A stretch of DNA of 64,000 nucleotides, taken from positions 62,001 through 126,000 of the forward strand of contig NZ_JAQTMS010000005.1 of NCBI RefSeq assembly GCF_028714215.1, given 5' to 3'. Positions 1-64,000 of this stretch are shown here, piece by piece. The notes under the pieces are model-generated. The model was not told the DNA's origin, searched no databases, and was given only the letters and a program-made list of their open reading frames with translations. The translations under genes were made by a program, and so were the position numbers. Every line of letters starts with the position of its first letter. Within the stretch, counting starts at the first letter, position 1. The stretch is from Rhodoferax sp. Lineage in GTDB: Bacteria; Pseudomonadota; Gammaproteobacteria; Burkholderiales; Burkholderiaceae_C.

Positions 1-612
1 CTGGCGCAGCACGTAATGCAATTGCGTGCTGGCATGCGCCCACAAGGCCTGGCCGTTGCTGAGCAAAAAGTTGAAAGTGCCGTGCTTGGCGATTTGCGGC
101 ACCAGCTCGGCCAGGGTGCAGGTCAGCTCCTCGACACTGGGCACGCCGGCATGCGACTTGGCCAGTTCCTGAAGCAGCCAGCAAAACGCCAGCTCGCTGT
201 CGGTATTGCCGACCGGCCGGAAACTGCCGTGCAGCGCGGGCTTGTAGTCTTTCAGATCGCCGTTGTGGGCGAAAACCCAGTAGCGGCCCCACAGCTCGCG
301 CACAAAAGGATGGCAGTTTTCCAGTGTCACGGCGCCCACCGTGGCCTTGCGCACATGGGCCACCACGTTGTGGCTCTTGATCGGGTAAGTGCGCAGCATG
401 TTGGCGATGGGCGAGGTGGCGGCACCTTCCTTGTCGACGAAATAGCGCACCCCCTTGCCAACCTGCCCCGGCGTCGTCGCCTCGCTCTCGAAGAAGGCGA
501 TGCCCCAGCCGTCGGCATGGTGGCCGGTACAGCCGCCACGCTGCGAAAATCCGGTAAAACTCAGCGTCAGACTGGCGGGCAAGAGGCTGTTCATTCCAAG
601 CAATTGGCACAT
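1..612 (-). CDS. Class II glutamine amidotransferase, YafJ-like (3' part cut by window edge)
   Basis: The reading frame runs from an ATG at 612 to the left edge without a stop, so 204 codons of an unfinished gene are present. The protein begins Met-Cys (MCQLLGMN), which places the N-terminal nucleophile cysteine of Ntn-type glutamine amidotransferases at residue 2. Further family signatures follow: HVRKAT near residues 86-91, HNGD at 117-120 and GNTDSE at 135-140, which bind the glutamine. This is the stand-alone YafJ-type domain, not a GlmS, PurF or AsnB fusion as far as can be seen. The enzyme releases ammonia from glutamine, but the acceptor reaction of YafJ-type proteins is not established. 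It is transcribed away from the downstream efflux gene's stop with about 50 bases between them. Confidence 0.88.
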   Translation of the reverse strand, partial: MCQLLGMNSLLPASLTLSFTGFSQRGGCTGHHADGWGIAFFESEATTPGQVGKGVRYFVDKEGAATSPIANMLRTYPIKSHNVVAHVRKATVGAVTLENCHPFVRELWGRYWVFAHNGDLKDYKPALHGSFRPVGNTDSELAFCWLLQELAKSHAGVPSVEELTCTLAELVPQIAKHGTFNFLLSNGQALWAHASTQLHYVLRQ

Positions 613-665
613 GCCGCAATTTTACCGTGGGGTGCTGGCCCCCCATGGCCGGTTGCGGCGCGAAC

Positions 666-2141
666 TCAGGCCGGCTTCAGTCGCGGCCCCGGACGCAGAC
701 GCCAGGCCGCCAGCAGCGCCAGCGCACACAAAAGCGCCAGCAGGTAAAAAGTTTCATTGAAAGCGGCCAGCCGTGCCGGGTTGCTGGCGCGGCTGGCCAG
801 CGACTCGCCATGGCTGGCCAGTCGCCACTCCAGCACAATGCCGCAGGCACTGACCCCCATCGCCCCCCCTAGCGTGCGCAGGAAATTGATGACGCTGGAG
901 CCCTGCGGCAGCAGGTCTTTGTCCAGGCCGCGCAGGGCGCCCGAGTTGAGCGAGGGCAGGATGAAGCCCAGCCCCATGCGGCCCAGCATGGCCCACGCGC
1001 CCAATACCCACAGGCTGCCGCCCAGGCCCACGCTGCCCATCAGGACGAACGATGCCGCCAGCAAGACCAGGCCGGTGCTGACCAGCAGGTGCGTCGGTTG
1101 CCGGTCCGCCAGATGCCCGGCCAGGGGAATGGTGAGCGCCAGCACCAGTCCGGCGGGCAGCAAAACAGTGCCCACATGCGAGGCCGAAAAAGCCAGCCCC
1201 AACTGCATGTAAACCGGCAGCAGGTAGGTCGAACCGAACAATGCCATGCCGTAGATGAAGGCCACGATGCTGCCCATGGCAAACGCGCGATGCTCAAACA
1301 GGGCCAGCTTCATCAGCGGCGCGGCAGCGCCGGCTGCCCCATTGCGACCGAGCCGTCGCTGCCAGCCGACAAAACCCATCAGCGTGGCCACGCCGCCGGC
1401 CAGCAACAGCAGGGCCGGCGCTGCCGGGCCGCGGCGCAACTGCACCAGCCCATTGAGCAGGCCCACCGTGCCGGCGCCGGCCAGCAGCAAGCCGCGCCAA
1501 TCCAGTTTGCCGCCCGCGCGCTGGGCGCCCGGTTTTCCAGCGGGCATGGTCGGGACGAAGCGCTGCGCCAGCCACAGCGAGGCCAGACAAAAGGGCAGCA
1601 CCATGAAGAAGATGGAACGCCAGCCAAACCAGTCGACCAGCAGTCCGCCGATGCTGGGCCCGATGGCCGGCGCCAGCACCACGCCCATGCCGAAAATGCC
1701 GCCGGCGCGGCCCTGCTCATGCGGCTGGAAAGCCCGCACAATGATGATGACCGGAATCGGTTGCACCACGCCGGCGGCCAGTCCCTCGGCCACCCGCGCC
1801 GCCAGCACCAGCGAAAAATCGTTAGCCAAGCCACCAACGATGCTGCCCGCCAGCAGCAGCCACATGGTGCCGGCGTAAGTGCGCCGATAGCCGTAGCGCG
1901 CCAGCAGCCAGGGCGTGGTCAGCATCGACACCGTCATGGCGATCATGAAGCCGGAGGCGACCCATTGGGCGCGTTCCTGCCCCAGTCCAAAGTGACGGCT
2001 CATGTCGGGCACCGCCACGTTGACGATGGTCGACGACATGATGGCCGCCATGGTGCCCACCATCACCGCCAGCAGCAACAGCCAGCGGTAACGCTCGCCG
2101 TAGTGGGCTTGCAGTTCGGTCAAGGTGGCAGGGTGCGTCAA
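666..2141 (-). CDS. MFS drug efflux transporter, DHA2 (EmrB/QacA-like) family
   Basis: A 491-residue, very hydrophobic protein with the number of membrane segments expected for the 14-helix DHA2 proton/drug antiporters. The N-terminal helix region carries the STIVNVAVPDM stretch typical of the family. An antiporter motif C (GMGVVLAPAIGPSIGG) lies around residues 150-170, and a loop motif resembling motif A (LLARYGYRR) precedes it. The start is a TTG at 2141 with a good GAGGA ribosome site (about 2149-2154) seven bases upstream. It would sit in the inner membrane and export hydrophobic compounds; the substrate cannot be told from sequence. No partner membrane-fusion protein (EmrA) gene is next to it. 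It is divergent from the kinase operon, and the two share the 2142-2495 upstream region. Confidence 0.88.
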   Translation of the reverse strand: MTHPATLTELQAHYGERYRWLLLLAVMVGTMAAIMSSTIVNVAVPDMSRHFGLGQERAQWVASGFMIAMTVSMLTTPWLLARYGYRRTYAGTMWLLLAGSIVGGLANDFSLVLAARVAEGLAAGVVQPIPVIIIVRAFQPHEQGRAGGIFGMGVVLAPAIGPSIGGLLVDWFGWRSIFFMVLPFCLASLWLAQRFVPTMPAGKPGAQRAGGKLDWRGLLLAGAGTVGLLNGLVQLRRGPAAPALLLLAGGVATLMGFVGWQRRLGRNGAAGAAAPLMKLALFEHRAFAMGSIVAFIYGMALFGSTYLLPVYMQLGLAFSASHVGTVLLPAGLVLALTIPLAGHLADRQPTHLLVSTGLVLLAASFVLMGSVGLGGSLWVLGAWAMLGRMGLGFILPSLNSGALRGLDKDLLPQGSSVINFLRTLGGAMGVSACGIVLEWRLASHGESLASRASNPARLAAFNETFYLLALLCALALLAAWRLRPGPRLKPA

Positions 2142-2495
2142 GGGTTTCCTCGGGACCGGTGGCGAAAAATTTCAGGCCGGGTGGGGCTATGTTACCGGGG
2201 CTGCAACCGGTTTGGGTTGGACGGCCCGGCCTGCTTCAGACCGGCATGGGTGGCGCACCAATTTGACCGGATGCCACTGGCGCCGAAATCCGCTATTTCC
2301 GGGAAGACCTTGCGCATGATCAACATGGTGGCGGGCAGCAGCGTGTGTACTGCTGTCAGCTGTGTTGTCGGCTGCGGTGCGTGGCGGAGCGCCGCCAATG
2401 GAGTCGATTGGCCGGGCGCGGGTGCAGCGCAAAGTCAGTGGGCGACGCCAGCGCTGCGTCTGGCTGCCGGGCCAGGGTTTGGTAGGAGAAACGGC
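2142..2495. other. Intergenic region between divergent efflux and kinase genes
   Basis: These 354 bases separate the divergently transcribed efflux gene and the kinase operon, so promoters for both should lie here, but I cannot point to a convincing -35/-10 pair. The kinase reading frame stays open upstream of its ATG across this stretch (in-frame ATG near 2317). The encoded sequence is not protein-like and does not match the paralogous kinase's start, so I treat it as non-coding. A ribosome site TAGGAG at 2483-2488 precedes the kinase ATG. Confidence 0.6.
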
Positions 2496-4697
2496 ATGAA
2501 TCATCTGCGGACATGGTTTGCCACGGCTTGGCAGCGCCTGATCGCGGTGCAGGCGCGCGACGAAGAAGAGGCGCGCCTGGGACGCCTGTTCAATACCATG
2601 ATGGTGATCAGCCTCGGCATCGTGGTCTCGCTTTCGATCGACTTTTTGCTGCTGCAACCGCTGGGCCTGGTCGGCGCAAGTCTGAGCTGGACCGCAGCCG
2701 CTTTTCCCCTGGCCTTCATCCCGCTCTCGGTCTTCTGTCTGGTCCAGGCGCGGCGCGGCCACATCCGGTCAATGATCCTGCTTTATGTCTGGGTCAACCT
2801 GCTGGCCATTGGCGCGGCAGTCTGGCTGTTCGAAGGTGTTTACTCGCCGGCCTGGGTGCTGTTTATCTGGACCGTCACGGTGGCCGGGATTCTGTTGACA
2901 CCGGCCTCCTCGCTTTGGATCACCGGCGGCGTGCTGGCGTACTTTGTGCTGTTGTGGTGCCTGACCAAGGCCCATTTTTACACGCCGCCTCTGACCTTCG
3001 GGTTGGCGGGGCGCGAGTTTGTCAACATGTCGGTCCTGTTGATCATGCTGGTGTCCACCGTCGGTCTGCTGACCTACCTGAACATGCGCAGCTTGCGCCA
3101 GGCGCTGGGGAATCTGCGGACCGAGATTGCCGGACGCAAGCGGACCGAGGAATCTCTGCGCCAAAGCGAGGAACGCTTCCGCGGCATTTTTGAACACGTC
3201 AACGACATCATCTACACGGTCGAGGCCGACGGCACGTTTTCTTCCATCAGTCCGTCCTGCGAACGAATGCTGGGCTGGCAGCCTGACGAATGGACAGGAC
3301 ACCCTTTTGCGCAGATCGTTCACCCGGACGATCTGCCGCGCATGCAGGAGTTGTTTCAGCGGGTGCATGCGGGAAGGGCACTGCCGGTTTTTGAAGTCCG
3401 AATCTTGACCAAGGCCGGTGGCTATCTGGCGTCCGAGATCGCGGCGACCCCTATTCATCGCGACCACGCCATCGTCATTCTGGGGGTGGTACGCGATATC
3501 ACCGAGCGCAGGCAAGCCGAGGCGGCGCGGCAAGTCAACGAGTTGCGGCTGCAGTTGGCCATTCGATGCGGCCACCTGGGCGTATGGGATCTGGACCTGA
3601 TAGATCACACCGCTTACCGGTCGCTGGAACACGACCGCATCTTCGGTTACCAATCGCTGTTGCCGCAGTGGACCTTGGAGATGTTCCTGGAGCACGTTGT
3701 TCCCGAGGAACGCATCGAGGTGAGTCGCCTCTTCAACCAGGCCGTGGCGAACCAGAGTGACTGGAATTTCGAGTGCCGCATACGCCGCATCGATGGCGAG
3801 GTGCGCTGGATATTGGCCAACGGCAGCCACCAACGCGACCCCACTGGCTTGACGCGGCGCATGATTGGAATCGTGCAGGACATTACCGAGCGCAAGCAGG
3901 CGGAAGATCAAATCCGGCAACTGAACGAAGAACTCGATGCCAAGGTGAAGCAGCGCACCCAGCAATTGCTGCAGGCGCAGGACGAGTTGCTGCGCAAGGA
4001 AAAACTGGCGGTGCTGGGCCAGGTGGCGGGCAGCGTCGGACACGAGTTGCGCAACCCGCTGGGCGTGATGAGCAATGCCGTCTATTTTCTCCAGACCGTG
4101 CTGACCGGTGCGGATGATAGCGTCAAGGAATACCTGAACATCATCCGCAGCGAGATCGCCGATTCCGAGCGCATCGTCTCGGACCTGCTGGACTCCGTGC
4201 GCACCAAGCCGCCGCAACCGGAGACGGTGGGCGTCGTCGAAATGATAGAGCAAACTCTGGGCAAACTCACGCTGCCGTCCTCGGTCACCGTGACACTGGA
4301 TATTCCGGAGAAGCTGGCGCCCTTGCGGGTGGACGCCATGCAAATCCAGCAGGTGTTGCGCAACCTGATCGGCAACGCCCTGGAAGCCATGCCGCAGGGC
4401 GGCACGCTGGAGCTGGGCGCCACCGAGAACCGGCCGGCCGGCAGCGTTGCCATCAGCGTGCGTGACAGCGGCACTGGCATGACACCGGAAGTCCTGGCCA
4501 AGCTGTTCCAGCCCCTGTTCACCACCAAGGCGCGCGGCATCGGGCTCGGGCTGGTGGTGGTGAAGAACCTGGTGCAGGCCAACGGCGGCAGCGTGCAGGT
4601 GGCAAGCGTTGCCGGCAAGGGCAGCCTGTTCACCGTCACATTGCCAAGCGACAGCGCCGGGCCGGCGGCGACAGCGGAAGGAGCCGTTCATGCCTGA
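2496..4697 (+). CDS. Membrane PAS-PAS sensor histidine kinase (tandem kinase 1)
   Basis: A 733-residue histidine kinase. Residues about 36-192 hold roughly six hydrophobic segments, followed by a PAS domain (about 226-340), a second PAS-like domain ending in the usual DITERKQAE linker (about 355-465), and a coiled coil. The HisKA domain has phosphoacceptor His516 in GSVGHELRNPLG, and a complete HATPase domain carries DSGTGM and GIGLGLVVV motifs. The HELRNPLG box is of the NtrB/AtoS-like class. The start at 2496 is set by TAGGAG seven bases upstream and by alignment with kinase 3, which shares the same N-terminal membrane domain (QARDEEEARLGRLFNT in both). It overlaps kinase 2 by eight bases. 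No partner output regulator is fused. The nearest receivers are in the genes at 8980 and 9739. The ligand is unknown. Confidence 0.9.
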   Translation: MNHLRTWFATAWQRLIAVQARDEEEARLGRLFNTMMVISLGIVVSLSIDFLLLQPLGLVGASLSWTAAAFPLAFIPLSVFCLVQARRGHIRSMILLYVWVNLLAIGAAVWLFEGVYSPAWVLFIWTVTVAGILLTPASSLWITGGVLAYFVLLWCLTKAHFYTPPLTFGLAGREFVNMSVLLIMLVSTVGLLTYLNMRSLRQALGNLRTEIAGRKRTEESLRQSEERFRGIFEHVNDIIYTVEADGTFSSISPSCERMLGWQPDEWTGHPFAQIVHPDDLPRMQELFQRVHAGRALPVFEVRILTKAGGYLASEIAATPIHRDHAIVILGVVRDITERRQAEAARQVNELRLQLAIRCGHLGVWDLDLIDHTAYRSLEHDRIFGYQSLLPQWTLEMFLEHVVPEERIEVSRLFNQAVANQSDWNFECRIRRIDGEVRWILANGSHQRDPTGLTRRMIGIVQDITERKQAEDQIRQLNEELDAKVKQRTQQLLQAQDELLRKEKLAVLGQVAGSVGHELRNPLGVMSNAVYFLQTVLTGADDSVKEYLNIIRSEIADSERIVSDLLDSVRTKPPQPETVGVVEMIEQTLGKLTLPSSVTVTLDIPEKLAPLRVDAMQIQQVLRNLIGNALEAMPQGGTLELGATENRPAGSVAISVRDSGTGMTPEVLAKLFQPLFTTKARGIGLGLVVVKNLVQANGGSVQVASVAGKGSLFTVTLPSDSAGPAATAEGAVHA
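4425..4639 (+). repeat. Near-identical tract shared by kinases 1 and 2, copy 1
   Basis: These 215 bases, coding for the ATP-binding domain, match 6301-6515 in the next kinase with only four differences that I can count. All four are silent third-base changes. The flanking parts of the two genes are clearly more diverged, which suggests recent gene conversion or selection for an identical catalytic core. Confidence 0.85.
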
Positions 4698-6552
4698 AAA
4701 AGCGACCTCGCGCAGCAGCACGGTCAGGCGGGTGTACCTGATCGTTGCCCTGTTCGTGGCGCTTATCTTTGGCCTGGTCTGGCTGGTTCAGATCCAGATG
4801 GATACCTTGAGCGCCATACGCGCCTTTGTCGGTGGCGAAGGGCTGTGGGCCAAGGCCCAAAAAGAGGCTATGCACAGTTTGGAGCATTACGCGGTCTCGC
4901 ACGACGAGGCCCAATACCAGGCCTACCAGCAGCTGATCCAGGTGCCGCTGGGCGACCGGCGGGCGCGCATCGAACTGCAAAAGGCAAATCCGGATAGCGC
5001 CATCACCATGCAGGGCTTTGTCCAGGGGCGCAACCATCCGGACGACCACGACGCGGCGGTCCGGCTCTTTCGTCGCTTCCAGCATGGCGCGGCCCTGTCC
5101 CATGTGGTCGAGCACTGGACCACGGGCGACCGCTTGATTGCGGAATTGAACCAGGTGGCCGAGGCTTTGCACGAAGAGATTGCCTCCGGGCGCAAGCAGC
5201 CGGAAGCGATCCGCTCTTACCTCGGCCGGCTGGATGACATCAATCGGCGGGTGACCCTGGAAGAGGACCAATTTTCCTCGGCCCTGGGAGAAGCCTCGCG
5301 CTGGGTGAAGGATTTTTCCCGCAATCTCACCTATGTCATCGCACTCCTGTTCGTGACACTGGGTGTTGGCGTGTCATGGTCGATCATCACCCGCATACGC
5401 GCCACCGAGACCGCTCTGTCTGGAAGCGAGGAACGGCTGCGCAGCATCTTCGAGCATGTCGACGACACCATTTACCTGGTCGCGCTGGACGGAACCTTCA
5501 TCTCTCTGAGTCCTTCGTTCGAGCGGCTGACCGGCTGGCAGCCCCGGGAGTGGGTCGGAAAACCTTTCGTGCAGATCATTCACCCGGACGACTTGCCGCG
5601 CGCCCTGGAAGTCTTCCAGAAGGCTCTTGCCGGCCGGCCGACGCCGGCTTTCGAACTGCGCGTTGCCAGGAAATCCGGGGGCTATTTCCATTCCGAGCTG
5701 AGCATCGTGCCGGTCACCCCCGGCGGTGAAACGGCCGCCATCGGGATTGCGCGCGACATCACCCAGCGCAAATTGGTGGAAGAAAAAATCCAGCGGCTCA
5801 ACGAGGAGTTGGAAGCCAAGGTTCAGCAGCGCACCAGGCAACTGCTGGAGGCGCAGGAAGAACTGGTGCGCAAGGAGAAACTGGCGGTGCTGGGGCAAGT
5901 GGCAGGCAGCGTTGGGCACGAGTTGCGCAATCCGCTGGGTGTGATGAGCAACGCGGTTTTCTTTTTGCAAACCGTGCTGGCCGATGCGGACGACAGCACC
6001 AGGGAGTATCTGAGCATCATCAAGGAAGAGATCGCCAGTTCCGAGCGCATCGTCTCCGACCTGCTGGATGCGGTGCGCACCAAGCCAGCGCAACCGGAGC
6101 TTGTGGCGGTGTCGGAATTGCTGGCGCAAACCCTGCACAAACTGGTGGTACCTGCCTCTGTCAGCGTCAAACTGGACATCCCCGCGGCACTGCCCCCACT
6201 GCGGGCCGATCCCATGCAAATCCAGCAGGTGTTGCGCAACCTGATTGGCAACGCCCTGGAAGCCATGCCGGATGGCGGCACACTGGAGCTGGGCGCCGCC
6301 GAGAACCGGCCGGCCGGCAGCGTTGCCATCAGCGTGCGTGACAGCGGCACTGGCATGACACCGGAAGTCCTGGCCAAGCTGTTCCAGCCCCTCTTCACGA
6401 CCAAGGCGCGCGGCATCGGGCTGGGGCTGGTGGTGGTGAAGAACCTGGTGCAGGCCAACGGCGGCAGCGTGCAGGTGGCAAGCGTTGCCGGCAAGGGCAG
6501 CCTGTTTACCGTCACGCTGCCGAGTGCCAGGTCGGAGGGGGAAATAGCATGA
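4690..6552 (+). CDS. PAS sensor histidine kinase with periplasmic domain (tandem kinase 2)
   Basis: A 620-residue protein. A first membrane segment near residues 14-36 and a second near 218-240 bracket a mainly helical periplasmic domain of about 180 residues. A PAS domain (about 247-360), a coiled coil, HisKA with His410 (GSVGHELRNPLG) and a full HATPase domain follow. The periplasmic domain is unrelated to the membrane domains of kinases 1 and 3, although the catalytic part is nearly the same, so input domains have been exchanged on a common core. The start codon at 4690 lies eight bases before the end of kinase 1. The gene ends with a four-base overlap with kinase 3, so translation is probably coupled. 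What it senses is not evident. Confidence 0.9.
   Translation: MPEKATSRSSTVRRVYLIVALFVALIFGLVWLVQIQMDTLSAIRAFVGGEGLWAKAQKEAMHSLEHYAVSHDEAQYQAYQQLIQVPLGDRRARIELQKANPDSAITMQGFVQGRNHPDDHDAAVRLFRRFQHGAALSHVVEHWTTGDRLIAELNQVAEALHEEIASGRKQPEAIRSYLGRLDDINRRVTLEEDQFSSALGEASRWVKDFSRNLTYVIALLFVTLGVGVSWSIITRIRATETALSGSEERLRSIFEHVDDTIYLVALDGTFISLSPSFERLTGWQPREWVGKPFVQIIHPDDLPRALEVFQKALAGRPTPAFELRVARKSGGYFHSELSIVPVTPGGETAAIGIARDITQRKLVEEKIQRLNEELEAKVQQRTRQLLEAQEELVRKEKLAVLGQVAGSVGHELRNPLGVMSNAVFFLQTVLADADDSTREYLSIIKEEIASSERIVSDLLDAVRTKPAQPELVAVSELLAQTLHKLVVPASVSVKLDIPAALPPLRADPMQIQQVLRNLIGNALEAMPDGGTLELGAAENRPAGSVAISVRDSGTGMTPEVLAKLFQPLFTTKARGIGLGLVVVKNLVQANGGSVQVASVAGKGSLFTVTLPSARSEGEIA
6301..6515 (+). 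repeat. Near-identical tract shared by kinases 1 and 2, copy 2
   Basis: Second copy of the 215-base tract described at 4425-4639, with four silent differences. Parts of it, such as the segment coding for GIGLGLVVVKNL, are also strongly conserved at DNA level in kinases 3 and 4. Confidence 0.85.
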
Positions 6553-7892
6553 ACAAGCCGGGGTCATGGCTTGCATCGGTGTGGGAGCGCCTGATCGCGG
6601 TACAGGCGCGCGACGAGGAAGAGGCGCGCCTGGGGCGTCTGTTCAACACCTTGATGGTGATCAGCATCTGGATCGTCGTCGCGCTTTCCATCGTCTTCCT
6701 GCTGATGCAGCCGCTGGGCTTTCTCACCTTGCGGCTGAGCTGGACGGCGGCGGCTTTTCCTTTTGTCATGTTTGCTTTTTCCGTATTCTGTCTGGTCCAG
6801 GCCCGGCGCGGCCATGTCCGGCCGATGATTCTTCTCTACGTTTGGGTCAACCTGATCGGCATCAGCGCCGCCGCCTGGGTATTCGACGGCTTGGTGTCCC
6901 CGGCCTGGGTGCTCTTTTTCTGGACCGTCACCATTGCCGGCATCCTGCTGACACCGGCCACAGCCCTGTGGATGACGGGCGGGGTGCTGGCCAGCTATCT
7001 GCTGATGCTGCTGCTGTCCCGCGCCGGTCTTTACACGCCGCCGCTGGTTCCCGGGGCGGCCGGACGCGAGTACGTCCACATGTCGCTGGTGCTGATCATG
7101 CTGGTCTTCACCGTCGGCATTCTGACCTACCTGAACATGCGCAGCCTGCAGCAGGCCTTGAGCAACCTGAGGGAGCGCTCCAGGCAGTTGCTGGAGGCGC
7201 AGGAGGAACTGCTGCGCAAGGAAAAACTGGCGGTGCTGGGGCAGGTGGCCGGCAGCGTGGGGCATGAGTTGCGCAACCCGCTGGGCGTCATGAGCAATGC
7301 GGTGTACTTTCTGCAAACCGTGCTGTCGGATGCGGACCCGACCACGCGGGAATATCTGGACATCATCAAGAGCGAGATCGCCAGTTCCGAGCGCATTGTC
7401 TCCGACCTGCTGGACTCCGTGCGCACCAAACCGCCACAGCCCGAAACCGTGGGCTTGGCGGAATTGCTGGGGCAGACCTTGCGCAAATGCAGCCTGCCTC
7501 CGTCCGTCAGCGTCAAGCTCGACATCCCGGCCGCACTACCCCCCTTGCGGGTGGACCCCGTGCAAATCCAGCAGGTCTTGCGCAACCTGATCAGCAACGG
7601 CGTGGAAGCCATGCCGGACGGCGGCGGGCTGGAAATCCGTGCGCTTGAAAACAAGCCCGAGGGCACGGTTGCCATCAGCGTGCGCGACAGCGGCAGCGGC
7701 ATGGCACCGCAGGTGTTGGCCAAGCTGTTCCAGCCGCTGTTTACCACCAAGGCGCGCGGCATCGGGCTCGGTCTGGTGGTGGTGAAGAACCTGACCCAGG
7801 CCAACGGCGGCAGCGTGCAGGTGGCAAGCGTTGCCGGCCGGGGCAGTGTCTTTACCGTCACGCTGCCGGTGCTGATTGAAAAGGGGAAATGA
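6549..7892 (+). CDS. Membrane sensor histidine kinase without PAS (tandem kinase 3)
   Basis: A 447-residue kinase that looks like kinase 1 with both PAS domains removed. The N-terminal six-segment membrane domain of about 200 residues is clearly homologous to that of kinase 1 (shared SWTAAAFP, VFCLVQARRGH, ILLYVWVNL). It is joined through a short coiled coil to HisKA (His239 in GHELRNPLG) and HATPase. The start overlaps the stop of kinase 2 in ATGA, and the end overlaps kinase 4 the same way. The membrane domain itself must be the sensor, or the protein acts as a dimer partner of kinase 1. Specific ligand unknown. Confidence 0.9.
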   Translation: MNKPGSWLASVWERLIAVQARDEEEARLGRLFNTLMVISIWIVVALSIVFLLMQPLGFLTLRLSWTAAAFPFVMFAFSVFCLVQARRGHVRPMILLYVWVNLIGISAAAWVFDGLVSPAWVLFFWTVTIAGILLTPATALWMTGGVLASYLLMLLLSRAGLYTPPLVPGAAGREYVHMSLVLIMLVFTVGILTYLNMRSLQQALSNLRERSRQLLEAQEELLRKEKLAVLGQVAGSVGHELRNPLGVMSNAVYFLQTVLSDADPTTREYLDIIKSEIASSERIVSDLLDSVRTKPPQPETVGLAELLGQTLRKCSLPPSVSVKLDIPAALPPLRVDPVQIQQVLRNLISNGVEAMPDGGGLEIRALENKPEGTVAISVRDSGSGMAPQVLAKLFQPLFTTKARGIGLGLVVVKNLTQANGGSVQVASVAGRGSVFTVTLPVLIEKGK

Positions 7893-8983
7893 CCATGTTT
7901 AAAAAGTTGAGTCACTTGGCGCAACCGGCGTTGCCATGGACCGTGCACCAGCTGCTCAAGCTGGCCCTGCCGCGAGTCGCTACCTTGTTCGTCATGTTGG
8001 CGGTGCTGGTTTCCGTGCTGCTGGTGACGATCATCGACTTGTTGTGGGATGGCCGCTTGAATGCCGAACTGCAGTTTGCCGGCGTCCTGGTTCCTTTTCT
8101 GGATAGCCTGCTGATCGTTGGTTTGCTGGTGGCCTTGCTGGGCGAGCTGCGTGAGGAAGTGAAACGGCGCAAGAGGGTGGAGGATGAGATTCGCAGCTTG
8201 AACTGGAAACTGGAGGCAAAAGTTCAGCAACGCACGCAGCAACTGCTGGCGGCGCAGGAAGAGCTGGTGAACAAGGAGAAGCTGGCGCTGCTGGGCCAGG
8301 TGGCCGACACGGTGGGGCACGAGCTGCGCAACCCGCTGGGCGTGATGAACAACGCGGTCTACTTTCTCCAGACGATGCTGGCCGATGCGGATGAAACCAC
8401 TCGGGAATATCTGGGCATCATCAAGGACGAGATTGGGGCTGCCGAGCGCATCGTCTCCGACCTGCTGGACGCCGTGCGCAGCAAGCCACCGCGGCCGGAC
8501 ACGGTGGCGCTGGCCGGCTTGTTGCAGCAGGCCTTGCGCAAGTGCAAGGTTCCTTCCAGCATCAGCGTGCGCCTGGACATCGCGGCCACGATTCCCCCCA
8601 TTCGGGTTGATCCGCTGCAAATGCACCAGGTGTTCTGGAACCTGATTACCAACAGCGTGGAGGCGATGCCGCAGGGCGGCGTGCTGGAAATTGGGGCGTC
8701 CGAGGACCCGCTGGCGAAATGCGTGACCGTCAGCTTCAAGGACAGCGGCAGCGGCATTGCGCCGCAGCATCTGGGGCAACTGTTTGTGCCGCTGTTCACC
8801 ACCAAGGCGCGCCGGGTTGGGCTCGGGCTGGTGGTGGTGAAGAACCTGACGCAGGCCAACGGTGGCCACGTCGAGGTGCAAAGCGCGCCAGGCCAGGGCA
8901 GCACATTTTCCGTCACGCTGCCCAGTGCCGGTCAAGCGGTGCGGGGTGATTCTTCTCAACAATCAGTCGGGAGTGAAAAATGA
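7889..8983 (+). CDS. Small membrane histidine kinase (tandem kinase 4)
   Basis: A 364-residue kinase. Two hydrophobic segments (about 27-50 and 62-87) with almost no periplasmic loop are followed by a coiled coil, HisKA with His144 (VGHELRNPLGVMNN) and HATPase (DSGSGI, VGLGLVVV). It is the most diverged of the four tandem kinases: the usual AGSVGHE becomes ADTVGHE. A two-helix input with no extracytoplasmic domain suggests sensing within the membrane or through interaction with other kinases. Translation is coupled to both neighbours by four-base overlaps, and the next gene encodes a double receiver that is its likely phosphorylation partner. Confidence 0.9.
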   Translation: MTMFKKLSHLAQPALPWTVHQLLKLALPRVATLFVMLAVLVSVLLVTIIDLLWDGRLNAELQFAGVLVPFLDSLLIVGLLVALLGELREEVKRRKRVEDEIRSLNWKLEAKVQQRTQQLLAAQEELVNKEKLALLGQVADTVGHELRNPLGVMNNAVYFLQTMLADADETTREYLGIIKDEIGAAERIVSDLLDAVRSKPPRPDTVALAGLLQQALRKCKVPSSISVRLDIAATIPPIRVDPLQMHQVFWNLITNSVEAMPQGGVLEIGASEDPLAKCVTVSFKDSGSGIAPQHLGQLFVPLFTTKARRVGLGLVVVKNLTQANGGHVEVQSAPGQGSTFSVTLPSAGQAVRGDSSQQSVGSEK

Positions 8984-9726
8984 AAATTCTGGTGGTGGAC
9001 GACGACCGGCGCATCGTCAAGACGACTTGCGACATTCTGACAATCAAGGGCCATGAAGCCGTCGCTGCCTACTCGGGCGAGGAGGGCGTGGCGATGGTCC
9101 GCGGCGATGCGCCGGATTGCGTGCTGATGGACATCAAGATGACCGGTATCACCGGTGTCGAGGCACTCAGGCAGATGAAGCAGATCGCTCCGGCGCTGCC
9201 GGTGGTGCTGGTCAGCGCCTACGCCACCGACGAACTGATGGAGCAGGCGAAGGGGGCTGGCGCCTATGCCGTCCTGAGCAAGCCGCTCAACTTCCCGCTG
9301 ATCCTTTCCTTTCTTTCCCTGTTGCGTCAGGAGGAGAGCATTCTGGTGGTGGACGACGACCCTGAATTCTGCAGGACACTGAAGGACGTTCTGAGCCTGA
9401 AAGGGTTCCATGTCGAAACGGAAACCGAGGCGCAGCGTGTGATGGGGCATCTGGAGAGTAACTACAAGCTGGCGGTGATTCTGCTGGACCTCAAGCTGGG
9501 GGCGGTGAACGGCATCGACGTGCTGAAGGACATCCAGGCCAAGTACCCCGGCAAGCCGGTGGTGCTGGTGACCGGTTACCGCGAGGAAATGGCCAGTTCG
9601 ATCGAGAAGGCGCGCCAGATCGGCGCCTACACCTGCCTTTACAAACCGCTGGAAATGGACGCCTTGTTTCAGGTGATCGAGGAGATCCGGATCAAGAAGC
9701 TGAAAAACGCGCTGATCTCGACTTAA
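8980..9726 (+). CDS. Double-receiver (REC-REC) response regulator without output domain
   Basis: A 248-residue protein made of two CheY-like receiver domains. The first has the acidic pair at its N-terminus (VVDDD), phosphoacceptor Asp51 in LMDIKM and the conserved Lys in LSKPL. The second starts near residue 124 (ILVVDDDPEFC), with Asp170 in LLDLKL and Lys in YKPLE. No DNA-binding or enzymatic domain follows. It probably passes phosphate between the four upstream kinases and downstream proteins, or acts as a phosphate sink. The start overlaps the stop of kinase 4 by four bases, a strong sign of functional coupling. Confidence 0.9.
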   Translation: MKILVVDDDRRIVKTTCDILTIKGHEAVAAYSGEEGVAMVRGDAPDCVLMDIKMTGITGVEALRQMKQIAPALPVVLVSAYATDELMEQAKGAGAYAVLSKPLNFPLILSFLSLLRQEESILVVDDDPEFCRTLKDVLSLKGFHVETETEAQRVMGHLESNYKLAVILLDLKLGAVNGIDVLKDIQAKYPGKPVVLVTGYREEMASSIEKARQIGAYTCLYKPLEMDALFQVIEEIRIKKLKNALIST

Positions 9727-9738
9727 CCGGAGCAAACC

Positions 9739-10953
9739 GTGAAAACCAAGAAAAACATCCTGGTGGTGGACGACGACCCCAATCTCAGAAAGACGCTGGC
9801 CGACATCTTGCGCGTCAAGGGTTATGAGACGGTGGTCGCCGGCACCGGCGCCGAGGCCATCGCGGCGGCGCAACGAGAGGTGTTCGGTCTGGCGTTGATC
9901 GACCTGATGCTGCCGGACATGTCCGGCCTGGAAGTGATGGCGCACATCAAGACCCTCGCGCCGCTCACCGAGGCCATCATCCTGACCGGGCATGCCTCCA
10001 TGGACAGCGCCATCAAGGCCACCGGACAGGGAGCCTTTGCCTACCTGCTCAAACCCTACCAGATGGATGAATTGCTGCAGAAGATCGGGCATGCGGTGGA
10101 ACGCAAGCAGGCGCGCGAGGAGATCCTGCGGCTGGCGTCTTTCCCGCGCTTGCTGCCCAGCCCGGTGATCGAACTTGACGCCGCCGGTCAGGTGACTTAT
10201 CTCAATCCGGCGGCCGAGCGACTGTTTCCCGAGTTGAGCGCGCACGGCCAGTCGCATCCCCTGCTGCGGGACCTGGGGCCGCTGCTGGCCACTTTGTGGC
10301 AGGGCCAGCAGCCGGGCGAGACCGCCCGCGAGGTCAAGGTTGGAGAAGCGACTTACGAGCTGCGCATTTCCTACGTGCCGGAGGTGGACCTGGTGCGCAT
10401 CTACGTTCTGGACATCACCCAGCGCAAGCAGGCCGAGGAAGAGATCTATCTGCTGGCCACCACCGACGGTCTGACCGGCATTGCCAACCGGCGGCAGTTC
10501 GCGACCATCATGGCGCGCGAAGTGGAACGCGCCAAAAGGTATGGCATACCGATGTCGGTGGTGATGTACGACATCGACTACTTCAAGCGTGTCAACGACA
10601 GCTTTGGCCACGATGTCGGCGACGTCGTGTTGCAGGCGCTCACCGGCCTGGTGAAGGAAAACATCCGCGCCAATGACGTGCCGGCGCGCTGGGGCGGTGA
10701 AGAATTCATGCTCTTCATGCCGCAATCTAACCTGGAGGCGGCGCGCGATGCGGCGGAGAAGTTGCGGCTGGCCATCGCCGCGCACCAGTTCCACAAGTGC
10801 GGCCAGTTGACGGTCAGTTTCGGAGTTGCCACGCTGGAGCCGCAGGACGATCTCAATTCGCTGCTCAAGCGCGTCGACGACGCGCTTTACCAGGCCAAGG
10901 CGCTGGGTCGCAACCGGGTTGAAGTCCTGACCGGGGAGATGACGTCAAAGTGA
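9739..10953 (+). CDS. Response regulator diguanylate cyclase (REC-PAS-GGDEF)
   Basis: A 404-residue protein. The receiver (residues 1-125) has Asp55 in LIDLMLPDMSG, and a PAS domain (about 130-230) ends in DITQRKQAEEE. The GGDEF domain (about 240-400) has an intact active site GGEEF at 319-323. An RxxD product-inhibition site (Arg310-Asp313) lies exactly five residues before it, so both catalysis (two GTP to cyclic-di-GMP) and feedback inhibition should work. The start is a GTG at 9739 with CGGAG eight bases upstream. It lies 12 bases after the double receiver and is the first clear output protein of the kinase array. It would be cytoplasmic. Confidence 0.92.
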   Translation: MKTKKNILVVDDDPNLRKTLADILRVKGYETVVAGTGAEAIAAAQREVFGLALIDLMLPDMSGLEVMAHIKTLAPLTEAIILTGHASMDSAIKATGQGAFAYLLKPYQMDELLQKIGHAVERKQAREEILRLASFPRLLPSPVIELDAAGQVTYLNPAAERLFPELSAHGQSHPLLRDLGPLLATLWQGQQPGETAREVKVGEATYELRISYVPEVDLVRIYVLDITQRKQAEEEIYLLATTDGLTGIANRRQFATIMAREVERAKRYGIPMSVVMYDIDYFKRVNDSFGHDVGDVVLQALTGLVKENIRANDVPARWGGEEFMLFMPQSNLEAARDAAEKLRLAIAAHQFHKCGQLTVSFGVATLEPQDDLNSLLKRVDDALYQAKALGRNRVEVLTGEMTSK

Positions 10954-11029
10954 AAACCCATGCCGGGCGGCTCCTTGGCTGGCGTCGGCGCGGTGTACCA
11001 TTTGTCGAGCCAATTACGGATTGGGTGAA

Positions 11030-11941
11030 ATGATGAAGAACCTGCTGCTTGGATTCATGGCGCTGCTGCTGGTCGCCTGCGGCCAGAACGAGGGGGGCAA
11101 AACGGCCGGGCCACAATTTGCCGCGCAGGCGCCAGTGGCCAGCCGGGAATATGTTTTCGCCATCCACCCGCTGCACAATCCGGTGCGCTTGTTCGAGATC
11201 TACCAGCCGGTGATCGATCACCTCAACCGCAATATCCCCGGCACCACGTTCAAGCTGGAGGCCTCGCGCAATTACGAGGAGTTCGACAAGAAACTGTACA
11301 CGCGCCAATTCGACTTCGCCCTGCCCAATCCCTATCAGACGCTGAATTCGCTGGAGCACGGCTACCACGTCATCGCCAAGATGGGGGACGACTACAAGTT
11401 CACCGGCGTGATCCTGGTCCGGCGCGACAGCGGCATTCAGAAACTGGCCGACCTGAAGGGCAAAAAAGTCTCGTACCCGGCCCGCACCGCCCTGGCCGCC
11501 ACGCTGATGCCGCAATACTATCTTCACACCCACGGCCTGGATGTGAACCGCGACATCGAGAACCTGTATGTCGGCTCGCAGGAGTCGTCCATCATGAACG
11601 TCTACCTGGGTCAGGTGGCGGCCGGTGTGACCTGGCCGTTGCCCTGGGAGGCGTTTCAGAAAGAGCATCCCGAGATGGCGCGCGAGCTGGAACTCAAATG
11701 GGAAACCGAGCCCATGCTCAACAACGGCGTGGTGGCCCGGGACGATGTGCCGGCGCCGCTGGCCGAGCGGGTGGCGCAACTGCTGGATACTTTGCATACC
11801 ACGGCCGAGGGCAGGGCCATGCTGGCGCGCATGCCGCTGTCGCGCTTCGAGCTTGCCGACGATCGGCGTTACCGCGTGATAGCGGACTTTCTGCGCCAGT
11901 TCAGCCAGACCGTGTACCCCCTGGAAGAGGCGAAAAAATGA
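11030..11941 (+). CDS. PhnD-like periplasmic substrate-binding lipoprotein
   Basis: About 303 residues. A lipoprotein signal peptide ends in LLVAC, with the lipid-carrying Cys about 16 residues from the start. The mature part resembles phosphate/phosphite/phosphonate-binding proteins of ABC importers (PhnD-like fold: FAIHPLHNP near the N-terminus, a conserved LKGKKVSYPARTALAA stretch, and an MNVYLGQVAAGVTW segment). Start choice lies between ATG codons at 11030 and 11033, after a weak GGGTGA; a TTG at 11021 is also in frame. No ABC permease or ATPase gene is nearby. The stop overlaps the start of the large kinase by four bases, so I infer that it delivers a ligand signal to that kinase, not to a transporter. 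Ligand unknown. Confidence 0.82.
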   Translation: MMKNLLLGFMALLLVACGQNEGGKTAGPQFAAQAPVASREYVFAIHPLHNPVRLFEIYQPVIDHLNRNIPGTTFKLEASRNYEEFDKKLYTRQFDFALPNPYQTLNSLEHGYHVIAKMGDDYKFTGVILVRRDSGIQKLADLKGKKVSYPARTALAATLMPQYYLHTHGLDVNRDIENLYVGSQESSIMNVYLGQVAAGVTWPLPWEAFQKEHPEMARELELKWETEPMLNNGVVARDDVPAPLAERVAQLLDTLHTTAEGRAMLARMPLSRFELADDRRYRVIADFLRQFSQTVYPLEEAKK

Positions 11942-14900
11942 AACTGCTTGTTCCCGGCATTACCGCACGAGGATCCTTCAAACGGCAGATCATCCTGGCC
12001 TTTGTGGTCGGTTTCTTCTTGCTGATCAGTGCTTTTTCGATTCACCTGGTGAGCACGGAAAAGGAAAGTCTGTACCGTGACAGCAGCGAGGCCACGACCG
12101 GCCTGGCGCAATCGCTGGCGGTCAGTTCCCTATCCTGGGTGTTGGCCAACGATGTGGTGGGGTTGCAGGAGGTGGTGCGCTCTTTTCAGGGTTACCCCGG
12201 CTTGCGCTATGCCATGGTCATTTCACCCACCGGCCGGGTGCTGGCGCACAGCGACGCGGCGAAGGTCGGGCAGTTCGTCGCGGACCCGCAAAGCCTGGCC
12301 CTGCTCAAGGGGCCGCCGGGGAAACGGATCGTGACGGACGATGCCACCATGGCTGACGTTGCGCTGCCCATCAGCGTCGAGGGTCGGGCGGTCGGCTGGG
12401 CCCGGGTTGCCGTGGGCCGGGAAAAAATTTCCGGCGATTTGAACCAAATGATGTGGCGCAATGCGCTGTTCGTTCTGTCGGCCACCCTCCTGTCGCTGCT
12501 GGCTGCCCTTTTGATCGCGCATCGTCTGGGATCCCGCATCGGCGTCCTGGTGAAGGTGGCGGAGGAAGTGCGCTCCGGCAATATGGCGATGCGCGTCGGG
12601 ATTCCGGCTGGTGCGGATGAAATCACGCTGCTGGCCGATAACCTCAACCAGATGCTCAATGCGCTGGCGCGCAACGAAGAACGCTTGCGGGCGGCCTCGC
12701 TCTATACCCGCAGCCTGATCGAAGCCAGCCTGGACCCGTTGGTGACCATCAGTGCCGAAGGGAAAATAACCGACGTCAATCAGGCCACCGAGAACGTCAC
12801 CGGCCGGAGCCGTTCGGAACTGATAGGGACCGACTTCTGCGACTACTTCACCGCGCCGGAGCAGGCGCGAGAGAGCTATCGGCAGGTGTTCCAGAGAGGA
12901 TCGGTGGCCGATTACCCACTGGCCCTGCGGCATCGCGACGGTCACATCACCGATGTGTTGTACAACGCCAGCGTCTACCAAGGCGAGAAGGGCGAGGTGT
13001 TGGGCGTGTTCGCCGCCGCGCGCGACATCACCGAACAAAAGAGGGCGCAAGGGGCACGTTCGCGGCTTGCCGCCATCGTCGAATCGTCCAGCGATGCGAT
13101 CATCGGCAAGACGCTGGACGGTGTCATCACCAGCTGGAACAAGGGTGCGGAAAAGATCTATGGCTATCGCGCCGACGAAATCATCGGCAAGCCCATCACC
13201 ATGCTGGCGCCGCCTTCGCTGCATGCCGAGGTCGACGCTCTGCTGGAAAAAGTGCGCCAGGGTGAAGCAGTGGTCAACCACGAGACCGAGAGAGTGCGCA
13301 AGGATGGAACGCGTTTTCATGTCGCGTTGACGCTGTCTCCGATCCGGGACGACGCCGGCCACATCGGCGGGATTTCCACCATTGCCAGGGATATCACCGA
13401 GCGCAAGCTGGACGAGGCGGCGCTGCACCGGCTGAACCGCGAACTGCGCGCCATCAGCAGTTGCAACCAGACTCTGATGCGGGCCGAGGACGAGGCGACG
13501 CTACTCAAGGAAATCTGCGATATTGTTTGCGACGAGGCCGGTTACCGCATGGCCTGGGTGGGCTATGCCGAAATCGACGCGGCCAAGTCGGTGCGCGCGG
13601 TTGCTTGGGCCGGCGTCGAGGAGGGCTATCTGGCACAGGCCGGCATCACCTGGGCCGACACGGATCGGGGGCGTGGACCCGCCGGCAGCACCATCCGCAG
13701 CGGGCGCAGTACCTGCCTGCAGGATTTCGGTACCGACCCCAGGGGCGCCCCTTGGCACGATGGCGCCTTGCAGCGCGGTTATCGTTCCTGCATCTCGCTC
13801 CCACTCAAGGACGAGAGCCAAAATACCTTTGGCGTTTTCACCATCTACTCATCGGAGCTCGGTGCCTTCACGCGGCGTGAAGTGCGGCTGTTGGAAGAAC
13901 TGGCCGGCGATCTGGCATTTGGCATTGCGGTTCTGCGCACACGCAACGAGCGCCAGCGGGTGGAAGCGGTATTGCGCAAAAGCGAGAAGGATTTGAAGGA
14001 TGCCCAGCGTGTCGCCCACACCGGCAGTTGGGATTGGGACGCAAAGACCGACAGCATCACCTGGTCAGAAGAGTATTACCGTATTTACGGATTCGATCCG
14101 GCACAGCCTGCGCCAGGATACGAGGCGCATTTGAAGGCCTACACGCCGGAGAGCGCGGCGCGACTGGATGCGGCCGTCAAGAGAAACATGGAAACCGGGG
14201 AGCCGTACCAGCTCGATCTGGAGCTGGTTCGTCCTGCAGGAGAGAGCCGCTGGATCACAGCCCGCAGTGAAACCAGGCGCGACGCACAAGGGCAAGTGAT
14301 CGGCTTGCGCGGGACGGCACAGGACATCACCGAGCGCAAGCAGGCAGAGGAGCAGTTGCGCCGCAGCGAGCACCGTCTGGCAGAGGCGCAGCGCATGGCC
14401 CACCTGGGTAACTGGGAGCTTGATTTGGCAAGCAATGTGCTGACCTGGTCGGACGAGATTTACCGCATCTTCGAAATCGATCCGGAAAAGTTCGGTGCCT
14501 CCTACGACGCTTTCCTGAACGGGATTCATCCGGATGACCGCGAGTTGGTGAACCAGGCCTATACCGATTCGGTCAATAACAAGAAGCCCTACGACATCGT
14601 GCACCGGCTGCTGATGAAGGACGGGCGCGTGAAGTACGTCAACGAGAAGTGCGAGACCTATTACGGCGCGGATGGAAAGCCCTTGCGCTCGGTCGGCGCG
14701 GTGCACGATATCACCGCGCAGAAGGTCGCCGACATCGCGCTCTCCGCGCTGAAGGACGACCTGGAGCACCGGGTCAGGCTGCGCACGGCCGAACTGGAAG
14801 CCGCCAACAAGGAGCTGGAAGCCTTTTCCTATTCCGTCTCGCATGACTTGCGCACGCCTTTGCGCGCCATCGACGGCTTCTCGCGCATCCTGCTGGACGA

Positions 14901-15492
14901 CTACACCGACAAGCTCGACGACGAGGGCAAAAGACTGCTCAAGGTGGTGCGGGACAACACCAGCCGGATGGGGCAATTGATTGACGACATCCTGAAGTTC
15001 TCGCGCGCCGGGCGGTTGGAGATAAGCTATGCCGAGATTGACATGGCGAGGCTGGCGCGCGAGGTTTTTGAGGAACTCCGGCCCGACGTCACGCCCGACA
15101 AGCTGCAACTCGAAATTGGGCCCATCCGGCCAGCCACGGGAGACCCCGCCATGATGCGCCAGGTATGGGCCAACCTGCTGTCCAACGCCATCAAGTTCAG
15201 TCGCCCCAAGGAAGCGGCCCGGATCAGGGTCGGCAGTTTCGTCGAGGGCGATGAAACGGTCTATTTTGTCGAGGACAATGGCGTCGGTTTCGACATGCGC
15301 TACGCCGACAAGCTGTTCGGCGTGTTCCAGCGTTTGCACGGCGTGGACGAGTTTGAGGGCACCGGCATCGGCCTGGCAATTGTCAAGCGCATCGCCACCC
15401 GCCACGGTGGGCGGGTCTGGGCTGAAGGCAAGGTCGACCAGGGTGCGACGATTTATTTCGCTTTACCGAACAAGGAGAAGGAACATGGCTGA
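11938..15492 (+). CDS. Large membrane multi-PAS/GAF sensor histidine kinase
   Basis: A 1184-residue protein. A first membrane segment (about 18-38) and a second (about 175-195) enclose a periplasmic domain of about 135 residues. HAMP (196-250), two PAS domains (about 255-500, each ending in an RDITE motif), a GAF domain (about 505-665) and two more PAS domains (about 680-930) follow. HisKA has His969 in [12 protein letters not shown], and the HATPase domain has [10 protein letters not shown] and GTGIGLAIV motifs. The SHDLRTPL box and the short receiver gene that follows are like bacteriophytochrome-type kinase/Rcp pairs, but no chromophore-binding domain is evident. The ATG at 11938 overlaps the lipoprotein stop. 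It probably senses through the periplasmic domain and through cytoplasmic PAS/GAF cofactors or ligands. Confidence 0.9.
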
Positions 15493-15940
15493 AGCGCTGA
15501 AAGAAGTGGAAGTGCTGCTGGTGGAAGACAACCCGACCGATGCCGAGCTTTGCATCCGGGCGCTGAAAAAAAGCAATCTCGCCAACAAGCTGGTCTGGGT
15601 CAAGGACGGTGCCGAGGCACTCGATTTCATTTTTGCCAAGGGCGCTTATTCCGAGCGCACCGGGATGACCGTGCCCAAGGTCATCCTGCTGGACTTGCGT
15701 CTGCCCAAGGTCGACGGCATGGAAGTGCTGCGCCAGATCAAGGCCGATCCGCGCACCCGGACCATTCCGGTGGTGGTGCTGACCTCTTCCAAGGAGGACC
15801 GGGATGTGGCGCAGAGTTACCAGTTGGGCGTCAACAGCTTCATCAGCAAGCCGGTGGAGTTCGATGAGTTTGCCAAGACCGTGTCCGAGCTGGGGCTTTA
15901 CTGGCTGCTGATGAACCACCCACCGGTGGCGGCAAAGTAG
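15485..15940 (+). CDS. Single-domain response regulator (Rcp1/CheY-like)
   Basis: A 151-residue stand-alone receiver. The acidic cluster is in [12 protein letters not shown], the phosphoacceptor is Asp70 in [11 protein letters not shown], the switch Thr is in VVLTSSKED, and the Lys is in [10 protein letters not shown]. The length and the long loop before Asp70 are those of the Rcp1 class that pairs with phytochrome-like kinases. It starts eight bases inside the end of the large kinase gene, so that kinase is the expected phosphodonor. It has no output domain and must act by binding, perhaps to the HD-GYP protein encoded one base further on. Confidence 0.92.
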
Positions 15941-15941
15941 C

Positions 15942-17900
15942 ATGGAGCAGGCGCCGATGAACCGGGAACTGCGGGTTTTGATGTTGGAGGACACGCCCAC
16001 CGACGCGGAACTGGCGGAGCACGAGCTGCGCAAGGCCGGCATGACCTTCACTTTAAAGCGCGTGGAGCGGCGCGCTGCGTTCGTCCAGGCGCTGGAGGAA
16101 TTTCATCCGGACATCATCCTGTCGGACTACAAGCTGCCCGACTTCAACGGCATGGACGCGCTGGGAATAGTGCAGCGCGACCATCCTGATATACCGATGG
16201 TCATGGTCACCGGCGCGCTCAGCGACATCGACGCGGTCGAGTTGATCCATGCCGGCGCCAAGGATTACGTGCTGAAGGACCGGCTGGCGCGCTTGGCGCC
16301 GGCGGTCCAGCGGGTGCTGGCGGCGGCGCAAGTGGAGGCGGCGCGCAAGTCGGCTGAAATGGCGCTGCGCGAGAGCGAGGAAACGCTGCGCATGGTTGCG
16401 GCGTCGGCACAGGACGCCATCCTGATGCTGGACAACGATGGCAAAGCCGTGCTCTGGAACGCGGCGGCGGAAAGAATGTTCGGTTATTCAAGGCAGGAAG
16501 CGCTTGGCAGGGATCTGCACGCCTTGCTCTCACCGGCACGTTTTCTCGAAGCGCAGCGCACGGCGTTCAGTCGCTTCAAGTCGACTGGAGAAGGCGCGGC
16601 AGTGGGCAAGGCGCTGGAGCTGGCGGCGCTGCGAAAAGATGGCACGGAGTTCCCGGTCGAGCTGTCTCTTTCCGCGGTCAAGCTCAAGGAGCGCTGGCAC
16701 GCGGTGGGCATCGTGCGCGACATCACCGAACGCAAGCGCGGCGAACTGGCGCTGGCCAGAGCCAACCGCGCCCTGCGCACCCTGAGCGCCTGCAACGTGG
16801 AACTGGTGCGCGCCGCCAACGAGCCGGAGCTCCTCAACGCCGTTTGCCGGTTGCTCGTGGACATCGGCGGCTACCGCATGACCTGGGTCGGATTCCCCGA
16901 GCAGGACGCGGCCAGGACGGTGCGCGCGGTGGCCCATTATGGGCACGAAGAAGGCTACCTGGCGACGGCCGAAATCAGCTGGGCCGACACTGAGCATGGT
17001 CGAGGCCCGACCGGCACGGCGATCCGGACCGGCAGCGTTCAGGTCAATCAGGATTTTCTGGCCAACCCGATGATGACGCCATGGCGTGAGGAAGCGTCCA
17101 AGCGCGGCTATCGGTCCAGCATCGCATTGCCGCTCAAGAGTGCGGCGGACATTCTGGGCGTGCTGACCATCTATGCAGCGGAGCCCGACGCCTTCAATGA
17201 AGCCGAAATGAGCCTGTTGCAGGAGCTTGCCGAAGACCTGGCTTTTGGCATCCAGACCTTGCGCACCCGCCTGGAGCGCGACCGCATTGCCCACGAGAGC
17301 CTGCAACATGCCGAGGTACTGCGGCAAAGCCTGGAGGAATCCATCAAGGCGATTGCCAATACGGTGGAAATGCGCGACCCGTACACCGCCGGCCACCAGC
17401 GCCGTGTCGGGCAACTGGCGGTCGCCATCGCTCGGGAACTGGGCCTGCCAGAAGAGACCAATCATGGCATCGAACTCGCGGCCAGCATTCATGACCTGGG
17501 AAAGATCAGCATCCCGGCGGAAATCCTCTCCAAACCCAGCAAGCTGACGGCGATCGAGTTCATGCTGCTCAAGAATCACGCCCAGGCCGGTTTCGACATT
17601 CTCAAGGGCATCCAGTTTCCCTGGCCCATCGCCACCATGGTGCTGCAGCATCACGAACGGCTGGACGGCTCCGGCTATCCGCAGGGACTCAGGGGCGAGC
17701 AAACGTTGCTGGAGTCGCGCATCCTGGCGGTGGCCGATGTGGTCGAGGCGATGGCCTCGCATCGACCCTACCGGGCGGCGCTGGGGAGCGGCAGCGCGCT
17801 CAAGGAAATTGAAAGAGGCCGGGGCACTGTCTACGACGCGGCGGTGGTCGATGCCTGCCAGCGGCTATTTACGCAGAAGCGCTTTGCCTGGTCCGCCTGA
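15942..17900 (+). CDS. Response regulator cyclic-di-GMP phosphodiesterase (REC-PAS-GAF-HD-GYP)
   Basis: A 652-residue protein. The receiver has Asp62 (LSDYKLPDFNG), a PAS domain spans about 140-270, and a GAF domain spans about 290-445. The C-terminal HD-GYP domain has the metal-binding His517-Asp518 pair (SIHDLGK) and a complete HHERLDGSGYP motif at 570-580, so it should hydrolyse cyclic-di-GMP. The GAF domain resembles the one in the large kinase upstream (both contain EEGYLA and a following WADT), suggesting a shared ligand. The start is at 15942, one base after the receiver gene; a second ATG at 15957 is possible. It is likely cytoplasmic and counteracts the two GGDEF enzymes of this locus. 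Confidence 0.92.
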   Translation: MEQAPMNRELRVLMLEDTPTDAELAEHELRKAGMTFTLKRVERRAAFVQALEEFHPDIILSDYKLPDFNGMDALGIVQRDHPDIPMVMVTGALSDIDAVELIHAGAKDYVLKDRLARLAPAVQRVLAAAQVEAARKSAEMALRESEETLRMVAASAQDAILMLDNDGKAVLWNAAAERMFGYSRQEALGRDLHALLSPARFLEAQRTAFSRFKSTGEGAAVGKALELAALRKDGTEFPVELSLSAVKLKERWHAVGIVRDITERKRGELALARANRALRTLSACNVELVRAANEPELLNAVCRLLVDIGGYRMTWVGFPEQDAARTVRAVAHYGHEEGYLATAEISWADTEHGRGPTGTAIRTGSVQVNQDFLANPMMTPWREEASKRGYRSSIALPLKSAADILGVLTIYAAEPDAFNEAEMSLLQELAEDLAFGIQTLRTRLERDRIAHESLQHAEVLRQSLEESIKAIANTVEMRDPYTAGHQRRVGQLAVAIARELGLPEETNHGIELAASIHDLGKISIPAEILSKPSKLTAIEFMLLKNHAQAGFDILKGIQFPWPIATMVLQHHERLDGSGYPQGLRGEQTLLESRILAVADVVEAMASHRPYRAALGSGSALKEIERGRGTVYDAAVVDACQRLFTQKRFAWSA

Positions 17901-17918
17901 TTCGGCCCTGGAGAAGAA

Positions 17919-19730
17919 ATGAACAGTGATCTGAGGGTACGACCGTGGAACAGCATCCCCATCAGGCTGGGCCTGGGGGTGCTGCTGATCAGTCTGGCGG
18001 CGTTTGCGCTGACGCTGTCGATCCTGGCCCGGCAGGAAGAGCAGCAGTTCACTGCGGCGCATCTGGCGTCGGCGCACAAAATCGCGGCTGTAACGGTGGC
18101 CGATCTGGCCGATCAAATGATGGCCGGGGGCGGCACGGCGGTCTGGCGTGCGGTCTCCGCCAGAACGGTGCTGCGCGCCCAGCTGACCGGCGCGGCCCCG
18201 ATTCTGGTGCTGAACCAGGACGGCGTCGTCAAGGCCGGCTCCGACAGCGCCCTGGTCGGCACGCGCCTGGCGACCCGGGGCAACGCCGCCTGCCCGGCCT
18301 GCGACAGCGCGCGGGCACAGGACTTTCCGGCGTCGGCGATCGTCAGCACGGCGCAAGGCGCACGCCAGTTGCGCGTCGTCAACCTGATCCCGGTCACGCC
18401 AGCCTGCCAGAGCTGCCACGGTGCCGATGCGCCGCTGCGTGGCTACGTCACGATTGATTTCGACCTGTCCGCTCTCGATAGCAGCATCGCCCAGCGGCGC
18501 CTCAGCGTCCTGCTGGTGAGCCTGCTGGCAGGCCTGGCCATGCTGGCGCTGGTCGCGCTGCTGTTCCGGCGGCTCGTGATGCGGCCGATCCACGCCTTGA
18601 TGGGTTCCCTGCAAGACCTGGCCGGTGGCGACCTGGGTGCGCGCACGCTGGTGCAGGGGCGCAATGAACTGTCGCTGCTGACGCGCGATTTCAACCACAT
18701 GGCGGCTCGCATCGAGGAACAGGTGGCCCGCATCGCGTCGGCCCACACCGAATCGGCACTGCTCTACACGCTGGTGGTGGAGGCTTCCAAAAATCTGGAG
18801 ATGAGCGACTTTGCGACCGGCGTGGCGCGAGTCGTGCTGGACAAGCTGCATGCGAGCTACTCGGCCTTCTTTCTGGAGGCCAGCGACGGCGGCTGGATCT
18901 GCGCCAGCGCCGGGACGCCGCGACAAGAGGTCCTGGCCAGGGGCGAGGACAGCCTGGAGACGGCGCTGCTGTCAGACACGGCGCAAATGCAGCAACTGCT
19001 CGATGGCATCCCGGCGCAATTTGTGGCAACTGCTTGTCGCAGTCAAAAGTTGCAGTTCACGGGAGCCGCCGGCGAGCTGACATTTGCCCTGCCGGTGCTG
19101 GCCGAGACGCGCCTGGTGGGTCTTTTGCTTTGCGTCGGTGTTGCGCAAGCGACCCGCGTCGATGAAGAACTGCTCACCAACCTGGCTGCCCACCTGACCC
19201 TGGCGGCGGTCAATTCGCGCAACTACACGGGGGCCATTACCGATGGGCTGACCCGGCTCAAGAACAAGCGTTATGGCCTGGCCCGACTGGAAGAGGCCGT
19301 GTACGCGGCGCGGCGTTACAAGTCCGGACTGGCGCTGGCGATGTGCGACATCGACCATTTCAAGCGGGTCAATGACAACCACGGCCATCAGGCCGGCGAC
19401 GCCGTCCTGAAGGAAGTGTGCCGGCGCATCGTGGCCTGCATTCGCAAGGCCGATATCGCGGTACGTTACGGCGGCGAAGAATTCCTGCTGATCCTGCCCG
19501 AGGCCGACGCCAATTCACTGTCGGTCATCGGCGAGACGCTGCGCCGGGCGGTGGCTGCTGCGCCGGTCGACCTGGGCGCGGTCGGGGGTTCCCTGCCGAT
19601 CACGCTGAGCGTTGGCATTGCCGCTTTTCACGCCGACAGCGACAGCGCCGACGCGCTGATCGCGCGGGCCGACCGGGCGCTTTACCGGGCCAAGGAAAGT
19701 GGACGCAATCGGGTCGAACTCGATCCCTGA
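17919..19730 (+). CDS. Membrane diguanylate cyclase with periplasmic CxxCH (c-type heme) sensor
   Basis: A 603-residue protein. The first membrane segment is about 15-37 and the second about 193-215. HAMP (216-268) and a GAF-like region (about 280-430) lead to a GGDEF domain with GGEEF at 518-522 and an RxxD inhibition site (Arg509-Asp512) five residues before it. The periplasmic domain of about 150 residues carries a canonical c-type heme attachment motif, Cys163-x-x-Cys166-His167 (CQSCHG), plus a second pair Cys125/Cys128 in CPACD that lacks the His. Periplasmic sensor domains with covalent c heme are known from Geobacter chemoreceptors. By analogy this enzyme should couple redox state or gas binding to cyclic-di-GMP synthesis. 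It lies 18 bases after the HD-GYP gene. Confidence 0.88.
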   Translation: MNSDLRVRPWNSIPIRLGLGVLLISLAAFALTLSILARQEEQQFTAAHLASAHKIAAVTVADLADQMMAGGGTAVWRAVSARTVLRAQLTGAAPILVLNQDGVVKAGSDSALVGTRLATRGNAACPACDSARAQDFPASAIVSTAQGARQLRVVNLIPVTPACQSCHGADAPLRGYVTIDFDLSALDSSIAQRRLSVLLVSLLAGLAMLALVALLFRRLVMRPIHALMGSLQDLAGGDLGARTLVQGRNELSLLTRDFNHMAARIEEQVARIASAHTESALLYTLVVEASKNLEMSDFATGVARVVLDKLHASYSAFFLEASDGGWICASAGTPRQEVLARGEDSLETALLSDTAQMQQLLDGIPAQFVATACRSQKLQFTGAAGELTFALPVLAETRLVGLLLCVGVAQATRVDEELLTNLAAHLTLAAVNSRNYTGAITDGLTRLKNKRYGLARLEEAVYAARRYKSGLALAMCDIDHFKRVNDNHGHQAGDAVLKEVCRRIVACIRKADIAVRYGGEEFLLILPEADANSLSVIGETLRRAVAAAPVDLGAVGGSLPITLSVGIAAFHADSDSADALIARADRALYRAKESGRNRVELDP

Positions 19731-19776
19731 AAAAGAGATCGTGAGGGGGCGGACATGACAGCGACAAGGAGACCTT

Positions 19777-21747
19777 ATGCATACCAATTTCGATGTCAAT
19801 GAGCATGTCGGTCCGGGGACCCGGCGCAACAAGGTGGTGTCGGCCACCGAAGCGGTGCGCCTGATCCATGACGGCGACACGGTGGCCACCGGGGGGTTTG
19901 TCGGCGTCGGCTTCGCCGAAGGAATTGCGGTGGCGCTGGAGGCCCGTTTTTTGGCGACTCAGGCCGAAACCGGCAGCGGCGCCCCGGCGCAACTGACTTT
20001 GGTCTACGCCGCCGGGCAGGGCGATGGCAAAACGCGCGGACTCAATCATTTTGGCCACCAGGGCATGGTGCGGCGCGTGGTGGGCGGCCACTGGGGGCTG
20101 GTGCCGGCACTGCAAAAGCTGGCGGTGGACAACCAGATCGAGGCCTATAACCTGCCGCAAGGTGTCATTTCCCATCTGTTTCGCGACATTGCGGCGGGCA
20201 AGCCCGGCACTCTGACGCATGTCGGCCTGGACACCTTCGTCGATCCGCGCTTTGGCGGTGGCAAGGTCAATGCGCGCACCACGGAAGAGCTGGTGCGCCT
20301 GATGGAGATCGATGGCCGCGAGTATCTGTTTTACAAGGCGTTCCCGATTTCGGTGGGCATCATTCGGGCCACCACGGCGGACCCGGACGGCAACCTCAGC
20401 ATGGAGCGCGAAGCACTCACGCTGGAGGCGCTGGCGATTGCCATGGCGGTGCGCAATTCAGGCGGCATCGTGATCGCGCAGGTGGAGCGCCTGGCGGCGC
20501 GCGGCACCCTGCATCCGCGTCAGGTCCGGGTGCCGGGCGTGCTGGTCGATGCGGTGGTGGTGGCGACCGAGCCGGCGCACCACATGCAAACCTTTGCCGA
20601 ACAGTACAACCCGGCCTATTCGGGCGAAATCCGCGTGCCGGTGGACACGCTGGCGGCGCTGCCGCTGAGCGAGCGCAAAGTGATTGCCCGGCGCGCGGCC
20701 ATGGAGTTGCGCCCCAACTCTGTGGTGAATCTGGGCATTGGCATGCCCGAGGGCGTGGCCGGTGTGGCGGCCGAGGAAAAGATGATCGACTTGATGACCT
20801 TGACGGCGGAGCCCGGTGTGATTGGCGGGATTCCGGCCAGTGGCATGAGCTTCGGCGCCGCCGTCAATACCCAGGCGGTGATCGACCAGCCCAACCAGTT
20901 CGACTTTTATGACGGCGGCGGGCTCGACATTGCCGTGCTGGGCCTGGCACAGGCCGATGCCGAGGGCAATTTGAATGTCAGCAAATTCGGCAGCCGGCTG
21001 GCCGGCGCGGGCGGCTTCATCAACATCAGCCAAAACGCCAAGACGGTTGTGTTTGCCGGAACTTTTACCGCCGACGAACTGGACCTGCAGGTCGAAGGCG
21101 GTCGGCTGCGGGTGGCCCGTGAGGGCCGGACGCGCAAATTCGTCAAGGCGGTGGAGCACCGCACCTTCAGCGGACGCGAAGCCCTCAGACGGGGCCAGCG
21201 CGTGCTGTACGTGACGGAGCGCTGCGTGTTTCGGCTGCAGGGTGACGCCCAGCGCGGCGGTGGCCTGGAGTTGATTGAGATTGCGCCGGGCATTGACCTG
21301 GAGCGCGACCTGCTGGCACACATGGATTTCATGCCGGCGATCAGCCCGCAACTCAAATTGATGGACGCCGCCCTGTTTGCGCCCGAGCCCATGGGTTTGC
21401 GTGAACGCCTGCTGGCGACACCGCTGGCACAGCGCTTTGAACTGGACCGCGAGCATCGTCTGCTGTTCATCAATTTTGAAGGGCTGGCGATCGATTCGCT
21501 GGCCGATATTGTCGAGGTCGAACGCATGGTGGAAGCCCTGCTGACACCGCTGGTGCGAACGCCCGAGGAGCGGGTGGTGGTGGTGGTGAACTATGATAGC
21601 TTCAGCATCCTGCCGGCGTTGGTGGAAGAGTATTCCGCGATGGTGAAACGTCTGACCGAGCGCTTCTACAGCCGGGTCACCCGCTACGGCACCGGCGGGT
21701 TCTTGAAAGCCCGGCTTGATGCTGGCAAGATGGCGTCGGTCGGTTAA
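19777..21747 (+). CDS. Acyl-CoA:acetate/3-ketoacid CoA-transferase, fused alpha-beta (YdiF-like)
   Basis: A 656-residue protein in which the two CoA-transferase halves (alpha about 20-270, beta about 290-500) are on one chain, as in YdiF and SCOT. The beta half contains NLGIGMPEG and the catalytic glutamate region TAEPGVIGG, with Glu345 the expected residue that forms the glutamyl-CoA thioester. A C-terminal extension of about 130 residues is present beyond the usual fold. It moves CoA between short acyl groups such as acetyl-CoA and acetoacetate or propionate; the exact substrates cannot be told. The ATG at 19777 follows AAGGAGA. It is the first metabolic gene after the signalling run and may or may not be in the same transcript. 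Confidence 0.85.
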
Positions 21748-21762
21748 CTGAAAGGCATTCGA

Positions 21763-22089
21763 ATGGTCTTGTTTCACTGGCGGCGCGACGCCTTCATCGG
21801 CTTGCTGGGCGCCGCCCTGTTTTCAGCGCTGGCGGCGCAGGCCAGCTCCCAGTTGGCGGCGGACAAGGGCTGCTACGCTTGCCATGGCGCTTACCGGCGC
21901 GCCGATGCCCCGGCCTTCGACAGCCTGTCCAGGCGGCTGGGTCGGCTCAAGGGAAATCCGGCGGCGGAGAAGGATTTTGTCGAAAAGTACAACCAGGGTG
22001 AGTTCCTTGAACACATCGAGGCGCATGAGCGCATCAGTCGCGAGTCCGCCAGCCTGCTGATTCATTGGCTGGTCGAGGGCGCAAAGTAG
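21763..22089 (+). CDS. Small periplasmic c-type cytochrome lacking an internal Met
   Basis: A 108-residue protein. A signal peptide or anchor spans about residues 8-28, followed by ADKGCYACHG with the heme motif Cys37-x-x-Cys40-His41. The size and layout are those of class I monoheme cytochromes (c551/c5-like). Apart from the initiator there is no methionine, so the usual Met axial ligand is missing. His residues near the C-terminal half (in EHIEAHERIS) could replace it, or the sixth position could be open. It starts 15 bases after the CoA-transferase gene. It would carry electrons or act as a sensor in the periplasm, and it sits near a heme-motif diguanylate cyclase. Confidence 0.78.
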   Translation: MVLFHWRRDAFIGLLGAALFSALAAQASSQLAADKGCYACHGAYRRADAPAFDSLSRRLGRLKGNPAAEKDFVEKYNQGEFLEHIEAHERISRESASLLIHWLVEGAK

Positions 22090-22137
22090 ACCGGGTGGCG
22101 GAGAGTCATGAGAGAATAATCGTCACTCGGGAAAGCT

Positions 22138-24228
22138 TTGTTGAAACATAGAACCAAAATTGTAGGACTGGCGTTGCTTTGCGTGGCGTTCGGCAGTGCC
22201 GCGCTGACGCTGGGCCGTGCTCGCGGTGCGGTGTTGATCGGACAGCCCCTGGACCTTGCGGTGCAGATTCAATTGGATGCAGGGGAGGAGGTTTCGGCCT
22301 CATGTTTCGATGCCGAGGTATTCCATGCCGATGCACGCCAGGATGGCAATCTGGTGCGTGTGCTGGTCGAGGCGGAGCCGCAAAGCCGCAGCGCCAGGGT
22401 CCGGGTTTTGTCTTCGGCGCCGGTCGACGAGCCGGTGGTCACAGTCTATTTGCACAGCGGCTGCGGCCAGCAGACAACGCGGCGCTATGTGCTGCTGGCC
22501 GATTTGGCCAGTGAAGCAGCGCCGTCCCAAGTGCCCACGCTCTCCGCAGCGGCGCTGTCGGCAGCGGCCAAGCCGGATGTGACGCCGCCCCGGGCCGCTT
22601 CCGCCAAGCCAGCGGCGACGGCTTCTGCGGCGCCGCTGGCCGCCACTGTTGCGCCGGTCAAAGCGAAGACGGTGGCGACCCTCAAGGCGGTTGCCGGGCG
22701 CGCCGTTGACGGCAAGCAGCCGGCGGTGAAGGCGGCCCCGAGTTCGGCCCGGCCGGCGCTGTCCGCCAGCAAAGCCAAGGCGAGTCGCCCGGTTGGCCAA
22801 TCGCGCTTGAAACTCGACCCCCTGGAAGTGTTGTCGGACCGCATCGCCAACCTGGATTCCTTCATGAGCTTCGCGCCGTCCGAGGATGCGCTGCTGAACA
22901 TCAAGAAAGTGCAGACACTGGAAGCGGATGTCAAGGCTTTGCGTGCTTCCGCTCTCAAGAGCGAGGCCAGTCTGGCGGACTTCAAGGCCCGGTTGCAGAA
23001 GGCCGAGGCGGATCGTTTCCCGGGCGTTGTCATTTATGCCTTGGCCGGCCTGGTGGTGGCCTGCCTGGCGGCTGTGGCCTGGCTTTGGAATCGCCAGCGC
23101 CGCGCCACGCCGGGGGGTTTCGATTGGTGGAGCGACGCCACCGCGCCGCCGGACTCGCACTTGCCGGTGGATCGCGTCAGCGATTTGGCAGCGCGCAAGC
23201 CCGCGGAGCAAGGGGCTGAAGCCAAGGATTCGCGCGGTGCCGCGTCGTCCTGGTCAGCCAGTCAGCCGGCTTATTCGTCCAAGCCTGATGCGCTGTGGGA
23301 TGAAGCGGGCCGGGCGGCCCCGTCCGGTCTTGCGCCGGCCAGCGCGGCTGCAGGAGAAGACCACAATCAGTCGGCGCCGGAGCACGCCAGCCTGGTGCGC
23401 AGCCTGAACTCGGCGGCGATATCGGAGATACGCCAACAGGCCGAGTTTTTTGTCACGCTCGGCAAAACCGATCAGGCGGCGACACTGCTGAAGAAGCAAA
23501 TCAGTGAAAGTGAAGAGCCCAATCCCTTTGTCTATCTGGATTTGCTCAGCCTGCTGCACTCGCTGGGCCTGAAAACCGAGTTTCAGCAGTATTGCCAGGA
23601 TTTCAATTTGCTGTTCAACGGGACGGTGCCGGAGTTTGCTTTCTTCAAGGATGAAGGCCGCGACCTGGAGTCCTATCCCGATGTCTTGTCCCGCATTGCC
23701 GAACAGTGGCCGACCGTCAAAGTGCTGGAGCTGATGGAGGCTTGCATTTTCCGGGATCCATGGGCCGAGCTGAACCAGCCTTTTGATTTGGCGGCATTAC
23801 GCGACCTGCTGCTGCTGCACGAAATAGCCCGCGGCATTGTGTTGGCGCCAGTATCGCAAGGGGCTGAAGCAGCCCGCGGCAATGCGTCAGGATCAAGTTC
23901 CGCGACCGAAACAAGCGAGTCCCCGTCGGCCGATTTTGACTTTGTGGATTCCGTGTCATCGAGTTTCCCGGCCTTGTCGGAAAGCGCCATGGCCGATTTG
24001 TTTGCCCGGGAAGTGCCGGAGCCTCCCATGCTGGACCTGGACCTGTCCGTCCTGGAACGACAGAGTTCTTCCGAGCCGCCGACCCATAACCCGGATATCG
24101 ACCTGGCCCAGTTGCCGCCCAGTGCGCACGGCACGCAGACCGACGACGCCGGTACCACCGAATGGCCTGAGCCTTTTCCGCTACCTGGGTCGGGCCGCCA
24201 AAAACCGGGACCGGAACCGATCCTTTGA
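22138..24228 (+). CDS. FimV/TspA-like pole-organising protein
   Basis: A 696-residue protein. An N-terminal hydrophobic segment leads into a domain starting VLIGQPLDLAVQIQLDAGE, which is the FimV N-terminal signature (a periplasmic domain after GQPL). A low-complexity Ala/Lys/Pro region (about 125-235), a short coiled coil (about 255-290), a transmembrane helix (about 296-318) and an acidic cytoplasmic part follow. The cytoplasmic part has a helical TPR-like stretch (EFFVTLGKTDQAATLLKKQI) in the middle. FimV proteins of beta- and gammaproteobacteria organise the cell pole and type IV pili and affect second-messenger levels. The start is a TTG at 22138 or the adjacent TTG at 22141, with only a weak ribosome site, so the exact start is uncertain. 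The C-terminus is Ser/Glu-rich. Confidence 0.72.
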   Translation: MLKHRTKIVGLALLCVAFGSAALTLGRARGAVLIGQPLDLAVQIQLDAGEEVSASCFDAEVFHADARQDGNLVRVLVEAEPQSRSARVRVLSSAPVDEPVVTVYLHSGCGQQTTRRYVLLADLASEAAPSQVPTLSAAALSAAAKPDVTPPRAASAKPAATASAAPLAATVAPVKAKTVATLKAVAGRAVDGKQPAVKAAPSSARPALSASKAKASRPVGQSRLKLDPLEVLSDRIANLDSFMSFAPSEDALLNIKKVQTLEADVKALRASALKSEASLADFKARLQKAEADRFPGVVIYALAGLVVACLAAVAWLWNRQRRATPGGFDWWSDATAPPDSHLPVDRVSDLAARKPAEQGAEAKDSRGAASSWSASQPAYSSKPDALWDEAGRAAPSGLAPASAAAGEDHNQSAPEHASLVRSLNSAAISEIRQQAEFFVTLGKTDQAATLLKKQISESEEPNPFVYLDLLSLLHSLGLKTEFQQYCQDFNLLFNGTVPEFAFFKDEGRDLESYPDVLSRIAEQWPTVKVLELMEACIFRDPWAELNQPFDLAALRDLLLLHEIARGIVLAPVSQGAEAARGNASGSSSATETSESPSADFDFVDSVSSSFPALSESAMADLFAREVPEPPMLDLDLSVLERQSSSEPPTHNPDIDLAQLPPSAHGTQTDDAGTTEWPEPFPLPGSGRQKPGPEPIL

Positions 24229-24264
24229 TGCCGTCGGGGCGGCCAGGCTTTCTACAATCGCCGG

Positions 24265-26754
24265 ATGTTCTCTGAATCGACACACGGGCTCGCCCGGAAT
24301 TCCCCGCTGCTGCAAAATCTCAACCCGGAGCAATCCGCCGCGGTCACCCTGCCGGCCGAGCACGCGCTGATTCTGGCCGGCGCCGGCTCCGGCAAGACCC
24401 GGGTCCTGACGACCCGCATTGCCTGGTTGCTGCAGACCGGCCAGGTGTCACCCGGCGGCGTGCTGGCGGTGACTTTCACCAACAAGGCGGCCAAGGAAAT
24501 GCTGACGCGCCTGTCCAGCCTGTTGCCGCTCAATGTACGCGGCATGTGGATCGGCACTTTTCATGGTCTGTGCAACCGCTTCTTGCGCGCCCACTTCAAG
24601 TTGGCGAACCTGCCGCAGAGCTTCCAGATCCTGGACACGCAGGACCAGCTCTCCGCCATCAAGCGCTTGTACAAGCAGTTCAAGCTGGATGAGGAACGTT
24701 ATCCGCCCAAGCAGATGCAGTGGTTTATCGCCGGCTGCAAGGAAGACGGTTTGCGCCCCAACATGGTCGAGGCACGGGATCAGGAAACGCGCAAGAAGAT
24801 CGAGATTTACCAGCTCTATGAAGACCAGTGCCAGCGTGAAGGGGTGGTCGATTTCGGTGAGCTGATGCTGCGCAGCTACGAGGTGCTGCGCGACAACGAT
24901 CCGATTCGTGAACACTACCAGCGGCGCTTTCGCCACATCCTGATCGACGAGTTTCAGGACACCAACAAGCTCCAGTATGCGTGGATCAAGATGCTGGCCG
25001 GCACCGGCGCCGCCAGTTCCATTGACGATGCGTCGGCTTTCAATCCCACCGGCTGTGTATTGGCGGTGGGCGATGACGACCAGAGCATTTACGCTTTTCG
25101 CGGCGCGCGGGTCGGCAACATGGCCGATTTTGTGCGCGAGTTCAAGGTCAAGCACCAGATCAAGCTGGAGGAGAACTACCGCAGCGGCAGCCATATTCTG
25201 GACACCGCCAACGAGCTCATCAGCCACAACAACAAGCGCCTGGGCAAGAACCTGCGCACCGCGCAAGGCCCCGGTGAACCGGTACGGGTGTTCGAGGCCA
25301 ACAGCGACTTTGCCGAGGCCCAGTGGCTGGTGGACGAAATTCGAGAACTCGTGGGGGCCGCCGCGCCGGGCCGCCCCAAGCAAGGCCGCGCCCCCTCGGG
25401 GGGCAGCGAAGCACACGAAGTGGCAAGCGTGGGGGCCGGTTTCTCCCGCAAGGAAATCGCCGTCCTGTACCGCAGCAATGCGCAAAGCCGGGTTTTGGAG
25501 ACCGCCTTGTTCACGGCCGGCGTACCGTACAAGGTGTATGGCGGCTTGCGCTTTTTCGAGCGCGCCGAAATCAAGAATGCACTGGCTTATTTGCGCTTGC
25601 TGGAAAACCCGCGCGACGACACCAGTTTTTTGCGGGTGGTGAATTTTCCGCCGCGCGGCATCGGCCTGCGCAGCCTGGAACTGTTGCAGGACGCGGCGCG
25701 TGCCAGCGGCTGTTCCTTGAGCGACGCCGTCAGTGGTCTGGGTGGTAAAGCGGGCACCAATATTGGTGCTTTTCTGGCCGGCATTGACGTGCTGCGCGAA
25801 CAAACGCAAGGCCAGAACCTGAAAGACATCGTCGAGGCTATGCTGCTCCACAGCGGCTTGGTCGAGCATTACAAGGCCGACCGCGAAGGCGCCGACCGGG
25901 TCGAAAATCTGGAAGAACTGGTCAACGCGGCGGAGAGTTTTGTCTCGCTGGAAAACTTTGGTCAGGATGCCGGCGCGTTGCCGCTCGATGAACAGGGTCG
26001 CGCCCTGACCCAGTCTCCGGCGTCGCAAGGCCTGGACCTGAATCAGGCAGCGGCGCCGGAGCCGGCGCCCGATCTGGAGACCGGCGAAACCCAATCGCCG
26101 CTGGCGGCGTTCCTGTCGCATGCGGCGCTGGAAGCGGGCGACAACCAGGCGCAGGCCGGGCAGGACGCGATCCAGCTCATGACGGTGCATTCCAGCAAGG
26201 GGCTGGAGTTCGATTGCGTCTTCATCACCGGCATGGAAGAAGGCCTGTTCCCGCACGAAAACTCCCTGAGCGACCGCGACGGCCTGGAGGAAGAACGGCG
26301 CCTGATGTACGTGGCCATCACCCGAGCCCGCAAGCGGCTCTACCTGAGCCATTCCCAAACCCGCATGCTGCATGGCCAGACGCGCTACAACCTCAGGAGC
26401 CGGTTCTTTGATGAGTTGCCGGAAGCGGCGCTCAAGTGGATCACGCCCAGGAAGCAGGGATTCGACGCCGGATCGGCTGCCGGTTCAGGCGCTTTTGGTG
26501 CTGGTTACAAGGCCGGCCGAGGCGCCTTCGGCACCGATTATTCGAGGTTTTCCGCCGCCCCCCTGCCGCCGCAAAAAGCGGCTCCCACGCAGGGTCTGCG
26601 CGCCGGCATGAAGGTGTTTCACAACAAGTTCGGCGAGGGCACGGTGCAAACCCTGGAGGGCAGCGGTGACGATGCCCGGGCGCAGATCAGCTTCCCGCGC
26701 CATGGGGTCAAGTGGCTGGCACTGAGTGTGGCCAAATTGACGCCGCTGCCGTGA
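24265..26754 (+). CDS. uvrD: UvrD/Rep/PcrA-family 3'-5' DNA helicase
   Basis: An 829-residue superfamily 1A helicase. Walker A is AGAGSGKT at residues 38-45 and Walker B lies in ILIDEFQDTN. The Q-motif (LNPEQSAAV), AVGDDDQSIYAFRGA, LEENYRS, LMTVHSSKGLEFD and VAITRARKRLYLSH motifs are all present. The C-terminal 50 residues (GMKVFHNKFGEGTVQ) form the Tudor-like domain of UvrD/PcrA that contacts RNA polymerase. It unwinds DNA in mismatch and nucleotide-excision repair. An unusual feature is a 26-residue in-frame insertion (about 364-389) encoded by a GC-rich repeat, just before the conserved IAVLYRSNAQSR motif. The rest of the protein has no disruption, so it is expected to be active. It is 36 bases downstream of the FimV-like gene. 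Confidence 0.9.
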   Translation: MFSESTHGLARNSPLLQNLNPEQSAAVTLPAEHALILAGAGSGKTRVLTTRIAWLLQTGQVSPGGVLAVTFTNKAAKEMLTRLSSLLPLNVRGMWIGTFHGLCNRFLRAHFKLANLPQSFQILDTQDQLSAIKRLYKQFKLDEERYPPKQMQWFIAGCKEDGLRPNMVEARDQETRKKIEIYQLYEDQCQREGVVDFGELMLRSYEVLRDNDPIREHYQRRFRHILIDEFQDTNKLQYAWIKMLAGTGAASSIDDASAFNPTGCVLAVGDDDQSIYAFRGARVGNMADFVREFKVKHQIKLEENYRSGSHILDTANELISHNNKRLGKNLRTAQGPGEPVRVFEANSDFAEAQWLVDEIRELVGAAAPGRPKQGRAPSGGSEAHEVASVGAGFSRKEIAVLYRSNAQSRVLETALFTAGVPYKVYGGLRFFERAEIKNALAYLRLLENPRDDTSFLRVVNFPPRGIGLRSLELLQDAARASGCSLSDAVSGLGGKAGTNIGAFLAGIDVLREQTQGQNLKDIVEAMLLHSGLVEHYKADREGADRVENLEELVNAAESFVSLENFGQDAGALPLDEQGRALTQSPASQGLDLNQAAAPEPAPDLETGETQSPLAAFLSHAALEAGDNQAQAGQDAIQLMTVHSSKGLEFDCVFITGMEEGLFPHENSLSDRDGLEEERRLMYVAITRARKRLYLSHSQTRMLHGQTRYNLRSRFFDELPEAALKWITPRKQGFDAGSAAGSGAFGAGYKAGRGAFGTDYSRFSAAPLPPQKAAPTQGLRAGMKVFHNKFGEGTVQTLEGSGDDARAQISFPRHGVKWLALSVAKLTPLP
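25351..25438 (+). repeat. GC-rich short interspersed repeat inserted in frame in the helicase gene
   Basis: A ten-base direct repeat, GTGGGGGCCG, occurs at 25351-25360 and 25429-25438. The two copies are exactly 78 bases (26 codons) apart. Between them lies a GC-rich segment with a hairpin (GCCCCC-TCG-GGGGGC, 25390-25404) and the stretch GAAGCACACGAAGTGGCAAG. Removing one unit restores a continuous helicase sequence (ELVGAGFSRKEIAVLYRSN). From memory the core resembles a short repeat that is scattered through Comamonadaceae genomes; I could not search for it. Confidence 0.8.
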
Positions 26755-26863
26755 TCCCGTTCGCCTGGGGTCGCCATCAATTGCCGGTCTGCTGCTTGTG
26801 GCGCGCCGTTGGCGTGGTCTGGCGCTGAAAACATGAGGAACTGTGGATTTAACTGGAGTAAAA

Positions 26864-28177
26864 ATGACTAAAAAGGGAAGGTGGGTGCGCCGTGCACTGG
26901 CGTGCGGTGCGATTCTGGCGACAACCTCGATGCCGCCGGCATGGGCGCAAGCTGAGAGCGGCGCGCCAAAGCAGGCCGCCAATCCGGCCGGCGCCAGTTC
27001 GGCCGCTGTCGCTGGCGAGAGCGAGTTGACGGTACGGCCGGAGATCGGCCTCCTGCTGCGCGAGGCACAGCGTCTGTTGGGTGAAAAAATGAACCAGGAG
27101 GCAGCCGGCAAACTGGTCGCGGCCGAAGCGGTGGCCGACAAGACCCCTTATGAGCAGCACATTCTGGCGCGCTTGAAGGGAGCCCTGGCGGTTGCGACCG
27201 GTGACATTGCCCAGGCGGCCCAGCAGTATGAGCTGGCGAGCCAGGGACCCTGGTTGAAGCCGGCCGACAAGGTCGTCAGTCTGCAAGTGATTGCCGGCAT
27301 GTACTACAACGCCAAGAACTACGCCGAGGCGAGCGCATGGATAGTGCGTTACCGCCAGGCCGGGGGTGACGACCCGGCCATGAACCGGCTGCTGGCGCAA
27401 AGCTATTACCTGGCCGCGGACTACGCCAATGCGGCGCAAGCGCTGGAGGCCGAGATCGGCAAGGCGAGCGCGCTGGGCCAAACCCCGAGCGAGCGGCAAC
27501 TGCTGCTGCTGGCCGACGCGCGCAGTCGCTTGCGGGACGACGGCGGCCATGCCAAAGCCCTGGAAATGGTGGTCCGGTACTACCCCAGCAAGGCCAATTG
27601 GCGACCCCTGTTGGGGCGTTTGTGGGCCACGCCCCAGTTGGCGGGGCGTTTGCAGCTCGATGTGTTTCGCTTTCAATTGGCCAGCGTGGGTTTCAGCCAG
27701 GGCAGCGACTACGGCCAGATGGCCGAGTTGGCCTTGCAGGAAGGCTCGGCCATCGAAGCCGCCAAAGTGCTGGAGCAGGGCTACGCCGCGGGTCTGTTGG
27801 GCAGCGCCGACAAGGCCGGCGATCTGAAGCGCCTGGGTGACAAGATCGCCAGGTCGGCGGCGGAAGACCGCGGCACCCTGGAGAAGGATGTGGCCCGCGC
27901 CAAAACCCTGCCGGATGGCTTGGCGATGTTCAATTACGGCTTCAATTTGTTCCAGCTCGGGCAGACCGAGCGCGGCCTGGCCCAGATGGAACAGGGACTG
28001 GCCAAGGGCATCGCGCGCAACAGCGATCTGGCCAGGCTGCGGCTGGTGGCGGCCTACGCCCAATTGGATCAGCGCGACAAGGCGACACAACTGCTGTCGA
28101 CACTGGCGGGCAAGGCCGAGCCGGTCGGGCTGGCTGAGCTGGTGCGCTACTGGAACCTGTGGCTGCGACGGCCGTGA
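26864..28177 (+). CDS. Exported tetratricopeptide-repeat protein of unknown role
   Basis: About 437 residues. A Sec signal peptide (basic start TKKGRWVRR, hydrophobic core, cleavage after AWAQA near residue 30) precedes an Ala/Gln-rich helical protein. Repeating helical pairs look like TPR units (for example GDIAQAAQQYELAS, KNYAEASAWIVRYR, GQTERGLAQMEQGL). The start chosen is the ATG at 26864, which has GGAG at 26855-26858 five bases upstream; an in-frame GTG at 26843 is less likely. It probably scaffolds protein contacts in the periplasm. No enzymatic motif is seen. It is convergent with the BPSS1780-type gene. Confidence 0.78.
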   Translation: MTKKGRWVRRALACGAILATTSMPPAWAQAESGAPKQAANPAGASSAAVAGESELTVRPEIGLLLREAQRLLGEKMNQEAAGKLVAAEAVADKTPYEQHILARLKGALAVATGDIAQAAQQYELASQGPWLKPADKVVSLQVIAGMYYNAKNYAEASAWIVRYRQAGGDDPAMNRLLAQSYYLAADYANAAQALEAEIGKASALGQTPSERQLLLLADARSRLRDDGGHAKALEMVVRYYPSKANWRPLLGRLWATPQLAGRLQLDVFRFQLASVGFSQGSDYGQMAELALQEGSAIEAAKVLEQGYAAGLLGSADKAGDLKRLGDKIARSAAEDRGTLEKDVARAKTLPDGLAMFNYGFNLFQLGQTERGLAQMEQGLAKGIARNSDLARLRLVAAYAQLDQRDKATQLLSTLAGKAEPVGLAELVRYWNLWLRRP

Positions 28178-28187
28178 GGCCGCTGCG

Positions 28188-28207
28188 CGGCGCCGCTGGT
28201 GGCGCCG
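28188..28207. terminator. Possible bidirectional hairpin between convergent genes
   Basis: A perfect seven-base inverted repeat (CGGCGCC - gctggt - GGCGCCG) lies exactly between two convergent stop codons. There is no T-tract on either side, so intrinsic termination is uncertain. Confidence 0.35.
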
Positions 28208-28987
28208 TCAGAGCGGCGCTTGCGGCGGCGGCTGGAAGCTGTCGCGGAAGGTGAAATAGAGCGAGGTAAAAAACATCGACGCCAGCAGCAGCAGGGCCGG
28301 AAACAGCAGGTCGACGGCCAGGCCGGGGTTGCCCAGCAGCGCGCCCAGCGTGGTGATGGCGGCCACCAGCAGCAACAGCGTCGCCAGCCACATCAGGGCA
28401 AAAACGGCATAGGCCCAGAAATTGCGCAAGCATGCCACCAGGCTGAAGAAAAGGCTTTTGATCGGTGGCAGGGCATGCCAGTGCACCAGCGCCGGCGCAT
28501 GCCAGAACATCAACGACAGAGGCAGATGCAGGCCGATGAAAACCCACATGGCGGCCTGAAAATCGCCCTCCAGCATCATCTCGCGGCTGGGGGTTGCGCC
28601 GCCCAGATAAACGCGGGCAAAGTTGCCCCCATCGACCAGGTAGGACAGCGCCATGGCGCCGAGAAAACCAACGGCGTACAAGGCGCCCAACAGCAGCATG
28701 GCGCGCGCCTGTTGTCGACCGGCGCGAAACGCCGCCAGCAATACCATGGGCATCGGAAAACGGCCATCGATCGCCTCCCGCGTCGCCACCATCAGGCCCA
28801 GCGTGGCGGCCGGCAGCAGGGTCATGGCCAGGGCAAAGCCAATGTAGGGGATCTGGCTGGCAACGGTCATCACGGCCATGAACATGAAAAACAGACCGGC
28901 CAGTGCCAAGGGCTGTTTGAAGAACGTCCGCATCCCCAGCTTGACCCACAAAATGCCGGTGCGCGCCGGAACAAGGTTGAGCTTCAT
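28208..28987 (-). CDS. BPSS1780-family inner-membrane protein
   Basis: A 259-residue hydrophobic protein with about six membrane segments. It begins with a short polar stretch and an ILWVKLGMRTFFKQPLAL segment, the layout of the uncharacterised BPSS1780 family found next to core genes in Burkholderiales. The start is the ATG at 28987, which overlaps the thrB stop in ATGA. A longer open frame upstream reads through thrB in another frame and is not real. Function unknown; translational coupling with homoserine kinase is likely incidental operon structure. Confidence 0.8.
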   Translation of the reverse strand: MKLNLVPARTGILWVKLGMRTFFKQPLALAGLFFMFMAVMTVASQIPYIGFALAMTLLPAATLGLMVATREAIDGRFPMPMVLLAAFRAGRQQARAMLLLGALYAVGFLGAMALSYLVDGGNFARVYLGGATPSREMMLEGDFQAAMWVFIGLHLPLSLMFWHAPALVHWHALPPIKSLFFSLVACLRNFWAYAVFALMWLATLLLLVAAITTLGALLGNPGLAVDLLFPALLLLASMFFTSLYFTFRDSFQPPPQAPL

Positions 28988-29979
28988 GGGCAACTGGCCG
29001 TCAGGCTGGACCGGTCCGGCTGGGTCACTCGGGCGCGCAGTACCCGTTCGAAATGGCCTGGGTCGTGGGCCTTGAGCATGCTGGCCTGGCGCGGCAGGTG
29101 GTAATCCCAGAGCCGCGAAATCCAGAAGCGCAAGGCGGCGCCGCGCAGCATGGCGGGCAGCAACTCGCGCTCCGCTGGTTCCAGCGGCCGCACCGACTGG
29201 TAGGCGGCCAGGAAACTGTCGGCCCGCCGGGCCTGATGGGCACCCGTCTGGAGGTCGACACACCAGTCGTTCAGGCACACCGCAACATCAAAAATCCAGC
29301 TGTCGACACCGGCAAAATAGAAATCGAAGAAGCCGCTGAGACGGGGTTGGCCGTCGATTACTTCAAACATAACGTTGTCCCGAAACAGGTCGGCGTGAAT
29401 CGGGCCGCGCGGTAGGGCGGCATAGCTGGAACTGGCGGCAACCTGGTTCTGGTAGGCCAGCTCGCCGCGGATCAAGGCCGCCTGCGGGGCGTTCAAATGG
29501 GGCAGTACCACCGGCACTGTTTCGTTCCACCAGGGCAGGCCGCGCAGATTGGCTTGCGTCATCGCAAAGTCGCGTCCCGCCAGATGCATTCGGGCCAGCA
29601 TGGCGGCCACTGCCGCGCAGTGCACGGGGCCGGGGCTGAGCTCGTTTTTGCCGGGCAAACGATTCACCACGGCGGCCGGTTTGCCCTTGACCTCCAACAC
29701 CAGGCGGCCCTGCGCGTTGGGGCTCGGGTTGGGCACCGGGATGCCGCGCTCGGCCAGGTGCTTCATCAAATGCAGGTAGAACGGCAATTGCTCGAAAGTC
29801 AGCCGCTCGAACAGGGTCAGCACGTAATCGCGGGTTTGCGCGTCGCGCTGCGCGGTCACGAAATAGTTGGTGTTTTCGATGCCGCCGGAGCAGCCTTGCA
29901 GAGCCCTCAACTCACCCAGCTTGAGTTGTTGCAGCAGGGCGCGGACCTCTTCGGTCGAGACTTCTGTGTAAACCGCCAT
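28984..29979 (-). CDS. thrB: Homoserine kinase, ThrB type II (APH fold)
   Basis: A 331-residue kinase of the aminoglycoside-phosphotransferase fold, the form of homoserine kinase used by Pseudomonas and Burkholderiales in place of the GHMP type of E. coli. Catalytic-loop residues are in IHADLFRDN (Asp197, Asn202) and the metal-binding Asp219 is in GFFDFYFAG. The N-terminal CSGGIENTNYF is typical of the family. It phosphorylates homoserine in threonine biosynthesis in the cytoplasm. It begins three bases downstream of the DUF2782 gene, and its stop overlaps the BPSS1780-type start, so all three are one operon. Confidence 0.93.
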   Translation of the reverse strand: MAVYTEVSTEEVRALLQQLKLGELRALQGCSGGIENTNYFVTAQRDAQTRDYVLTLFERLTFEQLPFYLHLMKHLAERGIPVPNPSPNAQGRLVLEVKGKPAAVVNRLPGKNELSPGPVHCAAVAAMLARMHLAGRDFAMTQANLRGLPWWNETVPVVLPHLNAPQAALIRGELAYQNQVAASSSYAALPRGPIHADLFRDNVMFEVIDGQPRLSGFFDFYFAGVDSWIFDVAVCLNDWCVDLQTGAHQARRADSFLAAYQSVRPLEPAERELLPAMLRGAALRFWISRLWDYHLPRQASMLKAHDPGHFERVLRARVTQPDRSSLTASCP

Positions 29980-29982
29980 GAC

Positions 29983-30279
29983 TCAAAAACTCAGAATTTT
30001 CCAGCTGCGCTGGCCGCTGTCGGGCGCAATTTGATAGGCCGGCAGGCCGCCTTTGGGCTGCACGCTGATGGATTGCGTCTCGCCGCCGACCCGCAGCTCG
30101 TCAATGCGGGCTGCGCTGTCCTCTACCTGAATGCGTTCGGCGCGTTTTTCCACGGCCGCCGTCACGCTGGCGCCGGAAGCCATGGGCGGGGCGGAAGCTT
30201 TGGCAGCGGGGGCCGGCGACTGGGCCCAACCAAGACTGGCAGCAGACAGGTAAAGACCAAGAAACAGGACAGAGCGCAT
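29983..30279 (-). CDS. DUF2782-type exported protein between polA and thrB
   Basis: A 98-residue protein with a signal peptide (MRSVLFLGLYLSAASLGWAQ, cleavage after Ala-Gln) and a short mature domain: RIQVEDSAARIDELRVGGET, followed by PAYQIAPDSGQRSW. The size and content match DUF2782, which lies between polA and thrB in Pseudomonas as well, so this is a conserved neighbourhood. Function unknown. The start at 30279 is chosen because the signal peptide begins there; the frame stays open further upstream towards the polA promoter region. It is divergent from polA with about 70 bases between. Confidence 0.8.
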   Translation of the reverse strand: MRSVLFLGLYLSAASLGWAQSPAPAAKASAPPMASGASVTAAVEKRAERIQVEDSAARIDELRVGGETQSISVQPKGGLPAYQIAPDSGQRSWKILSF

Positions 30280-30349
30280 GGTTTGATTGTAGAACCACGG
30301 GGGGTCTGCCTGGCACAGGCAAAATAGGCGCATGAATGAGGCCCAATCA

Positions 30350-33121
30350 ATGAAAAAAACCCTGCTGCTGGTGGACGGTTCGAGCTACCTGTACCGCGCC
30401 TTCCATGCCATGCCCGATTTGCGGGCGGTGCCTGGCGATGCCGGCAGCGCGCCCACCGGCGCCATTCGCGGCATGATCAATATGCTGCAAAGCTTGCGCA
30501 AGGAGGTGCCGGCCGATTTTGCGGCCTGTGTCTTCGATGCCAAAGGCCCCACCTTCCGCGACGCGCTCTACCCGCAGTACAAGGCACATCGCTCGCCCAT
30601 GCCGGATGATTTGCGCAGCCAGATCGAGCCGATCCATGAAGTGGTGCGCCTGATGGGCTGGAAGGTGCTGGCGGTGCCCGGTGTCGAGGCCGACGACGTC
30701 ATCGGCACGCTGGCCGTGACGGCGGCGCAGCAAGGCATCGAGGTGATTGTGAGCAGCGGCGACAAGGATCTGGCGCAACTGGTCAACAGCCACATCACCA
30801 TCATCGACACCATGAACGGCAAGCGCCGCGATGTGGCCGGGGTTGAGACCGAATTCGGCGTGCCGCCGCGCTTGATGGTGGATTTTCAGACCCTGGTGGG
30901 CGACGTCATCGACAACGTGCCGGGTGTGCCCAAGGTCGGTCCCAAGACCGCTGCCAAGTGGTTGCAGGAATACGGCTCGCTGGACGGCGTGGTGGCCAAC
31001 GCCGACGCCATCAAGGGCGCGGTCGGCGAGAACCTGAAAAAGACGCTGGACTGGTTGCCGCTGGGGCGCCAGTTGCTCACCATCAAGACCGACTGCGACC
31101 TGAACGGCTGGGTGCCGGAACTGCCGGCGCTGGATTCCATAGCCACCGGCACCCTCAATACAGAGGGTTTGGCGGTTTTTTACGAGAAATACGGTTTCAA
31201 AGGCTTGATCAAGACGCTGGGCGCCGAGGCGTCGCCAACGCGCACCGCCAAGCCGCGCGAGCCAGGCCTGTTCGACGAACCTGAAGCGGCCCAGACCCCG
31301 GTCGCGTCGTCCGTCGCTAGCGTGCATTACGACACCGTGCTGGACTGGCCGGCCTTCGAGCACTGGCTGCACAAGATCGAAGCCGCCGAGCTGGTGGCGC
31401 TGGACACCGAGACCACGTCGCTGGACGAGATGCGGGCCCAAATTGTCGGTATCAGCTTCAGCGTGACGCCGGGCGAGGCGGCCTACATCCCGCTGGCGCA
31501 CAGCTACCCCGATGCGCCGGCGCAATTGCCACGCGACGAAGTGCTGGCTCGGCTCAAGCCCTGGCTGCAGGATGCCGGCAAAAAGAAGCTGGGCCAGCAC
31601 GTCAAATACGACCGCCATGTGTTCGCCAACCACGGTATCGAGGTGCAGGGCTATGCCCACGACACCATGCTGCAAAGCTACGTGCTGGAAGTGCACAAGC
31701 CGCATGGGCTGGCCAGCCTGGCCGAGCGCCATCTGGGGCGCAGCGGCATCAGTTTTGAGGATTTGTGCGGCAAAGGCGCGCATCAGATCTGCTTTGACCA
31801 GGTCGATATTGCCAAGGCGGCCGAGTATTCCTGCGAAGACTCGGATATGACGCTGGACGTGCACCGGGTCTTGTGGCCCCGGCTGCAGGCCGACGACAAA
31901 TTGCGTTTCATCTACGAGTTGGAAATCGCCAGCAGCGAGACGCTTTACCGCATCGAGCGCAACGGCGTGTTGATCGACGCGCCGACCCTGGCGGCGCAGA
32001 GCCACGAACTGGGGGGCCGCATCGTGCAACTGGAGAAAGAGGCGCACGAACTGGCCGGCCAACCTTTTAATTTGAGCAGCCCGAAGCAGATCGGCGACAT
32101 TTTCTTTACCAAGCTGGGTCTGCCGGTGGTCAAGAAGACCGCCACCGGAGCGCCCAGCACCGATGAGGAAGTGCTGGAAAAACTGGCCGAGGATTACCCC
32201 TTGCCGGCCAAGATTCTGGAGCACCGGGGCCTGGCCAAACTCAAGGGCACTTACACCGACAAGCTGGCGCAACTGGCCGATCCGAACACCGGCCGGGTTC
32301 ACACCCATTACGCGCAAGCGGTGGCGGTGACCGGGCGGCTTTCCAGCAACGATCCGAATTTGCAGAACATCCCTGTGCGCAGGGTGGAAGGGCGGCGCGT
32401 GCGCGAGGCTTTTGTGGCGCCGGCGGGTTGCGTCATTGCCAGCGCCGACTACAGCCAGATCGAGCTGCGCATCATGGCCCACATCAGCGGTGACGCCGCC
32501 CTGCTGCTGGCTTTTCACGATGGCATGGACGTGCACCGCGCCACCGCCGCCGAGGTGTTTGGCGTCGCTACCTCGCAGGTCAGCAGCGAGCAGCGCCGCT
32601 ACGCCAAGGTCATCAACTTCGGTCTGATCTACGGCATGAGCGCCTATGGCCTGGCGCGCGCCCTGGGTATCGACAACACGGCCGCCAAGAACTACATAGA
32701 ACGCTATTTCGAGCGCTACCCCGGCGTGAAACACTATATGGACCAGACGCGCCAGAGCGCCAAGGCCAAGGGCTATGTGGAAACCGTGTTCGGCCGCCGT
32801 CTGTACCTGCCGGAAATCAATTCTCCCAACGGTCCGCGGCGCAGTGGCGCCGAGCGCGCCGCCATCAACGCCCCGATGCAGGGCACCGCGGCCGACCTGA
32901 TCAAGCTCAGCATGGTCAAGGTGCAGCAGGTGCTGGATGAGGAAAAGCGCGGCACCAAAATGATCATGCAAGTGCATGACGAACTGGTGTTCGAGGTGCC
33001 CGAGTCAGAGGTGAGCTGGCTCAGGACCGAGATCCCGCGCCTGATGGCCGGCGTGGCGCATCTGAAAGTGCCTTTGCTGGCCGAGGTCGGCGTGGGACCG
33101 AACTGGGACAAAGCGCATTGA
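30350..33121 (+). CDS. polA: DNA polymerase I
   Basis: About 923 residues with all three activities. The 5' nuclease domain contains LLVDGSSYLYRAFHA and VEADDVIGTLA. The 3'-5' exonuclease is intact, with the Asp-x-Glu pair in LVALDTETTSLDE, GQHVKYDRHVF, and the final acidic site in YSCEDSDMTLD. The polymerase domain has motif A (SADYSQIELRI), motif B (KVINFGLIYGMSAYG) and motif C (QVHDELVFEV). I chose the ATG at 30350, ten bases after GAGG; an in-frame ATG at 30332 would add six residues. It works in Okazaki-fragment processing and repair synthesis. It is the last core protein gene before tRNA-Arg and the island. Confidence 0.95.
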   Translation: MKKTLLLVDGSSYLYRAFHAMPDLRAVPGDAGSAPTGAIRGMINMLQSLRKEVPADFAACVFDAKGPTFRDALYPQYKAHRSPMPDDLRSQIEPIHEVVRLMGWKVLAVPGVEADDVIGTLAVTAAQQGIEVIVSSGDKDLAQLVNSHITIIDTMNGKRRDVAGVETEFGVPPRLMVDFQTLVGDVIDNVPGVPKVGPKTAAKWLQEYGSLDGVVANADAIKGAVGENLKKTLDWLPLGRQLLTIKTDCDLNGWVPELPALDSIATGTLNTEGLAVFYEKYGFKGLIKTLGAEASPTRTAKPREPGLFDEPEAAQTPVASSVASVHYDTVLDWPAFEHWLHKIEAAELVALDTETTSLDEMRAQIVGISFSVTPGEAAYIPLAHSYPDAPAQLPRDEVLARLKPWLQDAGKKKLGQHVKYDRHVFANHGIEVQGYAHDTMLQSYVLEVHKPHGLASLAERHLGRSGISFEDLCGKGAHQICFDQVDIAKAAEYSCEDSDMTLDVHRVLWPRLQADDKLRFIYELEIASSETLYRIERNGVLIDAPTLAAQSHELGGRIVQLEKEAHELAGQPFNLSSPKQIGDIFFTKLGLPVVKKTATGAPSTDEEVLEKLAEDYPLPAKILEHRGLAKLKGTYTDKLAQLADPNTGRVHTHYAQAVAVTGRLSSNDPNLQNIPVRRVEGRRVREAFVAPAGCVIASADYSQIELRIMAHISGDAALLLAFHDGMDVHRATAAEVFGVATSQVSSEQRRYAKVINFGLIYGMSAYGLARALGIDNTAAKNYIERYFERYPGVKHYMDQTRQSAKAKGYVETVFGRRLYLPEINSPNGPRRSGAERAAINAPMQGTAADLIKLSMVKVQQVLDEEKRGTKMIMQVHDELVFEVPESEVSWLRTEIPRLMAGVAHLKVPLLAEVGVGPNWDKAH

Positions 33122-33155
33122 ACTGAAGCGGCGGGGACCCAGTCCGGCTTCCTGC

Positions 33156-33161
33156 TATAAT
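33156..33161 (+). promoter_or_regulatory. Likely -10 box for the tRNA-Arg gene
   Basis: A perfect TATAAT lies ten bases before the mature 5' end of the tRNA. No good -35 hexamer at 17 bases upstream is visible, so only the -10 is proposed. Confidence 0.45.
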
Positions 33162-33171
33162 TTCCCGCTTG

Positions 33172-33248
33172 GCGGCTGTAGCTCAGTTGGATAGAGTACT
33201 TGGCTACGAACCAAGGGGTCGTGGGTTCAATTCCTGCCAGCCGCACCA
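33172..33248 (+). tRNA. tRNA-Arg(ACG)
   Basis: A 77-base cloverleaf. The acceptor strands GCGGCTG/CAGCCGC pair perfectly, the D arm is GCTCAGTTGGATAGAGT, the anticodon stem CTTGG/CCAAG encloses CTACGAA with anticodon ACG at 33206-33208, and the T loop is TTCAATT. The discriminator A and the CCA end are encoded. It reads the CGU/CGC/CGA arginine codons after A-to-I editing. Mobile-element genes begin directly downstream, so its 3' end is the probable attachment site. Confidence 0.97.
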
Positions 33249-33258
33249 GTAAAGACGA

Positions 33259-33299
33259 GGGTTAGCGTGTAAGTACACGCTAACCCTTTTGTCTTTTAT
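33259..33299 (+). terminator. Strong intrinsic terminator just after tRNA-Arg
   Basis: A perfect 13-base inverted repeat (GGGTTAGCGTGTA at 33259-33271 and TACACGCTAACCC at 33274-33286, effectively a 12-base stem with a four-base loop) is followed by TTTTGTCTTTT. It would end tRNA-Arg transcription and insulate the island from the core promoter. Confidence 0.85.
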
Positions 33300-33816
33300 G
33301 CCAAGCCTGGGAACGATTTGGGAACAGTAGCGGACGAGGTTGTCGCAACGATGGTTGGTCATGCTCGCCAGCGCACAGCGAAGTCCCAGCGTTCAGTGTT
33401 GTTTTTCTGCCTCCGGATCTACTCACGGTCCAATTGAGTATCCATGGGGCACGATGAGCTTTCTTGGGTGTCATTGCCTCTGAGAACTGCTTGAGTCGTT
33501 ACTTCAAGACTGTTTCTCTCTGTCGGCGTGGGCTCGCCACCATCTGTTCCGCCGGGGGTGCCGTCCACTCGGCTCAAAAGTAAGCAATCGCCGGCCCGCA
33601 GCCCGTGTTTCGTTTCAACCCCGGTCTGTGGTATCCGGCTGTGACTGGGATTTCATGAGCCGTTGTGGGCCATCGAGAAGATGATGTGCTCTTGTTGGAC
33701 GAAACAATCACCTTGCGTACGTGGGAAGATCGCTCTCCAGTTCGCCTGACTATGAGAGACCTCTGCGATGTGTCGTCGCGCCTGTCCCTCCTGGTTGAGG
33801 AGTTAAAAAAATCGTC
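33300..33816. other. Gene-free stretch at the island's tRNA end
   Basis: I find no credible reading frame, RNA gene or repeat family in these roughly 500 bases. Short open frames exist on both strands but lack ribosome sites and protein-like composition. It may hold the attachment-site arms of the element or remnants of earlier cargo. Confidence 0.55.
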
Positions 33817-33959
33817 TTGTCCGAAAAAGCTATGCAACTTTCGGACAAATCAGAGTTGGAGGAAAATATCTCATCGTCTAAAAATAGCCACATGTTTCGG
33901 ACAAAACTCTTGCCTAAAGTCCAGAAAACGCCTACAAACATCGGACAACTATGTCCGAT
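33817..33959. promoter_or_regulatory. Array of TTTCGGACAA operator-like sites before the AbiE operon
   Basis: Five related sites occur within 143 bases: TTGTCCGAAA (33817-33826, inverted), TTTCGGACAA (33839-33848), TTTCGGACAA (33895-33904), CATCGGACAA (33939-33948) and TGTCCGAT (33952-33959, inverted). The first two form a ten-base inverted repeat with a 12-base spacer. The last two form an eight-base inverted repeat (ATCGGACA/TGTCCGAT) around a four-base gap that includes the A of the antitoxin start codon. AbiEi antitoxins are known to repress their own operon by binding inverted repeats, so these are the likely operators. Confidence 0.7.
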
Positions 33960-34670
33960 CTCAAATCCGCTGTCGTATCCCTCATCAAAGCCGACGGGGC
34001 TAGCCATGTCTGGGTGCCGACGGACTTCGCTGCTTTCGGTAACCGCGATGCCGTCGACAAGACGCTGCAACGCCTGGTCCGCGACGGTGAACTGCGCCGC
34101 ATCGACAGGGGGCTGTACGACAGGCCGACCATCAACCGCCTCACCAAACGGCCCACCAGTCCGGACTATCGCGCCGTGGTGGACGCCATCGCGCGCCGGG
34201 ATCAACTTCGGCTGCTCGTTGACGGCATGACTGCGGCGAACGACCTCGGTCTAACGGACGCGGTGCCCGCCCGCGTCACGATTCACACGGACGCGCGGCG
34301 CCGGGCCGTCCGGCTGGACAACCTCGTCATCGAGTTCAAGCAGACAGCCCCCGGCCGTTTGTACTGGGCCGGCCGGCCGGCGATGCGTGTCGTGCAGGCT
34401 CTGCACTGGTTGAAGGACACCTTGGCCACGGACCGGCAGCGAATTCTGAGCAAGCTGAGCAAGCTGCTCGCAGATCCGATCCACGGCAATGCAGTACGCA
34501 AGGACCTCTTGGAAGGCTTCAGTACGTTGCCGACCTGGATGCAAAGTCTCGTTCGAGAACTGCCGGGATGCGATCCAAAAACTGCCACCGCCACCGTGCT
34601 CAAACGGCCTCAGACCAGCGGAAGCGCCAAACGCCCCCGCTCGAAGCGAGTGATCGGGGAGGTTGTTTGA
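33951..34670 (+). CDS. AbiEi-type antitoxin (DUF6088 family)
   Basis: A 239-residue protein. An N-terminal winged-helix-like region (VWVPTDFAAFGNRDAVDKTL followed by RRIDRGLYDRP) is typical of AbiEi/DUF6088 antitoxins. A C-terminal domain then contains an AMRVVQALHWLKD segment and ends in a basic tail. In type IV systems the antitoxin represses the operon and counters the nucleotidyltransferase toxin without binding it directly. The ATG at 33951 lies inside the last pair of operator-like repeats. The stop overlaps the toxin TTG start in TTGA, the standard antitoxin-first order. Confidence 0.85.
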   Translation: MSDLKSAVVSLIKADGASHVWVPTDFAAFGNRDAVDKTLQRLVRDGELRRIDRGLYDRPTINRLTKRPTSPDYRAVVDAIARRDQLRLLVDGMTAANDLGLTDAVPARVTIHTDARRRAVRLDNLVIEFKQTAPGRLYWAGRPAMRVVQALHWLKDTLATDRQRILSKLSKLLADPIHGNAVRKDLLEGFSTLPTWMQSLVRELPGCDPKTATATVLKRPQTSGSAKRPRSKRVIGEVV

Positions 34671-35743
34671 ACCCCGCTTTCCAAGCCGTGATCGTGGCGA
34701 ACGATGCCGAGCGCCGGGATCTTTTCCTAGGCGCTGCGGCGCGCCTGGGCACCGCTGTCCAGAACGTCGAAAAGGACTTTTGGGTCTGCTGGACTCTGGA
34801 CGCGCTGTTCAACGGTCTCCCTGCTGGCGGCCCGCGACTGCTGTTCAAGGGCGGTACATCCCTGTCGAAGGCCTTCGGGCTCATCTCCCGGTTCTCCGAG
34901 GACATCGACATCACGGTCTTCCGCGATGACCTGGGCCAGCGTGTCGAGGCGGCGGACCTGGACGGGCTCAGCGGCAAAAAGCGCCGCGCCCGGCTCGACG
35001 CCATCCGCGATGCCTGCCAAGGTTACATCGCGGGGCCGCTGACCAGGCAGCTCGCCGAAATCGCGGCGACTGCGATTCCCGGAGGACGTTTCCGGCTGGA
35101 GGCAGATCCCGACGACAAGGACGGGCAAACCCTGCTGTTCTGGTATCCCGTGGTTACGGCTGACGAGGGCAATTACATCCGCGCCGCCGTCAAGATCGAG
35201 GCCGGCGCCAAATCCGCACCGGATCCCCACATTGCCGCAACAGTGACGCCCTACGTGGCGGCCGATTTGGCCGATCTGGACCTCGCAGTCCGCAATGTCA
35301 CGACGGTACAACCGGAACGAACCTTCTGGGACAAGGTCATCATCCTCCACGGTCTGCGCCAGTGGTACGAGCGTCGTAAGGAACTGCGGCACGAAGGCCA
35401 ACGGGTATCGCGTCACTACTACGACGTCCATCGGCTCGCGCAGGCTGACGGCGCGCAAGCGTGGCAAGCCGATCACAGTCTTGCCATCGACTGCGCCACG
35501 CACGCCAGACTGTTCTTCGGCAGCCCGGACTTGGGTCTGGACTCTGCGGCTGTGGGCACGTTTGCGCTAACCCCCGACGCCGCGATGCGCGACGCACTCG
35601 GGCGGGACTATGCAGCCATGTCGGGAATGATCTTCGGCGACATCCCGTCTCTTGACACGGTGCTGACCAGCGTTGCGGCCTTGCAGGACGCGATCAACGC
35701 CGCAGCCCCAAAGCCAGCCTCGCGCACAGGGAAACCCGCGTGA
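34667..35743 (+). CDS. AbiEii/AbiGii-type nucleotidyltransferase toxin
   Basis: A 358-residue protein with the nucleotidyltransferase signature FKGGTSLSK (Gly62-Gly63-Thr64-Ser65) followed by SEDIDI with the two catalytic aspartates Asp79 and Asp81. A downstream conserved ERTFWDKVIILHGL segment is typical of AbiEii. Such toxins transfer nucleotides to cellular targets (tRNA for relatives of this family) and stop growth on phage infection. The start is a TTG at 34667 with GGGGAGG four bases upstream, coupled to the antitoxin stop. The low-efficiency start codon may help keep the toxin below the antitoxin. Confidence 0.87.
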   Translation: MNPAFQAVIVANDAERRDLFLGAAARLGTAVQNVEKDFWVCWTLDALFNGLPAGGPRLLFKGGTSLSKAFGLISRFSEDIDITVFRDDLGQRVEAADLDGLSGKKRRARLDAIRDACQGYIAGPLTRQLAEIAATAIPGGRFRLEADPDDKDGQTLLFWYPVVTADEGNYIRAAVKIEAGAKSAPDPHIAATVTPYVAADLADLDLAVRNVTTVQPERTFWDKVIILHGLRQWYERRKELRHEGQRVSRHYYDVHRLAQADGAQAWQADHSLAIDCATHARLFFGSPDLGLDSAAVGTFALTPDAAMRDALGRDYAAMSGMIFGDIPSLDTVLTSVAALQDAINAAAPKPASRTGKPA

Positions 35744-36651
35744 TCGACTATTTCAGCGACCGCCAAAACGGGCCTGTTGCCCGTACCGAAGAAGTGATCA
35801 CTCCGGTGGTGTGGGCTGCCATCGTCGCCACGGTACGGGGCTTGATCAACAGCGGTGCATTCGGTCAGCGCTTCCCCGAGCGCTGCGCCGACGGGCAGGC
35901 CGTTTGTGGATGTGATGAAGCCGCCTTTGGCGCTGCGGTCGTCGGAGAAATTCGCGGACTGGAATGGCCGCTACAAACCACCAAAAAAGTGGAAGAGAGC
36001 TTCATCTCTCAATGGGAGCCATTCGCGCCAGACACACTCCTCATCCTGGACTTCGTGGCATACGTGCACGCCATGGCGGCCAAGCCCATCCAGCGTGAAT
36101 ATCACAATTTTCTGAGGCACCATCACTTGGCGTTTGACCAAGAAGCCGGTCAAGAAGAATTTCGTGACACGATAAACCGTTACTTTGGACGCAACGGCCT
36201 TGCGTTCGAGATGCAGCCGACAGGTCGCATCGTTCGCGTGCTGCCACCTGTCATCGATCTGGCCCTCAGGCGCACGACGTTCAACACCGGCGAGCGCACC
36301 CTGGATCTCCTGCTCGAAGAGGCGCGAACCAAATTTTCAGACCCCAACTCGCTGATCAGACGGGAAGCGCTGGAACGACTGTGGGATGGCTGGGAACGCC
36401 TCAAATCTTTGGCAGATCCGTCGAACAAGAAAAACTCGGTCCACCTTATTCTGAGTGCAGTGACAGCGGAACCTGCCCTGTACGCACGGCTGGACGCTGA
36501 GGCGCATCAATTGACCTCAATAGGCAACGATCACCTCATTCGGCACTACGAAGTAAATCAGAAGCCCGTGATCGACGCAGATCATGTTGATTACCTTTTC
36601 CATCGCCTGTTCGCAATGATCCAGTTGGTGCTCAGAAAGAAGGCGGCGTGA
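35740..36651 (+). CDS. Unrecognised protein coupled to the AbiE pair, HEPN/AbiJ-like C-terminus possible
   Basis: A 303-residue soluble protein starting with a GTG at 35740 that overlaps the toxin stop (GTGA), so it belongs to the AbiE operon. I do not recognise the N-terminal half. The C-terminal third is helical and contains RREALERLWDGWERLK and IRHYEVNQKPVIDADHVDYL. To me this resembles the C-terminal part of AbiJ-like abortive-infection proteins, where an Arg/His pair lies in an HEPN-like fold. If so it could be an RNase effector. This is a weak resemblance. No signal peptide or membrane segment is seen. Confidence 0.6.
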   Translation: MIDYFSDRQNGPVARTEEVITPVVWAAIVATVRGLINSGAFGQRFPERCADGQAVCGCDEAAFGAAVVGEIRGLEWPLQTTKKVEESFISQWEPFAPDTLLILDFVAYVHAMAAKPIQREYHNFLRHHHLAFDQEAGQEEFRDTINRYFGRNGLAFEMQPTGRIVRVLPPVIDLALRRTTFNTGERTLDLLLEEARTKFSDPNSLIRREALERLWDGWERLKSLADPSNKKNSVHLILSAVTAEPALYARLDAEAHQLTSIGNDHLIRHYEVNQKPVIDADHVDYLFHRLFAMIQLVLRKKAA

Positions 36652-36892
36652 CCATGCCCCACAAAAATCTCGCGCCGACTCTCAGTAAACCAATTTTCCT
36701 TCTTGACTCCGCAAGGGGCGCAACGCTCCTTTTGCAAGACGAGTCTGCGTATATATCGGATCAAGTACCCTGGATGCTCTAATACCATGAATAGACATAA
36801 ATTCGCTCACCTCTTGGCTGTGCCATCAGGGCAGTAAATATGAATCGCCAGACGAATAGGGTTGGCAGAACTAAAGAAACGCTGGGGACGCA
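36652..36892. other. Gap before the phosphorothioation-type operon
   Basis: These 241 bases are relatively AT-rich and contain no credible gene. The promoter of the six-gene operon must be here or further upstream; I see no unambiguous -35/-10 pair. The region ends in CTGGGGACGCA before the ATG. Confidence 0.5.
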
Positions 36893-37801
36893 ATGAAGAG
36901 CACCGTGGATCGATTTTCAGGACATGAATCCTTTGTGTGCCGTTACGGCTGGTTACCCAAGGTCTACAGCGCGGTAAAGGCAGACGGCACTTTGCTGCGC
37001 AACGAAGAAAGCGCAATGAATGCGTTGGGCATCGGGCGGAACATGGTCAAGTCGCTTCAGTTCTGGGCGGAAGCTACGGGCGTGCTGCAGGCGGCCGATG
37101 GCGGCGGTCACGAACCAGGGCCGGTCGGGATCAAGCTGTTCGGGGGAACAGAGGCTTGGGATCCGTATCTGGAATCGCTGGAATCCTTGTGGCTGATTCA
37201 CTGGCAGCTATGCACCGAAGGGGGTCTTGCGGCATGGAACGAGGTCTTCGGTGAAGGAAAACTCATCCGGTTCGAGCGCAAGCAACTTGTCGCCGCTCTG
37301 GGTCGCCGTGGCGAGGGCGCAGCCCGCCCGCTGGCTGCCAGCACGCTGGAGCAGCATTCTTCGATCTTCATCCAGTCCTACTACCAGGAAGAACGTGGCG
37401 GCGACGATACGTCCTGGTCGCCGTTGCAAGACCTGGGACTGCTGCGGGCGGTCAAGGGCGAGGATGGGAGGACCATCTTCAACACTGAGCCGCGCGCGCC
37501 GATGGGGCTCTCCCACCGCGTGTTCGCGATGGCGCTGATCGATTTCCTGACCGCCGAGGGCCAGGGTGAACTATCGGTCGATTTCGTCCGCCTGCTCAAA
37601 GGAGCCTACAGCCCGGGGGTCGTGTTCCGTCTAGATGAACAGCAGCTCCGGGTATTCGTCGAAGCCCTTTGCGCGGGACCGCTGAAAGGTGCGCTCCGAT
37701 TCGTCGATACGGCCGACACCCAAAGCCTTGTACTGAACTTGAAAAAACTGGATTCGCAGTATCAGCTGCGGCGGGCAGAGGAGGCCTATGCACATGCCTA
37801 A
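36893..37801 (+). CDS. sspB: DUF4007 protein, SspB-like DNA phosphorothioation component
   Basis: A 302-residue protein beginning with the DUF4007 hallmark FSGHESFVCRYGWLPK, followed by LGIGRNMVKSLQFWAEATG and RRAPMG-like downstream parts. DUF4007 proteins are the SspB subunits of single-strand phosphorothioation (SspABCD) systems, reported to nick DNA at the site to be modified. The gene is first in a six-gene operon and overlaps sspC by 14 bases. The PP-loop protein two genes downstream supports the assignment. Family membership is recognised by eye; the nicking function is family knowledge and not shown by an obvious nuclease motif here. No sspA precedes it, so sulfur would have to come from a housekeeping cysteine desulfurase such as IscS. 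Confidence 0.8.
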   Translation: MKSTVDRFSGHESFVCRYGWLPKVYSAVKADGTLLRNEESAMNALGIGRNMVKSLQFWAEATGVLQAADGGGHEPGPVGIKLFGGTEAWDPYLESLESLWLIHWQLCTEGGLAAWNEVFGEGKLIRFERKQLVAALGRRGEGAARPLAASTLEQHSSIFIQSYYQEERGGDDTSWSPLQDLGLLRAVKGEDGRTIFNTEPRAPMGLSHRVFAMALIDFLTAEGQGELSVDFVRLLKGAYSPGVVFRLDEQQLRVFVEALCAGPLKGALRFVDTADTQSLVLNLKKLDSQYQLRRAEEAYAHA

Positions 37802-40800
37802 TCGTATTTTGCAAAGCATTGAACTGGGCGGCGGCCACACGCGATCCATCGCACTAGACAGAGATCTAAACGACGAATCTGCTGTCAAGAAATATTTGTT
37901 GACGCCAGCGGCGGCGAGCGCGTTGAAGCAGATCGGTCAAGGCCTGGCCAACCAACACGCGCAAAGAGCCTGGAAAATCGTCGGTCCCTATGGCAGCGGT
38001 AAGTCCGCGCTGGGTGTCATGCTGGCCCAACTGCTGAGCGGGCGGAAATCGCATCCTGCAGCATCATTGGCGATCATCAAAAGTGCGCCTCAGCTCGTGC
38101 CGTTGTTCAAGACGGCCAACCGTTTCCCATTGGCGATCGTCGGGGCGCGCGTGTCCATTGGCGCCGCTCTGGCGCAAGCCATCGGTCAGGCACTGGGTCA
38201 TCTCGGCAAAGGCAAAGCGGTGTCGGCGCTAAAGAAGCAATTGGATACCGAAGCGTTGATCTACAGGGGCATGCCGGTGAACTCTGTTGCCGGTAGTCTC
38301 GCAGCTGATTTTGCGCAAGCCATGGTTGCGGAGGGGTTCGATGGTGTCCTGCTGCTCATCGATGAGGTCGGCAAGTTTGTCGAGCATGCGGCACTGCACC
38401 CGGAAACAGGCGACCTGATCGCGCTGCAACAGATTGCCGAGCAAGCCTGCCAGCCGGAAGACGCCAAATTGGCCGTCGTGGCCATGTTGCACCAGCATTT
38501 CGCAAGCTACGCCGCAGGTGTGGGCCGGTCGCTTGGCGACGAGTGGCAAAAAGTGGCGTCGCGGTTTGATGAAATTCCGTTCGACGAACCCGTCGAGCGT
38601 TACGCACATTTCGCCGCTCACGCCATCGGGGTGAAGTCCGCAATCCGCACGAACCGCGAGGTCGTTTGTGAAGCGCAGGCGCTGTACGCATCGGCCAAGA
38701 AGCTGGGCGCCTTGAGATCCTTGACCGCAGCCGACCATGCACTGTTCGAGCGTGCGGAGGTTCTCTATCCCTTGCATCCTTTCAGCATCGCAGCACTCGC
38801 AGTGGTGGCGAAACGCTACGGCCAAAGCGAACGGTCATTCCATGCGTTCCTGCGCGGGAACGAGCCACTCGGGCTGCGTGACTTTGCGGATCGCCATGAC
38901 GTCGACTCTGCTGTCTGGTATCGGTTGCCCGAGGTATTTGACTTCCTCGCCAGTGGCTATGGACTCCGTTTCAGGGACCTCAGCGCTGAGCGTCGATGGG
39001 CCTTCGCTCTGGCTTCGATGGAACGGCAAACCTTCGATCCCGAAGTCGTCAGAGTTCTCAAGAGCATCGCTGTGCTTGAGCTTGTTTCCGCAGGTCTGGG
39101 CGTCCCGATTACGCCAGAGTCGGTTGCATTCGCGCTCGGCGATGTGACCAAGGCCTCGGTATCCAAGCACTGCGACGGCCTCGTGGAGCAGGGCTTGCTT
39201 GTACGTCGGCGCAACAGGGCGGAATATGCCTTCGCGGTGTCGGATGCGGTCAATATTGAGGCCGTTTACGAGAAAGCAGCAAGAAGCGGTGAGGACGAAC
39301 TTGTCATCTCCGGTGTTTCGCATGCGCTGTCACAGCGACTCATCGTTGCGAACAAGCATTACGACCGATCCGGCACGATTCGGACCGTCGGTGTGCTTGT
39401 CGGCTCGCCTGCCCAATGGCCCAAACCGCCGGTATTCAAGTCCGATGAGGCTCGCCCAGACGGTTGGATCAAATTGGTGCTGGTCATGGAAGGCTCAAGC
39501 GACGAGGCTCTGACGCTTCAACGGCTAAAAGAGGAGGCCGACACTCTCAGCATCTGCGGAAGTTTGTCACTCACCCCGGAGAGTCGCGCTGCGCTTGCCG
39601 AATACTCCATCTGGCTGGCGGTGCAGCGGGAAGTCACCAGCAAACGTCTGGACCCATGGACTAGCCAGTATGTGGCCGGTCGTCTGCACGACGTTTCCGA
39701 AAAAGTCAGCCTGTTGGTATTGCGTCAGCTAATGCCCGTGCCAGGAAATCCTGGGCCAGAGTATTGGTACGGCGGGCAGCACATCCCCAACAGTCGAAAC
39801 ATGAACGCCAACCAGCTCGCCTCCTGGCTGTTCGATTCGGTGTACAACCAAACGCCGACAGTCGTCAATGAGCTCATCAACAAGGAAAGGCCGCCTTCGG
39901 CCATTGTGCTGGCACGCCAGCGGATGTTCGAATTCATATTGAGCGGGGACAAGGCGGGTCAACTGTGCGGAGCTAGCGAGTACCCCCCCGAACGACTTAT
40001 TCACAACACGCTGCTTCGCCAGACAGGAATCTGGCACGAGGAGGCCGGTCGCTGGAGCCTGGCTGAGCCCACTGCCGATGCGGCAATAGATATCTCCAAA
40101 GTCTGGGCTGCGATCTCACAGGAGCTACGGTCTTCAAGGGCGCCAACTCTTGCAGACATCCTGGCGGTGCTGGCAGCGCCGCCATTGGGCGTAAGAGCAG
40201 GACCAGCTGGCATCTGGATCGTCTTGTATTTGATGATTCACCGCAGTCGGTGCGCGGCCTTCGAACGAGGGTCGCTGATTCTCGAATTGACCAATGAACA
40301 CCTGCAGCGGATGTACAAGAATCCGCAGACGTTTGAATTGCGTGAACTGTCCAGCGGAGCGGACAGCAGGAAACTTCTGCTTGAGTATCAGGCAACCTTC
40401 ACTGCGATCGGCTGTGCGGTTGGTGGGGAGCTGACATACCTGGAGCTGGCGCGGAGCTTGTATCGCTGGCACGCGCGACTTCCGGAATTCAGTGTGCAAA
40501 CCAGCCGTGTTGGCAAGGATGCCAGCCTTGTGCGGTCAGTTCTGAAGAAGGCCCAGGACCCAATCAAGCTGCTCACTGCGAGCCTCCCGGAAACCTATGC
40601 CCAGGCCAACGTGAAAGTGCCCTTCGGTGAATGGTTGACTAGCACGCTTTCAGATCTGGGGATGGCGCATCGCCGATTGCAGGAAGCCATGTCTGCTGAG
40701 GTCAGCAAGGCATTCGCCATCGCAGGCCCTCTGAGCCGTGTGCGAAACCAGCTCCAAGCCGAATGTGCAGGCACCGCTTCGGACCTGGCGGACATCAAGC

Positions 40801-41249
40801 TCAAAAGCTTCATCCTGCGGTGCACAGACCTGTCTCTCACCGATGAGAAATGGTTGGACTCCATTGGTAGCCTCTTGGTCCAAAGGCCACTCGACGCATG
40901 GGCCGACGAGACCATCGGAAAGTTTGCGCAGGAGATCACCGAATCGTGCGGCCGGTACAAACGGTGGATGCGCATGGTCACCGAGCGTGGATTGGCACCT
41001 CGAGCTTCCGAGCGCTTTGTCGGCTTGACGCTGACCATGCCAGGTGGCCAAGAATCGACTCTGTTCGTGGCAACATCAGACGAGTCCAGCGCGGTGGCGC
41101 GCAGCATCATGGATCTGATCGCGAAAGAGACAAAGGGAAATGTGCAACTCGCGGCGTCGGCACTTGCGCAAGCACTCCTGGAGCTTCAAGCCCCCGTCAC
41201 CCATGCCTCAGAAGAGGAGAGTTTCAATGGCAACCGAAAAGCGAGTTAG
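37788..41249 (+). CDS. sspC: Large P-loop ATPase, SspC-like
   Basis: An 1153-residue protein. Walker A is GPYGSGKS at residues 66-73 (Lys72) and Walker B is GVLLLIDEVGKF, with Asp192-Glu193. A helical region and a winged-helix-like segment (ITPESVAFALGDVTKASVSK) follow near residues 445-465. The long C-terminal half is soluble and has no motif I recognise. Its place between the DUF4007 gene and the PP-loop gene is that of SspC, the ATPase of the SspBCD modification complex, probably powering DNA remodelling during sulfur insertion. The start is the ATG at 37788, or at 37794, within the end of sspB. The end overlaps sspD by 23 bases. A distant likeness to DISARM or BREX ATPases cannot be excluded. 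Confidence 0.72.
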   Translation: MHMPNRILQSIELGGGHTRSIALDRDLNDESAVKKYLLTPAAASALKQIGQGLANQHAQRAWKIVGPYGSGKSALGVMLAQLLSGRKSHPAASLAIIKSAPQLVPLFKTANRFPLAIVGARVSIGAALAQAIGQALGHLGKGKAVSALKKQLDTEALIYRGMPVNSVAGSLAADFAQAMVAEGFDGVLLLIDEVGKFVEHAALHPETGDLIALQQIAEQACQPEDAKLAVVAMLHQHFASYAAGVGRSLGDEWQKVASRFDEIPFDEPVERYAHFAAHAIGVKSAIRTNREVVCEAQALYASAKKLGALRSLTAADHALFERAEVLYPLHPFSIAALAVVAKRYGQSERSFHAFLRGNEPLGLRDFADRHDVDSAVWYRLPEVFDFLASGYGLRFRDLSAERRWAFALASMERQTFDPEVVRVLKSIAVLELVSAGLGVPITPESVAFALGDVTKASVSKHCDGLVEQGLLVRRRNRAEYAFAVSDAVNIEAVYEKAARSGEDELVISGVSHALSQRLIVANKHYDRSGTIRTVGVLVGSPAQWPKPPVFKSDEARPDGWIKLVLVMEGSSDEALTLQRLKEEADTLSICGSLSLTPESRAALAEYSIWLAVQREVTSKRLDPWTSQYVAGRLHDVSEKVSLLVLRQLMPVPGNPGPEYWYGGQHIPNSRNMNANQLASWLFDSVYNQTPTVVNELINKERPPSAIVLARQRMFEFILSGDKAGQLCGASEYPPERLIHNTLLRQTGIWHEEAGRWSLAEPTADAAIDISKVWAAISQELRSSRAPTLADILAVLAAPPLGVRAGPAGIWIVLYLMIHRSRCAAFERGSLILELTNEHLQRMYKNPQTFELRELSSGADSRKLLLEYQATFTAIGCAVGGELTYLELARSLYRWHARLPEFSVQTSRVGKDASLVRSVLKKAQDPIKLLTASLPETYAQANVKVPFGEWLTSTLSDLGMAHRRLQEAMSAEVSKAFAIAGPLSRVRNQLQAECAGTASDLADIKLKSFILRCTDLSLTDEKWLDSIGSLLVQRPLDAWADETIGKFAQEITESCGRYKRWMRMVTERGLAPRASERFVGLTLTMPGGQESTLFVATSDESSAVARSIMDLIAKETKGNVQLAASALAQALLELQAPVTHASEEESFNGNRKAS

Positions 41250-42054
41250 GCATATTCTGAGCCTCTCAGGGGGCAAAGACAGCGCGGCCTTGGCGATCTA
41301 CATGCGAGACCGAGTGCCAGAGATGGAGTACATCTTCAGCGACACGCGCAAGGAGCTACCAGAAACCTACGAATACCTCGAGCGAATCGCTAGTTATCTG
41401 GGTAAGCCCGTAACTCGCTTGAACGCCGACGTGGGTTTTGACCATTGGTATGAGATGTACGGAGGCATGATTCCCTCCAACCATCGGCGCTGGTGCACGC
41501 GCGCCTTGAAGCTCAAGCCCTTTGAACAACATTGCGGCGACAGCGAGGTGATTAACTACGTGGGCCTTCGTGCAGACGAGGAGCGCAGCGGTTACATCAG
41601 CACCAAGCCGAACATCAAAGCGGTCTACCCATTCAAGGAAGACGGGCTCATCCTGCGCGACATTGAAGAAATCCTGCAGACATCCGGCGTCGGGATGCCG
41701 CCATACACGAAATGGGGACGCACCAGGTCAGGCTGCTATTTCTGTTTCTATCAGCAGAAGATCGAATGGGTGCGGCTCAGGGAAACTCACCCTGATCTGT
41801 ACGACAAGGCGAAGGCGTACGAAAAGCCATACGAACAGACGGGAAACTTTTTCACCTGGAGTCAGGGCGAAAGTCTCGTCGAAATGGAACAACCTGCACG
41901 CGTCGAACAGATCAAACGAGAGCACATCATTCGCATTGAACGAAAGGCGGCAAGAAAAGAGAACGCAACTCTTGCTGAGGTTTTTGCGGAAGCAGACCGT
42001 GGCGAAGAGCCGGAAGATGATGACGATCAGGGCTGTTTAGTCTGTCAACTTTGA
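41227..42054 (+). CDS. sspD: PAPS-reductase-like PP-loop sulfotransfer enzyme, SspD/DndC-like
   Basis: A 275-residue protein. The PP-loop ATP-pyrophosphatase motif LSGGKDSAA (residues 13-21) is followed by YIFSDTRKELPETYEYLE, as in DndC and PAPS reductases. Cys90 (RRWCTRALK) and the Cys170/Cys173 pair (GCYFCFY) are candidates for iron-sulfur ligands, and there is a further Cys270/Cys273 pair at the very C-terminus after an acidic stretch (EEPEDDDDQ). In phosphorothioation this enzyme adenylates the DNA phosphate so that sulfur replaces a non-bridging oxygen. The ATG at 41227 is preceded by AGAGGAGA. It is followed after 14 bases by the dual-GHKL gene in the same operon. A plain sulfate-assimilation role is unlikely in this context. 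Confidence 0.87.
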   Translation: MATEKRVRHILSLSGGKDSAALAIYMRDRVPEMEYIFSDTRKELPETYEYLERIASYLGKPVTRLNADVGFDHWYEMYGGMIPSNHRRWCTRALKLKPFEQHCGDSEVINYVGLRADEERSGYISTKPNIKAVYPFKEDGLILRDIEEILQTSGVGMPPYTKWGRTRSGCYFCFYQQKIEWVRLRETHPDLYDKAKAYEKPYEQTGNFFTWSQGESLVEMEQPARVEQIKREHIIRIERKAARKENATLAEVFAEADRGEEPEDDDDQGCLVCQL

Positions 42055-42068
42055 AGGAATGACGCGGA

Positions 42069-44450
42069 ATGTCCTTCTATATCACGGCGCGAACGATTCT
42101 TCACCTCGGTTCTGAACTCATCTCTTCAGACGCGGTAGCAATCTACGAGCTGGTGAAGAATGCGATTGACGCCGGCTCGAAAACCGGTGTGGAGGTGGCG
42201 TTTGAGGTCGTGATTCGCCAGTCCGACTATGCATCGGCAATGGCACTTCTTGACCCTGACGATCCTTCTGAATCCACTCTCGAGGACGTCCAGCTAGCGC
42301 TGCTGTCAAAGGTAAACGGCGAAGCTCCAGACGAGCTGAAAGATAAGTTCATCGCAGCGGTGAAGGGTGCACGATCCAAGGCGAGTCTTACTACCCGGGC
42401 AGAAGCCGCATATCGCGATTGCAACCGAATCATCGTCTCGGATACGGGGCATGGCATGTCCAGAGACGATTTGGAGAATATTTACCTCACCATCGGAACA
42501 ACGCATCGAACTAACGCGGTCAGAAAAGCAATTGAAGAGGGTTCCAAGAAGCCTCCATACCTCGGCGAAAAGGGGGTGGGCCGACTCTCAGTGATGCGCT
42601 TAGGCTGGAAGGTTCACGTTGAGACTGGCACGGTCGATGACACGGAAAGCAACATTCTTGAGATTGACTGGCGGAGATTTGAGAAGGCATACGATCAGCC
42701 TGCGTCGAGCGTAAAGATTGAGCCGGAGCAAGGCGATCAAAAACCAAGAGGGGAGTCCTTTACTCGTATTGTGATCTCGGACTTGAGATCGTCATGGTCC
42801 CTGAGTCGGCTGACAGAAATAGCCAAAGGCCAGATAGCGAAGATGACGGATCCCTTCTCCTGGACGGAGAAGCGTCGATTCCAGATTCGCCTTTCGTTCA
42901 ACGGAGTGCCCGTGCAGCAGGTGCGTGCTGTAGCGAAGGACCTCTTGGATGACGCCCACGGCAAGTGCAACGGAACCTACTCGCTCGAGAAGGGTAGCCC
43001 TGTACTTCGTGCCACGATCGAGTCTCGGCTTTATGCAGGAGATAGCAGGGAGTATGTTTTCGACCTGGTTGACCTGATGGGGATGGCGGGCCTCCGCGAG
43101 TCGGGCCAGCCGACTTCAGTGCTGAAATCATTGGGCCCGTTTGCCTTTGAATTTTATTGGTTCAACCGACAGAGGCTGCGAGCAATTCCGAATGTTGGCG
43201 ACCGAGAAACGGTGCGACAGCTCGTCAAAGCTTGGGCTGGAATCTGCCTGTTTCGTGATGGCTACAGGGTCCTCCCTTACGGCGACGAAGGCGATGATTG
43301 GTTGCGTCTCGACCTAGAGGCTCTTGCGGCCAGCGGATACAAGCTAAACACGAAGCAAATCATCGGACGCGTAAGCATAGGTAGGGTTTCAAATCCTCGA
43401 CTCCTCGATCAGACGAATCGCCAAGGACTGATCGAGTGTCCGGAAAAGGAGGTGCTGATCGAGCTACTTCGGAAGTTGATCGCAGGGTGGTGGCACGACT
43501 ACCTCAATGAGGCAAACCGGGTTCAGAAACGGCAAGACACTTTGCAGTTTGATTCGCTGAAAGAGTCCTCAGAGGTTGAGAACCTTGAGCAACGTGCAAC
43601 TCAGTCGATCAAGGAGATTCAGACTCACTATACCGGGGAGGCCAGGTTACTGCGTGAGGTAAAGGATGCCTTCCTGGAGATCAAGGACGCACACCAGCGT
43701 GCCGTCGAGCGGATTGGAGCAATCGAGGAGGAGAAGGAGCGACTAACCCAACTGGCTGGTGTTGGGTTGATGATTGAAGTGATCGCTCATGAGCTCACTA
43801 GGGCGACTGAGTTGACCCAGGCCACCTTAAAGGATTTAAGCCGGAAGAATATCGGTGATGAGGCGTCCTCAGCGTTAGAAGTCCTTGGTAAGCAAATACG
43901 TGTCATTCAGAAAAGACTGCAGACGCTGGAGCCGCTTTCGATTACCGCCCGCCAAAGGCGGAGCCATATTCGGCTGGCTGGGATTATTGGGTACATCCTT
44001 GAGTCGCATGTGGCGCAGTTTGAGAGGCACCGGATTGACGCCAAGCTCTCCAAGCAATCCGAAAATGACACGGTCGGGTTTGTGGTTGAAGGGCACATTG
44101 TTCAGATTCTCGAGAATTTGATTGACAACTCGGTGTACTGGCTGGACCTGCAACGCAAAGAGCATCCTGCATTCAAACCGGAGATCATCCTGCGAGTGTT
44201 GAGTGATCCCCCAAGAATCAGGTACTTTGACAATGGCCCGGGAATTCCGAAGAGCAGGGTCGAATCAGTATTTGAGCCATTTTTCTCGACAAAGGGCGGG
44301 TCGAAATCGCGCCGTCAAGGTTTGGGCTTGTACATCGCCCGACAGAACGCCGAATTTTTGGGCGGAACATTGAATTTGGTCGATTTGGGAAAGGTCCATG
44401 AGAACCGATACAACACATTCGAGCTCGAGTTGAAGGGGAGCGCAGAATGA
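42069..44450 (+). CDS. Dual GHKL ATPase with histidine-kinase-like module (candidate PT-restriction signalling protein)
   Basis: A 793-residue soluble protein with two complete GHKL ATP-binding folds. The first is N-terminal and Hsp90/MORC-like: N-box ELVKNAIDA (Glu27, Asn31, Asp34), a long insertion, DTGHGM (Asp125-Met130) and GEKGVGRLS (166-174). The second is kinase-like: H-box IEVIAHELTRA with His574, N-box ILENLIDNS (Glu682, Asn683, Asn687), DNGPG (721-725) and GLGLYIARQNA (751-761), preceded by a coiled coil (about 505-560). There is no membrane segment or PAS domain. It lies 14 bases after sspD and overlaps the next gene by four bases. By position it could be the F component of an SspFGH-type restriction arm, but I do not recall that family's domains well enough to assign it. 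Autophosphorylation on His574 is an inference. Confidence 0.78.
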   Translation: MSFYITARTILHLGSELISSDAVAIYELVKNAIDAGSKTGVEVAFEVVIRQSDYASAMALLDPDDPSESTLEDVQLALLSKVNGEAPDELKDKFIAAVKGARSKASLTTRAEAAYRDCNRIIVSDTGHGMSRDDLENIYLTIGTTHRTNAVRKAIEEGSKKPPYLGEKGVGRLSVMRLGWKVHVETGTVDDTESNILEIDWRRFEKAYDQPASSVKIEPEQGDQKPRGESFTRIVISDLRSSWSLSRLTEIAKGQIAKMTDPFSWTEKRRFQIRLSFNGVPVQQVRAVAKDLLDDAHGKCNGTYSLEKGSPVLRATIESRLYAGDSREYVFDLVDLMGMAGLRESGQPTSVLKSLGPFAFEFYWFNRQRLRAIPNVGDRETVRQLVKAWAGICLFRDGYRVLPYGDEGDDWLRLDLEALAASGYKLNTKQIIGRVSIGRVSNPRLLDQTNRQGLIECPEKEVLIELLRKLIAGWWHDYLNEANRVQKRQDTLQFDSLKESSEVENLEQRATQSIKEIQTHYTGEARLLREVKDAFLEIKDAHQRAVERIGAIEEEKERLTQLAGVGLMIEVIAHELTRATELTQATLKDLSRKNIGDEASSALEVLGKQIRVIQKRLQTLEPLSITARQRRSHIRLAGIIGYILESHVAQFERHRIDAKLSKQSENDTVGFVVEGHIVQILENLIDNSVYWLDLQRKEHPAFKPEIILRVLSDPPRIRYFDNGPGIPKSRVESVFEPFFSTKGGSKSRRQGLGLYIARQNAEFLGGTLNLVDLGKVHENRYNTFELELKGSAE

Positions 44451-46441
44451 CCTTGATGGATTCCTTTGCGGCGGGAGGGATCAATTGCGCCCACATCATT
44501 GATGACGCATTCGACGATCTACCGGTAACGGCCCTCATTGAGGAAGAGGCGCAGGGGTTTCTTGAGGCCCTTGATGACACTGACTTTGATTCCATTGGCG
44601 ACGTCTTGGGAATACAGGTTCCGAGTGAAGATCAAGTACGGGCTGCCCTTCAAGAACTCTCCACCTATCAGACCCTCTTCAGGCAGCGTGAGAGACTCCC
44701 GCCAACCTGCGCGCCGTTGTTCGCCAACTTCATTACCTCACAGGAATCGAAACTTGCCCAAATTCAACCGTTGATCACGCTTCTTGAGGCACAGGGTGTG
44801 GCGTGTCACAAGTTTGGTGCAGCGTACGAGGTGGTCGGGAGTCCTGTTCCGCAACTATTCTTCGTCGATCTGCGTTTGCAAGAGAATACGGCGTTGGTCG
44901 GCCCGGAAGACGCGGTCAAGGTCTACCAGAAGTTGACCGCGGTGCACGCCGGCTGCAAACCGTTTGTCTTTCTGATGTCGTCACTCAGCACGCCTCTTGC
45001 CGCGCGACGAGAGGATTTCCGACGGACCGCGGATCTGTTTCAGTCTGAGTTCGAAGACATCGACAAGAAGATATTTGAAGACGAAACAGAGCTGGCGCGG
45101 GTGTTGGGTAGGTACGCAAAGGTGATGCCTCAGCTTGCTCAGATGCGCGGACATATGGAGGCGGTCCAAGGCGCGGTTGCAGTGGCAACGACGAATGTCA
45201 TGAGGGAACTGCGGGCACTTGACCTTGCAGATTATTTTGTGCTGTATCACAACACGACCTCTGTCGAAAAGATAGGACTAGGTGGCTATGTTGTCGAACT
45301 ACTGCTGGAGTTCCTGGCGCATGAGGTCGAAGGCACTGAACAGGTGTGGGAGCTTTCAAAAGCGCTAGACAATCTCGACATCAAGACGCTACCGCGATCC
45401 CGATTCGGGCTTTCCTTCGCCGCTGCGAACATTTATTCGGCGAGCATGCTCCACGCGAGAAAGAGGTTGTTCGCTGAGGAAGCCCTAGGAACTGGCCCAG
45501 CACAAGGCTATTTCTATCTTGGGGACATCTTCTTCGAAGCCAAGGAATTGAACGAAGCCCTACCCACACGGGCGCTTGCCGTAATTACGCCAGCTTGCGA
45601 CTTGGTTCGTCCGGACCGCCTCAAAGATCGCAGCGTGTTGTTGTGTGAAGGTTCGGTGCGAGCTGTGAACCCCGGAACGATTCCTTCGGGAACTGACTTT
45701 CTGCCGTCCGTCGTCATGCATCATCCAAAAGATGAGAAGAAGCAGCTGCTGATAGACTGGTCGAAAAAGAAAGTGCATGTCTGGGGTGACGAAGAGAGGG
45801 CCAAGTTCGCGGATCCCGAAAAATGTCACTACGTGAGGGTAAGTCGACTTCGCCCTTTATATGCCATCCAGCTCCAACATGCGGTAACTGCCGACTTGAG
45901 TCGGATCGGGACACAGCGTCCTCCGAGCCTGCTTATGCCGCACGGATTGCAATGTTTGATTTCTGATGGAGAGAAGTGGATTGAACTTGACACTGAGGAC
46001 GCAACCGATCCCACGGTTGCGGCTTTGTCAGATGGCGAGCGAGGCGACAAGAAGCACACGCTATTTGTCGTGGCCGATCCGGTCGTTCAACGGGTGTTGC
46101 GGAAGCTCAAGGTTTGGCTTGCAGCGAATCCTGGCGCCAAAAGCCACGCAGTTCTGACCAAGTTTCTGAACCATCCCGACATCGAGCAGACACTCATGTA
46201 TTTTGATCAGAGGGTGCCCCTGAAGCCTCCGAAGAGCGGAGTGCTTGACGTGTCGGCCTATCCGCTCAGCGCGAGCCAGGATTTTCCTGGAGATGAAGCA
46301 ATGGTTGTGGCGATCGTGCGCCCGCGCACCGCTTCACCGTATGTAGAGATCGCTGAAGGTCACCAAACTACCCAGCAGCAGCGTTCTCGAATCGTGCTCC
46401 GCTTGGTCGAAGTCAATCTCGGGAGCGGAGGAGAAACATGA
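44447..46441 (+). CDS. Divergent response-regulator receiver fused to an unknown domain
   Basis: A 664-residue soluble protein. The first 200 residues look like a stretched receiver fold: an acidic pair in AHIIDDAFDDLP (Asp19-Asp20), a strand ending LFFVDLRL with Asp141 where the phosphoacceptor would be, and VFLMSS (Ser178-Ser179) where the switch Thr/Ser lies. Between the acidic pair and Asp141 is a helical insertion of about 60 residues beyond the normal spacing. The C-terminal 450 residues are unknown to me; a segment VITPACDLVRPDR resembles TxxCD motifs of uncharacterised proteins. The gene is coupled by four-base overlaps both to the histidine-kinase-like gene before it and to the P-loop ATPase after it. 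This suggests a kinase-receiver pair inside the defence operon. Confidence 0.7.
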   Translation: MTLMDSFAAGGINCAHIIDDAFDDLPVTALIEEEAQGFLEALDDTDFDSIGDVLGIQVPSEDQVRAALQELSTYQTLFRQRERLPPTCAPLFANFITSQESKLAQIQPLITLLEAQGVACHKFGAAYEVVGSPVPQLFFVDLRLQENTALVGPEDAVKVYQKLTAVHAGCKPFVFLMSSLSTPLAARREDFRRTADLFQSEFEDIDKKIFEDETELARVLGRYAKVMPQLAQMRGHMEAVQGAVAVATTNVMRELRALDLADYFVLYHNTTSVEKIGLGGYVVELLLEFLAHEVEGTEQVWELSKALDNLDIKTLPRSRFGLSFAAANIYSASMLHARKRLFAEEALGTGPAQGYFYLGDIFFEAKELNEALPTRALAVITPACDLVRPDRLKDRSVLLCEGSVRAVNPGTIPSGTDFLPSVVMHHPKDEKKQLLIDWSKKKVHVWGDEERAKFADPEKCHYVRVSRLRPLYAIQLQHAVTADLSRIGTQRPPSLLMPHGLQCLISDGEKWIELDTEDATDPTVAALSDGERGDKKHTLFVVADPVVQRVLRKLKVWLAANPGAKSHAVLTKFLNHPDIEQTLMYFDQRVPLKPPKSGVLDVSAYPLSASQDFPGDEAMVVAIVRPRTASPYVEIAEGHQTTQQQRSRIVLRLVEVNLGSGGET

Positions 46442-47940
46442 CCGACGAGGGAGAGCGCTGGATAAGGTTTCTGCGGAAGTACGGGCCACTCCCGCGAAAC
46501 GAGAACATGTACGACGAGCACATTCGGCGGTCGGCGCGTCGGCTCGGGGTGCTCCCGATTACATTCAAGCATCCGCTGGAAGAGAGCGTGCTTTCCGTCT
46601 TCAACGGGACGTCGGCCCCCAAGCCCGTCATCCTCACGGGAACAGCTGGAGACGGCAAGAGCCACCTCTGTGGGAAAATCTGGCAACGCCTCGGCGGAGA
46701 TGCGTCGGCGTGGGCATCAGACGATATATATTTTCGGCTAGAAACTGCGATCGGCGAGCGTTCCTTCACGTTGCACGTGATCCGCGATCTGACTGCGCTG
46801 CCCGATCAAGACGAGCAGGGGCGATATGTCAGCAAGGCAGCTTTACTTCAGCAGCTGAGCGAAACGGTCTTTGACCCGTCGTCAGACACACTATTCCTCT
46901 TAGCAGCCAATGACGGGCAGTTGATCGAGACTTGGCGGAAGCTGGGGCCGACCGGCAACGCACTGCGGGCACGCGAGCTCTTTGAGGCCCGACTGATGGG
47001 TGATGCCGACCCAGAGCCGACCGCTCACCTCCACCTTTTCAATCTGAGCGTCATCTCAAGTGCGACTATTCTTGAGCTCGCCTTGGATTCGCTTCTGGCC
47101 CATCCGGGGTGGCCGGCGTGTATTTCTGAAGCCAAAGTTGATGGATTCTTTGGCTCACTTTGTCCTATTCGCCACAACTACGAATTGCTTCAAACGCCTC
47201 TCGTCAAATCGCGATTGGCGGCACTGTTTCGGCTTTGCGACTTCAATGAACTGCATACGCCCATCCGACGGGTGCTGATGTTGCTTGCCAACGGACTCCT
47301 GGGGCATCCGCTCGCGAAGGATCGACTGCTGGTGCCCAGCGACGTATCGCGCATCATCACGAATGGGACAAGTTATCAGGCCAGCCTGTACAGCAATCTG
47401 TTTGGAGCCAATTTGGGCGGCACCAAGCGCGAGTCGCTGGAGATCTTCGAGTACCTCGGACGATTCGGTATCGGCCAGGAAACCACGAATCGTGTCGACA
47501 ACATCCTGATTTTTGGCGCTGAGGATGACAACCTCATGCCGTACTACGACGTGCTCATCAGCGCTGACAAGTTCTATGGCGGAACTGATCGCTACGGCGC
47601 CGCCCGGCGTGCCTATGTCGAAACACCCGAGGCCACAGTGGGGGATCGCCATGTGTTCCTGGAAATGCTGATTGAACAACGTCGTGGACTATTCTTCAAG
47701 ATTCCGGAGGCTTGGGCTGATGAGCTAAGACTTTGGAGTCTCACTGTGTTCGCAGGCGCAGGCGGGTATCTGGCTGATATTGCGAGGCCCTTATTTGCGG
47801 GCGAGCGCGTGCCCCGTCATGTCGTTGCCAGTCTGGTCAATGGGCTCAACAGAATCTTCACGGGCGTTCTCGTGTCGTCCGATCGCGAACTGCTACTGGC
47901 AAATTTCTCAATGAACATTTGGGCAACAGCAGACGGTTGA
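46438..47940 (+). CDS. P-loop ATPase closing the phosphorothioation-type operon
   Basis: A 500-residue soluble protein with Walker A GTAGDGKS at residues 68-75, preceded by KPVILT. A candidate Walker B-like strand (TLFLLAANDGQ) lies near residue 155, so it is probably an AAA/STAND-type ATPase. The C-terminal half is not recognised. The ATG at 46438 overlaps the receiver protein's stop (ATGA). As last gene of the operon it could be the effector or the DNA-translocating partner of the two preceding proteins, the H position of an SspFGH-like arm. No nuclease motif is visible to me. A Rho-independent terminator after it is not obvious. Confidence 0.72.
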   Translation: MTDEGERWIRFLRKYGPLPRNENMYDEHIRRSARRLGVLPITFKHPLEESVLSVFNGTSAPKPVILTGTAGDGKSHLCGKIWQRLGGDASAWASDDIYFRLETAIGERSFTLHVIRDLTALPDQDEQGRYVSKAALLQQLSETVFDPSSDTLFLLAANDGQLIETWRKLGPTGNALRARELFEARLMGDADPEPTAHLHLFNLSVISSATILELALDSLLAHPGWPACISEAKVDGFFGSLCPIRHNYELLQTPLVKSRLAALFRLCDFNELHTPIRRVLMLLANGLLGHPLAKDRLLVPSDVSRIITNGTSYQASLYSNLFGANLGGTKRESLEIFEYLGRFGIGQETTNRVDNILIFGAEDDNLMPYYDVLISADKFYGGTDRYGAARRAYVETPEATVGDRHVFLEMLIEQRRGLFFKIPEAWADELRLWSLTVFAGAGGYLADIARPLFAGERVPRHVVASLVNGLNRIFTGVLVSSDRELLLANFSMNIWATADG

Positions 47941-47983
47941 AACTCCAAATCTGGCGGGTACCCTGAGTTCTCAAGAGGTCCTT

Positions 47984-48286
47984 ATGCGTAAAACCATTTT
48001 TGTATTCTTCATCCTGCTTGGAGCGGCAGTCGGCGCATTTACCGCGCTCAATGAGGGCATTGGTCTCAAACTCCTTTCTGGCGGCATCGGGTCCCTGGTG
48101 GGTGCCATCGTTGGCGGGGCCATCGCGGGAATCGGTCGAAGGCATTCTCGGCACCCGGCTCACTTCGACAGCGACGGGTTGCTGGACGAACAAGCCAACA
48201 ACTACTGGCTGGATCGAGGGCGGCTGACCGCAGCGCCAGGCTTGCCTCAGGCTGATGACCTTGACCCATTCAGCCACGAGCCGTGA
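47984..48286 (+). CDS. Small Gly-rich membrane protein at the convergence with traG
   Basis: A 100-residue protein. An N-terminal hydrophobic segment (KTIFVFFILLGAAVGAF) and a glycine-rich second segment (GGIGSLVGAIVGGAIAGIG) are followed by a polar tail of about 50 residues. AGAGGTCCTT-type purine-rich sequence precedes the ATG. It lies 43 bases after the defence operon and its stop abuts the traG stop, so it is convergent with the transfer operon. Function unknown. The two Gly-zipper-like helices could form a small membrane pore or an anchor; it may belong to the conjugation region or be a membrane effector of the defence operon. Confidence 0.65.
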   Translation: MRKTIFVFFILLGAAVGAFTALNEGIGLKLLSGGIGSLVGAIVGGAIAGIGRRHSRHPAHFDSDGLLDEQANNYWLDRGRLTAAPGLPQADDLDPFSHEP

Positions 48287-51064
48287 CTACCTTTCACGCT
48301 TGAGCAGGTTCTTCGCCGCCTCCTTGGCCGCGTCCAGCGTCACGTCGGCATCACCAGCTAACTGCTTTTCAGTCTGCACGAACAGCGATTTTCGGGACTT
48401 GAGTGTGCCGTCGGGAGTTTCGACGATCTCGGCCTTCGCATCAAATTTGTTGACTGCGGTTGCCGCCTGCCCATGAAGATGATCGTGAGCCTGCTGAACT
48501 TCCGCCCTGACCGGCGATGGCTGTGTCTTATGCGGCTTGCCCGTCGTGTTGCTGGTCTTCGGTCCGGCCACTTGCAATTCGTTGCCCTGTCTGGCGCTGT
48601 CTACAACGCGTTCAAAGACGCTTTCAGAGCGTTCTTGATCGTACGCGTCACGGATGGCTCCGAACGAGGAAGGCAAGGCAGTCCCATCCGACAACACGCG
48701 CGTGGGACGAAGCCCCTGCCGCGCCAATTCCGATTCCATCATCGTGTGCGCCGCCGCACTGGTACCGCCATACTGCTCTGCGTAGCGCATGAACATGTCC
48801 AGGTTGTGCGGGTCCTGGGCGATGTCGATGGACAAGGTCTCTCCACGCTCGTGCGCCGCGCTCATGCGTTCGGTCAGCCCTTGGTGCTGGGCAAACACTG
48901 CTTCAGCGCGTTCCGCCTGGGCGGTCGCGGTGGCCAGGCGTGACGATATGTCGCGTCCCTCCTTGCTGTCGGAGGCGATCACGTTCATTACACTGCTGTC
49001 CCGAGAGACCCGGTCGCCGAACTGCTTGAACGCTGCAAGCTGCTCGGTGGTCATGGTGTTGAGAACCCTCTGTTCGTCACTCAGGATGCCCGACTGGTAG
49101 TTCTTCCCGGCGCTGCCCTGGATTTTCGCGCTGGCGGCGGGTGTTGAGAGGCCCAGGGAGCCACTGGCACCGAAGGCGATGTGGGCGACCTGGGATTGCG
49201 ACAGTCCTGTGCGCTGCGACACGCTCTGGGCAATCTGATCCAGGTTGTTGAGGCTTTCGCCCAGTTGCTCAAAACTGCTGGATGCCGTGCCCGTGCTGTT
49301 GCGCGTTGAGCGCAGCTTGCTGACACCGCGCGTGAAGGCTTCCGTGAGCGTGGCAGAGCGCTGTTGCCCAGCCGAAACCGCATCGCTGCGCGCCATTTCC
49401 GCCTGGTGGCTGGCTTCGGTCACATCCTGTTCCGACACCCGCATCGACACCACGCGCGACGCAAACCCCTGGTTGCGCAACAGGCTGGCCGCCGCGCGCC
49501 CCGTCAGGGCATTGGAGGATAAGGTGTTCCCGGTCAAGTCATTCTGTAGGCTCCCCATGAAAGCCGAGGTGCGGTTCGGTGCCAATTGCATCTGGTCCAT
49601 GCCCACATTGCCCAGGCTCACGTTGCCAGCGGCCGCACTGCTGGTCGCGCCGGACAGCGTACCTTGCAGACCAGACAGACCACCCGCAAGTGCCGTGCCC
49701 ATGTTCTGCATCCCTTTGAGTGCTGCCCAGGCGATGAAGGGCACGCTGATGGCCAGGTAGCCCACGACCGCTTCTCCCGAAATCGCGCGCGAATAGATGG
49801 TCGAAGCCGTCTGGAGCGCCAGCGCCTTGGCCCCTGTCCCCAGATCGGCTGCCGCTGCCAGGTCATAGGCCGCGTAAATCGATGCCATGTAGTTCAGGAT
49901 GGCGTACAGCGGCGGCCAGAGTTGGATCCAGATCAGGATGGCGGCGTAGCCCTTGAACGCCAGCATGGTCTCCCGGCCGCTGGTGAGCAGGAGCAGCAGC
50001 ACGAACAAGGGAAAGAGGGCGTAGGTCACGGCTTCGATCACATTGCGGAATACCGGCAGCGCCTGCTCAGCCACCTTACCGTAATTGAGCCAGGATGCAT
50101 TCTGCTGAGCGACCGCTTGGGCTCGGCCCACCGCCAGTACCATGGCCGCCGGATCGTTGACCTTCTGGCCGACGATCTTCCCGGTGTCTTCGATGGCGTT
50201 GAGCACCGCGTTCTGCCGGATGATGTCAGCCGCTGTGGCGGCAGCGTTGGCAATGCTGTTCTTGAGGTAGGCCTGCTGGACTTGGCCCGAGATGGCCGCA
50301 GCGGCCGCAGCCCCAGGCAGCGTCGGATTAAGTTGAAATGCCAGTCGCCCCTGAATCCGCGTGATCTGCGCGGGCAGGCGACCATTGAGGTTCAAATAGA
50401 CGGTCGGGCAGGTATCGATGCTGATGCCGCCGGCACCCGTCACCGTGCTGAAACGCGCCGGATTGGGCGAAGCCATCAGCGGCCAGACATCGCCGGAACT
50501 GGAGAACGTCGCTGGATCCAGCGTGCCATCGACCAGATCGTAGGTCGTGCAGTTGTGAATGAAGTTGATTAGGTCGGTCCTGAATCCTGGATCCTGAAAC
50601 ACCACATTGCCGGTTTCGCGGATCAGCCGGTTGCCGAACATAAGACCGTTCTGTTGGTAGCTCAGCTCCGCGGGAAGAGCGCCAGGCCCTGGAATCACCT
50701 GGAAGGCGGTTTCAAACAGACCGGTCAAGGTATGGCCGATGGTGCTGGTGATGCTTCCCAGCGCTGCCACGCCAAAAGGTACGTTGTCCACAACCTTGAC
50801 CGCCGATCCGCCGGTCTTATCGACGATGCCGACCGTTACCTTGGGCACGATCAGCACAGAAAACACCAGCACCACCGAGCCCAGCCACTTCCAGCCCTGC
50901 AGCTTCTCGGGTGCGAAGGCATAGGCGATCAGGGCGGAAACGAAGCCGCAGAAGGCCACCGCCGCCACGGCAGACAGGTAGTCGTTGGATGCATGGATGG
51001 CGGCTGCGGCGTTGAAGACACCGAACAGGCTGTCCGAGTTCTGGTAGGCATAGATTTCCCACAT
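48287..51064 (-). CDS. traG: Conjugative transfer protein TraG (F-type)
   Basis: A 925-residue inner-membrane protein. The N-terminal half has several membrane segments (around residues 30-90 and 340-450) and belongs to the TraG N-terminal family, beginning MWEIYAYQNSDSLFGVFNAAAA. The C-terminal half is a long soluble helical region rich in Gln/Ser/Ala. In F-type systems TraG is needed for pilus assembly and for mating-pair stabilisation through TraN, and it can be the target of entry exclusion. It is the last gene of the transfer operon, 20 bases after traH. The start at 51064 fits the family. Confidence 0.9.
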   Translation of the reverse strand: MWEIYAYQNSDSLFGVFNAAAAIHASNDYLSAVAAVAFCGFVSALIAYAFAPEKLQGWKWLGSVVLVFSVLIVPKVTVGIVDKTGGSAVKVVDNVPFGVAALGSITSTIGHTLTGLFETAFQVIPGPGALPAELSYQQNGLMFGNRLIRETGNVVFQDPGFRTDLINFIHNCTTYDLVDGTLDPATFSSSGDVWPLMASPNPARFSTVTGAGGISIDTCPTVYLNLNGRLPAQITRIQGRLAFQLNPTLPGAAAAAAISGQVQQAYLKNSIANAAATAADIIRQNAVLNAIEDTGKIVGQKVNDPAAMVLAVGRAQAVAQQNASWLNYGKVAEQALPVFRNVIEAVTYALFPLFVLLLLLTSGRETMLAFKGYAAILIWIQLWPPLYAILNYMASIYAAYDLAAAADLGTGAKALALQTASTIYSRAISGEAVVGYLAISVPFIAWAALKGMQNMGTALAGGLSGLQGTLSGATSSAAAGNVSLGNVGMDQMQLAPNRTSAFMGSLQNDLTGNTLSSNALTGRAAASLLRNQGFASRVVSMRVSEQDVTEASHQAEMARSDAVSAGQQRSATLTEAFTRGVSKLRSTRNSTGTASSSFEQLGESLNNLDQIAQSVSQRTGLSQSQVAHIAFGASGSLGLSTPAASAKIQGSAGKNYQSGILSDEQRVLNTMTTEQLAAFKQFGDRVSRDSSVMNVIASDSKEGRDISSRLATATAQAERAEAVFAQHQGLTERMSAAHERGETLSIDIAQDPHNLDMFMRYAEQYGGTSAAAHTMMESELARQGLRPTRVLSDGTALPSSFGAIRDAYDQERSESVFERVVDSARQGNELQVAGPKTSNTTGKPHKTQPSPVRAEVQQAHDHLHGQAATAVNKFDAKAEIVETPDGTLKSRKSLFVQTEKQLAGDADVTLDAAKEAAKNLLKRER

Positions 51065-51084
51065 GGTGCTTCACCTGACTTGCG

Positions 51085-52536
51085 TTAGCGGGAGAGGTAG
51101 GCCGCCTGCTGGCCCAGCATGTCGATCACGTGCTGGGGCATGCTGGAGCGCAACTGGCGCTCCAACTGCTCCAGATGACTGGAGACCGCCCGAAACGACC
51201 CCACCTTCTGGTAAAGCAGGTTTTTCTCCTGTGACAGCTGTAGCAACATGGCCTGGGCGCGCTGGCGGATATGGTTGGCCTGCTCACGCTGGGTCTGTTG
51301 CAGGGTGTAGTCCTTGTCGAGCGCGGCCATGCCCAGCCGAAGATTGCGCTCCAGGAACACGTAGGCGTAGTCGGCGGCGATCACGTCCCGGTACTGACCG
51401 ATCAGGCTGTCCGAAAGACCGGAACCGGGGATTGTTGCGCCGATGGACAACATCTTGTAGACCGGCTCGGTGGTCTGGTTGACGAAGCCGACCTCGGGCG
51501 AGTTGTTGGGAATGGCGGTGCGGGTGGCAATCTTGTCGGCAATCGACCGCATCATGGTCTCGACCTTGGCCGTGAACGGGGTGTGGGTGTAACCCGTGTT
51601 CAGGGTCACGGCGTCGCAATTGGTGTAGTCATTGCAACGCAGCAGGTGTTGCACAACGTCAGTGCCGGTGCTGGCGGCTTGCCCATAGAGCAACTGGCTG
51701 ATCGAAGTGAGGGTAGGCGCGATCGGCTCCGGGTCGCGGTTGGCGTCTTCAGGGTAGAAGACCACAGTCCCGACCAGGCTCATGATCAGTTCGCGCTCCT
51801 GATCGTCCAGGTAGGCACCGGTGTACTGCAGCGCCTTCCAGGTCAGGTTGCCGACAAAGGGGGCTTTGTTGCGGATATTGGCGTCACCGGAAGACCGGGC
51901 GGAGGCCAGAATGCTGCTGCGGTCCGTCGCACAGCGCCGACGCGCCGAATCCCGGTCACTCTCCAGGCCCATCTCGATGGCCAGATCAGCACAGGTTTCC
52001 TGCGAACTGTAGCCGGTTGCTTCGGCTGCGGTGCTGACGATGGCTTTGGCGGTTTCGCAGGAATTGATGCGCGCGTTGTTGATCCAGGTCTCCAGGCCCT
52101 TGGCCCATTTCGTTAACCCGCCCAGCAGCGGCGACACAGCTTCCAGTGCCAACTGGAAAGCGATGCCCGGCAATGCTGCCGTGATGTTCTTGAGCATGTT
52201 CTTGAACTCGGTGGCAGAGATGTGGCTGAAGCTACCGCCAAACACGTCGATGCCGCCGCAGCCGGCCTTGGCGCTCGGGAACTGGATGGCAGCCAGTTGA
52301 TAAACCTTGTTGGGCGAACGCATCATCAGGTTGCCGCCGGTGTAGGTGTTGAAGGTCTGACCCCGGAAAGCACCCGGCGCGGTGTAGTTGCCGATGGCCC
52401 CGAGGTTGTTGAACATGGTGTTCACTTCGGCGTTGAGATCGCCCGCCAGCAGCGGATGTGGGGTGATCGCTATCACGGTCGCCATGACGACGGTGATGGC
52501 AGAGGCCGCAGTTCTCTGGAACAGGGTACGGGTCAT
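51085..52536 (-). CDS. traH: Conjugative pilus assembly protein TraH
   Basis: A 483-residue exported protein with a signal peptide ending near residue 31 (ITPHPLLAGD). The body matches F-type TraH: GNYTAPGAFRGQTFNTYTGG, and a conserved GCGGIDVFGGSFSHIS stretch, with a C-terminal coiled coil. TraH works with TraF, TraW, TraU and TrbC in pilus extension and retraction on the periplasmic/outer-membrane side. It is followed closely by traG and preceded by traF with nine bases between. Confidence 0.92.
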   Translation of the reverse strand: MTRTLFQRTAASAITVVMATVIAITPHPLLAGDLNAEVNTMFNNLGAIGNYTAPGAFRGQTFNTYTGGNLMMRSPNKVYQLAAIQFPSAKAGCGGIDVFGGSFSHISATEFKNMLKNITAALPGIAFQLALEAVSPLLGGLTKWAKGLETWINNARINSCETAKAIVSTAAEATGYSSQETCADLAIEMGLESDRDSARRRCATDRSSILASARSSGDANIRNKAPFVGNLTWKALQYTGAYLDDQERELIMSLVGTVVFYPEDANRDPEPIAPTLTSISQLLYGQAASTGTDVVQHLLRCNDYTNCDAVTLNTGYTHTPFTAKVETMMRSIADKIATRTAIPNNSPEVGFVNQTTEPVYKMLSIGATIPGSGLSDSLIGQYRDVIAADYAYVFLERNLRLGMAALDKDYTLQQTQREQANHIRQRAQAMLLQLSQEKNLLYQKVGSFRAVSSHLEQLERQLRSSMPQHVIDMLGQQAAYLSR

Positions 52537-52545
52537 GAAGGACTC

Positions 52546-53433
52546 CTACGGTAAAACAAACTGACGGCCAATCTGGCTGGAGGCACCGGGCAGCATGGCG
52601 TCGGCCTGCGGGGTCGAAACGAGTGCAATGCGCTCCAGCAACTGCGCTTCGGACAGCACGCCAAAGCCAATCGGTGTGATCTTTCCGGTGAAGGGTTGGG
52701 CCAGGAACACGGCGGGGACCTGGGTCACCTTCAGGGTGGTGGCGATGCCGTTGTCGGCGCGTGCATCCGGAAACCCCGGTATGGGTCCGCCATCCACGCC
52801 AATGGCCACGACCTTGATGCCGTGACGCACCTGGAAGGCTTCCAGCGTGGGCGCAAAGGCATGGCAGTACGGACAGTCGGCGCGGTAGAAGAAAAACAGC
52901 ACATGGTCCCGGCCCAAGTCGGCGATGGAACGGGAGCGTTCTGTGAGCTGTTGTTTCTCAAACACCTCCAAGGCTTTTGCGCCCACCGGCCTGCCCTGCA
53001 GCGTTGGGTCAAGTTCCGGTGTGGCCCAGGCCACGCGCTGCGCCACGTCCGCAAAATACGAGGCCCGCTCAACCACCTGGGATTCGAGCTCCATGTAGCG
53101 GCGCACATTGGCTTCGGTCGGCTGCATGATGGCGATGTTGCGGGTCTCCTCTACGGTCTTTTGCAGGCGCTCGAAGGCTGCCAGTTCGGGTGCCTTGAGG
53201 GGTTGGACAGGCATCGGTACCGCAGGCGAAACGGTTTTTGGGGGGACTGCAGGCTTGCCCTCGCCGCCGTCAGGCTCCGGGTCTTCGTAGAAGTGCCAGC
53301 CGCGCCAGGTGTCCGACCAGTAACGACTGGGAGCTTCCTGGGCGCTGGCGGTCAAGGCGCCGACTGTCAAAGAGAGCGCGCAAAAAACCGTGACCACCTG
53401 GGTGATGGCGGAGTAGGAAGTCGGGTTGTTCAT
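52546..53433 (-). CDS. traF: Conjugative pilus assembly protein TraF with thioredoxin CPYC motif
   Basis: A 295-residue periplasmic protein. A signal peptide ends near residue 31, and a linker and a C-terminal thioredoxin-like domain follow with an active-site motif Cys187-Pro-Tyr-Cys190 in FFYRADCPYCHAF and a cis-Pro loop (TQVPAVFLA). TraF of the F plasmid itself lacks this CxxC pair, whereas relatives keep it, so this one is probably redox active. With DsbC at the head of the operon and Cys-rich TraN, TraU and TraH as substrates, disulfide handling seems to be built into this transfer system. Confidence 0.9.
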   Translation of the reverse strand: MNNPTSYSAITQVVTVFCALSLTVGALTASAQEAPSRYWSDTWRGWHFYEDPEPDGGEGKPAVPPKTVSPAVPMPVQPLKAPELAAFERLQKTVEETRNIAIMQPTEANVRRYMELESQVVERASYFADVAQRVAWATPELDPTLQGRPVGAKALEVFEKQQLTERSRSIADLGRDHVLFFFYRADCPYCHAFAPTLEAFQVRHGIKVVAIGVDGGPIPGFPDARADNGIATTLKVTQVPAVFLAQPFTGKITPIGFGVLSEAQLLERIALVSTPQADAMLPGASSQIGRQFVLP

Positions 53434-53443
53434 GGCGACTCAT

Positions 53444-53845
53444 TCACAGCAGGGACTTCGGCGGCATGCCGTCAAGGCAGTAGTTGATGCCGAATTCCAT
53501 GGTCTGCTTGCGCGGCGCTGGGGTCCCGGGCAGCAGCACACCGTCCTGCCTGAACAGCACCTTGAGGCGGCTGCAGCCTGGTTGCTGGTAGCGCCGCTCC
53601 GTCGTGACATCGATAAAAATCGGTGACGTACCGTTGAACCTCCGAGTGATCGCGTCAGCGACATCCCCCATCAAGATCCCGTGCGCTTCGCCATCAGAGG
53701 CCTGGATCGCAGCCAGCATCACCGGCCGGGCATCCGAAACCTCGGCGCGGGGGATCATGCGCGCGGAATCGCTGGCAAAGACCGGTGTCGCCAACACAAT
53801 CAATGCGAAGGCGCCCATGGCGAGCAGGAATGTGGCGGATTTCAT
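53444..53845 (-). CDS. Small exported protein of unknown function in the transfer operon
   Basis: A 133-residue protein with a signal peptide (KSATFLLAMGAFALIVLATPVFA) and a mature part containing two cysteines (QPGCSRLKVLF and GINYCLDGMP). The ATG at 53845 overlaps the traN stop by four bases, and AGGGG lies eight bases upstream. I do not recognise the family. Its location between traN and traF suggests a periplasmic accessory factor of the transfer apparatus. Confidence 0.7.
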   Translation of the reverse strand: MKSATFLLAMGAFALIVLATPVFASDSARMIPRAEVSDARPVMLAAIQASDGEAHGILMGDVADAITRRFNGTSPIFIDVTTERRYQQPGCSRLKVLFRQDGVLLPGTPAPRKQTMEFGINYCLDGMPPKSLL

Positions 53846-56253
53846 TGGCATTTCCCCTGACCGTAGTAGCAGTTGGTGGCCCGGTTGGCGTTGCCGCTCT
53901 GGAGGGCGTTCACATTGGGCAGTTTGGGCACGATGGACGCATAGAACTCGGTCAGATCCATCCGCGAGAAGTCCATGCTCTGCAACTGGGCAATCGAGAA
54001 ACCCGAACACTCAGGGTCCTGGGCACTGCCCCAGCCCTTGCCGAACTGCTGGCGCCCCTGTTCATTGATGATCCGGGCCAGCTTGCTGTTGAAACAGCAC
54101 TTGCCGGTGGTGTTCTCGATGCACGAAACGCAATAGCCGAAGATGCGGATGCAGGAGGAGCAGTAGCTGCCAATCGTGTGGCACAGGCCGGCACCTTCCT
54201 TCATCGCGAGTTTGCCTTCGCTTTCGTTGCAGGACGTCATCGACATGACGACGTAGATCACGACCGCGATGGCCAGCGACCAGGGATCGAAGGCAATCAC
54301 CATGCTCTCGCCTGAATACATCACCGCAGAACCAGCGGGCAGGGCAGTGCCATTGACGGCGACTGTGACGCCATAGCTGGTAAACGAGCCGCTGAATCCC
54401 CCGCTGGTGAGCAACGCTGAAAGCCCTTGGTAGAGAAACTCGCGGTTCTCCGAATTCATCAGGACGTCGAACACCAGCCGGGAGCCGGTGCCGAACAGGC
54501 TCTGGTTGCTCATGCCTGCCCCGGACGCGTCTGCCGCGCAGCAGTTCGTGAACAGCCGGTCCCGGCAACTGTTGGCCTCGCCCTTGAACACCTGCAGGTT
54601 GTCTGTGTCCAGGTACACGCCTGCCTCGCGTGCTGCCTCCATGAAAGACATGGAGCGCGCAAAGTCGCTGTCATTCGTGTAGCTGGTGTTGAAGCAACTC
54701 CCCGCGAGGCAGAACACGTTGGCGGGGCAGTTCGATGCTGTCATGTTCGTGCCCAGTGCTACCGGGCAGGTATAGCTGTTCTCGGTCACCTCGCAGACGC
54801 CCGTGGTGGCGTTCATCTGGCGGCAGGCCGTGCTGGCCGGCGTGCATCCTGCCGCAATCAGTGGGGCGCACTCGTTGGAGCCGGCGCCCTGCGGACAGGA
54901 CAACGGTGTCTCGTAGCGCCAGCAGGCGCGTGTGACCGGAACGCCGTCTATGCTCTTGGTGGCTGGTCCGTCGACACAGCGCGCCGCACCGGCCACCTCG
55001 CAGCGGGTGCTGGTTCCGTTTCCTTGGCTCAGGGTTGGGCATTGGTCATCCCATTGATCTGTTTCAACCACAGCAGTCCGGGGTCGGTCGTAACCCAGGG
55101 TCATCTGCGCAATGGGGCCGTAGGCGGGATTGACGCGCCAACCCTTGATGGGGCGCTGGGAAGAAACCGTCCAGTAAGTGCTCTGCAAGATGCCCGTCAC
55201 GTCATAACCAAAGTAAGACGAATACGTCGCTGACGGTGCATAGCAGGTGGGTTCATCCAGGTAGCTCGACGAGTAGTTGTCGCCGCTGCCGGTCCAGGTC
55301 AGGATGTTGTTGCCACTTTGCGTCCCGATCGGGCAGGCATCGTAGACCTCCAGGAAGGGGCGTACTTGCGTGCAACTGTAGTTCCCCGCATCGCCGCCAC
55401 TGCCGGTGCAGATCGTCCGGTAGGTGTTGGCCACCATGGCTGTCAGGTGACAGGCGTCGCCGATGCACTGGTTGTCGGCCACCCAGACGCCGTTCGGACC
55501 ATCAGCCCAGTCGTACGGCGTGCTGGGCAGCGCGGCCACCTGGCGCGGAAACACCTGCGGCGTCGTCATGTCAACGTCGAAGAAGGCCTGCGTCGCACCG
55601 TTGTTGGTGATGCGGAAATGCTGCTGCGAAACTGGCCGATCCGGCACGCACTGCACGTCCAGTCCGGTGTTGTCCGATCCGGCGTGCGCGAACCAATCTC
55701 CCGGCGTGCAGCTTTCGCTGCGCGCCACGGAAACGCTCAGGGTGCGCGCGCACGACCGCTGGATGTTCCCGCTGTACCGGCGGCAGACGCGGGATTCTGT
55801 CGTGGCGGTGGCCGTGGTGCTGACCTGGCAGCCGCTGTAGTAGCTCGCGATGTCTTCCAGCGTGGTGGCCGGGTTGCCGGCGATGCGGCGTGCCGCCAGC
55901 ACCGCCGGGTCATTGAGGGAGACGCCGTCGCGCGGCGTATTGGCCGAGGACAGCGCACCGCGCAGGGCCTGACACACCGGGTCGTTGGGCGTCAAGGCGC
56001 AGGCAGCGAGCCGGGCGTTGGCTTGGCCCGACAGGTTGGGCTGGCCGTAATAGGCGCTTTCAGGCGGCGCCGTTGTGTAACCGGGCACGACCTCGGTGGC
56101 CCGGGGTGTCGTGATCTGCGCGCGGGTGACGGTATTGGCCGCCTGGCCTGCCGCCGCGCCTTCATCGTGCGCTTGCGCCAGCGCAGCGGTTTGCGTCGTG
56201 ACGAAGCACAACAGGGTGAACCAGGTGACAACAAGACGAATGGAGCGGCGCAT
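53842..56253 (-). CDS. traN: Mating-pair stabilisation adhesin TraN
   Basis: An 803-residue, cysteine-rich exported protein. A signal peptide (RLVVTWFTLLCFVTTQTAALAQ) begins at the ATG at 56253, which is chosen because a longer open frame upstream has no such signal. Repeated short Cys segments (for example SCIRIFGYCVSCIENTTGKCCFN) are typical of TraN. It sits in the outer membrane and docks on recipient-cell receptors during conjugation. The length is above that of F TraN (about 600 residues), consistent with an enlarged receptor-binding part. It lies one base after trbC and is coupled to the small gene that follows. Confidence 0.9.
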   Translation of the reverse strand: MRRSIRLVVTWFTLLCFVTTQTAALAQAHDEGAAAGQAANTVTRAQITTPRATEVVPGYTTAPPESAYYGQPNLSGQANARLAACALTPNDPVCQALRGALSSANTPRDGVSLNDPAVLAARRIAGNPATTLEDIASYYSGCQVSTTATATTESRVCRRYSGNIQRSCARTLSVSVARSESCTPGDWFAHAGSDNTGLDVQCVPDRPVSQQHFRITNNGATQAFFDVDMTTPQVFPRQVAALPSTPYDWADGPNGVWVADNQCIGDACHLTAMVANTYRTICTGSGGDAGNYSCTQVRPFLEVYDACPIGTQSGNNILTWTGSGDNYSSSYLDEPTCYAPSATYSSYFGYDVTGILQSTYWTVSSQRPIKGWRVNPAYGPIAQMTLGYDRPRTAVVETDQWDDQCPTLSQGNGTSTRCEVAGAARCVDGPATKSIDGVPVTRACWRYETPLSCPQGAGSNECAPLIAAGCTPASTACRQMNATTGVCEVTENSYTCPVALGTNMTASNCPANVFCLAGSCFNTSYTNDSDFARSMSFMEAAREAGVYLDTDNLQVFKGEANSCRDRLFTNCCAADASGAGMSNQSLFGTGSRLVFDVLMNSENREFLYQGLSALLTSGGFSGSFTSYGVTVAVNGTALPAGSAVMYSGESMVIAFDPWSLAIAVVIYVVMSMTSCNESEGKLAMKEGAGLCHTIGSYCSSCIRIFGYCVSCIENTTGKCCFNSKLARIINEQGRQQFGKGWGSAQDPECSGFSIAQLQSMDFSRMDLTEFYASIVPKLPNVNALQSGNANRATNCYYGQGKCQ

Positions 56254-56254
56254 G

Positions 56255-57007
56255 TCAGTTCCCCTGTCCCTTGATGCGCCGCAGGAATCCCGAAGCGTCC
56301 TTGGCGAACTGCGGCGACCCGCGTTGCATGTACTCCAACGCATAGTCGAGGCTCACGTCGCCCGTGGTGCGCAGAAAACCCTCGGGCGGCGCGCAGAGGC
56401 CGCTGGCACAGGAGACCGGTCGCGTGCCGTCTCGCACCAGCACGAAGCTGGGCACGCGCTCAATGTCGAAGCGGTCAAAGGCCTGCGGATCGATCTGGAC
56501 GGCCACCTGGCGCTGACCGATCAGGCCTTGCACCTGGGCTACGGTGGTGCGCAGCGAGCCGCCAGCCAAGCCTCGGATGAACACCGAAGCTTGGGCGCGC
56601 GCCGCCTGATCCACCAGACGCCGGAGCGTGGCTTGAGGCATGGACAGGCTGATGAACACGAAGAGCCCCGGCCCTGTCGCGAGTCCCTGTGCCTGCGCCA
56701 TGGCGTCCGACTGCGCGCTGTAACCCTTGGCCAGCGCTTCCAGGTCGATAAGGGCGTTGGTTTGGGGTTGGGGCAGGGAGTCAATGTTCGGCTGGACCGG
56801 CACAGGGGCCGCGCTCAATTCGGCCTCTGTGGGTGCGCGGTATTTCTGCCGCGCTCTTTCCAGGTCCTGGTCCGTGATATTGGGCTGCTCGCGGCGGGCG
56901 CGCTCCAGGTCTGCCTCCGTGATGACGGGAACCGATTGGGCCCAGGCGGTGCCCATGCCGGCTGCGCTGCTCAGAAGCAGGACAGTAAGTGCCAGCGAAA
57001 TACGCAT
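56255..57007 (-). CDS. trbC: F-type pilus assembly protein TrbC
   Basis: A 250-residue exported protein with a signal peptide (ending near GTAWAQS) and a helical acidic linker. The C-terminal TrbC domain resembles thioredoxin-like folds and contains LFVFISLSMPQATLRRLVDQ and a VPSFVLVRDG loop. In the F system TrbC cooperates with TraW in pilus assembly, and some relatives are TraW-TrbC fusions; here they are separate. The start is the ATG at 57007, where the signal peptide begins. TraU lies 19 bases upstream. Confidence 0.88.
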   Translation of the reverse strand: MRISLALTVLLLSSAAGMGTAWAQSVPVITEADLERARREQPNITDQDLERARQKYRAPTEAELSAAPVPVQPNIDSLPQPQTNALIDLEALAKGYSAQSDAMAQAQGLATGPGLFVFISLSMPQATLRRLVDQAARAQASVFIRGLAGGSLRTTVAQVQGLIGQRQVAVQIDPQAFDRFDIERVPSFVLVRDGTRPVSCASGLCAPPEGFLRTTGDVSLDYALEYMQRGSPQFAKDASGFLRRIKGQGN

Positions 57008-57026
57008 GAAGGGACGGATGAAAGGA

Positions 57027-58061
57027 TCAGAAGCCAACACAGCAGTTCCTCTTTCTGAACAACATGAAGGCGAAGTCCTCGCCCATGACCGGGTATTCCT
57101 TGCCTGCGCCCCAGGTGACGGTGGTCCGCCCGAAGGGTTGGCAGCAACGCCCGCCTTCCTTGTCGGTGGCGGGGATGGGGTAGGTGAGCTGGGTCTTGTA
57201 GGCCGTCTTGTCCATCACCGGCAGGAAGTAGGGGCCGCACAGGCCGGCGCGCCCATGCCAGCCCCAGGCCACCAGTTCGCGGTGCAGCTTGGCGGTCAGC
57301 CGCTGGGCCATCAACTCGGCGGTACGAACGCCGCCCAAGTGGTAGGGCACATGGCCGTCGAGTGGATACAGGCCACCCTGGCAGCCGGCGCACCAGAACA
57401 TCTCGCGGATGCCAAAGCCCAGGGAGGCGGCCACGCAGTCGGCGGCACAGGCCGCAATGGCGACCGGGTTGGCGAACAGCACCGCATCGGGATTCAGGAT
57501 CAGCGTCAGCTCGTCGTCGTTCCAGAGCGGATCCACTTCGGTGACGTAAGCCAGGTCAAACGACCCTCGCTCCAGGCACGGGAAATCCGTCACCACCTCC
57601 AGCCAGTACATCACCGGGTTGGTGTAATAGTGCGCCTGGTAAAAACTCCCGCCGTCGCCATCCCCTTCGGACTTTGTGAACCGGGCCGCTTCGGGCGCCG
57701 GAATCCCCGGATCGAGGTTGATGCCGCCCAGCGAGGTCAGGCAAAAGGGCTTGCGCACCGCCTCAACATGCCGCGCCGGCTCCCAGAAGCCGATGGACAG
57801 GCCGATGACCGGGTTGACCCCGCAGCTGCACACCGGGCTGCCGGGGTTGGCTATGTCCTCCTGGTCGCCGAAGTTGGCAATGCGCGCGCTGCCGATACTG
57901 ATGGGCAGAATGCAGGACCAGCAGATGTCCGTGATCGGATTGGGGAACTTGCCGGTGCAGGTGGCGACGCCGGCGGCGGGCGCAGGGATCGGTAGCAGGC
58001 CCAAGATCAGGAGGAGAAAGGGTGCGAGCGCAGCCGCAATCCGGTGAAGCAGCCGATTCAT
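57027..58061 (-). CDS. traU: Conjugative transfer protein TraU
   Basis: A 344-residue exported protein. The signal peptide (APFLLLILGLLPIPAPA) is followed by the TraU body with many cysteines (CTGKFPNPITDICWSC, GSPVCSCGVN). The protein ends in RNCCVGF. TraU is needed for DNA transfer more than for pilus synthesis. The ATG at 58061 overlaps the traW stop by four bases. The family match is strong by eye (ITDICWSCILP is a conserved segment). Confidence 0.93.
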   Translation of the reverse strand: MNRLLHRIAAALAPFLLLILGLLPIPAPAAGVATCTGKFPNPITDICWSCILPISIGSARIANFGDQEDIANPGSPVCSCGVNPVIGLSIGFWEPARHVEAVRKPFCLTSLGGINLDPGIPAPEAARFTKSEGDGDGGSFYQAHYYTNPVMYWLEVVTDFPCLERGSFDLAYVTEVDPLWNDDELTLILNPDAVLFANPVAIAACAADCVAASLGFGIREMFWCAGCQGGLYPLDGHVPYHLGGVRTAELMAQRLTAKLHRELVAWGWHGRAGLCGPYFLPVMDKTAYKTQLTYPIPATDKEGGRCCQPFGRTTVTWGAGKEYPVMGEDFAFMLFRKRNCCVGF

Positions 58062-58699
58062 TTCGTGACCTCCAGTTCGTCGATGCGCAGCCGCTGGCCT
58101 TCCTGGGAGACCAGGGCCGGCACCTGGTGGATACCGAAGCGCCGCGTCAGCAGACCCTGCTGGTCGTAATAGACCGGGATGCGCCAGGATTTCATGAGAT
58201 CCAGGTAGGAGCCGCCGGTCAGGATGGGCTTGACCCGACCCTGGTAGGTTGCCATCAGTTCCCGTGCCCGGCTGACCTGGTGACGGTCGCGCGCGTCAAA
58301 GAACAGCAGATGCTTGGACAGCGACACGATTTCCAGCGGGTTCTTGCGTGTGCCTGCGGGAAACAGCAGACGGCCCTGGGCGTCGAGGATGTTGCGGTCC
58401 AGGGTGAAGCTTGGATCGACATAGAAGGTTCGTGCAGTCTGTGTGGGCCGGATACCTGAGACGGGCGTTGGGTTGGTGACCGTCTCGACGCCGCGCGCCT
58501 TGGCCTCTTCCTCCAGGCGTTTGAGTTCGCCACTGCGCTCCTTTTTGCGCAGGCCTTGCTCGATCATCTTGAGCAGGTGCGGTTCGCTGATCTCGTAGGT
58601 GGGGCCGATGACGCCGAGGTCAGTGGCGTAGGCGCAGGACGCGCCGGTCAGCATGGCAAGATCTGTCAACAGAATCTGAAAAACAAGGTGTGGGCTCAT
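58058..58699 (-). CDS. traW: Pilus assembly protein TraW
   Basis: A 213-residue exported protein. The ATG at 58699 overlaps the stop of the preceding gene, and a signal-like segment covers the first 25 residues. Conserved TraW segments are GPTYEISEPHLLKMIEQ near the N-terminus, DPSFTLDRNILDAQGRLLFP followed by AGTRKNPLE, and LFFDARDRHQ. It works in the periplasm with TrbC and TraU in F-type pilus assembly. Confidence 0.9.
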   Translation of the reverse strand: MSPHLVFQILLTDLAMLTGASCAYATDLGVIGPTYEISEPHLLKMIEQGLRKKERSGELKRLEEEAKARGVETVTNPTPVSGIRPTQTARTFYVDPSFTLDRNILDAQGRLLFPAGTRKNPLEIVSLSKHLLFFDARDRHQVSRARELMATYQGRVKPILTGGSYLDLMKSWRIPVYYDQQGLLTRRFGIHQVPALVSQEGQRLRIDELEVTK

Positions 58700-59076
58700 C
58701 GCGTTCCCTTGTCTGGGCAGCGCAACTGCTGGACCCATTGGTCGCGTGTGGCGGAGTCTTTCAGATGGCTGGCACGGATCAAACCCATCAGCACGGGGTC
58801 TCCCTCGCCCTGCGTCATGGCCCGGCGCAGTTCGACCGTGCTTAAGGTGCGCCCGCAACGCTGATAGAAGGCGGCGAGATAGGCTTTTGCACCTTCTTCA
58901 GCGGCGGGCGCGATCTGCTGCAAGAGGCCCAGGTAGTCCGCAAGGGGAACGTTGTTGGTGCTCTGCAGGTTTCCACGCGCCGGGCTGGATTGCGCCAGTG
59001 CCGACGAATTGGCAACGAGGGTCAAGGCCGCGGCGAGCGCAAGCGTCAAAGGGAATCTCTGAACGGTGGATGGCAT
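58696..59076 (-). CDS. Small exported protein of unknown function upstream of traW
   Basis: A 126-residue protein with a signal peptide (FPLTLALAAALTLVANSSALAQ) and a helical mature part with two cysteines (FYQRCGRTL and QLRCPDK). It overlaps traW by four bases and lies nine bases after the peptidase gene. No family recognised. Its place in the coupled operon implies a role in the transfer apparatus in the periplasm. Confidence 0.7.
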   Translation of the reverse strand: MPSTVQRFPLTLALAAALTLVANSSALAQSSPARGNLQSTNNVPLADYLGLLQQIAPAAEEGAKAYLAAFYQRCGRTLSTVELRRAMTQGEGDPVLMGLIRASHLKDSATRDQWVQQLRCPDKGTR

Positions 59077-59085
59077 GATTTCCCC

Positions 59086-59688
59086 TCAGAACAGTGGAAG
59101 CACGGTGGCGATCACTTGGTCCGCCCGCACCAGGCCGCTGCTGCGGTAGCGCGAGTCGAAGGAGTCGGGGCCGGTGCCCTGCACGTAGTAATGTCCGGAC
59201 GGAATGACGGTGGCAGCGATCGGCTCCAGGGGGCGCTTGTCAAACGCGTGGGCTTTGGCTAGGCCGACCACCTCACCATTGACCGCGACCGCGCGCCCAA
59301 CGACTGTCACCACGTCGCCGGGCAGTCCGCGTACTTGCTTGAAGAAGGGCTGGCCACGCAGACCGGGGTAGGTAGCCTGCGCTTCTCCCGCGAAGGAAAA
59401 CACGATGTAGTCGCCGCGTTCGATGGCGTGCGGCGCTTGGCGAACGAGGGCGACGCGGTAGGGCAGGCTGGCCGTCCAGTTGAACAGCACAGGCAGGCGC
59501 GGCGTCGGGTCGATGTAGAGCCGGGTACAGGCCAGGCCCCAGATCGTGGCCACGGGCAGGTACAGGTACCAGCGCCTGCGGACGTGGCGCAGGAATTCTG
59601 CCGTGTGGCACCGCAGACCTGACCACCTGCTCGTGTGAGGACCGGCCTGGCTGCTGGGCAGGGATAGAGGTGTGGAGGAGGGCGTCAT
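59086..59688 (-). CDS. S26-family signal peptidase of the conjugation system (TraF/TrhF-type)
   Basis: A 200-residue protein with one N-terminal membrane helix (about 40-57). Two S26 peptidase landmarks follow: the nucleophile Ser74 in WTASLPYRVA and the general base Lys117 in PFFKQVRGLPGDVV. A later GHYYVQGTGPDSFDSR segment is the conserved C-terminal box. Conjugation-specific S26 peptidases process pilin, in some systems to a cyclic form. The ATG at 59688 overlaps the trbI stop. It is named for family and not given a symbol, because the operon already has a thioredoxin-like TraF. Confidence 0.87.
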   Translation of the reverse strand: MTPSSTPLSLPSSQAGPHTSRWSGLRCHTAEFLRHVRRRWYLYLPVATIWGLACTRLYIDPTPRLPVLFNWTASLPYRVALVRQAPHAIERGDYIVFSFAGEAQATYPGLRGQPFFKQVRGLPGDVVTVVGRAVAVNGEVVGLAKAHAFDKRPLEPIAATVIPSGHYYVQGTGPDSFDSRYRSSGLVRADQVIATVLPLF

Positions 59689-60053
59689 GGCGTATCCACC
59701 TTTCTGCGCAGCAGCGGTGTCAGGTCCACGGTGTGTGGCGTCGGACCCGCAATAGCGCTCTTGAGAACCACCAGGCAGTTGCAATCGCGTGGCAACGCTT
59801 CCAGCGCCACAGGCAGGCGCTGCGCAAAGGCGCGAGCCATCAGCAGTGCTTTTTGCCGGTCTTCCTCAAAAGTGGTCTTTGTCAGGATCTGGGTGAACTC
59901 GGCTTCCTTGGCCCGGTAGACCTCGGCGACATCGACCATGCCGACGACCAGGGCTGGACGCACCACGATACGGTCATAAAGTACCAATCCAGCAGCGACA
60001 ATGAGAAGCGACACCAGCGCGTTCGCAAGGAATTGGACAATGGGCGTCTTCAT
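59685..60053 (-). CDS. trbI: F-type conjugation protein TrbI
   Basis: A 122-residue inner-membrane protein with one N-terminal helix (ALVSLLIVAAGLVLYDR) and a short periplasmic domain (VDVAEVYRAKEAEFTQILTK). The size, topology and place just after traC match F TrbI, which influences pilus length and retraction. Coupled by four-base overlaps to traC and to the peptidase gene. It is a small, fast-evolving family, so the identification rests partly on synteny. Confidence 0.78.
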   Translation of the reverse strand: MKTPIVQFLANALVSLLIVAAGLVLYDRIVVRPALVVGMVDVAEVYRAKEAEFTQILTKTTFEEDRQKALLMARAFAQRLPVALEALPRDCNCLVVLKSAIAGPTPHTVDLTPLLRRKVDTP

Positions 60054-62614
60054 ACCGCATGCCCCCGGCGGCGCAGCAACTCGGTGATCGCCTCGTCCAC
60101 GCTCAAGCCCTGAGCCCGCAGCTCGTCAATCGGCGCGTTGTCCTCCAGCTTGTTGGAAAACAGCAGGTGGGTGGCCGGATCGAGAATGTTGCGCGCCACA
60201 CCTTCACCGACCGGCGACGAGATGTACAGCTCGGAGAACACTCCCGCCTCGGTGCGCAGCGAATTCAGCAGGCGCTTCTTGGGCTCGTCCATGGCAAGCC
60301 GGCCCTTGCGGTCCAGCATTTCGATCGATTCCGGCTTCTGGCGCAGCAGGAATACCCAGTCGGAGCAGTTGAAGGCGGCCTCCATCTGGGCTGATCCGTA
60401 AAAGTCATCGGCACTCTGGGTTGCCGTACCCAGCGCGCCGCCGTATTTGCGGGCACGCCGGGCCGCTTCTTCGATCACGGCGGCCTTGACAGGATCGTCG
60501 GCACCCATATCTCCGAGCTGCTGCTTGAGTTCGTCAATGAACAGAACCTTGCGCCGGTTGCGCGTCAGGTACATCTCGCCGGTGATTTGGTGCAGCAGCA
60601 GGATGTTGACCACGGCATGCAGGTCGGGTCGGCGTTTCAGTTCCTCGTTCTCGATGACGATGAAATCGTTTGAGAAGTCGACGTTGTTGGGACCCTCGAA
60701 GAAACGCTCGTACTGGCCACCCCTGGCGTAAGGGTTGAGCATGACGGCCAGGTCCTTGATGCGCTGGTCATTGACCATGCCCAGTTCTTCGAGGGTGCCG
60801 GTCTTGAATGCATCGCGCAGGGCGGTGATCCGCAGATCCCTGCCATGCTCCCGGAACAGCTTCAAGACCATCGCCGAGATCGCCTTGTACTGGACTTCCT
60901 CCAGCGTGTGCTGCATCGACGCCATCTTGGCGATGCCGGGCACCAGCATGTCGATGTCCTCGTTGATGTCGGTGATGTGGGTGAACTGGTTCAGGCAGAT
61001 GTCCACATCGGGCCGGAACTCGATGTAGGTGCCCTTGGCCTTGCGGCACAGCTTCTCGAAGGAACGTCCCAGGTCCAGCATCCAGACCTTGGCGCCGATG
61101 GCGCGGTAGGACCAGGCCATTTCGTTCATCAGTACCGATTTACCGGACCCCGGGGCGCCGATGATGGCGAAGTTGTAGTTGCCCAGGTCGTTGTCGAAAA
61201 TGTCCAGCGTCATCAACTGACCACGCCGTCCGCCAAACACCAGGGCGGGGGTGCGGGTACCGCGCCATTCTGCGATCAGCGGCGCCATGTGGATGGCATT
61301 GGCCATGGTTTTGCGCGTGACGCGGCGCATCTTTGCCAGGTCCTTGTGGAACTTCTCGGTCAAGGTCATCGGCAGGCTGGCCAGCAGGGCCTGGCGGTGC
61401 ATGTAGGCGTCGGCATTGAGCTGGAAACCGCGGCCGCGCCAGATGGCGTTCGCTGTTTCATGGGCGGACACGGCTTTCTCAGGCGTTGAGAAGATCGCGA
61501 GCTGGTGGTACAGGCTGACCAGGCTGCCGCCGGTGTCGATGGCATCGGCCGCAGCGGTCCAGTCCTGCAACTTCTTGTTGACGTCGGGCATGACGTCGGC
61601 CATCTTGCTTTTGGCGTTCTGGGTGGCGCGCACATGGTTCGCCATGACCACTGACTTGGTGACGTTGGGGTCAAGCACGTGCACGCCCATGGTCAGCAGG
61701 AAGGGTGCGCTGTACTGCAAGGCGGGCTGCATCAGGTCCCCGATCAACGATCCCATCTGCCACAACGCAAACCGCTCCGGAAAACTCTTGATCGAGTAAA
61801 AACGTGCTTCCAGCACGTCCGGGCTGTTCTCCTTCCACAGCGTCAGGCCATTCGGGTGCGGGTCCTGGATGGTGTCGAAGTCGACAATCTGGTCGCGGAT
61901 TTCGCGGCCATCGTCGTAGCGCAGGTCCGGTCCGTCGGTTTGCGAGATGCGGTCAGGGTTGGTGAACAGCGCGCACCAATTGATGAGGTCGGCGGCGTCG
62001 CACACGCGGTTTGGCAAGGAAGCGGAGCGCAGCGTCGAGGCCATCGAGTCCCTCAAGGCCATCAATTCATCCCGTTTGTTGAGGTCCTCGGCATCGCCGA
62101 CGAAAGACACGCTGAGCATCAGCCGGAAATCCCGGACCGTGTAATGGAAGCCTGCCGTCAGCGACTGCTGCGCTCCCTGCAGCAGGTGGCCGACCCGCTG
62201 ACGTGCGAGCTTGCGAAACAGGTTGTCATTGCGCGCGGGACGGCCCCACTGCTGAGCCTTCTCGGCCTGATCTTCGTCTTCGACACGTAGATTGGCGTAC
62301 TGGCGCAGTTGGGTCCGGACATGGGGCGAGGCGAACAGATGGAACTGGATGCCGGTGCCGGGCGGGCAGTTCGCATACAGCGAGACCAGTACTTCGGCCA
62401 TGCGGTCGTCGGCACCGGACTGCGGCATCACTTCCAGCATGAAGCCCATGCTGTCTCTGTTCACGAAAATCTTCTCGGCCGCCAAGTAGGCGGAATACGG
62501 CAGCCAGCTTGCGAACTGCTCAGCCGGGGTGTCGACGGGATGGCCCAGGTTGAACAGGGGTGCGCGGGAGCGCGGCGATGGGGCGGCGGTGGATGTGGGG
62601 GAGGACGTGTTCAT
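60050..62614 (-). CDS. traC: Type IV secretion ATPase TraC (VirB4-like)
   Basis: About 854 residues. The TraC N-terminal domain contains WLPYSAYLAAEKIFVNRDS and is followed by a VirB4-type ATPase with Walker A GAPGSGKS at 486-493, a Walker B-like VLFIDELKQQL and GGALGTATQSADDF. It is peripheral at the inner membrane and powers pilus assembly and secretion. I prefer the ATG at 62614, with GTGAGG at about seven bases, over the in-frame GTG at 62626 that overlaps the traV stop; both are possible. It overlaps trbI by four bases. Confidence 0.94.
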   Translation of the reverse strand: MNTSSPTSTAAPSPRSRAPLFNLGHPVDTPAEQFASWLPYSAYLAAEKIFVNRDSMGFMLEVMPQSGADDRMAEVLVSLYANCPPGTGIQFHLFASPHVRTQLRQYANLRVEDEDQAEKAQQWGRPARNDNLFRKLARQRVGHLLQGAQQSLTAGFHYTVRDFRLMLSVSFVGDAEDLNKRDELMALRDSMASTLRSASLPNRVCDAADLINWCALFTNPDRISQTDGPDLRYDDGREIRDQIVDFDTIQDPHPNGLTLWKENSPDVLEARFYSIKSFPERFALWQMGSLIGDLMQPALQYSAPFLLTMGVHVLDPNVTKSVVMANHVRATQNAKSKMADVMPDVNKKLQDWTAAADAIDTGGSLVSLYHQLAIFSTPEKAVSAHETANAIWRGRGFQLNADAYMHRQALLASLPMTLTEKFHKDLAKMRRVTRKTMANAIHMAPLIAEWRGTRTPALVFGGRRGQLMTLDIFDNDLGNYNFAIIGAPGSGKSVLMNEMAWSYRAIGAKVWMLDLGRSFEKLCRKAKGTYIEFRPDVDICLNQFTHITDINEDIDMLVPGIAKMASMQHTLEEVQYKAISAMVLKLFREHGRDLRITALRDAFKTGTLEELGMVNDQRIKDLAVMLNPYARGGQYERFFEGPNNVDFSNDFIVIENEELKRRPDLHAVVNILLLHQITGEMYLTRNRRKVLFIDELKQQLGDMGADDPVKAAVIEEAARRARKYGGALGTATQSADDFYGSAQMEAAFNCSDWVFLLRQKPESIEMLDRKGRLAMDEPKKRLLNSLRTEAGVFSELYISSPVGEGVARNILDPATHLLFSNKLEDNAPIDELRAQGLSVDEAITELLRRRGHAV

Positions 62615-62622
62615 GACGGGCC

Positions 62623-63288
62623 TCACTGCGCGCGGTTGAAGGTGGTCCCCGAGGGCATGCCGACAGAGGGTCTACCGAAGGGTTGGGGAGATGCCTGCGC
62701 TGGCACTGTGCGAAAGGTCTCTGACGACTCCGTTGCGCTGCTCGTCCCCTGACTGCCCGCCGCCTCCGCTGTCTTGGGCGGCGGGCGCAGCGGGGCATAA
62801 GTGTCACGGATCTGGCGTTGTACGTGGTCGATCAGCCATTGGCCGGTGCTGACCTGCACGTAGACGTAACCCTGGTCATAGAGATCGCCGTCCGCATCTT
62901 CCCAGGGCTTGGTCCACAGACGCAGGACACGCGCCTGCGAGCGCAGCGGATTGGCCACTTGGGTGGGAATCGGCGTGCCGGTGGTTGCGACAGCTGGCGC
63001 GGCTGCCAGAGGAACGTGACGCGGCATAGTCGATTGCGATGGAGCGGATATCGTTGCCGATGCTTCGACTGACTGCTGCTGGCGTTGGCTGGGCAGGTTG
63101 TTGTGGAGGGCGTTGGCATAGGTGCCGGACACCGAATCGCAGGCCACGCCTTCGGGTGCTTTGCAGGCGTATTTGGATTCACCGCCCAAGCCGGACAGGT
63201 TGCTGCAGCCACTTAGGGCTAGTAATCCCGCCAATGCGACCCCCATAAGGCGAGCGCTCTCTCTCAGAAGTTGAAACCGCTTGCTCAT
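62623..63288 (-). CDS. traV: Conjugative transfer outer-membrane lipoprotein TraV
   Basis: A 221-residue lipoprotein with a lipobox LLALSGC (lipid Cys at about residue 28). The conserved TraV segment [20 protein letters not shown] lies near the start of the mature part. The middle is Ala/Pro/Gln-rich, and a C-terminal [20 protein letters not shown] stretch follows. TraV anchors the F-type outer-membrane core complex with TraK and TraB. It is coupled to dsbC by a four-base overlap. Confidence 0.9.
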
Positions 63289-64000
63289 GGCAGAGCCTCC
63301 TTGGTGGTTTGTAGCAGGCGTGCTTCCAGCACGCTGCGATCGACGTGACCCTCGGTGCGGCTGCCATCGGCCCAGATCAGGGTGGGTGTGCCCTGCACGG
63401 CCAGTTGATGGGCTAGCGCCAGGTTATGAGCGATGGGGTGGTCGCAAGGCGCTCCGGTGTTCAGCAGGGAGCTGTCACCGTGCAGCATCAGACGTTGCCA
63501 GGCCTGTTCGCGGTCCGTGGCACACCAGACCGCGATGGGCTTGGCCTCGCCCTGGAACGGCACAAGGAAGGTGTAGACCGTCACGTTGTCGATACCGGCC
63601 AACTCGGGTTCCAGCTGTTTGCAGAAGGAGCAGTTCGGATCGCTGAACACGACGACCTTGCGCTGACCGTTGCCGCGCACGGTCTTGATCGCGTCGGCCA
63701 GCGGCAACTGATCGAACGGAACTGAGGATGCAGGGACGCTGGTACGAACGACTTCGTCCGATGAGATTGACGCCTGCGCCAGCTTTGGACCTGTGATATC
63801 CCGCATCATTTGCGTGTCAAAGAGCCGCCCGAAAATGAAGTAGCGCGGGTTTTTGGCGGCCACATAGGCCACGTTGCCATTCATCCAGACTTCATAGATG
63901 CCTTCGACCGGGGAGCGCGAGACTTCGGTGAAGCGGGTGCCGGGGTGGGCCTTCTTCAAAGCGGTCAACAGGCGAGTTTCCTGCGCAGTTTGAGGGCTGG
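63285..64000 (-). CDS. dsbC: DsbC-like disulfide isomerase of the transfer operon (5' end outside window)
   Basis: The frame is open to the right edge, so the signal peptide is not seen; 238 codons and a stop are present. The N-terminal part has the DsbC dimerisation-domain look ([20 protein letters not shown]). The thioredoxin part has active site [10 protein letters not shown] and a cis-Pro loop [12 protein letters not shown]. DsbC/TrbB-type isomerases in conjugation operons correct disulfides in Cys-rich proteins such as TraN, TraU and TraH, all encoded downstream here. A TTG inside the frame at 63968 is not the real start. Confidence 0.9.

Follow-up and report, generated by a model that had tools for sequence, protein, structure and literature searches.

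The locus considered here raises the question of what accompanies the DNA phosphorothioation genes of a conjugative element in Rhodoferax sp.: a working restriction arm, or a partner of another kind. In published descriptions, Ssp systems combine a modification module with either SspE or SspFGH. In the window (the whole stretch of DNA that was analysed, 64,000 nucleotides) six co-directional ORFs on the forward strand fill 36893-47940, the first three being SspB, SspC and SspD by PADLOC profile; the junctions from gene 1 to gene 6 are, in order, an overlap of 14 bases, an overlap of 23, a gap of 14, and two overlaps of 4. These ORF coordinates and junctions confirm the first-pass annotation, which had described a six-gene operon in the order SspB-SspC-SspD followed by three further genes. 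The last three had been taken as a signalling/ATPase arm made up of SspF-G-H; their signalling/ATPase character holds, their identity does not, as gene 6 alone is SspF and is truncated. The operon consists of SspBCD modification genes, a kinase/regulator pair and an sspF remnant, and is both real and unusual; what is new in it is the kinase/regulator module, which is conserved among Ssp systems.

The DUF4007, SspC and SspD identities proposed at the outset are borne out by profile searches with PADLOC and Pfam. The sspB gene (36893-37801, forward strand) encodes the DUF4007 DNA-binding/nicking subunit, which matches the SspB model of PADLOC over positions 1-272 of 276 (E 1.1e-117) and Pfam DUF4007 at E 1.2e-57. 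The P-loop ATPase SspC (37788-41249, forward) matches its PADLOC model over 2-1096 of 1097 positions at E 0, and its 1643.6 bits far outscore the 271.6 bits of the best BrxC model. SspD (41227-42054, forward) is a PAPS-reductase-like ATP pyrophosphatase covering 1-276 of 277 model positions (E 8e-119); its start is placed at the ATG at 41227 behind GAGGAG, the mechanical ORF beginning earlier, at 41140. Genes 1-5 all have open frames and are of full length by profile; no Ssp model in PADLOC matches genes 4 and 5. The operon had been described as lacking sspA and relying on a chromosomal cysteine desulfurase, and both points stand: sspA is absent among the nine proteins of 33951-47940 in the PADLOC profile scan, and a chromosomal IscS at L010 scores 715 against the TIGR02006 cut-off of 643. 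Judged by its sequence, this chromosomal IscS can stand in for SspA, and SspBCD probably mark host DNA with sulfur supplied by IscS.

The sixth gene (sspF, 46438-47940, forward) matches the SspF model over 1-471 of 600 positions (E 5.9e-163), whereas SspF of the relative L005 covers 1-600 of 600; the window protein covers 497 of 615 SspF positions. It tracks its relatives (41-49% identical) to approximately residue 488, beyond which a short tail without homology closes the protein, and in tblastn with SspF of L005, L024 and L032 the match ends at 47901 all three times. A naturally short SspF was rejected because homology stops abruptly at 47901 and the tail behind it, which lacks homology, continues into the element backbone; the alignments identify gene 6 as an SspF without about its last fifth. 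One SspG query has 0 matches in the genome and gives a match of 52% identity in the control genome G133. SspH, a protein with an FtsK/SpoIIIE C-terminus, is not found in the genome either; contig 53 has a single partial match to it (residues 1314-1673 of 1686), within a frame of 819 residues that is read as a chromosomal FtsK. For the DUF262/HNH protein SspE, PADLOC model PDLC02792 (one of ten) has 0 matches in the window's own genome and is positive in the genome of L036 and in 8 of 14 controls, which agrees with the initial statement that no SspE-type gene is present. The SspFGH restriction arm is broken, because SspF is cut short and sspG, sspH and sspE are not found in the genome.

A working sspBCD-sspFGH cassette, as first proposed, would draw on the SspF identity of gene 6 and on the gene order sspB-C-D-kinase-regulator-F-G-H that occurs in L032, where sspH runs off the end of the stretch examined. 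Genes 4 and 5 cannot be sspG and sspH, however, since the pair elsewhere sits beside sspF, sspG and sspH together (in L005, L032 and L099), and for the same reason genes 4-6 were rejected as SspF-G-H; they include a separate kinase/regulator pair. With the end of SspF missing and sspG and sspH not found among the 116 contigs of the genome, and with each of the three genes needed in SspFGH of Vibrio anguillarum FF-93 according to the available part of PMC8092258, such a cassette is most improbable; it would require that the assembly lost sspG and sspH and that the shortened SspF functions. An interruption of sspF also occurs in L017, the closest relative, at 15850 and near the same residue as in the window; the interrupting sequence is repeat-ended and looks like an insertion element.

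Gene 4 (42069-44450, forward) encodes a histidine kinase with two GHKL ATPase domains, matched by Pfam HATPase_c_3 and HATPase_c. The N-terminal half is Hsp90/HgiDII-like and the C-terminal kinase half carries H574; a profile of 7 kinases matches LvrB and endoplasmin chains. Residues E27, N31, D34, D125, K168, H574, N683 and D721 are invariant in 60/60 sequences, and the H, N, G1 and G2 boxes are present in 60/60 rows and in 15/15 further rows. A 19-residue stretch above hydropathy 1.6 is found in 9 of 102 kinases, so the kinases are not all necessarily cytosolic. Gene 5 (44447-46441, forward) encodes a response regulator, predicted to have a receiver at approximately residues 1-238 (with a helical insert at 32-115), a helical linker to residue 346 and a beta-rich output domain at 360-655; the predicted receiver fold features an acidic pocket with the phospho-acceptor D, the S/T and the K. 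Catalytic residues are retained in both proteins. Pfam finds nothing in gene 5, and the output domain gives no convincing Pfam or PDB profile match; distant hits of this domain among solved chains, with E 0.45 at best, were rejected. Fold matches for the regulator are dominated by the receiver part, not the output domain. Helix-turn-helix families match 0/64 regulators at E 0.05. The kinase and regulator genes overlap by 4 bases in 41 of 78 pairs if the regulator is read from the in-frame start closest to the kinase stop, and kinase and regulator distances correlate with r 0.91 over 88 loci.

In the loci examined the pair lies almost always beside ssp genes. A scan of genome contigs with a kinase alignment returned 187 relatives; the analysis covers the best 80 of these, with a flank that is at most 10 kb per locus and in many cases shorter. 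An ssp gene lies within approximately 10 kb of the kinase in 77 of these best 80 of 187 loci, a count obtained with a kinase query built from ssp-linked loci; sspB, C or D is present in 71/80 and sspF, G or H in 26/80 of the same set. The three loci without ssp genes are L026 (with PbeA, PbeC and X36 beside the pair), L056 (a 4.4 kb contig) and L089. The regulator is recognised in 77 of the best 80 of 187 loci, the exceptions being L031, L055 and L090, and the set spreads over 13 named phyla, with one locus lacking a phylum. Of these best 80, 33 have the kinase directly behind sspD and 11 have it between sspC and sspD. The regulator alone as query finds no relative on genome contigs; its search returns 7 plasmid records, with the pair adjoining sspBCD or sspFGH genes in 6/6 inspected. 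The kinase is present at E 1e-40 or better in 15 plasmid records, all of which (15/15) carry SspC 0.3-12.1 kb away; SspC itself occurs in 67 plasmid records, 52 of them without the pair at E 1e-40, and the pair is optional for Ssp loci. In the window's own family the kinase is found at E 1e-60 or better in 5/399 genomes, the window's included, with sspBCD in 5/5. The linkage of the pair to ssp genes is tight and widespread.

The restriction arms near the pair are varied. An absent arm here means that none is recognised by profiles or clusters in the flank examined, and PLD/MORC, X36 and X50 are labels of this analysis. Among the best 80 of 187 loci, SspFGH-type genes occur in 26, SspE in 4, PbeA-like genes in 11 (six with PbeC), X36 in 8, X50 in 4 and a PLD plus MORC-like pair in 8; SspE or SspFGH genes are thus beside the pair in 30 of these 80. 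X36 is a STAND-TPR protein, with an HNH domain in one of two scanned, and X50 has a weak GHKL match. PbeA without PbeC in L033, L064 and L069-L071 may be another helicase. None of these arms is present in 32 of the best 80 of 187, or in 31 if the lone MORC-like gene of L022 is counted. That gene lies upstream in L022. Where complete sspBCD and enough flank are available, 15 of 34 loci show no SspE, SspFGH, Pbe, X36, X50, PLD or MORC-like gene, the MORC-like gene of L022 here being counted as an arm.

The pair appears to be inherited apart from both the modification genes and the arm. On a 95-row kinase tree the SspFGH label requires 25 changes versus a shuffled mean of 28.3 (48 of 500 shuffles are as low), on a quick tree with several long branches and with arm labels limited by contig ends; the SspFGH arm is therefore nearly random relative to the kinase. 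On plasmids SspH accompanies 8/15 kinase-bearing and 23/45 kinase-free SspC records among the matches listed (Fisher p 1), a comparison covering 60 listed of the 67 SspC records, with near-identical records counted apart. Distances correlate well within modules (SspC-SspB 0.92, SspC-SspD 0.85, SspF-SspH 0.96); between modules the values are 0.49 for kinase-SspC (75 loci) and 0.12 for kinase-SspH, and where kinase, SspC and SspH all occur (11 loci) the rank correlation is -0.03 for kinase-SspC and 0.60 for SspC-SspH. Because the congruence of kinase and SspC is moderate and vanishes on these 11 loci, the pair behaves like an independent module, the third, and not like a part of SspBCD.

In the window's kinase clade (nine rows, SH-aLRT 100), intact sspFGH is found in 0/9 in the flank examined, and seven of the nine rows have these five genes without any remnant of sspF-G-H in that flank. 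The flank of L017 ends 59 bases past its broken sspF, and that of L019 covers 2.6 kb behind the regulator. No common gene behind the five genes throughout the clade appears in neighbour lists or clusters. A gyrB gene lies behind the five genes in L020 alone within the clade, and in L044 and L059 outside it.

The operon is carried by an element whose gene content supports the conjugative setting assigned to it at first. Its backbone (47936-64000, reverse strand) is identified by Pfam TraH at 51085-52536, the part covered by the profile scan, and by homology to related elements; an annotated traF lies further along by DNA match, and 48287-51064 is presumably TraG. At the other side a tRNA-Arg (33172-33248, forward, ARAGORN) marks the edge between chromosome and element, followed by the defence neighbours AbiEi, AbiEii and a PDC-S32/AbiJ_NTD4 gene at 33951-36651 (forward; PADLOC, Pfam). 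The tRNA-Arg is a likely integration site but stays a candidate, as 24 bases from its 3' end have no second copy in the genome at one mismatch or fewer; it lies within a block 88.6% identical to a sister element, L095, from a Rhodoferax MAG. This element has 88.9% DNA identity to the window over 33760-42054; the homology stops exactly at the sspD stop codon, 42054, and resumes at 47954-55650 (85.9%), where the L095 stretch ends. Its SspBCD are 91-94% identical in protein sequence to those of the window, yet its kinase is just 36% identical, and between the homology blocks there is another kinase and regulator, without sspF. As L095 retains SspBCD and the backbone with another pair, the pair is a cassette swapped beside unchanged SspBCD. 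The boundary of cargo and backbone falls within 47936-47954 in three related elements (L133 47936, L134 47952, L095 47954); L133, from genome G254 of the same family, shares the backbone as far as 47936, with different cargo next to it.

The preferred reading, held at a probability of roughly 0.6, is that the pair is a phosphorelay gating Ssp defence or modification, with the five genes sspB-C-D-kinase-regulator as the working unit. SspBCD with sulfur from chromosomal IscS would phosphorothioate host DNA; the Hsp90-like ATPase at the N-terminus of the kinase may monitor an internal state linked to the DNA or the Ssp machinery. Invariant residues and the predicted fold suggest that the kinase autophosphorylates at H574 and hands the phosphate to the regulator at D141; the C-terminal domain of the regulator would then turn a response on or off. 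The pair would sense attack and gate the response for whichever restriction arm is present, and gene 6 would be the stump of a lost SspFGH arm; gating of any arm present is proposed since the pair persists in ssp loci whose arms (SspE, SspFGH and others) vary. The pair adds a third conserved module to Ssp systems. It has the components of a signalling layer, depends hardly at all on which restriction arm is present, and would tie DNA backbone modification to two-component signalling.

A tentative possibility is that the pair acts as a restriction or abortive arm in its own right, the phosphorylated C-terminal domain of the regulator harming phage or cell in response to unmodified or phage DNA. 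The 15 arm-free loci with complete sspBCD favour this, as does L098 of A. baumannii, where sspBCD and the pair are neighboured by transposition, housekeeping and small or hypothetical genes, without SspE or SspFGH; the lack of a helix-turn-helix match among the 64 regulators favours an effector over a transcription role. This possibility is retained because loci without a recognised arm are frequent. A second effector would be redundant where SspE or SspFGH coexists (30 of the best 80 of 187 loci), which is the reason for preferring gating, and the output domain shows no known catalytic signature. In an equally tentative extension, SspBCD and the pair would form a complete phosphorothioation-coupled defence with a receiver-controlled effector of a new type, SspE and SspFGH being optional extras; the phosphorelay would read the Ssp modification state through the Hsp90-like ATPase and fire the effector. 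If true, this would explain nuclease-less Ssp loci, among them the ones in Acinetobacter baumannii global clone 2.

That the pair is a conventional two-component system acting on transcription of ssp or sspE is rather unlikely. Regulatory systems usually consist of a kinase with a receiver protein, and such a role is proposed for Acinetobacter in the part of PMC7464106 consulted; it becomes less likely because no helix-turn-helix family is matched by the 64 regulators and because L095 has a 36%-identical kinase swapped in while DNA homology over 33760-42054, including that upstream of sspB, stayed unbroken, an awkward finding for a promoter-matched regulator. That the pair is an independent two-component defence merely sharing islands with ssp is less probable still: the kinase-SspC correlation is moderate overall and nil on the 11 three-module loci, and L095 shows SspBCD and the pair to be separable, but the pair is ssp-linked in all 15 plasmid records and 77 of the best 80 of 187 loci, 11 of these have the kinase between sspC and sspD, and two of the three ssp-free loci are the PbeA/PbeC-bearing L026 and the 4.4 kb contig of L056. 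There is also little to suggest that the whole operon is inactive and decaying after loss of SspFGH; sspF is broken here and in L017 near the same residue, yet the other five frames are open and of full length, the catalytic residues of kinase and regulator are kept, and seven of nine clade rows retain the same five genes with no sspF-G-H trace in the flank examined.

SspABCD-SspE, reportedly described in 2020 by Xiong, has the modification genes in common with the window, whose genome is without SspE by one of ten PADLOC models. Detocs is a stand-alone three-gene two-component anti-phage system with a receiver-effector protein. It shares the logic of kinase to receiver-effector with the pair; its effector is different, and the window pair is bound to ssp genes and includes an Hsp90-like ATPase as part of its kinase. 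In PADLOC 2.0.0, a library that may lack Detocs models, none of 64 regulators and 60 kinases has a match to DtcA, DtcB or DtcC. FF-93 SspABCD-SspFGH (PMC8092258, in part) has in common SspB, SspC, SspD, IscS in place of SspA, and an SspF-type gene in the operon; unlike FF-93, the window has a truncated sspF, sspG and sspH are not found, and there is an extra kinase and regulator that the available part of that account does not mention for FF-93.

Two papers mention such a kinase in Acinetobacter in passing. Kinase genes adjoin SspE in 211 Acinetobacter strains, with a speculated role in regulation, in the accessible text of PMC7464106; excerpts of PMC12421847 ask about nuclease-less A. baumannii Ssp loci and term them a possible new variant. 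As in the window, Acinetobacter Ssp loci have sspBCD beside a kinase/regulator pair of the same family, and L098 is without SspE or SspFGH, whereas PMC7464106, in that text, places the kinase beside SspE. The Acinetobacter pair is convergent with sspBCD, with a kinase 29% identical, and the window pair is co-directional. The pair is a candidate for the missing partner of nuclease-less Ssp loci. In the excerpts of these two papers the kinase takes one or two sentences, and the regulator fold, second ATPase domain and phylum spread are absent; the portions of PMC10853773 and PMC12839542 consulted mention no such pair with Ssp, and titles and abstract openings of mostly non-subscription literature hold no description of it as a general Ssp module. 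Type 4 BREX has homologues of SspB/DUF4007, SspC/BrxC and PAPS reductase in common with the operon, according to extracts of PMC12839542, but PglZ and BrxL are absent among the nine scanned proteins of 33951-47940. The GHKL ATPase of BbrUII/HgiDII-type restriction enzymes resembles the kinase N-terminus (E 4.4e-18, 65 bits, under the model cut-off of 550); unlike these enzymes, the kinase has a histidine-kinase half at its C-terminus.

SspD, encoded at 41227-42054 of the window, is 86-88% identical to its counterparts in three related loci (L017, L020, and L108); in the same comparison its partners SspC and the response regulator reach 45-57% and 43-48% identity, respectively, and SspD is thus far more conserved than either.

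The window operon is carried by a conjugative element, and a related element in locus L133 (genome G254) has a TraG that is 92% identical to that of the window backbone. L133 holds other cargo (1999-8683) at the cargo position of the window element; because the same backbone bears different cargo there, this position may be a cargo hot spot. The L133 cargo includes a large ATPase which, judged by eye, looks like the Wadjet protein JetC. TraG copies in L116 (G300) and L117 (G295) display 73-74% identity, and each contains one internal TAG.

Three sets of genes recur near the histidine kinase-response regulator pair (42069-44450 and 44447-46441 in the window) or the adjoining ssp genes. X36 is a protein of ~980-1000 aa with an AAA/NB-ARC (STAND-like) ATPase and TPR, located near the pair in eight loci (L026, L030, L033-L036, L039, and L041); the copy in L035 has an additional HNH domain. 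X50 is a ~810-840 aa protein beside the pair in L003, L046, L050, L059, L087, and L102, for which a weak GHKL match was obtained with the L059 copy. When two proteins of each kind were compared with the PADLOC defense-gene profiles, X36 gave no clear model and X50 no match. The third set is a duo of ~313 aa PLD-like and ~613 aa GHKL/MORC-like proteins, both named by eye from their motifs, which adjoins the ssp loci in L033, L052, L064, L069, L070, L071, L073, and L077; in L022 the GHKL/MORC-like protein occurs without its PLD-like partner.

Related transposase-like genes, which from inspection by eye we take to be of the Tn7-like kind, lie upstream of the ssp loci in L018, L020, L059, L080, and L098; gyrB follows the locus in L020, L044, and L059. 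A Rhizorhabdus wittichii plasmid (L007, 4585-7380) has an IS5-family transposase gene inserted within sspF, providing another broken sspF that adjoins an intact pair.

In the Acinetobacter baumannii Ssp locus (L098, 16157-20411) the kinase-regulator pair is diverged in sequence, runs convergently to sspBCD, and keeps its catalytic residues (DDDTK receiver); neither SspE nor SspFGH was seen in the L098 stretch. The regulator from Devosia (L102, 16596-18503) lacks the first receiver aspartate and its profile match begins late; its start codon or frame may have been misread. In the chromosomal part of the window (1089-19730), proteins of the PAS, GAF, and histidine-kinase types are arrayed together with regulators of the GGDEF and HD-domain kinds, and this run of signaling genes is positioned upstream of uvrD- and polA-type genes.
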